A stretch of DNA of 38,125 nucleotides. Source: a bacterium (GTDB lineage: Bacteria > Planctomycetota > J058 > JAJDCP01). Position 1 is the stretch's first letter. Every line of letters begins with the position of its first letter. The position numbers and the translations under genes are program-made. The stretch lies in assembly GCA_030428695.1 (NCBI GenBank), contig JAUIEM010000032.1, positions 1 through 38,125 on the forward strand, given 5' to 3'. Positions 1-38,125 of the stretch are shown here, in pieces. Below the pieces are notes generated by a model. The model was not told where the DNA came from. It searched no databases and was given only the letters and a program-made list of their open reading frames with translations.

Positions 1-406
1 CGACCATGCCGCCGACGCCGCCGAGGACCCCGCCGATGCCCGCGCCGATCATGCCGCCGGCGACCGCTCGTCCGACGCCGCGCCCTGGCTGGGGTCGCGG
101 ACCGATCTGCGGGCGGGGCCCGATCTGCGGCGGCCGGCAGAGCTGGGGCCGGGTCGCGATCTCAGGGCGGGAGGCGATCTGCGGGCGGGAGCCGATCTGC
201 GGGGTCGGACGGGCCGGACGCGGGATGAACGGGGGGCGGACGAGCCCGGAGCGCTGCCGACGGGGGGTGCCGTCGATGCGCGCGTCGCGCAGGCTGTCGA
301 GCGCTGCCTGACGCTCGAAGTCCGGCACGGCCAGGCCCATGCGCTGGAAGTGCTCCCCTCCGGGACGGAGCGGGGCGGTGGTCGAAGCACTCTCGGCGAT
401 TCTCAT
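1..406 (-). CDS. Partial hypothetical protein with Pro-Gln-Ile repeats and a glycine-zipper-like segment
   Basis: The minus-strand frame opens with ATG at 406 (MRIAESASTTAPLRPGG) and stays open to the window edge, so only the first 135 residues are visible. Residues about 65-110 repeat a short basic motif of the form PQIGSR / PQIASR / PEIATR / PQIGPR. After that comes a Gly-rich stretch (GGMIGAGIGGVLGG) with GxxxG spacing, as in glycine-zipper membrane segments. No signal peptide precedes it and I recognise no family. A TATAAT box lies 45 bases upstream. The repeats and the promoter are seen directly; membrane association is inferred from the glycine pattern alone. The C-terminus lies outside the window. 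Confidence 0.6.
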   Translation of the reverse strand, partial: MRIAESASTTAPLRPGGEHFQRMGLAVPDFERQAALDSLRDARIDGTPRRQRSGLVRPPFIPRPARPTPQIGSRPQIASRPEIATRPQLCRPPQIGPRPQIGPRPQPGRGVGRAVAGGMIGAGIGGVLGGVGGMV

Positions 407-450
407 CCAGGCAATCCCAATCGGCTGACGGTGGCGGCCGTACGTCAGCA

Positions 451-479
451 ATTATAGCGGCGGGCGGATGGACCGGGAA
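451..479 (-). promoter_or_regulatory. Sigma70-type promoter for the leftmost partial gene
   Basis: On the minus strand TTCCCG (479-474) is followed after 17 bases by a perfect TATAAT (456-451), 45 bases ahead of the ATG at 406. The rest of 407-695 holds the upstream region of the helicase gene, with a weak TATGGT at 654-659; I see no gene in it. Confidence 0.6.
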
Positions 480-695
480 ACCCTGCGCGGGATTTTGCGG
501 GGCCCGGCCGCGTCGCGGAGCACCGGAGCGAGCGCCCGTGCCGGGGGTCCGTTGACCGTCGCCGGCCGCCCGGGGACCGTCCGCAGCCTCGCTCCGGGTT
601 AAGTAGAAATCGGGATGGAAACCGACGCGGTGGCGTCGGAGGCCCCGGCGCGCTATGGTGGAGCCTCGCCACCCGAGGGATTCCGAAGCGACGCC

Positions 696-2081
696 ATGAG
701 CCTGACGATCGAATTCGACCAGGGCAGCCTGCTGGTCACCGACCTGCCGGAGCCGATCGCCGCGCTCGTCCCCGGCTGTCAGTTCGACAAGCGGGTCGGC
801 AAACATCGCCTCGAGGCGTACCGCTACGCCGCCCTGTGCCTGGCCTTGCACCATCGGAAGATCCCGTACGAGGACAACGCCCGCGCCTACGCCGTGCTGC
901 AGCTGCGCCGCACCCTCTCCCGCACGCCGCGCGACTACCAGGCCGAGGCGCTCACCGCGTGGAAGAAGTCCGCCCGGCGCGGGGTGGTCGTGCTGCCGAC
1001 CGGCGCGGGCAAGACCTTCGTCGCGACCCTCGCGATCACCGACGTCAACCGCAGCACCCTCGTGATCGTGCCGACCCTCGACCTCCTGCACCAGTGGTAC
1101 GACCTCCTGGCCGCCTCCTTCGACGCGCCGGTGGGCAGCCTCGGCGGCGGGAACTACGACCTGCAGGACCTGACGGTGACGACCTACGATTCCGCCTACC
1201 TGTACGCCGAGCGACTCGGCAACCGCTTCGGCCTGGTGATCTTCGACGAATGCCACCACCTGCCCGGGCCGTCCTACACCGAGAGCGCGCGGCTGAACAT
1301 CGCCCCCTTCCGGCTCGGCCTGACCGCGACGCCCGAGCGCGCCGACGGGCGGGAGACGGTGCTCGGGGAGCTGGTCGGTCCGGAGGTGTACCGCAAGGAC
1401 ATCCGGGAGATGACCGGGGAGTTCCTCGCACCGTACACCGTCCAGAAGATGCGCATCTCCCTGACCGGCGAAGAACGCGAGGCCTACGACCGGAACCGCA
1501 AGCGCTACCGCGACTTCGTCAGCTCCCGCGGGCTGCGGGTCGGCAGCCGGGGCGGATGGCGGCAGTTCCTGATCGAGTGCGCCCGCAGCGAGGAGGGCCG
1601 CGCCGCCTACCGGGCCTGGCGCAAGCAGAAGGAGATCGTGCGCAGCGCCGCGGCCAAGCTCAAGGCGGTCCAGTCGCTGATGCGCGAGCACAAGGGCGAG
1701 CGGGTGCTGGTCTTCACCGAGGACAACGCGACCGTCTATCGGCTGAGCCGCGCGCTGCTCGTGCCGGCGATCACCCACCGCACCAAGGCGAAGGAGCGGC
1801 GCGAGACGCTCGTCCGCTTCAACGCCGGCAGCTACACGACCATCGTGACCTCGAAGGTGCTCAACGAGGGGGTGAACATCCCCGAGGCCAACGTCGCGAT
1901 CGTGCTGAGCGGCAGCGGCAGCGTGCGCGAGCACGTCCAGCGGCTCGGGCGCATCCTGCGGCCGGGCAAGGGCAAGCAGGCGGTGCTCTACGAGCTGGTC
2001 GCCGCCGACACCGCCGAGGAGTACACCAGCAAGCGCCGCCGCCAACACACCGCCTACGGGATGCTGCTCGACTCGTGCTGA
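696..2081 (+). CDS. XPB/Rad25-type superfamily 2 DNA helicase
   Basis: This 461-residue protein is an SF2 ATPase that should translocate on or unwind DNA, probably in nucleotide excision-type repair. Visible motifs in order are Walker A PTGAGKT (101-107), the DECHH box (184-188), LTATP (209-213), a charged thumb-like insert around 255-285, the second RecA lobe with VLVFTEDNATVYRL (337-350), and motif VI QRLGRILR (415-422). The order and size match XPB-family helicases. The start at 696 (MSLTIEFDQG) is preferred over an in-frame ATG at 615 because a -10-like TATGGT lies at 654-659, between the two. The stop overlaps the GTG of the next gene, a DUF790 protein. That is the XPB-Bax1 pairing known from archaea and some bacteria, and it strongly supports the call. 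Confidence 0.9.
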   Translation: MSLTIEFDQGSLLVTDLPEPIAALVPGCQFDKRVGKHRLEAYRYAALCLALHHRKIPYEDNARAYAVLQLRRTLSRTPRDYQAEALTAWKKSARRGVVVLPTGAGKTFVATLAITDVNRSTLVIVPTLDLLHQWYDLLAASFDAPVGSLGGGNYDLQDLTVTTYDSAYLYAERLGNRFGLVIFDECHHLPGPSYTESARLNIAPFRLGLTATPERADGRETVLGELVGPEVYRKDIREMTGEFLAPYTVQKMRISLTGEEREAYDRNRKRYRDFVSSRGLRVGSRGGWRQFLIECARSEEGRAAYRAWRKQKEIVRSAAAKLKAVQSLMREHKGERVLVFTEDNATVYRLSRALLVPAITHRTKAKERRETLVRFNAGSYTTIVTSKVLNEGVNIPEANVAIVLSGSGSVREHVQRLGRILRPGKGKQAVLYELVAADTAEEYTSKRRRQHTAYGMLLDSC

Positions 2082-3292
2082 CCTCCGACCTGTTGCTGGC
2101 CGACGCTCGCTCGAGCACCGTCGTGCCCCGCTACCTCGACGCGCGGAACCCGCGCCTGCTCGAGGCGGCGAGCGAGTACATCGCCTTGTTCAAGAGCGCG
2201 CTCGGCTCGACCCGCGGCGAGCTCAAGGCCGAGCTCGACCAGCAGCTCGCCCTGTGCCCGAGCCCCCTGCGCGAGAAGGGCTGGGTGAAGCTCCTGCAGG
2301 ACCGCTCGAGCTACGAGTGTCCGACCGACTTCGACCTGGTCGGCCTGCGCGAGAAGCTGTTCACCCTGTCGACCGAGAGCTGGGGACGGGGTGACTGGAC
2401 GCGGGCGGAGGTGCTCGCGAAGGCCGGCGAGGAGCTCGGGCTGCCGGCGGACCAGGTCGAGCAGTGGATGTACGCCGACCTCAAGGACGAGGAGGTGCTG
2501 CGGGAGTTCAAGCCGCTCTCGGCCCGCCACCTGCTCGACCGCTACAACACCGCCCTCGCCCAGGCGGTGCTGTACAAGGCCCTGGCCCTGGAGATCACCC
2601 TCGGCAAGAATCCGGCCAACAAGGTGCGCGACTTCTTCCGCGCCCTGAAGTTCCACCGCCTGCTCCACGAGGTGCGCAAGACCCGCGCCGGCTACAGCGT
2701 GCGCCTCGACGGGCCCCTGAGCCTGTTCGGGCCGCAGAACCGCTACGGGCTGCGCATGGCCTGCATGCTCCCGCACCTGCTCGAGCTCAAGGCCTGGAAG
2801 CTGCGGGCCGAGCTCGCCTGGGGGCCGCAGAAGCGGCCGAAGGAGTTCCGCCTCGACGACTCCTGCGCCCTGACCAGCCACCTCGAGCGCGGCTCCTTCC
2901 TGCCCGACGAGCTCGACGCCTTCGCCAAGCGCTTCGCGGAGGTCGGCGGGGCCTGGAGCCTCGCCGAGGCGACCGCCCTGGTGCCGCTCGGCGACCGCGT
3001 GGTCGTGCCGGACTTCCGCTTCGAGCACGAGAGCGGGCGGGTCGTCGACTTCGAGGTGATGGGCTACTGGCGCCGGGCGAGCGTGCTCGAGCGCCTCGAG
3101 CAGCTGCGCGCGGCCGGCCGTTCCCACTACCTGCTCGGGGTCGCGAAGGACCTCAGCGTCGACAAGAAGGCGAAGCTGCCCGACGAGGTCTACCGCTTCC
3201 GCTCGATCCCCAACGCCCAGAAGGTGCGCGACCGCCTCGACGCGATGCTCGGGGACGACGAAGGGCAGGGGTTGCTGTTTCCCGTGCAGTGA
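2075..3292 (+). CDS. Bax1-like DUF790 nuclease, partner of XPB
   Basis: The 405-residue product looks like the DUF790 family, whose archaeal member Bax1 binds XPB and cuts DNA next to the unwound region. The conserved C-terminal nuclease signature is present: VPDFRFEH (Asp313), then VDFEVMGYWR (Glu327), then a lysine in LLGVAK (358). This is a PD-(D/E)xK-like arrangement. The N-terminus begins MLTSDLLLADARSS, read from GTG at 2075. That codon overlaps the helicase stop by seven bases (GTGCTGA), so translation is probably coupled and the two products made in similar amounts. The gene ends nine bases from the stop of a convergent gene. The family call rests on motifs and partner; nuclease activity in this organism is inferred. 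Confidence 0.88.
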   Translation: MLTSDLLLADARSSTVVPRYLDARNPRLLEAASEYIALFKSALGSTRGELKAELDQQLALCPSPLREKGWVKLLQDRSSYECPTDFDLVGLREKLFTLSTESWGRGDWTRAEVLAKAGEELGLPADQVEQWMYADLKDEEVLREFKPLSARHLLDRYNTALAQAVLYKALALEITLGKNPANKVRDFFRALKFHRLLHEVRKTRAGYSVRLDGPLSLFGPQNRYGLRMACMLPHLLELKAWKLRAELAWGPQKRPKEFRLDDSCALTSHLERGSFLPDELDAFAKRFAEVGGAWSLAEATALVPLGDRVVVPDFRFEHESGRVVDFEVMGYWRRASVLERLEQLRAAGRSHYLLGVAKDLSVDKKAKLPDEVYRFRSIPNAQKVRDRLDAMLGDDEGQGLLFPVQ

Positions 3293-3301
3293 GGCGGCTC
3301 G

Positions 3302-5965
3302 TCAACAGGCCGGGTAGCGGATCACGGTGATCGGTTTGCCGGTCTTGCTGACCAGCGTACACAGCTTCGGATCGCGCATCACGTCGACGACCTTCTTGTC
3401 CTGGCCGTCGACCTTCATCACGTTCTTGACCAGCCGGATGCCCTGGGCGTAGTCGACGAAGACCAGCGCGTGCGGGCTGGTCGAGCTCTGGATGCACTTG
3501 CCCCACAGCCACCAGCCATAGATCGCGACCCGCTTCTTCGGCGCCGGGCGGCCGTGCCACTGCTTCGGGCTCAACAGGTCCTGGGCGAGCACGACGTTCT
3601 TCTTGTGCCCGGCCATCAACATGCCGAGGGGCTTGCCCTTGCGCCCCTTCTCGCACAGGTCGTGGTGGTTCTTCAGCCACTCCGTGCTGCTCATCTTCGG
3701 ACCGGGCTTGAGGTTGGGGGCGACGATCCTATGCTCGGCCGAGTTGTAGATCGCGTCGACCATCTTCATCGTCGGCAGCACGCAGTTCCAGGCGTCGGCG
3801 ATGCGCTGCGCGGTCATCGCCGCCATCGGCATGCGCACGAAGTCGGCGTCGGTCCCGATCGACAGGAAGTCGGGGGTGACCCAGATCGTGCCCGTATGGC
3901 CGCCGCCGCTGAGCTGGACCGCCTTCCACTGCTTGAGGAAGGGCGGGAAGTGGCCGGCCAGGAGGGCGTCCTCGATCGGCTTCTCGCGCTGGGCGAAGCC
4001 CGTGTCCCAGTGCTTCTTGACGAAGGCCGAGCCGGTCAGTCCGGGCTTCGGCGCGGGCATGCCCGGTCCGGGTGGGGGCGGGCTCTGGTTGGCCGCCGCC
4101 GCAGGGGCGCTCCCGCCTGAAGGGGCGCCGCTCTTCGGCGTTCCGCCGCCGCCCTTACCGGGCAGGAGCTTGCCCTGCGCGTCGGCCAGGCTCGGCACGC
4201 CGGGGAGCTGCTCGAGCTTGCCGAAGCGCAGCTGCGGAACCGGGTTGCTCGCGTAGGCGCCGCCGTTGGGCTGGGCCTCGTCGGTCAGGTCCTTGCACAT
4301 CCAGATGCCGACGTCGCCCTTCTGCGTCGACTGCTTGTTGACGTAGCGCTTGTCGGTGTCGATGCGCTTCCAGCACAGCGGCGTCGCCGAGAAGATCGTG
4401 CGGTCCTTGTTGAAGCTGCCGTCGGCGGAGAGCTTGTAGAGCCCGGGCTCGTAGATCTGGTTACCGCCGGCGCGGTTCTTGATCTTCAGGCGCTCGCCGA
4501 GCTTCCAGACCGTGATCACGTGGCCGTACTGCAGGCCGATGTTGAACTCCTGGAACTGCTTCCAGCGGTCCTCCGCCAGCCAGTAGCTCCAAGGCTTGCG
4601 GGCGCCTCCTTCGATCGGCGTGAAGTAGTGCGCGAACTCGGCGTTGTAGTGCTTCGACTTGCCCTTGTACTTCTCGTTCAGACACTTCGCCGTGTTGTTG
4701 CCGATCCAGTTCGCCCACTGATCATCGATGTTCAGCCAGTAGCAGGAGATCCACGAGCACAGGGTGCTGCAGGCGAAGCCCTGGGTCAGCGGGTCCATCG
4801 CCCGCTTGGGCTGCTGCTTCTTCGACCAGCGGTTGTTCGCGATGCAGAGGTTTTTCTCCTTGTCGTACTTGAGATTCATCGGGCCGTAGACGCAGCCGCG
4901 CCCGTCGAAGGAGAACTTCAGGTAGTCGAGCATCAGCTGGAACTTCGCGGACACCTTGTTCGCCGCCGGTCCGGCGTCGAACTGGACCTTCTGGCTCGGC
5001 ACGGCCGGCCCGCTCGGCGCGCCTCCTCCGCCTCCGCCGCCGCCCCCCGCGGGCGCGGCGACCGGCGTGACCGGGCCGCCGCATTTCGGGCAGTGTTTGA
5101 CGGTGCCCGCCTGCGGCGCCGCAGGAGCACCCGACGACGGTGCGCCACCTGGGGACGGGGCTCCCGACGAGGGGGCGCCGGAGGAGGGGGCGCCCGGGGC
5201 AGGAGCACCGGCGGAAGGGGCGCCTCCGCCCGAGGCCGGCGCCGCGCCGCCGCCGGACGCCTTCGGCATCGGGGCGAGGGGGCGCTTGTCTTCCGCTCCG
5301 TTCCACCCCATCTTCTTCGCGTAGGCCGCGCGCGGCCGGTACTTGCCCTTCGGCGGCCAGGGGTTGAAGGGCTTCGGCGCCGCGCCGCTCTGCAGGGGAT
5401 CGGTGCCGGAAGGCGCGAGAGTCTGCCCGGGAGCGGGGGCCGCGCTCGGCATCGGCAGGCCCTTGACGCGGCTCATGCACGACTCGAGGGTCTTCGCGTA
5501 CTTCTCCGGGGGCGCGGTGAAGTACCCGTTCTTGTGCAGGCAGCGGGCGTAGGCGATCACGCTGCCCTGCTCGGCGATGCCGATGCACTTGCTGTAGCGC
5601 TTGCTCTTCAGCTTCAGCGCCATGTAGTTGTCGATGCCCTCCTGCAGGGTCGGGAACGCACGGAAGCGGTTGAGCTTGCCGGGGGTGAAGTCGAACCAGA
5701 CCGCCTTGCCCTTGAGGATCTCGTTGCCCTGGTAGTACGTCACCCCGCCCGACCAGCCTGTGTGGGCCTTCACGTTGCCGAGGTTGTGGCAGTACATCTC
5801 CTTGCCCCAGCCGGTCTCGAGGCCGCAGTGGGCGAGCAGGATGTGCAGGGCCGCCAGCTTCGGCGACGAGCCCTTGTGCTTCTTCCAGGCGGCGTGGAAG
5901 CCCTGGAGCATCACCGCCAGAGAAGGCCAGGGGGTGATCTCGGCGGGGAAATAGGGGTTGGCCAT
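3302..5965 (-). CDS. Multidomain glucosaminidase-like cell-wall protein
   Basis: This is an 887-residue protein of three folded parts joined by Ala/Pro/Gly/Ser-rich linkers. Residues about 10-165 look like a glucosaminidase/FlgJ-type muramidase: HCGLETGWG with Glu50 as candidate catalytic acid, then HNLGNVKA and later FPTLQEGIDNYM. The linkers hold many GAPSSGAP-like repeats and a lone CPKC pair (about 291). The middle domain (about 335-600) has GFACSTLCSW and later YGHVITVW, a Cys...His order that could suit a papain-like peptidase, but this is unproven. The C-terminal part (from about 645) includes GHKKNVVL and VDYAQGIRLV, apparently a separate uncharacterised domain. No signal peptide is evident, so the route to the wall is unclear. 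A TAGAAT -10-like box (5998-5993, minus strand) lies 28 bases upstream. Confidence 0.75.
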   Translation of the reverse strand: MANPYFPAEITPWPSLAVMLQGFHAAWKKHKGSSPKLAALHILLAHCGLETGWGKEMYCHNLGNVKAHTGWSGGVTYYQGNEILKGKAVWFDFTPGKLNRFRAFPTLQEGIDNYMALKLKSKRYSKCIGIAEQGSVIAYARCLHKNGYFTAPPEKYAKTLESCMSRVKGLPMPSAAPAPGQTLAPSGTDPLQSGAAPKPFNPWPPKGKYRPRAAYAKKMGWNGAEDKRPLAPMPKASGGGAAPASGGGAPSAGAPAPGAPSSGAPSSGAPSPGGAPSSGAPAAPQAGTVKHCPKCGGPVTPVAAPAGGGGGGGGGAPSGPAVPSQKVQFDAGPAANKVSAKFQLMLDYLKFSFDGRGCVYGPMNLKYDKEKNLCIANNRWSKKQQPKRAMDPLTQGFACSTLCSWISCYWLNIDDQWANWIGNNTAKCLNEKYKGKSKHYNAEFAHYFTPIEGGARKPWSYWLAEDRWKQFQEFNIGLQYGHVITVWKLGERLKIKNRAGGNQIYEPGLYKLSADGSFNKDRTIFSATPLCWKRIDTDKRYVNKQSTQKGDVGIWMCKDLTDEAQPNGGAYASNPVPQLRFGKLEQLPGVPSLADAQGKLLPGKGGGGTPKSGAPSGGSAPAAAANQSPPPPGPGMPAPKPGLTGSAFVKKHWDTGFAQREKPIEDALLAGHFPPFLKQWKAVQLSGGGHTGTIWVTPDFLSIGTDADFVRMPMAAMTAQRIADAWNCVLPTMKMVDAIYNSAEHRIVAPNLKPGPKMSSTEWLKNHHDLCEKGRKGKPLGMLMAGHKKNVVLAQDLLSPKQWHGRPAPKKRVAIYGWWLWGKCIQSSTSPHALVFVDYAQGIRLVKNVMKVDGQDKKVVDVMRDPKLCTLVSKTGKPITVIRYPAC

Positions 5966-5992
5966 CGGGATCCCGGCATGCGCTTGCTCTTG

Positions 5993-6021
5993 ATTCTAGC
6001 GCCGGGAACGCAAGTGTCTGT
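5993..6021 (-). promoter_or_regulatory. Candidate promoter of the glucosaminidase-like gene
   Basis: On the minus strand CAGACA (6020-6015) is followed after 16 bases by TAGAAT (5998-5993), which lies 28 bases from the ATG at 5965. The -10 is good and the -35 matches TTGACA at four of six positions. The palindrome at 6025-6040 sits immediately upstream. Confidence 0.45.
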
Positions 6022-6024
6022 ATG

Positions 6025-6040
6025 GATGTTCTGGAACATC
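6025..6040. promoter_or_regulatory. Perfect 16-bp palindromic site GATGTTC-TG-GAACATC
   Basis: Two perfect 7-bp arms, GATGTTC and GAACATC, are separated by TG. The site lies in the 87-base gap downstream of the FHA kinase stop and just upstream of the -35 of the glucosaminidase-like gene. The length and symmetry suit a dimeric regulator operator. A factor-dependent terminator is less likely, since no T tract follows on either strand. The half-site order (GTTC..GAAC) is opposite to the Bacillus-type LexA box, so no regulator can be named. Confidence 0.4.
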
Positions 6041-6052
6041 CCGCGCCGCTCG

Positions 6053-7285
6053 TCAGAACTCGTTGCGCTCGTAGATTTTGATAAGGTCCGCCTGCATCTC
6101 CTCGGGGATGCGGTAGCGGTCCTCGGGCTTCTTCGCCATCGCCCGCGCGACCAGGTGCGACAGCGAGGCGGGCACCTTGGGGTTGACGTCGCGCAGGGGC
6201 GTCGGGTTCTCGCGCAGGATCTTGAGGATGAAGTTGCGGGTCGTCCGCTCCTCGAAGGGGCGCCGGCCAGCGAGCATGTGGTAGAAGGTCGCCCCGAGGC
6301 TGTAGATGTCGCTGCGCTGGTCGGCGTTCAGCGCGTTGTCGAGCTGCTCGGGGGGCATATAGGCGAGGGTGCCCATGCCCGCGCCGGGCGCGGTCAGGCC
6401 GCTGATCCCGGACTGGTCGAAGCTCTTGGCGAGGCCGAAGTCGACGATCTTCGGCACGCCGTCGCGGTGGACGAGGATGTTGTCCGGCTTGATGTCCCGG
6501 TGCACGATCGAGCGGGTGTAGGCGTGCTGCAGCGCGTCGGTCAGCTGCACCCCCAGGCGCAGCGTGTCGCGCACGGTCAGGGCGCCGCGGGCCTGGATGT
6601 GCTGGGCGATGCTCTTGCCGTCGACCCACTCCATCGCGATGTAGTAGTAGCCCTCGGCCTCGCCGGAGTCGTAGACCTGGACGATGCTGGGATGCACGAG
6701 CTTGCGGGCGGACTCGGCCTCGCGGAAGAAGCGCTTGACGTCCGCCTCGTTGCGGATCGTGTCGTGCTTGACGATCTTCAGCGCGACCGGCGTCTCGTCG
6801 TCGAGCTTCGACCCGAGGTAGACCGCCCCGAAGGCGCCCTTCCCGAGCATGCGGTCGATGCGGTAGCCGGGGATGACGAAGGACAGCTGCGCCGCCTTGC
6901 GGCAGGTCTGGCACATGCCGTCCGCGCTGTCGGCGGCGAGGTCGGAGAGGCTGAGCTCTACGTCGCAGCGCGCGCAGCGCTTGATCTTCATGTCCGAGGA
7001 GCAGATCTCGATCAGGTTCGTGCCGAGGATCACCCGGTCGCCGATCGCGAGGTCGACCTCGCTGACCCGGCGACCGTTGACGAAGGTGCCGTTGGAGGAC
7101 TTGAGGTCGCGGATCGCGAGGGTCGTCTCGCGGTCGGTGATCTCGCAGTGCCGGCGGGAGATCTGCGGGTCCGGGATGCGCAGCGAGGCGCCGCTGCCGC
7201 GGCCGATCACGACGCTCTCGCCCTCGCGCAGCGCGTGGCGCTTGCCGATCAGAGGGCCCTGGACGAAATGCAGTGAGAACGCCAA
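6053..7285 (-). CDS. FHA - zinc ribbon - Ser/Thr protein kinase
   Basis: This 410-residue soluble signalling protein has an N-terminal FHA phosphothreonine-binding domain (1-96) with GRG (28-30), SRRH (43-46) and SSNGTFVNG (63-71). A four-cysteine knuckle follows (Cys104, Cys107, Cys125, Cys128), then a complete Hanks-type kinase (141-408) with a GKGAFG loop, Lys170, HRDIKPDN (262-269) and DFG (282-284). All catalytic residues are present. There is no transmembrane segment, so it should act in the cytoplasm, perhaps recruited by FHA to phosphorylated partners. The start is TTG at 7285, chosen because the FHA fold begins at once (FSLHFVQGPLIG) and no better in-frame start exists; ribosome-binding support is weak. 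It lies 31 bases behind the transaldolase gene and is probably co-transcribed with it. The kinase substrate is unknown. Confidence 0.9.
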   Translation of the reverse strand: MAFSLHFVQGPLIGKRHALREGESVVIGRGSGASLRIPDPQISRRHCEITDRETTLAIRDLKSSNGTFVNGRRVSEVDLAIGDRVILGTNLIEICSSDMKIKRCARCDVELSLSDLAADSADGMCQTCRKAAQLSFVIPGYRIDRMLGKGAFGAVYLGSKLDDETPVALKIVKHDTIRNEADVKRFFREAESARKLVHPSIVQVYDSGEAEGYYYIAMEWVDGKSIAQHIQARGALTVRDTLRLGVQLTDALQHAYTRSIVHRDIKPDNILVHRDGVPKIVDFGLAKSFDQSGISGLTAPGAGMGTLAYMPPEQLDNALNADQRSDIYSLGATFYHMLAGRRPFEERTTRNFILKILRENPTPLRDVNPKVPASLSHLVARAMAKKPEDRYRIPEEMQADLIKIYERNEF

Positions 7286-7316
7286 GCTTCCGCGCGCCTC
7301 CGTGCCGGGCCGTCCC

Positions 7317-7979
7317 TCAGGACAGCCCGAGGCCTCCGGGTACCTTCTCGAAGTCCTTGAGGAAGCGTTCGAGACCGATGTCGGTCAGGGGATGGTGGAT
7401 GATCTTGTCGAAGACCTTGAACGGCACCGTGGCGACATCGGCGCCGGCCAGGGCGGCGTCGCGGACGTGCAGCGGGTGGCGCACGCTCGCGACGAGCACC
7501 TCGGTGTGCAGCGTCGGGTAGTTGTCGTAGATCGTGCGGATCTCGGCGACGAGCTCCATCCCCTGGTGGGAGATGTCGTCGAGCCGGCCGATGAAGGGGC
7601 TGATGTAGGTCGCCCCCGCTTTCGCGGCCATCAGCGCCTGCAGCGGCGAGAAGCAGAGCGTGACGTTGGTCTTGATGCCCTCGTCGCTGAACTGCTTGAC
7701 CGCCTTGAGCCCGGCCTTGATCAGCGGGACCTTGACGACGATGTTCGGCGCGACCTTCGCGAGGTGGCGGCCTTCCTTGAGGATGCCGTCGAGGTCGGTC
7801 GCGACGACCTCGGCGCTGACCGGACCGGACACGATCTCACAGATCTCGGACAGCACCTCGAGGAAGGGCTTTCCGGTCATCGCGACCAGGCTCGGGTTGG
7901 TGGTGACGCCGTCGAGCACACCGAGCGCCGCGGCCTCACGGATCTCGGCAATATCTGCGGTGTCGAGGAAGAACTTCAC
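7317..7979 (-). CDS. tal: Transaldolase, short TalC/Fsa-type
   Basis: The 220-residue enzyme belongs to the small transaldolase/fructose-6-phosphate aldolase class, which moves dihydroxyacetone units in the non-oxidative pentose phosphate pathway. It starts [16 protein letters not shown], carries [11 protein letters not shown] (23-33), the Schiff-base lysine in [10 protein letters not shown] (Lys83) and [12 protein letters not shown], and ends in [22 protein letters not shown], all typical. The length fits the family (about 210-220). The start is GTG at 7979, with GGAGGT four bases upstream. A textbook promoter lies about 75-105 bases upstream. It is the first gene of a probable two-gene unit with the FHA kinase, an unusual pairing with no evident functional link. 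Whether it is a true transaldolase or an aldolase cannot be settled from sequence. Confidence 0.93.
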
Positions 7980-8055
7980 GCGACCTCCAGGGATCACGGC
8001 CCGGGCGCGGACAGGCAGGTCCGCGACGGCGCGAGCCGCTTGGCATAGAGCGGGT

Positions 8056-8084
8056 AGTGTAGCACAAGCGCATCGGGCCCACAA
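8056..8084 (-). promoter_or_regulatory. Sigma70 promoter of the transaldolase-FHA kinase unit
   Basis: Minus strand: TTGTGG (8084-8079), 17-base spacer, TACACT (8061-8056). The start codon is 77 bases downstream. This is one of the clearest promoters in the window. On the plus strand of the same gap, TTGCGC (8120-8125) and an AT-rich AATATA (8143-8148) may form the promoter of the gene at 8201. Confidence 0.75.
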
Positions 8085-8200
8085 GCGTCACGAAGCCCGG
8101 TCCGAACGCCAGGAATTCGTTGCGCTCGGGACAGAAATGGGGAATATAGGAGGCGCTGTACAGGCGTCGTGGTCGAGAGGCACAGGGGAAGCGAAAGTCC

Positions 8201-9355
8201 GTGGCGATTCTCACCATCACCAAGGGGAAGGACTACTTCTACTACGGCGGTAGCGGCAACGCCGAGTTCCACTTCAACAAGAAGCGCCAGAAGGAGTGGA
8301 TGATCGGCCGCAAGCGCGAGCACGCCCTCGCGATCCGCGGCGCCGGGATCTCCTTCGACCACGCGAAGATCTCCTTCCACGGCGAGAAGTACTGGCTCGA
8401 GGATCTGCAGACCCGCGGCGGCACCTACCTCAACGACGAGCGCGTCAAGCAGAAGGTCGTCATTCCCGACGGCGCGACCCTGCGCTTCGGCAAGGCCGAG
8501 GTGCGCTTCTACTACCAGGATCCGATGGAGGGGGCGCGGGACGTCGACGCCCCGCAGCGCGAGCACCGTACAACCTACAAGTCGACGCGCAGCCGGCGCC
8601 GCTACACCCAGCGGCACCTCGACGATGATCCGGGCGTGCCGACCCACGCCCGGCCCCGCCAGACCGAAGGCGGACGCCTGCAGAAGGCCCGCGACGAGCT
8701 ACGCAAGGTCGAGCAGGAGCGCGACGAGCTCAAGCAGGAGATCGACGCGCTCAAGGAGGCCCAGAAGGACGTCCAGGTCCTCCAGCAATCGGTCGAGGCG
8801 CGGCTGCAGACCGCCGCCGAGCAGCTCGCCCAGAAGACCGTCGTCATCAACCAGCTCGCTCACGACAACGCGAAGCTCAAGGCCGACCTCAAGGCCGAGG
8901 GCGACCGTATCGCCGCCCAGATCGTCGCGACCGAGGCGCGCAAGGGGCAGCTCGAGAAGCAGGAGATGCTGCTGAAGTCGAAGGTCGACATCCTCGAGTC
9001 GAAGAACCGCGAGCTGCTCGACCGGCTGACCCTGCAGAAGGCCCTGCAGGCCGCCGTCGAGCCGAGCGGCTCCGACGAGCGCGTCGACGAGCTCGAGGAG
9101 AAGAACGCCCAGCTCGAGCGCGCCCTGGCCCACGCCAAGCGCCGCCAGGAGGAGCTGGACCGGGAGCTCGAGCAGGCCCGCCGCGAACGCGACGGCCTCG
9201 CCTCGGTGGTCGCCAGCTCGAGCCAGGTCCGTCGCCGGGCCCGCAAGCCGGAGCCCGAGGAAGAAGAAGAAGAGGCGGAAGAGCGGGCTGAGCGGAAGCC
9301 CGCCGCGGACGTGGCGGAGGATGCCCGTCCGAAGTCCCTGTTCGACGGGCTGTGA
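8201..9355 (+). CDS. Degenerate FHA-domain protein with long coiled coil
   Basis: This is a 384-residue protein. Residues about 1-107 resemble an FHA fold (WMIGRKREHALAIRG, FDHAKISFHGEKYWLEDL, RGGTYLNDERV, DGATLRFGKAEV), but the usual SSNGT is replaced by TRGGTY, so phosphopeptide binding is uncertain. Residues about 160-345 form a heptad-rich coiled coil (KVEQERDELKQEIDALKEAQ and similar). The tail is acidic (EEEEEEAEE) and ends KSLFDGL. There is no signal peptide or membrane segment. The start is GTG at 8201; the upstream purine stretch is a weak ribosome site. Its stop overlaps the GTG of the membrane glycosyltransferase-like gene by four bases, implying co-expression. A scaffold role is plausible but inferred. 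Confidence 0.8.
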   Translation: MAILTITKGKDYFYYGGSGNAEFHFNKKRQKEWMIGRKREHALAIRGAGISFDHAKISFHGEKYWLEDLQTRGGTYLNDERVKQKVVIPDGATLRFGKAEVRFYYQDPMEGARDVDAPQREHRTTYKSTRSRRRYTQRHLDDDPGVPTHARPRQTEGGRLQKARDELRKVEQERDELKQEIDALKEAQKDVQVLQQSVEARLQTAAEQLAQKTVVINQLAHDNAKLKADLKAEGDRIAAQIVATEARKGQLEKQEMLLKSKVDILESKNRELLDRLTLQKALQAAVEPSGSDERVDELEEKNAQLERALAHAKRRQEELDRELEQARRERDGLASVVASSSQVRRRARKPEPEEEEEEAEERAERKPAADVAEDARPKSLFDGL

Positions 9356-10905
9356 GCCCCCGCGCCCGGGCCTTCCTCGCCCCGGCCCTGCTCGCCCTCG
9401 CCCTGGTCGCGCTGTACGGGCCCGCCCTGGGCTTCGGCTTCCTCAACATCGACGACGACTACGTCATCGAGGCCAACCCCTACCTGCACGGCGGGCCGAC
9501 GCCGCCCGGCGCGCCGCCGGTCCCGGAGGTCGCGCGGCGGGCGCCGCTGTGGGCGGCCTTCGCGGCCCGTGACCGGTTCTGGATGGGCAGCGAGTGGCTG
9601 CCCCTGACCACGCTGAGCCTCAAGCTCGACGCCGCGCTGTGGGGACGCTGGGCCCCGGGCTATCGGCTGACCCACCTGGTCCTCGCCATCGCCGCCGCCT
9701 GGCTCCTGTACAGCGTGCTGCGGCGACTGCTCGGCGCCCCGGGGAAGATGTCGACGCCGGCCCTGCTCGCCGCCCTGTGGTTCGCGCTGCACCCGCTGCA
9801 CGTCGAGAACACCGCCTGGCTCGCGATGCGCAAGGACCTCCTCGCCGGCTGCTTCGGCCTGCTCGCCTGGGACTTCTTCACGCGCTTCCAGGACCGCCCC
9901 GGGACGCGGCCGTACGTCTTCTCGCTGGTCTGCTTCGCCCTGGCGCTACTCAGCAAGGCGACCGCGATCTTCCTCGCGCCCCTGTTCCTCGCCCAGATGT
10001 TCCTGCGCCGCTCCCCGCGTGGGGCGCGGGCGCTGCTCCTGTGGCTGCCCTTCGCCTGCGTCGCCCTCGCCGACTTCGCGATGGTGTACGCGATCGGCGC
10101 CTCCGAGGGGATCGTGCGGGCGGCGGCGCCGCCCTGGTCGCAGGTGCTGCTGACCGACCTCGCGATCGTCCTGCACTACCTCGAGCTGACGGTGCTGCCG
10201 GGGCAGCTCTGCGCGCTGTACCTGTGGCCGAGCACGACCGCGCCCGACCTGACCAGCCTGGTCGCCGTCGTGCTGCTCGGCCTGTGGCTCGCGATCGCCT
10301 GGCGCGAGCGGCGGCGCGCGCCGCTGCTCAGCCTGGCGGTGGTGTTCGCCCTGCTCGCCCTGGTGCCGGTGCTCAACGTGTTCCCGAAGTCGACCCGGGT
10401 CGCCGAGCGCTTCGCCTGGTTCTTCACCGCCGGCGTCGCCCTCGGCCTGGCCTGGCTGCTGCAGCGCGCCCTCGCCCGGCCGGGCTGGCGCCGGCCGGTG
10501 CTCGTGGGCTGCGCGGCGCTGATCGGCCTGGTCGGGCTGCGGGCCGGCTTCCGGGTGCAGGACTTCCGCGACTCCGAGGCGCTCTGCCGGAGCATCGTCG
10601 ACGCGCCGCACCCGGCGCCGCACGCCTGGGTGTACCTCGGCAAGGCGCTGTACGCGAAGGAGCGCTGGGAGGAGTCCCTCGGCGCCTTCGAGCGCGCCAG
10701 GCGCGAGCTCGCCCGGCCCGACTTTTCGCCGGAGCCGCGCGTCGAGCAGCGGCTCGGTTCCGGGGCGGCCCGGCTGCGGCTCGGGCGCTTCGCCGAAGCG
10801 CTGACCGACTACGCCTGGGTGCTCGAGCGCTTCCCCCGGCATCCGATCGCGCTCGCGGGGCACAAGTTGGCGAGCGAGGGACTGCGCGAGCGGGAAAGCC
10901 CGTAG
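9352..10905 (+). CDS. TMTC-like GT-C membrane glycosyltransferase with TPR-like tail
   Basis: The 517-residue polytopic membrane protein has about ten hydrophobic segments. The first follows the start directly (FLAPALLALALVALYGPA), and then comes a luminal-type acidic motif LNIDDDYVIEANP, where GT-C enzymes carry catalytic aspartates. HPLHVENTAWLAMRKDLLAG (144-163) matches the hallmark of TMTC-type O-mannosyltransferases (HPxHxExVAWxxxRKDLL). The C-terminal 110 residues look like TPR helices (WVYLGKALYAKERWEESLGAFERAR). A lipid-linked sugar donor and a protein or glycan acceptor outside the membrane are expected from the family. GTG at 9352 overlaps the upstream stop (GTGA), so translation is coupled to the FHA-like coiled-coil protein. 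The substrate is unknown. Confidence 0.78.
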   Translation: MSPRARAFLAPALLALALVALYGPALGFGFLNIDDDYVIEANPYLHGGPTPPGAPPVPEVARRAPLWAAFAARDRFWMGSEWLPLTTLSLKLDAALWGRWAPGYRLTHLVLAIAAAWLLYSVLRRLLGAPGKMSTPALLAALWFALHPLHVENTAWLAMRKDLLAGCFGLLAWDFFTRFQDRPGTRPYVFSLVCFALALLSKATAIFLAPLFLAQMFLRRSPRGARALLLWLPFACVALADFAMVYAIGASEGIVRAAAPPWSQVLLTDLAIVLHYLELTVLPGQLCALYLWPSTTAPDLTSLVAVVLLGLWLAIAWRERRRAPLLSLAVVFALLALVPVLNVFPKSTRVAERFAWFFTAGVALGLAWLLQRALARPGWRRPVLVGCAALIGLVGLRAGFRVQDFRDSEALCRSIVDAPHPAPHAWVYLGKALYAKERWEESLGAFERARRELARPDFSPEPRVEQRLGSGAARLRLGRFAEALTDYAWVLERFPRHPIALAGHKLASEGLRERESP

Positions 10906-10926
10906 TCAGGCGGGTCCGCGCTCCGC

Positions 10927-10956
10927 TACACTCAGTTGTGGACGTCGCAGCGGAGG
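10927..10956 (+). promoter_or_regulatory. -10 box and ribosome-binding site of the decayed-GTPase-like gene
   Basis: TACACT at 10927-10932 follows the TAG stop of the membrane gene; no good -35 is visible at 16-18 bases. GGAGG at 10952-10956 sits six bases from ATG 10963 and fixes that start rather than the in-frame GTG at 10936. Confidence 0.5.
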
Positions 10957-10962
10957 CAGAGC

Positions 10963-11580
10963 ATGGCGGGCGGAGGGCGCCCGGGCGTTGAGAGCGGACG
11001 CGACCCCTCGGGGGAAGCGCGCCGAGGCCATGTGCTGCTCGCGGGCCCGCACGTCGACGGCCAGCGGGAGGTGCTGCGCGCGCTCGCCTTCGAGGCCGAG
11101 GACCGCGGCTGGGCGCCGACCCGGCCCGCCGGGTTGCCCCCGACCAACCGCGTGTTCCGGCAGCCCTCCGGCTGGCAGCTGCACCTCTCGCTGCCCGCCG
11201 CCGCCGGCCGGGACGCGGGCGGGGAGTGGTGGCTGGCGGGTTTCGACAACGCCTCGCTGATCGACACCTCCCAGCCCTTCTGCGCCGCCCTCGCGGGCGT
11301 GCTGTTCGTCACCTCGAGCGAGCCCGCCATCCGCGCCGAGGAGGCGCACTGCCTGGCCCTGGTCGAGGCGCGCCTCGGCCAGGCCGGGCACGGCTCGCTG
11401 CCCGGACGCATCCTCCGCGACGTCGATCCGACCCTGGTCGAGGGCGTGCCGGCCTCCCTCCCGGGGGACAGCCCGCGCTACCCGGAGCGCGCGGTCGGCT
11501 TGCTGACGGGGCAGGGGGTGGTCGCGGCCTTCCGTGAGCTGTGTGCGGCCATCCGGGCGGGGTCGACGGGAAACGCGTGA
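10963..11580 (+). CDS. Hypothetical protein, possible degenerate P-loop GTPase
   Basis: The 205-residue protein starts MAGGGRPGVESGRD, with GGAGG six bases upstream. RGHVLLAGPHVDGQREVLRAL (21-41) lies where a Walker A loop would be, but the GxxxxGK[ST] pattern reads GPHVDGQR: Lys is Gln and Ser/Thr is Arg, so nucleotide binding is probably lost. A hydrophobic strand then an Asp (WWLAGFDNASLIDTS) and ALAGVLFVTSSE resemble the Walker B and base-recognition strands of small GTPases. The C-terminal half is unrecognised and ends FRELCAAIRAG. The relation to a GTPase fold is my inference from strand order and could be chance. The gene stands alone between the glycosyltransferase gene and the next gene, with its own -10 box. 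Confidence 0.65.
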   Translation: MAGGGRPGVESGRDPSGEARRGHVLLAGPHVDGQREVLRALAFEAEDRGWAPTRPAGLPPTNRVFRQPSGWQLHLSLPAAAGRDAGGEWWLAGFDNASLIDTSQPFCAALAGVLFVTSSEPAIRAEEAHCLALVEARLGQAGHGSLPGRILRDVDPTLVEGVPASLPGDSPRYPERAVGLLTGQGVVAAFRELCAAIRAGSTGNA

Positions 11581-11588
11581 AGGCGGGC

Positions 11589-11617
11589 TTCCATCGAGAC
11601 GCTCCGCTCCCTACCAT
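11589..11617 (+). promoter_or_regulatory. Candidate promoter of the 219-residue hypothetical gene
   Basis: TTCCAT (11589-11594), 17 bases, TACCAT (11612-11617). It lies 33 bases from ATG 11650. The transcribed leader is A-rich (CATCAAAAACTG), unusual for this sequence. Confidence 0.5.
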
Positions 11618-11649
11618 CATCAAAAACTGTCAGCCGGGGCGGGTCGCGT

Positions 11650-12309
11650 ATGTCCTACAAGTTCAGCGAGAGCGTCAAGCAGACCATCACCCCGAAGAAG
11701 GACGCGTACGCCGGCAAGTGGGTGCGCGCGATGCTCGACAGCTTCGTCGCCAAGCTCGGGGGCTATCTCCAGGATCTGAAGAAGTCGATCCCGAAGAAGG
11801 CCGGCGGCTACACGCTCCGCACCAGCCTGCAGTACCAGAAGCCGGTCTGGAAGCAGAACACGCTGCCCTTCAAAGTGCGTCTGCTCGTCGAGGCGAGCCA
11901 CTGGTCGGGCTGGCCCGACGTGATCGACGTCAAGATCCACGGCAAGCTCAGCTACGCGACCGGTGGCAACGGCAACGTCACGCGCCTGTCCTTCGACATC
12001 AAGTTCGAGTTCTACGCCCGCGAGGCCGCCCTGAAGATCATCAAGGAGAAGCTCGGCGAGGCGAGCGGCGACAAGATCAAGGCCAACGAGGACATCCGCA
12101 AGTACCTCAAGGGCATGATCGAGACCTACCTCAAGCGGCTGAAGAAGGCGGTCGCGGAGGGGGTGAAGGACTTCAAGAAGCTGTTCGAGGAAGACAAGAA
12201 GCCCGACAAGCCGGGCGCCGAACGCACGTCCCGCCGCCGGCTCGGCTCCGCCGCGGTCTCGCCCTTCTCGCCCGCCGCCCTGATGTCCGGGGTCCGGGTC
12301 CTGGTCTGA
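11650..12309 (+). CDS. Hypothetical 219-residue protein
   Basis: I do not recognise this protein. Residues 1-180 are Lys-rich and look folded: MSYKFSESVKQTITPKKDAY, an amphipathic helix, then alternating strands (PFKVRLLVEAS, VIDVKIHGKLSYATGG, TRLSFDIKFEFYAREAALKII), and a long Lys/Glu helix (ETYLKRLKKAVAEGVKDFKKLFEEDK). The last 35 residues are low-complexity, rich in Arg, Ser and Pro. There is no signal peptide or membrane segment. ATG 11650 has only a weak purine-rich site upstream. The gene ends 12 bases from the convergent giant kinase gene with no terminator hairpin between them. Confidence 0.7.
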   Translation: MSYKFSESVKQTITPKKDAYAGKWVRAMLDSFVAKLGGYLQDLKKSIPKKAGGYTLRTSLQYQKPVWKQNTLPFKVRLLVEASHWSGWPDVIDVKIHGKLSYATGGNGNVTRLSFDIKFEFYAREAALKIIKEKLGEASGDKIKANEDIRKYLKGMIETYLKRLKKAVAEGVKDFKKLFEEDKKPDKPGAERTSRRRLGSAAVSPFSPAALMSGVRVLV

Positions 12310-12321
12310 GCTTGACCCCTC

Positions 12322-15300
12322 CTACTCCGGCCACTCCGCCGGCGCGGCGCCGACCGCGTGGGCGGCGGCGCGCCGCTTGCGCTCCTCCTCCCTGCAGGCC
12401 TCCTCGTGCGCGCGCTGCTCCTCGACGAAGGCGCGCTCGTCCTCGATCAGGTCGGCTCCCGTGTAGAGCTCGAGGGCGCGGGCCCGGCGCAACAGGTCGA
12501 GCAGCACCCGGGCGTCCTGGGCGGGCGCGGACACGTCCGGGTAGCGCTGCATCAGCTCGAGGTACCAGGAGGCGAGCAGGCCGGACCAGGTCATCCAGGT
12601 GGTGCGCGACTGGCCCGCGAGCTGCTGGGCGAAGTAGAGGTTCTCGAGCTCGTAGCGGGGCGGCACGTCGCCCCGGTCGACCATCGGCACCAGCACGAGG
12701 GAGCCGAACACCTGCGGATCGTCGGGCGTCGCGTGCAGCGCGCTCAGCCGCCGGGTCAGCTCGGGACCGTCGACGCCCGGGAAGGCCAGCCTGCCGACCA
12801 CCTCCCCGGCCGCCCGCAGGCGGTCCCGCTCGCCGGGCAGCCGCCAGAAGGCCCACTCGACGAGGGAGTCCTGCAGCCAGGGCTCGAAGGAGGTGCCGAC
12901 GAAGGTCTCGGCTCCTTCCTCCCACAGCGCTTCGAACCAGAGCTGGCTGAGGGTGCGTTCGACGATCTGCTCGTCGACGCGGCTGCCCTCGAGCGCCGCC
13001 GCGGTGCGTTCGAGCAGCTCGTGCCACAGCTCCGGAGAGCGCTTGCCCGCGAGGCGACGGCGGAAGATCTCCGACTTCTGCGCGATGCCGGGGAAGCGGT
13101 ACGCGAGGCCGCTCAGCACGGGCTCGTGGGGACTGATCGGCGCGAACCCTCCCCACAGCGCCACGCGGCCGAGCCGGGCGACCGCCGTGTGGGGGTACTC
13201 GCGCATCGTGCTGCCGACGCCGAGCAGGTAGGTGCCGCGAGCCAGCGGGCGGGAGTCGCAGCTGAAGGCCGCGAGCAGCTCCCCGCTCTCCGCATCCGAC
13301 AGCACGACGCGCAGCCGCTCCTGCGCGGGCAGGTACTCGACCCCGGCGCGCACCCAGCGGCCCGTCATCGAGTCGACGCGCACCTCGCCGTGCCAGGCGC
13401 CGTGGGACAGGCTCCGCAGGCGCAGGGCGTTCAGGTTGTTCGTGCCGACGCAGGAGATCCGGAGGCCCTGGGTGATCTGCTCCCTGCCGCGCTCGAAGTC
13501 GGGGATGGAGAGCAGGCCGAGGTCGAAGTGGGAGCCCCAGTACGAGCCGAGCAGCTGGATCTCGCAGACCATGCGCCAGGCCCCGCCGTCGAAGCGCACG
13601 GGGACCCCGAACAGGTCGGCCGGCGTCGTCGGGAGCGCGTGGGCGTCGCCGTCGATCAGCCGCGCGATCGGCGGCAAGCGCGTGCTGAGGAAGCGGAAGG
13701 CGTCGTGCTCGGGGTCGTAGGACAGGGTGCGCGGCTCGCCGACCACCAGGGTCGCCGCCACGGGCTGTGATCCGTCCGGCGTGGAGAGCTCGAGGCCGCG
13801 CCAGTCGATCGAGGGCTCGTCGCCGAGCGGCGCCCAGCTGCGGGCGAGCAGTCCGAGGGTCGAGCGCTGCTGCGGGTCGAGGTCCGGGCCGCGGCGCCAG
13901 CGGTGGACCAGCGTCGTCAGCCGGGGGAGGGGGGTGCCGGCGGTGACGAGGGCGCTGATGGCCGGGGGCAGGAGGTCCGCCAGCGCGGCGGCCGGGACGG
14001 TCGCCTCGAGCCGCGCGAGCAGCCGCGTCGGGGCGTCCGCCGCGAGCAGGGCGCGCAGCTCCAGGCGCTGCAGCGCGGCCTCGAGGTCGCGCTCCGCGAC
14101 CCCTTCGTCGAGGGTCTCGCGCGCGACGCGGGCGGCCTCGGCAGGCAGCCCGAAGTCGTAGAGGAAGCGGACGAGGGTCAGCCGCTCGCTGTGGTCGCGG
14201 CGGGGCTCCTCGAGGGCGGGCCGGCGCGCGGCGAGCGCGACGAGGTCGGCGCGGGTGGCGCGGCGGAAGATCCCGTTCGCCGCGCACAGCCGCGGCCCCA
14301 GCTGCTCGATGTCCTCGTGCACGAGCGTCACCCCGGGGCTGAGCGCGCCGTCGGGGCCGATGCGGGTGAAGCAGGCCTGTCCGTGGCCCCCGTCGCGCAG
14401 GACGAGCAGGTCGCCGTCGACCAGCGGACGCTCATGGCGCGGGCCGAACAGCCGCGCGCGCTCGGCGAAAGGATGCTCGAACGGCGTGAGGCGCAGCTTC
14501 CCTTCCGGCATCCCGACCGACCACGCGCGGAGCTCGGGCGGGGTGTACCCGCGGATGCGGAAGAACGGCCAGAACTTCTCCGGCATGAAGGGGTCGATGA
14601 CCAGCCGCCGCCCGTCCCCGTCGGGCAGGGGGAGGAGGTAGGTCTTGCCGACCAGCTCCTCCCACACCAGGTGGAAGCGGCGCGCCTCGTCGAGGGCCCA
14701 GACTTCGAGATGGAAGTGGTTGAACTCGCCGAGGGCGATGACCAGCTCGCGGCGGCCGTCCCCGTTCAGGTCGTACATGTCGACGCCGGAGGGCCGGCTG
14801 TGGAAGCGCCGGATGTTCTCGCGCATCTCCGGCGGCACCCCGGCGGGCGTGCGCACCGGCTGCGGCCGACCCAGCTCGCCGTCGGCGTCGCAGAAGGAGA
14901 CCATGATCTCCGTCACCTGATTCCGCAGGGAGAAGATGATCAGGTCGCGCCGCCCGTCGCCATCGACGTCCCGGATGCGGGGCGCCGCGGGCTCAGGGCA
15001 GTCGAAGGCGTACAGCTCGACCTCCCCGTTGTCACGCAGGCTGAGGACGAGCAGCCCGTCCCTTCCCACCCGCACCACCGCCGAGAGCGATCCGGGCACG
15101 AACTCGCCGATCCATTCGAGCTGGACGTCGGCTTCCGGGTCGAAGCCGGCTCCAGCCAGCGCCGCCGACAGGGAGAGGCGCTCGCGCAGCAGACGCCAGT
15201 CAGCCTCCGCGGCGTCGAGGGCCTGCCCGTCGACGGAGAAGATCTCGAGGGCATCCTCCTCGATCCGCGCGTACAGCTCGAACGCGCCCCCGTCGTCGAG

Positions 15301-18285
15301 ATCGCCGAGGATGCCAGAGGCCTCGACCCGCACGCTGGTGCGGCGCAGCGCCTCGAGCCACAGCCCGGCCTCGAGCGCTCCGCCGGGGCCGCGCGACGCG
15401 AGCAGCGCCGGGCTCGGGCGGAAGTCGCCGTCGAAGGCCTGCAGGAGACAGCGCAGCGCGAGCTCGCGGTTGTCGCCCGCCAGGCCGAAGGGGTTCGTGC
15501 CCCGCCGTGGGAGCCGGGCGATCGCGCGCGCCAGGCCGTACCAGGCCGCGGCCTGCAGGGTAGGGGAGCGGTCGAAGGCGCGCAGGGCCTGGAGGAACTG
15601 GCGGCCGGCCCGGGCGTGCAGCTCTTCGGCGAGCGAGGCCTCGGCGAGGTCGAGGAAGCCGCGCCCGGCGGCCTCCGAGGAGGGCTGGGCGGTGTACGCC
15701 TCGGTCACCCAGAAGGCCTGCTCGACCGCGTCGCCCCGGGCCGCGGCGACGCGCGCCCGCCACAGGGCGAGCCGGGCGACGGCCAGCGAGTCGGCGAGCT
15801 GGCCTCGGGAGGCCGCGGGGGCGGGCTCTTCGAGGGGGCCGCGCTGGGTGAGCCGGCGGCGGAAGCGGCGGTAGCCCGCCTCGGCCCGGGCCAGGGCCGC
15901 CGAGTCCGCGGTCGCGGGAGGCGGCAGCCCGGCGTGCAGGGCGGCCGCCTCCCGCAGCAGCAGGGCGACCCGCAGGCTCTCGGCCCGCGCGGGCAGGGCC
16001 TGGGCAGCCAGCGCCACTGCGGGGCGGGCGTCGAGCAGGTCGTCGTTGTCGCCGACCCGCGCGATCTCGTCCGCGCGTTCGTAGGCGAACAGGGCGAGAG
16101 CCCGCTCCGCGGCCGCTCCCCCCGGTTCCGCCGCGGCGTCGAGGTCTACCGACAGCGACACGTACGCCGACTCGAGCGCGTCCAGCCCCGCCTCGCGCTG
16201 GCGGAGGGCGTCGGCCTCCGCGCTCCGGCGCGCGGACTCGGCAGCCATGCGCGCGCCGAAGAGCGCGCAGATCACGAGCACGATGCCGAGGGCCGCGAAG
16301 CGCACGCTCGTCCGGTTCCGGCGCGTCCAGCGCAGCAGCCGCTCGAGCCGCGTGTAGGAGTAGGCGCGGACCGTGCGGCCGTCGAGGAAGGCGCGCACCT
16401 CGTCCTGCAGCGCGCGCACGTCGCGGTAGCGCTGCTCCCGGTCGGGCGCCATCGCGCGCAGCACGATCGCCTCGAGCTCGTCGGGGACCCAGCGCTCCGG
16501 GGACTTCTCCGAGGGCGGGACGACGTCGCCCGCGAGCGCCTCTTCATAGGCGTCCTTGGGCGTCCGCGAGCGCGGCATGCGCAAGCAGACCATGTGGTAG
16601 AGGATCGCCCCGAGCGCGAACACGTCCGCCCGCTCGTCGAGGGTGCTCAGCTCCCCCCGGGCCTGCTCCGGGGGCATGTAGGCGACGGTCCCGAGCAGCC
16701 TGCCGTCCGAGATCTCGTCGTCTCCGGAGAGGCTGCAGTCGGTGACGACCCGCCCCTCGGTCCGATCCTCCGGCTGCTCGACCCCGGCGAGCCCCCAGTC
16801 GAGCACGAGGGCCTCGCCGAAGCGGCCGACCATCACGTTGGCTGGCTTGAGGTCGCGGTGCAGCACGCCCCGGCTGTGGGCGTACGAGATCGCGTCGCAG
16901 ATCTTCAGGAAGATGTGCAGCAGCCAGGTCAGCTCGCGCACCTGGCCCTGCTTGTCCCCGTCGACGCGGCCGCCCGGGACCACGTCGCGGAACAGGGTCG
17001 AGTCGTGGTCCGAGCCGGGGCCGGTGCTCTGGAAGTCGTCGAGCTGGCCGGGCCGCCGTCCGCGGCGGAGGTCGGAGAGGATCGAGTGCAGGCTGTCGCC
17101 CTCGACCTTCTTCATCACGATGAAGGGGCGGCCGTCGTCGTCGGTCGCCAGCTCGTGGATCGGGACGATGTTCGGATGCTCGAGCTGGCCGGTGATCTGC
17201 GCCTCGGCGATGAACAAGCGCTGGACGCGCGGGTTGCGGGACAGCGAGGTCTTGATCGCGACCTCCCGCCGCAGGTCGGAGTCGACCGCGCCCCACACCT
17301 CTCCCATGCCGCCCGCGCCGAGCCGGTCGCGGATGGCGAACTTCGGCTCCTCGCGGTGGGGCCCCTCCAGGTCGTCCTCTTCCTCTTCCTCTTCCTCCTC
17401 GTCGAACATCGCGAACGAGCCGGCGATCGAGCGCGCGCGCGACACGGACACCGGCGCGACCGGCCGGTGGAACGTGGTGTCGGGGGAGGAGGACGGGCCG
17501 AGCTCGGCCCGCAGGTACTCCTCGCAGACCTCGAGCAGCGCGTCGAGGGTGGGGCGCTTGCGCGGCTTCGGATGGAACAGCCGGCAGAGCACGCGCCACA
17601 GCGAGGGGAACATCCCGGACAGGCTCTCGCCGAAGCGCTCGAAGCGCTCTCGCGGCTCGCCGGGGGCCGGGGGGTAGAAGCGGGTCAGCATGTAGACGAG
17701 CAGGCTGCCGAGACCGTAGACGTCTGCCTCCGGGCTCGGGGGCTGCCCCTCGAGGCGCTCGGGCGCGGCGCACAGGCGGGCTTCGGTCGGCCGGCCGGGC
17801 GCGGTCGAGCCGAGCTCGAGCAGCGGAAAGGCGAAGTCGCCGAGCACCGCCCGGCCATCGTCGGCGAAGCGCACGCACGAGGGGCCGAGCGCCCCGTGGC
17901 TGACATCCTGGTGGTGGGCGGCGCGCATCGCCAGGGCGAGCTGATGGGTGACGGCGAGGGCGTCGATCAGCGGCAGGGCGCCGTCTTCGACGCGGCCTGC
18001 GAGGTTCGGACCGGGTAGGAGCTCCTCGGCCCACAGCTGCTCCGCGCCGTCCTCGAACAGGCCGTGGCCGACGATGATGTGCGGGTGGCCCAGCCGCTGC
18101 AGAGCCCAGGTCTGGGACCGGAACAGGGTCTGTTGGGCCTCGCTGAGGCGGAAGGCCGGGCGCAGCTCCTTCAGCGCGACGCTGCCGAGCTCGCGGTGCT
18201 CCGCCCGCCAGCAGACGCTGACCGGCCCTTCACCGAGCGGCTCGAGGTCGACGAAGCCGGCACGCGAGTCGGTCGCGGCGCTCAT
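12322..18285 (-). CDS. Giant pseudokinase - Ser/Thr kinase - membrane - FG-GAP - lectin-like fusion
   Basis: This is a 1987-residue receptor-like kinase. Residues about 12-258 form a kinase fold with VALK Lys39, but the catalytic loop reads VSHGALGPSCV, so the HRD Asp is Ala132 and the Asn is Cys137, and DFG is DFA (150-152): a pseudokinase. After an acidic run (294-306) comes a complete kinase (316-633) with GAGGMGEVW, Lys345, HRDLKPAN (476-483) and DWG (496-498) for DFG. A transmembrane helix lies at about 663-680. Beyond it are a helical region, FG-GAP/VCBS-like calcium motifs (DVDGDGRRDL about 1105, DLNGDGRREL about 1168) and a lectin/LamG-like beta domain (about 1540-1700). The start is ATG 18285, with AAGAGG upstream. 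The topology suggests the outside domains sense and the inside kinase signals; substrates are unknown. Confidence 0.9.
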   Translation of the reverse strand: MSAATDSRAGFVDLEPLGEGPVSVCWRAEHRELGSVALKELRPAFRLSEAQQTLFRSQTWALQRLGHPHIIVGHGLFEDGAEQLWAEELLPGPNLAGRVEDGALPLIDALAVTHQLALAMRAAHHQDVSHGALGPSCVRFADDGRAVLGDFAFPLLELGSTAPGRPTEARLCAAPERLEGQPPSPEADVYGLGSLLVYMLTRFYPPAPGEPRERFERFGESLSGMFPSLWRVLCRLFHPKPRKRPTLDALLEVCEEYLRAELGPSSSPDTTFHRPVAPVSVSRARSIAGSFAMFDEEEEEEEEDDLEGPHREEPKFAIRDRLGAGGMGEVWGAVDSDLRREVAIKTSLSRNPRVQRLFIAEAQITGQLEHPNIVPIHELATDDDGRPFIVMKKVEGDSLHSILSDLRRGRRPGQLDDFQSTGPGSDHDSTLFRDVVPGGRVDGDKQGQVRELTWLLHIFLKICDAISYAHSRGVLHRDLKPANVMVGRFGEALVLDWGLAGVEQPEDRTEGRVVTDCSLSGDDEISDGRLLGTVAYMPPEQARGELSTLDERADVFALGAILYHMVCLRMPRSRTPKDAYEEALAGDVVPPSEKSPERWVPDELEAIVLRAMAPDREQRYRDVRALQDEVRAFLDGRTVRAYSYTRLERLLRWTRRNRTSVRFAALGIVLVICALFGARMAAESARRSAEADALRQREAGLDALESAYVSLSVDLDAAAEPGGAAAERALALFAYERADEIARVGDNDDLLDARPAVALAAQALPARAESLRVALLLREAAALHAGLPPPATADSAALARAEAGYRRFRRRLTQRGPLEEPAPAASRGQLADSLAVARLALWRARVAAARGDAVEQAFWVTEAYTAQPSSEAAGRGFLDLAEASLAEELHARAGRQFLQALRAFDRSPTLQAAAWYGLARAIARLPRRGTNPFGLAGDNRELALRCLLQAFDGDFRPSPALLASRGPGGALEAGLWLEALRRTSVRVEASGILGDLDDGGAFELYARIEEDALEIFSVDGQALDAAEADWRLLRERLSLSAALAGAGFDPEADVQLEWIGEFVPGSLSAVVRVGRDGLLVLSLRDNGEVELYAFDCPEPAAPRIRDVDGDGRRDLIIFSLRNQVTEIMVSFCDADGELGRPQPVRTPAGVPPEMRENIRRFHSRPSGVDMYDLNGDGRRELVIALGEFNHFHLEVWALDEARRFHLVWEELVGKTYLLPLPDGDGRRLVIDPFMPEKFWPFFRIRGYTPPELRAWSVGMPEGKLRLTPFEHPFAERARLFGPRHERPLVDGDLLVLRDGGHGQACFTRIGPDGALSPGVTLVHEDIEQLGPRLCAANGIFRRATRADLVALAARRPALEEPRRDHSERLTLVRFLYDFGLPAEAARVARETLDEGVAERDLEAALQRLELRALLAADAPTRLLARLEATVPAAALADLLPPAISALVTAGTPLPRLTTLVHRWRRGPDLDPQQRSTLGLLARSWAPLGDEPSIDWRGLELSTPDGSQPVAATLVVGEPRTLSYDPEHDAFRFLSTRLPPIARLIDGDAHALPTTPADLFGVPVRFDGGAWRMVCEIQLLGSYWGSHFDLGLLSIPDFERGREQITQGLRISCVGTNNLNALRLRSLSHGAWHGEVRVDSMTGRWVRAGVEYLPAQERLRVVLSDAESGELLAAFSCDSRPLARGTYLLGVGSTMREYPHTAVARLGRVALWGGFAPISPHEPVLSGLAYRFPGIAQKSEIFRRRLAGKRSPELWHELLERTAAALEGSRVDEQIVERTLSQLWFEALWEEGAETFVGTSFEPWLQDSLVEWAFWRLPGERDRLRAAGEVVGRLAFPGVDGPELTRRLSALHATPDDPQVFGSLVLVPMVDRGDVPPRYELENLYFAQQLAGQSRTTWMTWSGLLASWYLELMQRYPDVSAPAQDARVLLDLLRRARALELYTGADLIEDERAFVEEQRAHEEACREEERKRRAAAHAVGAAPAEWPE

Positions 18286-18315
18286 GGAGGGCCTCTTGGC
18301 GGAAGTACAGTCTCG

Positions 18316-18344
18316 AAGATAGCCCGCTCCCGCCAGCGAGGCAA
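18316..18344 (-). promoter_or_regulatory. Sigma70 promoter of the giant kinase gene
   Basis: Minus strand: TTGCCT (18344-18339), 17-base spacer, TATCTT (18321-18316), 31 bases before the ATG at 18285. Confidence 0.75.
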
Positions 18345-18396
18345 GCGCTCCGCGCCCCGGCTGGCGGCGGCGAGCAGGCGACGGGGCGAGAGAGCG

Positions 18397-18435
18397 CCAG
18401 CCGGTCAGGCCAGAAGCTTCAGCTCTCCCGGCTGG
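18397..18435. repeat. 8-bp perfect inverted repeat CCAGCCGG/CCGGCTGG
   Basis: The arms are 18397-18404 and 18428-18435. The 23-base loop contains the small palindrome GAAGCTTC. It lies between the two divergent promoters of the giant kinase and DUF3050 genes, where I see no gene in 18345-18534. It could be an operator or a leader hairpin; GC-rich chance pairing is also possible. Confidence 0.3.
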
Positions 18436-18534
18436 TCGGGATGTTCCGCCGCACGAAGGTCGTCAGCCGGCGCTCGACGCTCGGGCCGCGCGGGCGGCTG
18501 CGGTGCCAGCGCGCTCGACCTCCGCTCGCAAGCG

Positions 18535-18563
18535 TTGCAGCCGGGCCGCCCAGGCGGTACCGT
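18535..18563 (+). promoter_or_regulatory. Sigma70 promoter of the DUF3050 gene
   Basis: TTGCAG (18535-18540), 17 bases, TACCGT (18558-18563), 52 bases before the chosen GTG at 18615. Confidence 0.65.
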
Positions 18564-18614
18564 GACCGCCCGTCGCGGTGGCGGGACACTCAACCCCGGG
18601 GCGTGGAGGCCGAC

Positions 18615-19394
18615 GTGTCACGACTTCCCTCGTCCGCGCTCGTCGAGGACGGCTACCAGCAGCTCTTAGCCGCTCTCGGGGCGGCGCGCGCGGCGCTTCT
18701 CTCCCACCCGGTCTACGGCGCCGTCGCCGACCTCCCGCGGCTGCGGATCTTCATGCGCTCGCACGTGTTCGCTGTGTGGGACTTCATGAGCCTGCTCAAG
18801 ACCCTGCAGCGCCGCCTGACCTGCGTGACCGCGCCCTGGTTCCCGCCGGAAGATCGCGTCGCGGCGCGGCTGATCAACGAGATCGTGCTCGCCGAGGAGA
18901 GCGACGAGCTCGCCCCGGGGGTGTTCGCGAGCCACTTCGAGCTGTACATCGAGGCGATGGACGAGCTCGGCGCCGATGCCGGGCCGGTGCTCGCGCTGCT
19001 CACCGGGCTGCGCGCGGGCGAGCCGGTCGAGGTGGTGCTCGCGCGGCTCGCCGTGCCGGAGCAGACGCGGCGCTTCGTCGCGACCACCCTCGCGACCTGC
19101 GCCCGGCCGGTCGAGGAGGTCGCGGCCTCGTTCCTGCTCGGACGGGAGGACCTGATCCCGGACATGTTCGAGCGCCTCCTGCCCGCCCTGCCCGCGGGGC
19201 GCCTGCGGCTGTACGTCGAGCGGCACATCGCGCTCGACGGCGACTCCCACGGCCCCCTGGGCGCGCAGCTCCTGCGCCGGCTGTGTGGCGAGGATCCCGA
19301 CCGCTGGGCGGCCGCGACGGCGCGCGCCCGGCAGGCGATCGCCGCCCGGCACGCGCTGTGGGACGGGGTGGTCCAGGCCATCGGCGGGGTCTGA
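18615..19394 (+). CDS. DUF3050 family protein, heme-oxygenase-like helical fold
   Basis: The 259-residue protein carries the DUF3050 hallmark: HPVYGAV, LRIFMRSHVFAVWDFMSLLKTLQRRLTC, then RLINEIVLAEESDELAPG. The many conserved His/Glu residues (SHVFAVWDFM, LINEIVLAEESDE, later RHIALDGDSHGP) resemble the metal-binding helices of the heme-oxygenase-like superfamily, so a metal-dependent oxidase role is possible. That function is inference; the family is uncharacterised. The start is GTG 18615, chosen because GGAGG (18605-18609) is five bases upstream and the length fits the family. The longer reading frame from ATG 18441 overlaps the promoter. It is a single gene ahead of pcnB. Confidence 0.85.
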   Translation: MSRLPSSALVEDGYQQLLAALGAARAALLSHPVYGAVADLPRLRIFMRSHVFAVWDFMSLLKTLQRRLTCVTAPWFPPEDRVAARLINEIVLAEESDELAPGVFASHFELYIEAMDELGADAGPVLALLTGLRAGEPVEVVLARLAVPEQTRRFVATTLATCARPVEEVAASFLLGREDLIPDMFERLLPALPAGRLRLYVERHIALDGDSHGPLGAQLLRRLCGEDPDRWAAATARARQAIAARHALWDGVVQAIGGV

Positions 19395-19475
19395 GTCGCG
19401 CGGTGCGCTATCCCCTGCTGCGGGTCGGGCGCGCGGCGCTCGTCGGGGGAGTGAGCGGCAGCGGAACGCGGAGGC

Positions 19476-19504
19476 TTGCTCCGCGGCCGGATCTCGTGTA
19501 TCTT
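19476..19504 (+). promoter_or_regulatory. Sigma70 promoter of pcnB
   Basis: TTGCTC (19476-19481), 17 bases, TATCTT (19499-19504). The leader of about 75 bases contains a small hairpin, CCCC (19538-19541) / GGGG (19546-19549), about 37 bases before the ATG. Confidence 0.75.
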
Positions 19505-19586
19505 CCGTGTAGACCTGCCCTTTTCCCACCCGATCCGCCCCTTTCGGGGTGAGCACCTGCGAACGTTGAGGGAGTCCGGGAGCTCC

Positions 19587-21137
19587 ATGGCTGTGACACC
19601 CGTCGTCTGGCGTCATCCCGACATTTCCACCCGCGATCTCGATCGAGACTCCCTGAAGATCATCCAACGCCTGCGGCGCTTCGGGTACCAGCCGTATTAC
19701 GCCGGCGGTTGCGTGCGGGACATCCTGCTCGGGCACAAGCCGAACGACTTCGACATCGTGTCGGACGCGCGCCCCGAGGAGGTGCGCAAGGTCTTCCGCA
19801 ACTGCCGGGTGATCGGGCGGCGCTTCCGGCTCGCGCATATCCACTTCTACGGCAAGATCATCGAGGTCTCGACCTTCCGGGCGAAGGAGCACGGGGACGG
19901 CCAGGACGACGACGGCTACCTGCGCAACCAGAACACCTACGGGACGCCCGACGAGGACGCGCACAACCGCGACTTCACGATCAACGGCCTGTTCTTCGAC
20001 CCGGTCGCCGACGAGATCGTCGACTACGTCGGCGGACTCCGCGACCTGCACGCCGGCCTGGTGCGCACGATCGGCGAGCCTGAGCGGCGCTTCCGCGAGG
20101 ATCCCGTGCGCATGCTGCGGGCGATCAAGTACGCAGGGCGCCTCGACCTGACGATCGAGAAGGACACCGCGCGGGCGCTCGGCGACTGCCGGGTCGACCT
20201 CGAGAAGTGCAGCCGGGCGCGGCTGCTCGACGAGATCCTCAAGCTCGTGCGCGGACCGGCCTGCGACGAGGTCTTCCTGCGCCTGCTCGAGTCCGGCATC
20301 CTCGACGTGCTGTCGCCGACCCTCGCCGGCTTCCTGGCGGTGTCATCTGCTGAAGAGGAACGCTTCTGGCTGCTGCTCGGGGGCCTGGCGGCGGTCGCGC
20401 GCGGGCGGCGCAACGACATGCACCACGCGGTGCTGCTCGCCTGCCTCTTCCATCCCTTCCTCTCCCGGGCCTGGGAGCGCGCCGCGCTGCTCGACGGCCG
20501 GCCGAACCAGGCGATGCTGATCCGGCAGTCCGCGAAGCTGCTCGGCGGCTTCGCCGAGAAGTTCGCCCTGCCGCGCAAGCTGTCGCTGACCCTGCGCCAG
20601 GTCTGTTCGATGCAGCACATCCTCGAGCAGTGCCTGCGGTCGCCGAAGCGCCTCGCGCGCCGCGAGGGCTTCCGCGAGGCCCTGCGCTTCCTCGAGCTGC
20701 GCGCGTCGGTCGGGGACGTCGATGCGGAGGTGCTCAAGCCCTTCAAACGCTGGCTCGACGAGCCGCTCCTGCCCAAGCGGAGGGCGCACCAGGCGCGTCC
20801 CGCAGCGCGGCCCCGACGCCACAGCGAGGCCCTGCGGCGGGCGGCCGAGGCATCGCGGGCGCACCACGCCCCGGTGTCGGAAGATGGTGCGCCCGAGCCC
20901 GAGGTCGCGGCGGTCGAAGAAGACATCGCGACGGTCGAGGAAGAGGTTGCGGCCGTCGCGGAAGAGGTCGAGGCCGTCGCGGAAGAAGTCGAGGCCGTCG
21001 CGGAAGAAGTCGAGGCCGGGGAAGAGCTCGCCGCGCCCGAGGAGGAAGCGGTCGCGCAGGAGCCGACGCGGCGCGCCGAGCCGGCGCGGCGGGAGTCGCG
21101 CAGCGCGGTCGACGAGTGGTTCGCGGACATCCTCTAG
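19587..21137 (+). CDS. pcnB: PcnB-type poly(A) polymerase / tRNA nucleotidyltransferase family protein with acidic tail
   Basis: The 516-residue protein adds nucleotides to RNA 3' ends. The nucleotidyltransferase head shows GGCVRDILLG (40-49), NDFDIVSD with Asp54 and Asp56, VIGRRFRLAHI (75-85) and RDFTINGLFFDP, followed by the RNA-binding neck (EPERRFREDPVRMLRAIKYA). The GRRF.L.H element is typical of bacterial poly(A) polymerase I rather than CCA-adding enzymes, and there is no HD domain. Residues about 410-505 are an extra tail: Arg/Ala-rich, then Glu/Val/Ala repeats (452-477), ending SAVDEWFADIL. ATG 19587 has GGGAG just upstream. Poly(A) versus CCA activity cannot be decided with certainty. 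It converges on the methyltransferase gene at 21206. Confidence 0.88.
   Translation: MAVTPVVWRHPDISTRDLDRDSLKIIQRLRRFGYQPYYAGGCVRDILLGHKPNDFDIVSDARPEEVRKVFRNCRVIGRRFRLAHIHFYGKIIEVSTFRAKEHGDGQDDDGYLRNQNTYGTPDEDAHNRDFTINGLFFDPVADEIVDYVGGLRDLHAGLVRTIGEPERRFREDPVRMLRAIKYAGRLDLTIEKDTARALGDCRVDLEKCSRARLLDEILKLVRGPACDEVFLRLLESGILDVLSPTLAGFLAVSSAEEERFWLLLGGLAAVARGRRNDMHHAVLLACLFHPFLSRAWERAALLDGRPNQAMLIRQSAKLLGGFAEKFALPRKLSLTLRQVCSMQHILEQCLRSPKRLARREGFREALRFLELRASVGDVDAEVLKPFKRWLDEPLLPKRRAHQARPAARPRRHSEALRRAAEASRAHHAPVSEDGAPEPEVAAVEEDIATVEEEVAAVAEEVEAVAEEVEAVAEEVEAGEELAAPEEEAVAQEPTRRAEPARRESRSAVDEWFADIL
20940..21017 (+). repeat. 21-bp in-frame tandem repeat in the pcnB tail
   Basis: Units at 20940-20960, 20961-20981 and 20982-21002, plus a partial unit at 21003-21017, each encode EE(V)(E/A)AVA. 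Units two and three differ by one base, a sign of recent slippage expansion. Confidence 0.85.
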
Positions 21138-21139
21138 AG

Positions 21140-21153
21140 CGGGCGCTCGCCCG
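21140..21153. terminator. Possible bidirectional terminator hairpin between convergent genes
   Basis: CGGGCG (21140-21145) and CGCCCG (21148-21153) pair around CT right after the pcnB stop. A second short pairing, GGGGT/ACCCC, flanks GTTCG further on. There is no T tract, so this is a weak candidate. Confidence 0.25.
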
Positions 21154-21205
21154 GGACGGCTGCGCCTGGCTGCGGGGGGTGTTCGACCCCGCCGCCCTCG
21201 ATCCT

Positions 21206-21964
21206 TCAGCGGCGGAGCTCGAGGAAGAAGTCGAGACCCCGGGCGAAGCTCCGGCTCAGGCGGAACCAGCGCCGCCGCCGGTCCGCCTCGGTGACCGCGC
21301 GCTCCGGGCGATGCAGCGCGCGCAGCAGCCGGCCGCGCACGCGCCCCCGCAGGCCCGCCCAGGTGCGGGGCGCGCGCAGCCTCTCGACGGCCTGGGCCCC
21401 GTGCAGGCCGATCACGCCGTACAGGGAGCGGCGCGGGATACCCGCCTTCCGGCAGAAGCTCCGCAGGGTGTCCGGGCGCAGCTCGAAGACGTGGAAGGGG
21501 TTCGGGGGCGGTTGCCCCGGGAACGTCCGCCAGCGTGCGTTGGGCGTGGTCAGGAAGGCGCGCCCGCCGGGACGCAGCACCCGCCGCAGCTCGACCGTCA
21601 GGCGCACGGCGTCGACGAGCGGGAAGTGCTCGAGCAGCTGGAACGCGGTCACGACGTCGAAGCTGCGCGCGGCGAAGGGCAGCCGCAGGGCGTCCGCCTG
21701 CACCCGGGCGAGGCCCGGCCTGGGCGGGAGGTCGCCGAGGGCGCGGCGCGACAGGTCGAGGGCGACGACCGTGCGGCCCGGCCCCCGGAGCAGCCCGAGG
21801 GCGTAGCCGAGCCCGCAGCCGACGTCGAGCCAGCGGCTGCCTCGCGGCGCGCGGGAGGCGGCGGCGCGGTAGGCGAACAGATGACGGCGGAACAGGATGT
21901 AGTCGCGCAGGCGCGCCTCCGCGTCCGGCGCGGTGACCCGCCAGGTGTCGTCGACGGTCTGCAT
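21206..21964 (-). CDS. Class I SAM-dependent methyltransferase
   Basis: The 252-residue protein has the Rossmann-type SAM fold: WLDVGCGLGYALG (45-57, motif I), VVALDLSRRAL with the ribose-binding acidic residue, VQADALRLPFAARSFDVVTAFQLLEHFP (motifs II-III) and LRRVLRPGGRAFLTTPNA, as in the Methyltransf_11 group. The C-terminal 80 residues are Arg-rich and not part of the core. ATG 21964 shares its A with the TGA of the upstream phosphodiesterase (TGATG), so it is almost certainly translated by termination-reinitiation. The substrate is unknown. TTPNA.W and the later FELRPDTLRSFCRKAG resemble methyltransferases of surface-glycan clusters, but no glycan genes adjoin. Confidence 0.85.
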   Translation of the reverse strand: MQTVDDTWRVTAPDAEARLRDYILFRRHLFAYRAAASRAPRGSRWLDVGCGLGYALGLLRGPGRTVVALDLSRRALGDLPPRPGLARVQADALRLPFAARSFDVVTAFQLLEHFPLVDAVRLTVELRRVLRPGGRAFLTTPNARWRTFPGQPPPNPFHVFELRPDTLRSFCRKAGIPRRSLYGVIGLHGAQAVERLRAPRTWAGLRGRVRGRLLRALHRPERAVTEADRRRRWFRLSRSFARGLDFFLELRR

Positions 21965-22533
21965 CAGGCCGCGGGGGACCAGCGCTCCCCGGTCTCGCAG
22001 TCGACGTGCCAGAGGTCGATCGCGCCGTCGGGGGAGAGCGTCAGGACGCCGAGGGTGATCGGCAGCTGGAAGCGCCGGGGGCCGACCGAGCCGGGGTTGA
22101 AGACGTAGAGCCCGCGGTCCTTCGCGATCAAGGGCACGTGGGAGTGGCCGCACACCACCAGCTGCGCGCCGTGGCGGCGGGCCCGCGTGGCCGCGTCCTT
22201 GCGCAGGCGGGGCCCGTAGACCGCGATGTGCAGGAGCAGCAGCCGCAGCACCCGGGCGCCGTCCGGCGCGAGGAAGTCGAGCAGGATCGAGTCCGGCCGA
22301 GCGTTCCCGTCGATGTTGCCGCGCACCGCGAAGGTCGGCCGCAGCTCCTCGAGCTCGTCGATCACGTCGTCGCGGCCGATGTCCCCGGCGTGCAGGAGCA
22401 GCGCCGGGTCGAGCGCGGCGATGCGAGCGGGCAGGGCGGGATGGGGCGCGCTGTGGGTGTCGGCGACGATGCCGACGCGCAGGCCCGCGGCGGGCACGGG
22501 GACGGTCGCGGCGGTGTGTTTCCAGCGTGGCAT
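21964..22533 (-). CDS. YfcE/MJ0936-type metallophosphoesterase
   Basis: This 189-residue calcineurin-like phosphoesterase is of the small bacterial phosphodiesterase class. Metal ligands visible are Asp25 and His27 (VADTHSAPH), Asp51 (LLHAGDIG), Asn73 (VRGNIDG, where family members usually have GNCD or GNHD), His102 (LLLHIAVYG) and GHSH (129-132), then the typical [10 protein letters not shown] end. The start is ATG 22533, with GGAGG eight bases upstream. The gene is first of a two-gene unit with the methyltransferase. The physiological substrate of this class is generally unsettled. Confidence 0.9.
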
Positions 22534-22554
22534 GCGGCGAACCTCCGGACGCGC

Positions 22555-22583
22555 AGGATGCGCGATGAGGGCGCGCGGGGCAA
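22555..22583 (-). promoter_or_regulatory. Candidate promoter of the phosphoesterase-methyltransferase unit
   Basis: Minus strand: TTGCCC (22583-22578), 17 bases, CATCCT (22560-22555), 22 bases before the ATG. The -10 departs from TAnnnT at its first base. Confidence 0.5.
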
Positions 22584-22700
22584 GGGCGGGGTGGGTCGCG
22601 GGATGAGCGCGGTGGCAGGGGGGCGGGTGAAGAGCGGATCGGGTCTTGACGTGCGGGGGCGCCCAGAGACCGCGAAACTCAGGTCGTTCGGCGACAGACA

Positions 22701-22762
22701 GGCCTCCGGGCGCCCGGCAGGGCGCAACACCGGCCTCCGGGCGCCCGGCAGGGCGCAACACC
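22701..22762. repeat. 31-bp exact tandem duplication with a 12-bp palindrome in each copy
   Basis: Copies at 22701-22731 and 22732-22762 are identical. Each contains CCGGGCGCCCGG, first at 22706-22717, and ends in GCGCAACACC, with AACAC following the second copy. It lies at the left edge of the foldback region. Confidence 0.9.
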
Positions 22763-22795
22763 AACACAGGACCGTTCCAGAGGACCAGGTTGCCC

Positions 22796-22887
22796 TCCAA
22801 AGCTGGAGACAGCTCCGGGCCATGGACGACATTCCGCGTGCAGGTGCTCCCCCCGGAGCTGGCTCCAGCTTTGGACGGTCATTTTTT
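22796..22887 (+). terminator. 24-bp stem hairpin followed by a T run
   Basis: The arms 22796-22819 and 22852-22875 pair with one mismatch around a 32-base loop. Six Ts follow at 22882-22887. The stem is far longer than most intrinsic terminators and no plus-strand gene ends nearby, so it may instead be part of the foldback element. Confidence 0.35.
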
Positions 22888-23169
22888 CGGGCAACCTGCG
22901 TCCGACAGGGTTGTGCCCGACAAGTTGATGAAGTGGAACCCCCCACCGGGGGGCAGGGGGGGTATAGCATGCACGCCATCCCCCGAACGGGCAATCGTGG
23001 CCGCCAACCTCGGAGCGGGCTTGCGGACGCGAAAAACCGATCGGGTTCGCGTCCGGGGCAAGCACCGTGGCGCACACCGGTCCCCGGGGAACGAGGTGTT
23101 TGTTGGCTTGTTGATGCCCCCCTGTGAGTCCCCCGGTGGGGGACCACCGTGTAGCGAGCAACATTGTCG

Positions 23170-23280
23170 GAGGTTGGGCGACCATCGCCCTGATTGCGCC
23201 ACCTCCTCGATCTCCTCTCCTCGTACCTCGGAGAAGAGATCTGCGGTGGTGTCGCAAACAGGGCTGCCGCCCAACTCCTC
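23170..23280. repeat. Long imperfect hairpin, arms about 50 bp
   Basis: The outer pair is GTTGGGCG (23173-23180) / CGCCCAAC (23268-23275). The middle pair is 23187-23203 with 23245-23264 (GCCCTG..TTGCG..CCACC conserved), and the inner pair GATCTC (23209-23214) / GAGATC (23236-23241). The tip, TCCTCGTACCTCGGAG, recurs with one change in the next hairpin at 23301-23333. Confidence 0.8.
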
Positions 23281-23300
23281 TTGTGTAGCCTGCAGCCCTT

Positions 23301-23333
23301 GACCCTCGCTCCTCGTTCCTCGGAGCGTGGGTC
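23301..23333. repeat. 12-bp hairpin sharing its tip with the preceding long hairpin
   Basis: GACCCTCGCTCC (23301-23312) pairs with GGAGCGTGGGTC (23322-23333), with one mismatch. The loop region TCCTCGTTCCTCGGAG repeats the tip of the 23170-23280 hairpin. Confidence 0.75.
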
Positions 23334-23467
23334 GGCGGGAACGTGTGCCACGGTCGTGCGACAATCCCGATCGAACCTTCCCATAGCGCGCGCGTCCCCG
23401 TCGGGAATGATCCTCCCCCCGGGCGCTCCCGGCCGGTAGACTCGGGCTCCCAGCGAGGAGGAGCGCG

Positions 23468-24244
23468 ATGCGGCGCCGGCATGTCTTCGAGTTCGTCGAT
23501 CAACCCTGGTTGCCCGAAGTGTTGCGCGAGGGCTCGCTCGAGGTGCTGTCGCTCGCGCTCTCGCGCGGGGTGTACGACGGCGTCGCGCCGGCCTTCGAGC
23601 GCTTCCTGCTGCGCACCGGCGCGGAGCGGCTGCTCGACCTCGGCAGTGGCGGTGGAGGCCCGACCCGCGCGCTGCTGGAGAGCTACGCCGCCGCGGGACG
23701 AACCCCGCCCCGGGTGGTGCTGTCCGACCTGTTCCCCAACCTCGCCGCCTTCGAGCGCGCGGCGGCGGAGGATCCGCGGGTGGAGTTCTGCGCGGAGCCG
23801 GTCTCGGCGGCCGAGGTGCCCCCCGAGCACGCCGCGCTGCCGCGGCTCCTGTGCACCGTCTTCCACCACTTCCCGCCCGCGCTCGCCCAGCAGGTGCTCA
23901 GCGACGCGGCGGCGCGCGCCCCCGGGATCTTCATCGTCGAGCCCCTCGAGCGCAATCCCCTGCGCTACCTGCCGATGATCGTGCGGGGGCTGCCCTCGTT
24001 CGTCGAGAGTCCCTTCCGGAGCCCGCGGCAGCGCCTGGCCAAGGCCTTCTTCAGCTTCGTGCTGCCGCTGATTCCGGCTGTCCTGGCCTGGGATGGGACG
24101 GTCAGCGCCCTGCGCATGTACAGCGAGGAGGAGCTGATGGCGATGGCGGCGCGCACCGGCGCCGAGGACTACGACTGGGAGTACGGCACCGCGCCCTTCG
24201 CCCCCCTCGGGCGGGTGACCTGGTTCGCGGGCGTGCGGCGCTGA
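23468..24244 (+). CDS. SAM-dependent methyltransferase-like protein
   Basis: The 258-residue protein has a methyltransferase core: LLDLGSGGGGPTRALLE (motif I), RVVLSDLFPNL (acidic end of strand 2), then RLLCTVFHHFPPALAQQVL and GIFIVEPLERNPLRYL. The N-terminus FEFVDQPWLPEVLREGSLEVL precedes the fold. A hydrophobic stretch, AFFSFVLPLIPAVLAW (about 195-210), may be membrane-associated, and the protein ends GRVTWFAGVRR. The substrate is unknown. ATG 23468 follows a strong GAGGAGGAG site. A TAGACT box (23437-23442) lies 25 bases upstream without a good -35. It is read away from the foldback region. Confidence 0.8.
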   Translation: MRRRHVFEFVDQPWLPEVLREGSLEVLSLALSRGVYDGVAPAFERFLLRTGAERLLDLGSGGGGPTRALLESYAAAGRTPPRVVLSDLFPNLAAFERAAAEDPRVEFCAEPVSAAEVPPEHAALPRLLCTVFHHFPPALAQQVLSDAAARAPGIFIVEPLERNPLRYLPMIVRGLPSFVESPFRSPRQRLAKAFFSFVLPLIPAVLAWDGTVSALRMYSEEELMAMAARTGAEDYDWEYGTAPFAPLGRVTWFAGVRR

Positions 24245-24310
24245 AGGCCGATCTCGCACCGTCGCAGCGGTTTTTGTAATGTAGGGCCTCGCAAGCAGCG
24301 GGGGTGGGCG

Positions 24311-26482
24311 ATGGGACGACGGAAACGCAAGAAGCGGCGCGGCGCATCCTCCGCCGAGGAGAGCGCGCCGCAGGCTGCGGAGCCAGCGAAGCAGGCCGCG
24401 CCCGCCGCGGCCTCCAAAGAGTCGCCTGCCCCTGAGCCCGCGGACGGGCCATCCGCGCTGCCTGCGTTGCTCCTGTGCGCCGCCCTCGGTCTGCTCTACG
24501 CGGTGTACGCCTATCTCTCCGAAGGCGCCTTCAACGACGACGACATCGCGCGCTTCTTCAACACCCGCGGCGCCCTCGGCCGGCCGCGGGAGTTCATCGA
24601 CCTGTGGAACCGCCCGGGCTTCGTGCTCGTGTACGTGCTGCCCGCCCAGCTCGGCTACTGGGCGGTCGAGCTGACCACGGTCGCGATCACCACCCTGACC
24701 GCCTGGTTCAGCTACACCGCCGCCCGCGCCTTCGGCCTGCGGCCCGCCTGGCTCGCGGCGGGCCTGGCCGGTTTGATGCCCTTCGTGCTGCTGCTGTCCT
24801 TCTCGGCCCTGACCGAGCCGCTCGCGGCCTGCCTGCTCGCGGCGGCGCTGACCGCCTGGGCGCGGGGGCGGCTGACCCTCAGCGCGGGGCTGGTCGCGCT
24901 CCTGCCCCTCGCCCGCACCGAGCTCGCGCTGCTGCTCGGGGTGTGGGGCCTCGCGTTGCTGCTGCGGAGACACTGGCGGGGCCTGTTCCTCCTGCCTCTC
25001 GGACTGTTCCTGTGGAACGCGGCGGGCTGGTACTTCACGGGTCGGCCCCTCTGGCTGCTCGGCGCGATCTTCCCGGAGAACGCGCCGCGCCTGTACGACG
25101 CGGTCGAGCTCTGGCACTACCACAAGGGCTTCATCTTCATCGTCGGGCCGGTCGTCTTCGGCCTGTTGCTGGTCGGTCTCGTCGTCGAGTGTTGGCGGAT
25201 GTTCGTCGAGCTGTCGACGTCCTGGCAGCGCTTCCTGCTGATCGCCGGCTCCTTCTGTCTGGTCAGCGCGGCGTACATCTACCTGTCGGCGTACTCGACC
25301 ACGGGGCAGGCGGCGGGTTTCCTCCGCCACTTCGTCTCCCTCGCGCCGCTGATGGCGCTGCTCGCCCTGCGCGGCTTCGAGGTCTGGCTGCGGCCGAAGG
25401 GGCGGCACGGCGTCGTCGCGCTCGGGGTGCTGGCGCTGGCCTGCTGGCTGTGCTACCGCTATCTCAGCGTCGAGCTGGTCGGGTCGCACTTTCTCGGCCA
25501 GGAGGTCGAGCACGCCAAGCTCGCGCTGGTCGGCGGGCTGACGGTGATCCTGCTCGCGCGGATGCTGGTCCCGACCCTCGCCCGCGGACGCCAGGCGGTG
25601 ACCTGGCTCGCGCTGCTGGTGCTCGCCGGCCACGCTTCCTACGCGACCAGCCACGTCGACCCGATCCCGTTGACCGAAGAGCAGGAGATGATCCGCGAGC
25701 TCGCGGACTGGTACGCCGCGAGCGGCCTGGCGGACCGCCCGACGCTGTGCAACCAGGTCTGGTTCCACCTCTTTACCGGCCGCGACTGGCTCGACAAAGA
25801 GGAGACGCCCTTCCTCAAGAACGCGTCGATGGCGGCGGCGGAACCGGGGACGATCGCGATCTGGGAGAGCCACTACGGCCACCGTCTGCACGGCGACGTC
25901 TCCCTCGACGACCTCAACGAGGCGCGCGCCTGGCGCACCCTGCGCGCCTTCTCCTCCCCGGACGGCAGGCGGCTCGCGGCGGTGTACGAGAAGCTGCCGG
26001 AGCCGGGCCGGCGCGGAGCGATGCCGCGCGGCGACTACGTGCACGAGGCCTTCGGCGTGCGCTTCGGCATGATGCGCGCGCCCGCCGGCTGGCAGTACAC
26101 CCCTGTCGAGCAGGGTCTCACGCTGCTCAAGGGCGTCCGCAGCGACGGCTCCGGCCAGCTCGAGCTGCGCATCGAGCGCCACCTCAACCCCCTGCTCAGC
26201 GTCGAGGCCTACCTCGGCGGCTTATCCCAGCAACTCGCGGCCAACCCCGCCGTCACGGTCGGCACGACCGGGCGCACCGAGGACGGGCGCTGGGCCCTGC
26301 TGCGCTACAGCACGAGCAGCGCCTGGTACGAACAGTGGGTCACCCTGTCGCCCGCGCGGGCCGAGGCGCTGGTGGTGACCTTCGTCGTCCCGAGCGGCGG
26401 CATCGACCCGAGCGCGACCTTCCCCGCGCTGATCGAGCAGATCGACGCCGAGGCCTTCCGCGCGGAGCCCGGCACACCCTGA
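24311..26482 (+). CDS. Polytopic membrane protein, GT-C glycosyltransferase-like, with C-terminal soluble domain
   Basis: The 723-residue protein starts with a basic, Ala-rich cytoplasmic tail (MGRRKRKKRRGASS), then about eleven membrane helices from residue 50. After the first helix comes FNDDDIARFFNTRG, an acidic loop like the catalytic aspartate loop of GT-C mannosyl/arabinosyltransferases, followed by RPGFVLVYVLPAQLGYW and FSALTEPLAACLL. The C-terminal 270 residues are soluble and include HVDPIPLTEEQEMIRELADWY, the usual post-membrane part of these enzymes, then a beta-rich domain (GVRFGMMRAPAGWQYTP). ATG 24311 has GGGGGTGGG upstream. It heads a four-gene unit with the ABC transporter 14 bases downstream. 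Acceptor and donor are unknown. Confidence 0.75.
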   Translation: MGRRKRKKRRGASSAEESAPQAAEPAKQAAPAAASKESPAPEPADGPSALPALLLCAALGLLYAVYAYLSEGAFNDDDIARFFNTRGALGRPREFIDLWNRPGFVLVYVLPAQLGYWAVELTTVAITTLTAWFSYTAARAFGLRPAWLAAGLAGLMPFVLLLSFSALTEPLAACLLAAALTAWARGRLTLSAGLVALLPLARTELALLLGVWGLALLLRRHWRGLFLLPLGLFLWNAAGWYFTGRPLWLLGAIFPENAPRLYDAVELWHYHKGFIFIVGPVVFGLLLVGLVVECWRMFVELSTSWQRFLLIAGSFCLVSAAYIYLSAYSTTGQAAGFLRHFVSLAPLMALLALRGFEVWLRPKGRHGVVALGVLALACWLCYRYLSVELVGSHFLGQEVEHAKLALVGGLTVILLARMLVPTLARGRQAVTWLALLVLAGHASYATSHVDPIPLTEEQEMIRELADWYAASGLADRPTLCNQVWFHLFTGRDWLDKEETPFLKNASMAAAEPGTIAIWESHYGHRLHGDVSLDDLNEARAWRTLRAFSSPDGRRLAAVYEKLPEPGRRGAMPRGDYVHEAFGVRFGMMRAPAGWQYTPVEQGLTLLKGVRSDGSGQLELRIERHLNPLLSVEAYLGGLSQQLAANPAVTVGTTGRTEDGRWALLRYSTSSAWYEQWVTLSPARAEALVVTFVVPSGGIDPSATFPALIEQIDAEAFRAEPGTP

Positions 26483-26496
26483 CAAGGAGCTCGCCG

Positions 26497-27435
26497 ATGG
26501 CCGACGCCGTCGTCCTCGAGAACGTGACCAAGCGCTTCGCCGGCTTCACCGCCGTCGATGGCCTGAGCCTGGCGGTGCCGCGCTCGTGCATCTACGGCTT
26601 CATCGGGCCGAACGGCTCGGGGAAGACGACGACGATGCGGATGATCATGCGCCTGTACCTGCCCGACGCCGGCGCGATCACCGTGCTCGGCAAGCAGGGT
26701 GAGCGGGCGGCGGACGATCGGGTCGGCTACCTGCCCGAGGAGCGCGGGCTGTACAAAAAGATGAAGGTCGGCGAGATCCTGCGCTTCTTCGCCGGCCTCA
26801 AGGGACGCAGCGACCCGCAACAGGCGATGCGTCGCTGGCTCGAGCGGCTCGAGCTGGCCGCCTGGGAGCACAAGAAGGTCGAGACCTTGTCGAAGGGCAT
26901 GGCGCGGAAGCTGCAGTTCATCGCCGCGGTGATCGCCGAGCCGCAGCTGGTGATCCTCGACGAGCCCTTCAGCGGCCTCGACCCGGTCGCCAGCGAGGTG
27001 CTGCGCGAGGCGGTGCTCGACCTCAAGCGCCAGGGCACGACGGTGATCCTGTCGACCCATGACATGGAGGTCGCCGAGAAGATGTGCGACGCGATCTTCA
27101 TGATCTACCGCGGCAAGAAGGTGCTCGACGGCAGCTTCGAGGCGATCTCCGACCGCTACGGCGCGGACACCGTGCGGGTGCGGCTCGGCGAGCAGGGCGT
27201 GGAGCTCTCCGCCCTCGACGGCGTCGAGGCGGTGCGCGACTACGGGCGCTTCCAGGAGCTGCGGCTGGCGGAGGGCACCGATCCCCAGGCGCTGCTGCGC
27301 AGCCTGCTCGAGCGCGGGACGGTGCGCCACTTCGAGCTCGCCCGGCCGACGCTGCGCGACATCTTCGTGCGCATCGCCCAACCCGAGGCCGCGGAGCTGG
27401 CGGCGGGCGCCTCCCCGGCAGGAGGTGGATCATGA
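26497..27435 (+). CDS. ABC transporter ATP-binding protein, NatA-like
   Basis: This 312-residue ATPase energises the following permease. Walker A GPNGSGKT (37-44), Q-loop region YLPEERGLYKKM (79-90), signature LSKGM (131-135, typical of the NatA subgroup instead of LSGGQ), Walker B LVILDEP (151-157) and switch histidine STHDM are all present. It has a C-terminal extension (about 220-312) as in NatA-type proteins. ATG 26497 has AAGGAG (26484-26489) seven bases upstream. The stop overlaps the permease ATG by four bases. A role in sodium or drug efflux is known for relatives; here the substrate is open. Confidence 0.93.
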   Translation: MADAVVLENVTKRFAGFTAVDGLSLAVPRSCIYGFIGPNGSGKTTTMRMIMRLYLPDAGAITVLGKQGERAADDRVGYLPEERGLYKKMKVGEILRFFAGLKGRSDPQQAMRRWLERLELAAWEHKKVETLSKGMARKLQFIAAVIAEPQLVILDEPFSGLDPVASEVLREAVLDLKRQGTTVILSTHDMEVAEKMCDAIFMIYRGKKVLDGSFEAISDRYGADTVRVRLGEQGVELSALDGVEAVRDYGRFQELRLAEGTDPQALLRSLLERGTVRHFELARPTLRDIFVRIAQPEAAELAAGASPAGGGS

Positions 27436-28781
27436 GGAAGGCGCTCGTCATCGCCCGGCGCGAGTTCATCGCGACCGTGCGCACGAAGATCTTCATCCTG
27501 TCGATTGTGCTGATGCCGGTGCTGATGGCGGGCGGCCTGATCGCCGAGGTGCTGTTCCGCGAGTTTCGCGACCTCGACGACCGCACCGTCGCCGTGATCG
27601 ACCGCACGGCGGCGGAGGGCGTGCCGGCGGGCATGCTGCGGGCGGCGCTCGAGGCGGCCGCGACGCAGCGCAACGAGGAGGAGATCTACACCGATCCTTT
27701 CGGTATCACCCTGTCGAGCGAGAAGAAGCAGCGCCGCCCGCGCTTCGTCGTCGAGGCGGTCGAGGCGCCGGGGGGCGACTCGGTCGCGCTGGCCGAGACC
27801 CGCGTCGCGCTGTCGGAGAGGGTGCGCAACAAGGAGCTGTTCGCCTTCGTCGAGATCGAGCCGGGGGCCCTCGAGGGGGCGGGGGCGATCTACTTCTTCT
27901 CGGACAACATCGCCGACGACGCGCTGCGCGGCTGGACCCAGCGCACCCTCGACGCCGCGATCCGCGCCTGGCGCGTCGAGCGCACCGGCCTGCCGCCGGA
28001 CACGCTGGCCTGGGCGACCGCGCCGAACGTCGTCGCCCTGCGCGGGCTGTCGTCGAAGAGCGCCAGCGGGGAGATCTCCGAGACCGCGACCGAGGCGAAC
28101 GTCGCGCGCATGATCAGCGCTCTGGTGATGCTCGGGCTGATCTTCTTCAGCGTGATGTTCGCGACGATGCCGCTGGTGCACAGCACGGTCGAGGAGAAGA
28201 TGCAGCGCATCGCCGAGGTCCTGCTCGGCTCGATCCCGCCCTTCCAGCTGATGCTCGGGAAGCTGCTCGGGGCGGTCGCGGTCTCCCTGGTCATCGTCAG
28301 CCTGTACCTCGGCGGGGCGGTCGTCGTCGCGCTGCAGTTCGGCTACGGGGACGTGATCGGGGCGGCGCGGCTGGTCTGGTTTTTTCTCTTCCTGGTGCTC
28401 GCGGTGACGATGTTCGGCGCCCTGCTGCTCGCCCTCGGCTCGGCGGTCAGCGACATGAAGGAGGCGCAGAGCGCGGTGATGCCGGTCTCGATCCTGATGA
28501 GCCTGCCGGCCTTCGTCGTCGGTCCGGTGCTGCAGGCCCCCGACGGCACGCTCTCCCTGGTGCTCTCGCTGTTTCCCCTGACCGCGCCGACCATCATGAC
28601 GATGCGCCTCGGCCTCGACCCCGGTATGCCCCTCTGGCAGCCGCTGGTCGCCGTGCTCGGGGCGCTCGCGACCACGCTGTTCGCGGTCTGGGCGGCCGGG
28701 CGCATCTTCCGGGTCGGCATGCTGATGACCGGGAAGCGCCCGAGCTACAAGGAGATGCTGCGCTGGATCGCGTCGGCCTAG
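27432..28781 (+). CDS. ABC-2 type permease, NatB-like
   Basis: The 449-residue permease has one N-terminal helix (IFILSIVLMPVLMAGGLIAEV), a large external domain (about 45-225), and five or six C-terminal helices from about 230. EEKMQRIAEVLLGSIPPFQLMLGKLLG, next to the second helix, matches the coupling-helix motif of NatB/ABC-2 exporters (EEKxxRxxEVLLxSxxPxxLMxGKxLG). ATG 27432 overlaps the ATPase stop (ATGA) and uses GGAGGT (27421-27426) inside the ATPase gene. One ATPase plus one permease implies a homodimeric transporter. The N-terminal RREF motif is typical of the family. Confidence 0.9.
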   Translation: MRKALVIARREFIATVRTKIFILSIVLMPVLMAGGLIAEVLFREFRDLDDRTVAVIDRTAAEGVPAGMLRAALEAAATQRNEEEIYTDPFGITLSSEKKQRRPRFVVEAVEAPGGDSVALAETRVALSERVRNKELFAFVEIEPGALEGAGAIYFFSDNIADDALRGWTQRTLDAAIRAWRVERTGLPPDTLAWATAPNVVALRGLSSKSASGEISETATEANVARMISALVMLGLIFFSVMFATMPLVHSTVEEKMQRIAEVLLGSIPPFQLMLGKLLGAVAVSLVIVSLYLGGAVVVALQFGYGDVIGAARLVWFFLFLVLAVTMFGALLLALGSAVSDMKEAQSAVMPVSILMSLPAFVVGPVLQAPDGTLSLVLSLFPLTAPTIMTMRLGLDPGMPLWQPLVAVLGALATTLFAVWAAGRIFRVGMLMTGKRPSYKEMLRWIASA

Positions 28782-29407
28782 AACGCCCCCGCCTGCTCGT
28801 ATTCCTGCGCTATCCTCGCCCGGGGCGGGCGAAGACGCGGCTGATCCCGCTGCTCGGCGCGGAGGGTGCCTGCGCCGCCTACCGCTGGATGGCGGCCCGC
28901 CTGCTCGCCCAGGTCGAGGCGCCGGCCTGGGACACCCGCGCCCTCGTCCATCCGCCTGCCGACCTGGCCGCGGCGCGAGACTGGCTGGAGCGAGAGGCCT
29001 TCCCCCAGGCGCCGGGAGACCTCGGCGCGAAGCTGACGGCGGCCTTCGCGGACGCGTTCGCCGCGGGGGCGCCGGCCGCGATCGCGATCGGCAGCGACTG
29101 CCTGGGGGTCGACCGGACGCTGCTGGCGCGGGCCTTCGCGCGGCTGGAGAGCGCGGACGCGGTGCTCGCGCCGGCGCGCGACGGCGGCTACACGCTGCTC
29201 GGTCTGGCCCGGCCGCTGCCCGAGGTGTTCCGCGCGATCCCCTGGAGCAGCCCGGACACCTGCGCGGTCACGCGGCGACGCCTGGCGACCGTGGGGGCGC
29301 GCTGGTCCGAGCTCGAGATGATGGATGACATCGACACGCCGGAAGACTTCCGGGAGGCGGTCGCGCGCTGGCCGGAGCTCGCGCGCTTCCTGCCTCCCGG
29401 GGCGTGA
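28763..29407 (+). CDS. DUF2064/TIGR04282-type glycosyltransferase-like protein
   Basis: About 214 residues of the nucleotidyltransferase-like GT-A fold. The signature RPRLLVFLRYPRPGRAKTRL is at the N-terminus, followed by GSDCLGVDRTLLARAF, DGGYTLLGLARPL and DDIDTPEDF, as in the family. No ATG, GTG or TTG lies near the conserved start. CTG at 28763, with AAGGAG (28749-28754) eight bases upstream inside the permease gene, is the best candidate; CTG 28793 is an alternative. The start is therefore uncertain by about ten codons, though the frame is secure. The gene closes the transporter operon and stops seven bases before the convergent pilin stop. The biochemical role of this family is poorly known. 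Confidence 0.8.
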   Translation: MDRVGLERPRLLVFLRYPRPGRAKTRLIPLLGAEGACAAYRWMAARLLAQVEAPAWDTRALVHPPADLAAARDWLEREAFPQAPGDLGAKLTAAFADAFAAGAPAAIAIGSDCLGVDRTLLARAFARLESADAVLAPARDGGYTLLGLARPLPEVFRAIPWSSPDTCAVTRRRLATVGARWSELEMMDDIDTPEDFREAVARWPELARFLPPGA

Positions 29408-29414
29408 GAATCGA

Positions 29415-29834
29415 TCAGGGGCCGGTGCCGACCTTGTAGGTACGCATCGCGGCCTCGCCGTCGGGCACATAGATGTACAGGGAGTCGGTGTAGGGCGCCT
29501 CGGGGGCGTCGGGCATGTACTTCGCCGCGCCGTTGATGCCGTACCACGCGGTGAGGGTGAGCGAGTCGTCGGTGCCGCGCGAGAGCGACGTGAGGCAGGC
29601 GGCGCGGACGACGCCGCCAGGCAGGAAGTCGTCCTTGCCCTTCGAGCGGGTGATCAGGTACTGCTGGTGCTGCAGCAGCACGGTGTTGAGGTTCGAGCGG
29701 TAGTCTTCGATGTTCGCCGCTTCGGCCTCTTCGATCGCCCCCGTCATGCTGACGAAGATGACGACCGAGAGGATCGCGACGATGATCATCACGATCATCA
29801 GCTCGACCAGGGTCACAGCCTTGCGAAACTTCAC
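29415..29834 (-). CDS. Type II secretion/type IV pilus pseudopilin-like protein
   Basis: The 139-residue protein has a prepilin N-terminus: basic MKFRKA, then VTLVELMIVMIIVAILSVVIF with Glu at mature position 5. It would be processed by prepilin peptidase and assembled in a pseudopilus or pilus. The usual Gly-Phe at the cut site is Ala-Val here. The soluble part (DYRSNLNTVLLQHQQYLITRSKGKDDFLPGG) resembles GspG/GspH-like minor pseudopilins. The start is GTG 29834. No secretion or pilus assembly gene is nearby, as is common for planctomycete pseudopilins. The 298-base gap to the next gene holds AT-rich sequence, a possible extended -10 TGCTACTCT on the minus strand near 29925, and the promoter at 30076. 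Confidence 0.82.
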   Translation of the reverse strand: MKFRKAVTLVELMIVMIIVAILSVVIFVSMTGAIEEAEAANIEDYRSNLNTVLLQHQQYLITRSKGKDDFLPGGVVRAACLTSLSRGTDDSLTLTAWYGINGAAKYMPDAPEAPYTDSLYIYVPDGEAAMRTYKVGTGP

Positions 29835-30075
29835 GGGAAAATCCCCTGTCTACGATAAACAACTGAAAACAAGTACGAGCTTCCGCGGCACGAAAAAGAG
29901 GGTCCGGGAAGCACCGATAGAGTAGCAGCTGACCGGGCGCGGAAAAAGCCGTCGGTTCGTCCCGTCCCGAGAACTTCGTGCGGCGTCCTCGGCCCGGTTG
30001 ATCCAAACGGGCTCGCAGCGGTGGGGGTCGCGGCCCGCCGGTGCCGGGGGCCGCCTGCCCGTGAGCGGAGGCCGC

Positions 30076-30104
30076 TCGACAGAGGGGGCCGGGGTCGCTA
30101 TCCT
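30076..30104 (+). promoter_or_regulatory. Sigma70 promoter of the thermonuclease gene
   Basis: TCGACA (30076-30081), 17 bases, TATCCT (30099-30104), 29 bases before GTG 30133. Confidence 0.65.
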
Positions 30105-30132
30105 GGGCGCCCTCAACGAAGGGAGGTCTACC

Positions 30133-30678
30133 GTGCGTCTCGTGCTCCTGTCCCTGTCGCTCCTGGTCCTCGGTTGCTCCGACGCCGGGCCCACACCGCC
30201 ACCGCCGCAGCAGGAGCAGCCGCACCCCGCGGTCCCGGCGCCCGGCTCCAGCGCGAAGGTCGTCGCGGAAGAGGTCGTCGACGGCGACACCTTCTGGACC
30301 ACGTGGAACGGGGCGCGCAAGAGGGTGCGTCTGCTCGGCGTCGACTGCCCCGAGCGCGAGCTGAACGACGACGACCGGCGGCGCTTCGGCGAGGACCTGA
30401 CCCTCGAGGGCTACCGGCGTTCGACGGAGTTCCTGCGCGGCCTGGTCGAGGGCGAGGAGGTCGAGCTGCGCTTCTCGGTCAGCGGCGACCAGATCGACAA
30501 CACGAGCTCGAAGCGGCTGCTCGCCTACGTCCACGTCGGCGACACCGACGTCAACGCCGAGATCTGCCGCCAGGGGTACACGTACTGGTACGACCGCTAC
30601 GAGCATGACCGGCGCGAGGAGTTCGGCGGCTATGTGCGCGAGGCCCAGGAGGCCGGCCGTGGCCTGTGGGCGCCGTAG
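30133..30678 (+). CDS. Secreted thermonuclease (SNase) lipoprotein
   Basis: The 181-residue protein starts with a lipoprotein signal, MRLVLLSLSLLVLGC (Cys15 lipidated), and a Pro/Gln-rich spacer. The staphylococcal nuclease domain (about 42-181) shows VVDGDTFW (Asp50, Asp52), RVRLLGVDCPE (Arg66, Asp71, Glu74) and KRLLAYVHV with the second catalytic Arg, so calcium-dependent hydrolysis of DNA or RNA outside the inner membrane is expected. GTG 30133 follows GGAGGT (30122-30127) by five bases. There is no adjacent competence or nucleotide uptake gene. It is a single-gene unit. Confidence 0.92.
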   Translation: MRLVLLSLSLLVLGCSDAGPTPPPPQQEQPHPAVPAPGSSAKVVAEEVVDGDTFWTTWNGARKRVRLLGVDCPERELNDDDRRRFGEDLTLEGYRRSTEFLRGLVEGEEVELRFSVSGDQIDNTSSKRLLAYVHVGDTDVNAEICRQGYTYWYDRYEHDRREEFGGYVREAQEAGRGLWAP

Positions 30679-30693
30679 CGGCCCGAAAACGCT

Positions 30694-30722
30694 TCGTGCC
30701 GTGTCGTACCGGGCACTAGAAT
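30694..30722 (+). promoter_or_regulatory. Sigma70-like promoter of the M1 aminopeptidase gene
   Basis: TCGTGC (30694-30699), 17 bases, TAGAAT (30717-30722), 49 bases before ATG 30772. A second -10-like run, TACAGAATACT, follows at 30732-30742. Confidence 0.5.
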
Positions 30723-30771
30723 ACGGACGGCTACAGAATACTGACGGCCACCCCCCACCGCTGAGGTTCCG

Positions 30772-33324
30772 ATGCATCACTGCCGCTCCGCCGCCCGCCG
30801 CGACTTCGCCCGCTCGGACACGCCGCGCTACGGCCCGCCCCGCGAGCTCCAGCCGCGCGCGGCCGAGGTCTCGCTGCGGCCCGATCTCGGCGCACGCCGG
30901 GCCGACTTCGAGGTCGCGCTGACGGTCGTCTGCCACACCGACGGCGCCCGCGCCCTGACCCTCGACGCGATCGCTTTCGCCGGGCTGACCGTCGAGGCCC
31001 TCGACGGCGCCGCCCTCGACTTCCACTACACCGGCGAGAAGCTGCAGCTGGTCTGGGCCGAGCCCTTCGCTCGCGGGGACGAGCGGCGGGTCAAGATCGC
31101 GTACCATCTCGACCACCCGCTGACCGGCCTGAGCTTCACCGGTCCGGACGAGGCCTATCCCGACCGCCCCTCGCTGGTCGTCTCGGACAACGAGACCGAG
31201 CGGGCGCGGTTCTGGCTGCCCTGCATCGACCATCCCTCGGTGCGGATGACCTTCCTCTGGCGTCTGACGGGACCCGCCGACTGGGTGCTGCTCGCCGGCG
31301 GCGCCCTCGAGTCCGAGACCGACAACGGCGACGGCACGAAGACCGCCGTGTGGAAGCTGGACGAGCCCTGCCCGGCCTACCTGGCCTGCGTCGCGATGGG
31401 CGACTTCGTGCGCTGTGACGACCGGCCGGCCGGCGAGGTCCCGATCAGCTACTTCGGGCCGAAGGGGGCGACCGCCGAGGAGCTGCAGGTCAGCTTCGGG
31501 CGCACGCCGGACATCATGGAGTGGATGGTGAAGAAGCTCGACGCTCCCTTCCCCTTCCCGAAGTACTACCAGTTCGCCGCGCCGGGCATCGGCGGCGCGA
31601 TGGAGAACATCAGCCTGACGAGCTGGGACGACTTCCTCGTGCTCGACACGACCGCGGCCCGCGAGCTCGGCTACCTGATCGACTCGATCAACGTCCACGA
31701 GATGGCGCACAGCTACTTCGGCGACGCCCTGGTCATCCGGCACTTCTCCCACGCCTGGCTGAAGGAGTCGTGGGCGACCTACATGGAAGCCTGCTGGATG
31801 GAGGACTGCAAGTCGGTCGACGAGTACCGCTACGACATGCTGTGCAGCAGCCGGCGGTACCGCGCCGAGGCCGACGGCAGGTACCAGCGGCCGATCGTGA
31901 CCGAGCACTTCGACAGCAGCTGGGACATGTTCGACGGCCACCTGTATCCGGGCGGGGCCTGCCGGCTCGACATGCTGCGCCGGCTGCTCGGCGACGACGA
32001 CTTCTGGGCCGGGGTGCGGAAGTACGTCGCCGACTATTCGGGCAAGCTGGTCGAGACCAAGGACTTCCAGCGCGCCCTCGAGGACGCCTCCGGCCGCAAC
32101 CTCGACTGGTTCTTCAGCCAGTGGTTCCATCGCGCCGGTTATCCGCGGCTCAAGGTCAAGGTCAGCTACGACAAGGAGAAGGGGCGCGCGCGCATCAAGG
32201 TCGAGCAGACCCAGGACAAGCCGTTCCGGGTCGACCTGGACGTCGCCCTCGAGGGTCCCGACGGCAGCTGGACGCGGACGACCCTCGCCCTGCGCGAGAA
32301 GATCCACCAGACCGAGGTCGCGATCGGCGAGCCGCAGCAGTGCCAGGTCGATCCCGATGCGAAGCTGCTGCACCGCCAGGAGCTCGACTGCCCGGAGGGC
32401 TGGCTGCGGCGCACCCTGCGCGAGGGCGAGCACCTCGCCCAGCGGGTGTGGGCGGCGCTGCACCTGTGCGAGAAGGGCGGCAAGAAGAACTTCGACGCGC
32501 TGCGCGAGGCCTACGCGAGCGAGCCCTTCTGGGGCGTGCGGGCCGAGATCGCGCGGGCGGTCGCCGGCTCTGGAGGCGCGTTCGCCCCGGACCTGCTCGC
32601 CGACTTCCTCGGCAGGGAAGAGGACGACAAGGCGCGGCTCGAGCTCGCGACGGTCTGCTCCCTGAAGAGCCCGGTGCTCGCCGCGGCCCTGCGCGGATTC
32701 CTCGACAAGGATCTCGCCTACCGCACCCGCGCGGCGGCCCTCGGCGCGCTCGGCGCCCAGCGCTGCGACGAGGACCTCGAGCGCCTGCGGGCGGCGACCG
32801 CCGACGATGGCTACCTGTCGCTGGTCCGCGGCGGCGGCTTCGTCGGGCTGGCGCACACGCGCCGGGAGGACGTCTTCGCCACGCTGCTCGGCGCGCTGCC
32901 CTACGGCGCGCAGCCGGAGAAGGCCCGGCGCGCCGTCGCCACCGCGGTCGGGCTGTGTGCGCCGTGGCTCGAGAAGCGCCATCAGGCGGAAGCGGTCGAG
33001 GCGCTCGCCCAGGTGCCCCGGGACGTCGGCTGTGACGGGCGCAGCATCTACGCGACCACCGTCGCCCTCGCCGGGCTGTCGATCCCGGCGGCCGCCACCG
33101 CCCTCGAGGGGCTGCGGCCCCTGATGCCGCCCCAGGATCACGCCGAGCTCGTCCGCAAGGCCGACGCGGTCAGGGCCCGTCTCAAGCCCGATGGAGAGGT
33201 CGGCAAGCTCAAGAAGGAGCTCTCCACTCTCAAGGATGATCTGCGCGGTGCGCTCGAGCGGCTCGCTCTGCTCGAGGAGCGGTCGGCGCCAGACGCCGCG
33301 AAGCCCGGAGCCGGGCCGGATTGA
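30772..33324 (+). CDS. M1 family zinc aminopeptidase with HEAT-like C-terminus
   Basis: The 850-residue metallopeptidase removes N-terminal residues from peptides. The beta-rich N-domain (about 25-200) leads to GIGGAMEN (272-279; the exopeptidase motif), HEMAHSYFG (His309, Glu310, His313) and WLKESWATYME with Glu332, the HExxH-x18-E zinc site, then GHLYPGGACRLDMLRR. The C-terminal part (about 575-800) has helical HEAT-like repeats (VLAAALRGFLDKDLAYRTRAAALGALG) and ends in a short coiled coil (KLKKELSTLKDDLRGALERLALLEE). No signal peptide is seen, so it is likely cytoplasmic. Its stop TGA is part of the -35 TTGACA of the next gene's promoter. Confidence 0.92.
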   Translation: MHHCRSAARRDFARSDTPRYGPPRELQPRAAEVSLRPDLGARRADFEVALTVVCHTDGARALTLDAIAFAGLTVEALDGAALDFHYTGEKLQLVWAEPFARGDERRVKIAYHLDHPLTGLSFTGPDEAYPDRPSLVVSDNETERARFWLPCIDHPSVRMTFLWRLTGPADWVLLAGGALESETDNGDGTKTAVWKLDEPCPAYLACVAMGDFVRCDDRPAGEVPISYFGPKGATAEELQVSFGRTPDIMEWMVKKLDAPFPFPKYYQFAAPGIGGAMENISLTSWDDFLVLDTTAARELGYLIDSINVHEMAHSYFGDALVIRHFSHAWLKESWATYMEACWMEDCKSVDEYRYDMLCSSRRYRAEADGRYQRPIVTEHFDSSWDMFDGHLYPGGACRLDMLRRLLGDDDFWAGVRKYVADYSGKLVETKDFQRALEDASGRNLDWFFSQWFHRAGYPRLKVKVSYDKEKGRARIKVEQTQDKPFRVDLDVALEGPDGSWTRTTLALREKIHQTEVAIGEPQQCQVDPDAKLLHRQELDCPEGWLRRTLREGEHLAQRVWAALHLCEKGGKKNFDALREAYASEPFWGVRAEIARAVAGSGGAFAPDLLADFLGREEDDKARLELATVCSLKSPVLAAALRGFLDKDLAYRTRAAALGALGAQRCDEDLERLRAATADDGYLSLVRGGGFVGLAHTRREDVFATLLGALPYGAQPEKARRAVATAVGLCAPWLEKRHQAEAVEALAQVPRDVGCDGRSIYATTVALAGLSIPAAATALEGLRPLMPPQDHAELVRKADAVRARLKPDGEVGKLKKELSTLKDDLRGALERLALLEERSAPDAAKPGAGPD

Positions 33325-33350
33325 CAGAGAGACGGGCGATGGTTTACTTT
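33321..33350 (+). promoter_or_regulatory. Sigma70 promoter of the TPR-kinase gene, overlapping an aminopeptidase stop
   Basis: A perfect -35 TTGACA (33321-33326), 17 or 18 bases, then TTACTT/TACTTT (33344-33350). The transcript would carry a leader of about 70 bases before ATG 33428. Confidence 0.8.
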
Positions 33351-33427
33351 GTGATGGCAGACTGCCGCACCCTGCATTGGCGGACGAGATCTAGCTTTGC
33401 GCCGCCCATCCGCGAGGAAATCGCTCC

Positions 33428-36214
33428 ATGAAGATCACGCAGCTGGGCGACTACGTCCTCGAGAAGCGCATCGGTAGCGGAGGCATGGGCGAGGTCTTCC
33501 GCGCCCGCCAGGTCTCCCTCGACCGCACCGTCGCGGTCAAGGTGCTGCCGCGCTCGCTCGCCAGCCAACAGGGGTTCACCGAGCGGTTCCAGCGCGAGGC
33601 GCGGGCGGCGGCCAATCTGATCCATCCGAACGTCATCCAGGTCTACAGCATCGGCCTGGACAAGGGCATCCCCTACTTCGCGATGGAGTACGTCGAGGGC
33701 GAGGACCTGCAGCAGCGCATGAAGCGCCAGCGCTTCTTCGACTTCGACGAGATCGTGCGGATCATCCGCGACGCGACCGGCGCGCTCTCGGTCGCCCATG
33801 AGAAGGGCATCGTCCACCGCGACATCAAGCCCTCCAACATCATGTTCGACCGCGCGGGCAACCTGAAGGTGATGGACTTCGGGCTCGCGAAGATCACCGC
33901 GGCGAACTCGAACCTGACGCAGTCCGGCCTGATCATGGGGACGCCGAACTACATGTCCCCCGAGCAGGGCAAGGGCGAGCCGACCGACACCCGCTCGGAC
34001 ATCTACTCCCTCGGCGTCGTGTTCTACGAGCTGATGACCGGCTCGCTGCCGTTCCGCGCCGACACGCCGACCGCGCTGATCTACAAGCACGCCTACGAGA
34101 AGCCGCCCTCGCCGCGCGAGAAGAACCCCGAGATCCCGCCCTACCTCGAGTACATCTGCCTGAAGATGATCTGCAAGGATCCGACCGACCGCTATGCCGC
34201 GCCGAAGGAGCTGCTCAAGGACCTCGAGGAGTTCATGCGCGACCGCACGTTCTACATGAGCGGCGGCATGCCCGAGAGCAAGGACCTGATGACCGACCAG
34301 ACGATGGTCGAGGCGCCGGGGACGGGCCGCACCCCGCAGCCGCCGGTCACCGCCTCCGGGCGGACGCCCGTGCCGCAGGCGACGACCCAGCCCGGCCACA
34401 GCCAGAGCGCGGTCAACACCGCGGCCTACGCCTCGCAGAGCGGCGTGGCGCCGACCACCGCGGCCGGCCAGGTGACCGCGCCGCACCACGCGGCGTCGAC
34501 GATGGCGGCCCAGACGACCCACGCCGGGGCGATGACCAACGCGACCCAGGCCCAGACGCTGCTCGAGGGGCGGACCCTGCCGCCCTACCACCAGCCGCCG
34601 GGAGGCAACGGCTGGAAGATCTTCGCCCTGTTCCTGATCGCCCTCGCGATCGGGGGCGCGGTCTTCCGCGACGAGGTCGCGGAGTTCATCCGCAAGATCA
34701 CCGAGAAGCCCCAGGAGGGGCCCCAGACCTACGCGCTCGCGCTGTCCGACCTGTGGGCCTCGGCCAAGGCGGTGCGCACGAAGGTCAACATCGAGTGGCT
34801 GCCCTCCGACCAGATGCACTACCTCGCCTGCCCGGACGTCGACCGTGACGTGCCGCCGGGCAAGTACCACTTCCGGCTGCTGCGCGACGGCTATGAGACC
34901 CAGGAGTTCATCGTCGAGATCAGCGACCAGGGACAGGTCGAGCCCGAGCTGAACAGCCGACCGATCGCGAAGCTGTTCGAGCAGGACATGTGGGTTCCGT
35001 CGCCCGAGCTCCTCGATGCCTACCAGAAGGGCACCGAGTTCATGAGCTTCCGGAACTACGACAAGGCGATCAAACAGTTCGACATCGTCATCGGCATCGA
35101 CCCCGGCTACGCCGATGTGGGCGAGAAGCGCCGCCAGTGTGCGGACCGGGCGGAGGCCTACGAGGCGCGGATCCGGGAGGTCCATGCGACGGTCTCGCAG
35201 CTGACGACCGCCCTGCAGGCGAAGTCGATGACCAAGGCGCGCGAGCGGGCCGAGGCGGCGCTCGCGTTGATCCAGGGCTCGGAGATCGAGAACGACCCGC
35301 GCATCGGCACCATCCAGACCCAGCTCTACGACAAGCTCAGCATCATCAACGGCGCCCTCGAGGACGTCGAGCTGTACATCGACAACGGCGACAAGCTCCT
35401 CGCCGACGGCGAGTGGGACGAGGCCCGCGACGAGTACGTCAAGGCCGAGCGCAAGAACCAGGACGATCCGCGGCCCGCGAAGAAGATCGACCTGTGCGAG
35501 GACATGAAGAACGCCTGGAAGACCATCCAGGCGAGCGCCCAGCACGAGGCCGAGGACGACGAGACGCTGCTCGCCCTCGAGCAGTACCTCGAGACCTGCC
35601 CGGGGCACGACGACGCGAACGACCTGCTCGGCGAGGTCAAACGTCGGACGCTGGCCGGCGAGGAGCTCCAGGAGCGGCTCGACGAGCTCGCCTCCCAGAT
35701 CGACGCGATCGTCCTCTCCCCCGCGGAGAACAAGGACTGGACCAGCGTGCTCGCCTTCGCGAAGGAGATGCTGCAGCTCGATCCGGCCAACACGGCGGCC
35801 GCGCACTTCGCCGAGACCGCGCAGAAGCAGCTCGATGAGGGCGGGGTGGAGAGCACCCTGAGCCGGCTCGCGGCGGTGTTCCTCGAGCCCGACCCCAAGG
35901 TCCGCCAGGGGACGATGCGCGAGCTGGTGCGCGACCGCGACTTCGAGCCGGCCTGGCAGACGTTCCTCAGCGAGAACGCCGAAGAGCTGCAGCTGGTCAA
36001 CTCCTCCTTCGCCCTGCACAGCACGCTGTTCGACGGCAACAGCTGCACCGTCGAGGGTCGCTGGCACTACGAGCTGTTCTACCGCAGCTTCGGCCAGAAG
36101 CTGATCGCGTCGTCGGATATCAAGGTCACGCTGGTGCGCGACGAAGAGGGCGAGCAGTGGGACGTCGAGCGCTTCGAGCCCGTCGACCCGAACACAGATG
36201 GAACCGTGGAATAG
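33428..36214 (+). CDS. Membrane Ser/Thr protein kinase with TPR-like repeats
   Basis: This 928-residue PknB-like kinase has a complete kinase domain (8-270): GSGGMGEVF loop, Lys38, HRDIKPSN (130-137), DFG (150-152) and GTPNYMSPEQ. A Thr/Ala/Pro/Gln-rich juxtamembrane linker (about 285-390), a likely phosphorylation target, leads to one membrane helix (396-413, IFALFLIALAIGGAVF). The outside part has a PEGA-like element (PPGKYHFRLLRDGYETQEF, about 478-496), a TPR (ELLDAYQKGTEFMSFRNYDKAIKQFDIVIGIDPGY) and a long helical region, then a beta domain (WHYELFYRSFGQKLIASSDIKVTLV). SD support is weak (GAGG.AAATC). It is followed at 40 bases by the NHL lipoprotein, likely in the same transcript. Confidence 0.93.
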   Translation: MKITQLGDYVLEKRIGSGGMGEVFRARQVSLDRTVAVKVLPRSLASQQGFTERFQREARAAANLIHPNVIQVYSIGLDKGIPYFAMEYVEGEDLQQRMKRQRFFDFDEIVRIIRDATGALSVAHEKGIVHRDIKPSNIMFDRAGNLKVMDFGLAKITAANSNLTQSGLIMGTPNYMSPEQGKGEPTDTRSDIYSLGVVFYELMTGSLPFRADTPTALIYKHAYEKPPSPREKNPEIPPYLEYICLKMICKDPTDRYAAPKELLKDLEEFMRDRTFYMSGGMPESKDLMTDQTMVEAPGTGRTPQPPVTASGRTPVPQATTQPGHSQSAVNTAAYASQSGVAPTTAAGQVTAPHHAASTMAAQTTHAGAMTNATQAQTLLEGRTLPPYHQPPGGNGWKIFALFLIALAIGGAVFRDEVAEFIRKITEKPQEGPQTYALALSDLWASAKAVRTKVNIEWLPSDQMHYLACPDVDRDVPPGKYHFRLLRDGYETQEFIVEISDQGQVEPELNSRPIAKLFEQDMWVPSPELLDAYQKGTEFMSFRNYDKAIKQFDIVIGIDPGYADVGEKRRQCADRAEAYEARIREVHATVSQLTTALQAKSMTKARERAEAALALIQGSEIENDPRIGTIQTQLYDKLSIINGALEDVELYIDNGDKLLADGEWDEARDEYVKAERKNQDDPRPAKKIDLCEDMKNAWKTIQASAQHEAEDDETLLALEQYLETCPGHDDANDLLGEVKRRTLAGEELQERLDELASQIDAIVLSPAENKDWTSVLAFAKEMLQLDPANTAAAHFAETAQKQLDEGGVESTLSRLAAVFLEPDPKVRQGTMRELVRDRDFEPAWQTFLSENAEELQLVNSSFALHSTLFDGNSCTVEGRWHYELFYRSFGQKLIASSDIKVTLVRDEEGEQWDVERFEPVDPNTDGTVE

Positions 36215-36254
36215 GCGCGCCGGCGAACCGGACGCGAAGTCTTTCGGAGGGCTC

Positions 36255-38125
36255 ATGAACAGCTCCAGACTCCTGATCTGCCTCCTGCTCGCGGCGTCCT
36301 GCGCCTGCGGCGACCAGATCCTCGGCAGGATCGAGTCGGTCGACGGCCAGAGCGCGACCATCGACGTCGGCAAGGCGGCCGGCGTGCTCGAGAAGATGGT
36401 GTTCGAAGTGTGGTCGAACCCGCGTATGGTCGAGATCCCGATCACCGGCGACGTCGTCTACCAGGAGATGGAGGTCGTCGCCTCGCTCGTCGTCGTCGAC
36501 GTCCGCGACAACCATGCGGTGTGCCGCATCGAGAACTTTGAAGCGGTCGGCGCGCTGGTCACCGAGCAGCTGCGCGTCGCCCAGAACCCGGTGCGGCCCG
36601 AGCAGGAGCAGCCGCCCTTCGTCGTCGAGTTCACGGCTTCCGGTGCCGGGGGGGAGTGGAACCAGACCCTCGACCTGACGATCAACGCCTCCGACCCGAA
36701 CGGCGGGCGCCTGGTCTACACGTGGTCGACCGACCGCGGCAAGCTGAAGTACCGGACGACCACCGCGCCCCGGAACGTGTGGACCTCTCCGCTGGAGAGC
36801 GGCCCCTGTGAGGTGACGGTGGTCGTGCGCGACCCGACCGGACGCACCTGCGAGGCGAAGAAGACCCTGCGCAGCGGTGGCATGACCCGCGGCTGGCGGC
36901 CGACCCGCTTCCCCTTCCAGGGACACTTCGGCGACCACAAGGCGATCTTCACCAAGGTCGCGGACATCGCCTGTGACAGCTGGGGCATGGTGTACGTGCT
37001 CGACCGCGAGCAGCGCACGGTCGTGCAGCTCGACGAGGGCTGGAACTTCGTGACGAAGTTCGGCCCCTACGACGATGACTACGACTTCTTCCGGCTCGAG
37101 GTGCGCGACAAGCAGGTCTACCTGCTCGACAAGTACTCGCGCGCGGCCTACCGCTTCCCGCTCGACTCGCAGGAGACCTTCACCTCGAACGACCCCGTGC
37201 AGTTCGGCAAGGGCGGCGACTACGGCATCAACGGCGAGCTGTACGACCCGGTGGACCTCGAGGTCAACCGGCTCGGCGAGCTCTACGTGCTCGACAAGCA
37301 CACCGGCACGGTGCAGCTCTTCGACGCCGAGGGGAACTTCCAGCTCAGCCTCGGCACCAAGGCCAACGGCAGCGAGGACGGGCAGCTCGAGGCGCCGGTG
37401 GCGATCGCGCTCGACCCGAATGAGCGCCTCGTCGTGCTCGACGACGGCCAGATCAAGAAGGCGGTCGTGTTCGAGAACCACCGGCCGGCCTTCCAGATCA
37501 GGCTCGGCGACGCCAAGGAGAAGATGGCCGGCGTCGACTTCGACCCGACGACGGGCCTGATGTTGGTGCTGTCCAACACCGGCGGCGACGTCAACCTGCG
37601 TCCGCTCAAGGCCTTGCCGTGCCGCAAGGGGCGGCCGGAGATCCGGCCCTTCGGGCAGATGCTCGGCGAGGACAACCAGGCGCTCGAGAGCATGCACGAC
37701 GTGTCGCGGGTCAAGGTAGGGCCGAACGGCGATGTCTACGTCGTCGCCCGCAACCAGAGCGAGCTCTTCCGCTACGCCGCCGCGGACGCCGGGCAGACCA
37801 CCTGGAGGCTGACCGGTAAGTGGGGGGGCGAGGCCTACACGATGTCCTACGTGACCAAGGTCGCCGCGGACTCCGATGGCAACGTCGCCTGTCTCGCGCC
37901 GAGCCTGTCGACCGTGCTCGTGATGGACAAGCTCGGCTGGATCAAGGCCAAGTTCGGGCACATGGGCGAGGGCAGTGACCGGCTGCGCGAGCCGATCGAC
38001 CTCGCCTCCGACGTCAACGGCAACATCTACGTGCTCGACGGCGAGTACCAGAACGTGCGCAAGTACTCGCCGACCGGCGGCATCCCGGTGCCGATCGGGA
38101 ACGCGGGCTCGGGCGGCGGGCTGAC
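36255..38125 (+). CDS. Partial lipoprotein with Ig-like domain and NHL beta-propeller
   Basis: The frame is open from ATG 36255 (GGAGG at 36246-36250) to the window end, so only the first 623 residues are visible. The signal peptide MNSSRLLICLLLAASCACG has a probable lipidated Cys16, although the lipobox (LAASC) is not ideal. Residues about 22-120 resemble a small beta domain (ILGRIESVDGQSATIDVG) and 125-215 a PKD/Ig-like fold (DPNGGRLVYTWSTDRGKL). From about 230 come NHL-type repeats with GDVYVV / GELYVLDKHTGTVQLFD / GNIYVLDGEYQNVRKYS, forming a beta-propeller. It is probably co-transcribed with the membrane kinase and sits on the same side of the membrane as its TPR region. A ligand or partner role is inferred. 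Confidence 0.82.
   Translation, partial: MNSSRLLICLLLAASCACGDQILGRIESVDGQSATIDVGKAAGVLEKMVFEVWSNPRMVEIPITGDVVYQEMEVVASLVVVDVRDNHAVCRIENFEAVGALVTEQLRVAQNPVRPEQEQPPFVVEFTASGAGGEWNQTLDLTINASDPNGGRLVYTWSTDRGKLKYRTTTAPRNVWTSPLESGPCEVTVVVRDPTGRTCEAKKTLRSGGMTRGWRPTRFPFQGHFGDHKAIFTKVADIACDSWGMVYVLDREQRTVVQLDEGWNFVTKFGPYDDDYDFFRLEVRDKQVYLLDKYSRAAYRFPLDSQETFTSNDPVQFGKGGDYGINGELYDPVDLEVNRLGELYVLDKHTGTVQLFDAEGNFQLSLGTKANGSEDGQLEAPVAIALDPNERLVVLDDGQIKKAVVFENHRPAFQIRLGDAKEKMAGVDFDPTTGLMLVLSNTGGDVNLRPLKALPCRKGRPEIRPFGQMLGEDNQALESMHDVSRVKVGPNGDVYVVARNQSELFRYAAADAGQTTWRLTGKWGGEAYTMSYVTKVAADSDGNVACLAPSLSTVLVMDKLGWIKAKFGHMGEGSDRLREPIDLASDVNGNIYVLDGEYQNVRKYSPTGGIPVPIGNAGSGGGL

What the first reader, a model, noticed from the sequence alone, without database searches (positions are those of the whole stretch)
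22637..23372. Large nested foldback element without a gene
About 730 bases between divergent genes contain at least seven long inverted repeats, several nested around 23040 (outer 22917/23159, then 22939/23117, 23003/23092, 23019/23046, core CCGATCGG), flanked by a 24-bp-stem hairpin on the left and a roughly 50-bp-arm hairpin on the right. Such layered pairing is not expected by chance even at high GC. It could be a non-autonomous foldback transposon (MITE-like), a recombination or replication site, or a large structured RNA not matching RNase P, tmRNA or SRP RNA.
Basis: partly seen in the sequence, partly recalled or inferred. Interest (0 to 1): 0.72.

Follow-up and report, generated by a model that had tools for sequence, protein, structure and literature searches.

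The report
Palindrome-packed DNA between two genes
A 736-base stretch between two ordinary bacterial genes folds back on itself far more than chance allows on both DNA strands, so it looks more like a cluster of DNA palindromes than a known type of RNA gene, but no second copy could be found to show what it does.

Summary
Window 22637-23372, between a YfcE-like phosphoesterase gene (-) and a methyltransferase-like gene (+), is a dense set of inverted repeats: fold energy z = -9.8 (+ strand) and -8.4 (- strand) against 200 dinucleotide shuffles per strand; flanks near zero. It matches no Rfam family in the sensitive mode, a mode that finds a real ROOL RNA in a control. Nine stretches of known RNA fold less extremely, their antisense strands much less so; an E. 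coli palindrome cluster is as strong on both strands as this element. The standardised strand difference does not separate the two kinds. My best reading is a foldback or palindrome-mosaic insertion present at DNA level (0.42), ahead of a lineage-specific structured RNA (0.34). No convincing target duplication was seen. DNA of the probable phylum (Planctomycetota) could not be searched, so mobility, conservation and transcription remain untested.

The parts
22637..23372 (.). Whole foldback element, bounded by a 7-bp closing pairing GATCGGG/CCCGATC (22637-22643 / 23366-23372)
   Evidence: z -9.8 (+) / -8.4 (-), 200 shuffles each; closing helix p>0.9 on +. A 7-bp match alone is weak, so the exact ends are uncertain.
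22701..22762 (.). Perfect tandem duplication of a 31-bp unit containing the palindrome CCGGGCGCCCGG
   Evidence: Tandem Repeats Finder, 100% match, 2.0 copies; the repeat finder D1 and I6
22786..22898 (.). Long left hairpin: helices 22786-22795/22889-22898 (10 bp), 22796-22808/22863-22875 (13 bp), 22810-22818/22853-22861 (9 bp)
   Evidence: 22780-22905 z -7.6 (+) / -7.5 (-), 300 shuffles
22882..22887 (+). TTTTTT in the bulge of the left hairpin; one of two T6 runs on the + strand of the window (the other at 28380). Could be the T-tract of a weak intrinsic terminator on +, but none was called.
   Evidence: positions; scan negative
22919..23168 (.). Nested central domain: 22919-22927/23159-23168 (9 pairs, one bulged base), 22940-22953/23129-23142, 22958-22964/23115-23121, 23003-23006/23068-23071, 23024-23031/23048-23055
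   Evidence: pair probabilities >0.9 on +; 22900-23180 z -4.9 (+) / -3.7 (-), 300 shuffles
23037..23044 (.). Palindrome CCGATCGG inside the innermost hairpin (occurs once more in the window, at 38091)
   Evidence: sequence
23169..23278 (.). Long right rod hairpin interrupted by mismatches and small loops
   Evidence: helices found on both strands; 23160-23290 z -7.2 (+) / -7.8 (-), 300 shuffles
23209..23241 (.). Hairpin hp1 (tip of the right rod): 12-position stem, 11 Watson-Crick pairs and one C-A mismatch, 9-nt loop TCGTACCTC
23301..23333 (.). Hairpin hp2: 12-position stem, 11 Watson-Crick pairs and one T-T mismatch, 9-nt loop TCGTTCCTC; look-alike of hp1, three stem pairs changed on both sides with pairing kept
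21964..22533 (-). Left neighbour: YfcE-like metallophosphoesterase gene (context; the name YfcE is recalled)
   Evidence: Pfam Metallophos_2 PF12850, E 4.6e-27
23468..24244 (+). Right neighbour: methyltransferase-like gene (context)
   Evidence: weak Pfam Methyltransf_25, E 2.7e-4, 22 bits, below the cut-off of 27; 170 proteins at E<=1e-3 including the window's own, some named SAM-dependent methyltransferase

Best explanation
A palindrome-mosaic (foldback) insertion of about 736 bp whose inverted repeats exist and act at DNA level. When the DNA is single-stranded (replication, supercoil-driven extrusion, or transfer), either strand folds into several rod hairpins around a nested core. Like REP clusters or ssDNA-handled non-autonomous elements, it would be recognised through its hairpins, with any mobility supplied in trans. 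Shown: the inverted repeats, their great strength on both strands, sharp limits, and the perfect 31-bp tandem duplication inside. Inferred: that it is an insertion, that it can move, and that hairpin recognition is how.
For: Both strands fold far beyond shuffles: z -9.8/-8.4 (200 shuffles) and -11.2/-10.5 (60 shuffles). 126 of 261 pairs of the + fold are the same pairs in the - fold, 120 of 200 in the core 22780-23340. 16 of 261 + pairs (6%) are G-U, against 11% (sd 1.5%) in 60 shuffles. Controls: eight pieces of E. coli tmRNA, RNase P, 16S and 23S give z on the RNA strand -0.66 to -3.17 and on the antisense strand +0.15 to -1.52, shared pairs 5-35%, G-U 12-17%; the ROOL-bearing stretch gives -4.6/-3.0, 75 of 281 shared, 14% G-U. 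The E. coli gltP-yjcO intergenic palindrome cluster gives -16.1/-12.3, 116 of 220 shared, 9% G-U, closest to the element. The element lies between flanks of 103 and 95 bp to the two divergent start codons and is less G+C-rich (66%) than the contig (71%).
Against: The standardised + minus - energy difference of the element (-1.67; about -1.3) lies within the range of the nine RNA controls (-0.31 to -2.58) and the palindrome cluster has -1.08, so this measure does not speak for DNA. The shared-pair fraction of 48% is reached by shuffles of the element (mean 21%, sd 12%, maximum 50% of 60). One of six ordinary window stretches had only 4% G-U. The RNA controls are less G+C-rich. No second copy: own contig, plasmids and phages (at E<=10 only short matches in 35 plasmid records, 8% of the query or less in the 20 rows listed), IMG/VR by four patterns, 200 genomes of G001's phylum (1 of 200 with a 43-nt match, E 1.3e-4 for one genome, read as chance). 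No convincing target duplication with terminal repeats. No transposase family among the 19 chosen ORF products scanned with Pfam. Its palindromes are mostly unlike each other and carry no GTAG or CGTC tag next to a hairpin. A closing stem with several branches is also what a structured RNA would show.
Confidence: 0.42

Rival explanations
1. A lineage-specific large structured noncoding RNA of about 740 nt, strand unknown, with a closing stem, two rods and a nested core.
For: Fold far beyond shuffles. The + strand is better by 11.3 kcal/mol, a standardised difference like that of known RNAs. Hairpins hp1 and hp2 keep a 9-nt loop (8 of 9 identical) and keep pairing while three of twelve stem pairs differ on both sides. 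Limits coincide with intergenic space.
Against: That difference is only 1.3 to 1.7 sd. Wobble pairs that extend helices common to both strands are 3 on + and 5 on -, the - ones including one inside hp1, so they do not point to one strand. No Rfam match in sensitive mode although that mode finds ROOL. No promoter-like or terminator-like site was called in 22400-23600 (a sigma-70-type scan only). The antisense strand folds far better than that of any RNA control. hp1/hp2 pairing could also be kept by quasi-palindrome correction in DNA (recalled mechanism).
Confidence: 0.34
2. A cis-acting leader or terminator cluster: the hairpins end or slow transcription between the two divergent units or protect an mRNA end.
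For: Intergenic position; T6 run behind the left hairpin; REPs are hypothesised to act in transcription termination and mRNA stabilisation (PMC3733652, abstract start and passages).
Against: The two genes diverge, so their 3' ends point away. No terminator-like site met the scan. 736 bp with nested long-range arms is far more than a terminator needs. An 11-nt complementarity to the start of the methyltransferase-like gene is not unusual: 20 of 744 overlapping window tiles have one of 11-12 nt.
Confidence: 0.13
3. A cluster of remnants of an old insertion sequence or retroelement, no longer functional.
For: No recognisable gene inside; one perfect, so probably recent, tandem duplication beside diverged palindromes.
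Against: Near-perfect long arms are expected to decay; spurious frames gave no homologue (a chimera of two frames only); no intron family match in Rfam.
Confidence: 0.08

Closest known systems
REP / BIME palindrome clusters (E. coli gltP-yjcO cluster as control; that it is a REP cluster is recalled)
   Same: Intergenic; strong fold on both strands, about half of the pairs shared, few G-U. Tagged REPs are reported from Planctomycetes (PMC3733652, abstract passage).
   Different: No GTAG or CGTC tag next to a hairpin; palindromes mostly unlike each other; nested long-range arms; no high copy number shown.
Bacterial MITEs / non-autonomous foldback elements
   Same: Non-coding, several hundred bp, inverted repeats, intergenic.
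   Different: No convincing terminal repeat plus target duplication; no second copy found in what could be searched; several separate hairpins instead of one.
Ornate large RNAs (ROOL, GOLLD, OLE; PMC12286853, passages seen)
   Same: Size class (ROOL match 543 nt; many GOLLD over 800 nt), multi-branched fold, a palindrome that could kiss another copy (inference).
   Different: No Rfam match (ROOL found as control); much stronger fold on both strands and poorer in G-U than the ROOL stretch; no tRNA in the window, whereas ROOL and GOLLD are often near tRNA islands of phages.

Membership tests
REP / BIME | 20-40 bp palindromes in many copies per genome | tested here: inconclusive
   Two look-alike hairpins and one tandem 31-bp pair within the 38-kb contig; rest of the genome not held.
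REP / BIME | GTAG or CGTC tag at one end of the hairpin | tested here: not met
   8 tag occurrences on both strands (2 GTAG, 6 CGTC); 0 of 8 directly followed (0-2 nt) by a perfect hairpin of 5-13 bp; imperfect stems were not tried. Feature from PMC3733652.
MITE / non-autonomous insertion | Terminal inverted repeats flanked by target duplication | tested here: inconclusive
   274 direct-repeat placements of 4-10 bp within wide limits; of the 10 best and the 8 of 7 bp or more that were printed, none joins a long duplication to good terminal repeats; nearest to the closing stem is GATCG at 22642/23368 with 7 of 12 terminal matches. No shuffle control was run.
MITE / non-autonomous insertion | Several dispersed copies | tested here: inconclusive
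ROOL / GOLLD / OLE and other Rfam RNAs | Match to the covariance model | tested here: not met
   No match beyond chance in 22500-23500 in 'evalue' mode (5 matches at E<=10, best E 0.12, 23.9 bits against a cut-off of 100); control ROOL found at E 2.6e-28.
Group I / II introns, RNase P, tmRNA, SRP RNA | Match to the Rfam models; tmRNA by ARAGORN | tested here: not met
   (one RNaseP-T line at E 2.7, 13.5 bits against 60, read as chance)
Integron attC site | RYYYAAC ... GTTRRRY in that order (consensus recalled) | tested here: not met
   One of each on each strand but in the reverse order; 0 ordered pairs at 45-170 nt
Novel structured RNA | Transcription and covariation across relatives | not testable with these tools
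   No genome held; the genome-contig scan gave one distant locus; no RNA-seq tool

The most novel reading that the evidence does not exclude
A previously undescribed large structured RNA of an uncultured, probably Planctomycetota lineage. It would have two rod domains, a nested core whose palindrome CCGATCGG could pair with a second molecule (a dimer or higher assembly), and two look-alike stem-loops with a shared 9-nt loop as a repeated binding site.
Probability: 0.2. Interest if true: 0.72.

Novelty: new variant of a known kind. Interest (0 to 1): 0.4.

Why it matters
If it is a mobile palindrome mosaic, it would add a large type made of unlike palindromes to the known bacterial foldback elements. 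Tagged REPs are reported from Planctomycetes (PMC3733652); the seven paper searches made here (open-licence papers, listings only) showed no title or abstract start describing an element like this one. If it is an RNA, it would join a handful of very large bacterial RNAs. A method point: comparing both strands' folds with known RNAs and a palindrome cluster says more than fold energy alone, though no single measure used here decides between them.

Tried and rejected
Chance pairing: rejected. Known RNA families: rejected; the fast 'gathering' mode is not enough, because it missed a ROOL that the 'evalue' mode found. attC order and REP tags: not met. Kissing of the hp2 loop with 23086-23094 (noted): dropped, since 161 of 728 nine-mers of the element have such a partner, and 89 of 800 in mononucleotide shuffles. 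Antisense pairing with the methyltransferase start: dropped. Protein search with spurious frames: 377 candidates, none at E<=10. Tblastn of two window proteins against plasmids, meant to find plasmids of kin: only matches under 60% identity; nothing followed. Papers: search listings with abstract starts, plus passages of PMC5643018, PMC12286853, PMC1590033 and PMC3733652; none read in full.

Full report
WHAT IS THERE. The region lies between a YfcE-like phosphoesterase gene (21964-22533, -) and a methyltransferase-like gene (23468-24244, +). Between 22637 and 23372 the sequence is a dense set of inverted repeats: a left hairpin of 32 pairs with a bulge holding TTTTTT, a nested central domain from 22919 to 23168, a right rod of 23169-23278, a further hairpin at 23301-23333, and a 7-bp pairing of the two ends. 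A 31-bp unit is perfectly duplicated in tandem at 22701-22762.

CHANCE. Against 200 dinucleotide shuffles per strand the whole element has z = -9.8 (+) and -8.4 (-), and no shuffle came near. In a scan of 120-nt windows over 22381-23700, values of -3 or below on the + strand occur only in windows starting between 22651 and 23251; 92 + strand tiles elsewhere in the contig have mean -0.19, sd 1.0, minimum -3.26. DNA energy parameters give the same picture (z -12.5, 20 shuffles).

RNA OR DNA? I compared the element with known objects by one procedure. Eight pieces of E. coli structured RNA (tmRNA, RNase P, two of 16S, four of 23S) give z from -0.66 to -3.17 on the RNA strand and from +0.15 to -1.52 on the other; 5-35% of pairs are shared between strands; G-U is 12-17% (60 shuffles each). 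The 839-nt intergenic stretch holding the ROOL RNA of L. salivarius gives -4.6 and -3.0, 75 of 281 shared pairs, 14% G-U. The E. coli gltP-yjcO palindrome cluster gives -16.1 and -12.3, 116 of 220 shared, 9% (50 shuffles). The element gives -11.2 and -10.5, 126 of 261, 6%. Six ordinary 737-nt stretches of the window give z between +1.6 and -1.2, G-U 4-14%, and 6 of 249 to 89 of 259 shared pairs. The very strong fold of BOTH strands sets the element with the palindrome cluster.

WHAT SPEAKS AGAINST THAT. The + strand is better by 11.3 kcal/mol, a standardised difference of -1.3 to -1.67; the nine RNA controls range from -0.31 to -2.58 and the palindrome cluster has -1.08, so this measure does not separate them. 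Shuffles of the element share 21% of pairs on average (sd 12%) and one reaches 50%, so 48% is high but not outside. The low G-U share (6% against 11%, sd 1.5%, in shuffles) is undercut by one ordinary stretch with 4%. The controls are less G+C-rich. Two hairpins, hp1 and hp2, share a 9-nt loop (8 of 9) and the four closing pairs, while three of twelve stem pairs differ on both sides with pairing kept; each stem has one mismatch. This is what selection on a stem-loop gives, but quasi-palindrome correction in DNA (recalled) could give it too. Wobble pairs extending common helices are 3 on + and 5 on -.

KNOWN FAMILIES. Rfam in the sensitive mode finds nothing above chance in 22500-23500. The same mode finds ROOL in a control at 130 bits, while the fast mode misses it, so the fast whole-window negative alone would not count. 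ARAGORN finds no tRNA or tmRNA in the window. attC order is not met, and 0 of 8 REP tags have a perfect hairpin behind them. Of 274 possible target duplications, the 18 rows printed (10 best, 8 of 7 bp or more, with overlap) include none that is convincing.

RELATIVES. None accepted. Plasmids and phages by blastn at 1e-5: none; plasmids at E<=10: 35 records with short matches, 8% of the query or less in the 20 rows listed, lowest E among these 0.06. IMG/VR by four exact patterns: two found nothing, two gave four stretches each, read as chance. 200 genomes of the phylum of G001 (a Gammaproteobacteria MAG by its title): 1 of 200, a 43-nt match read as chance. Own contig: no other copy. A protein search with a chimera of two spurious frames: none of 377 candidates. 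The contig is probably from Planctomycetota: the three rows with an organism name among the 120 listed homologues of the ABC ATPase are Planctomycetes, Gemmataceae and Fimbriiglobus. Named homologues of the methyltransferase are Myxococcota genera and families, Bdellovibrionota and Gemmatimonadota, so this is not certain. No genome is held for the window, and the one genome-contig scan gave a single locus of 36% identity. The absence of copies therefore says little about its own lineage.

VERDICT. A real, unusually large palindrome-mosaic element; most likely a DNA foldback insertion (0.42), next a lineage-specific structured RNA (0.34). Mobility, transcription and conservation are untested.

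Noticed in passing
L014 37800-39200: Rfam search in 'gathering' mode reported nothing here although the ROOL match scores 130.4 bits, above its gathering score of 99.1, in 'evalue' mode. Negative results of the fast mode for large RNAs should be rechecked.
   Followed up: yes
window 20901-21018: 21-bp coding tandem repeat (5.6 copies) giving an acidic EVEAVAE-type tail on the poly(A) polymerase-like protein (19581-21137).
   Followed up: no
window 12322-18285 (-) and 33428-36214 (+): Two large ORF products (1987 and 928 aa) with protein kinase domains; the longer also has FG-GAP matches below the curated cut-off.
   Followed up: no
window 18441-19394: DUF3050 protein (Pfam E 9e-83), with a match below cut-off to Haem_oxygenas_2.
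   Followed up: no
whole window: GTAG occurs 206 times against 95 expected from shuffles; probably codon use (CTAC for Tyr, untested), not a tag.
   Followed up: partly
window 27425-29407: 660-aa ORF product with a C-terminal DUF2064 domain (497-609); the rest matches no Pfam family at E<=1e-3.
   Followed up: no
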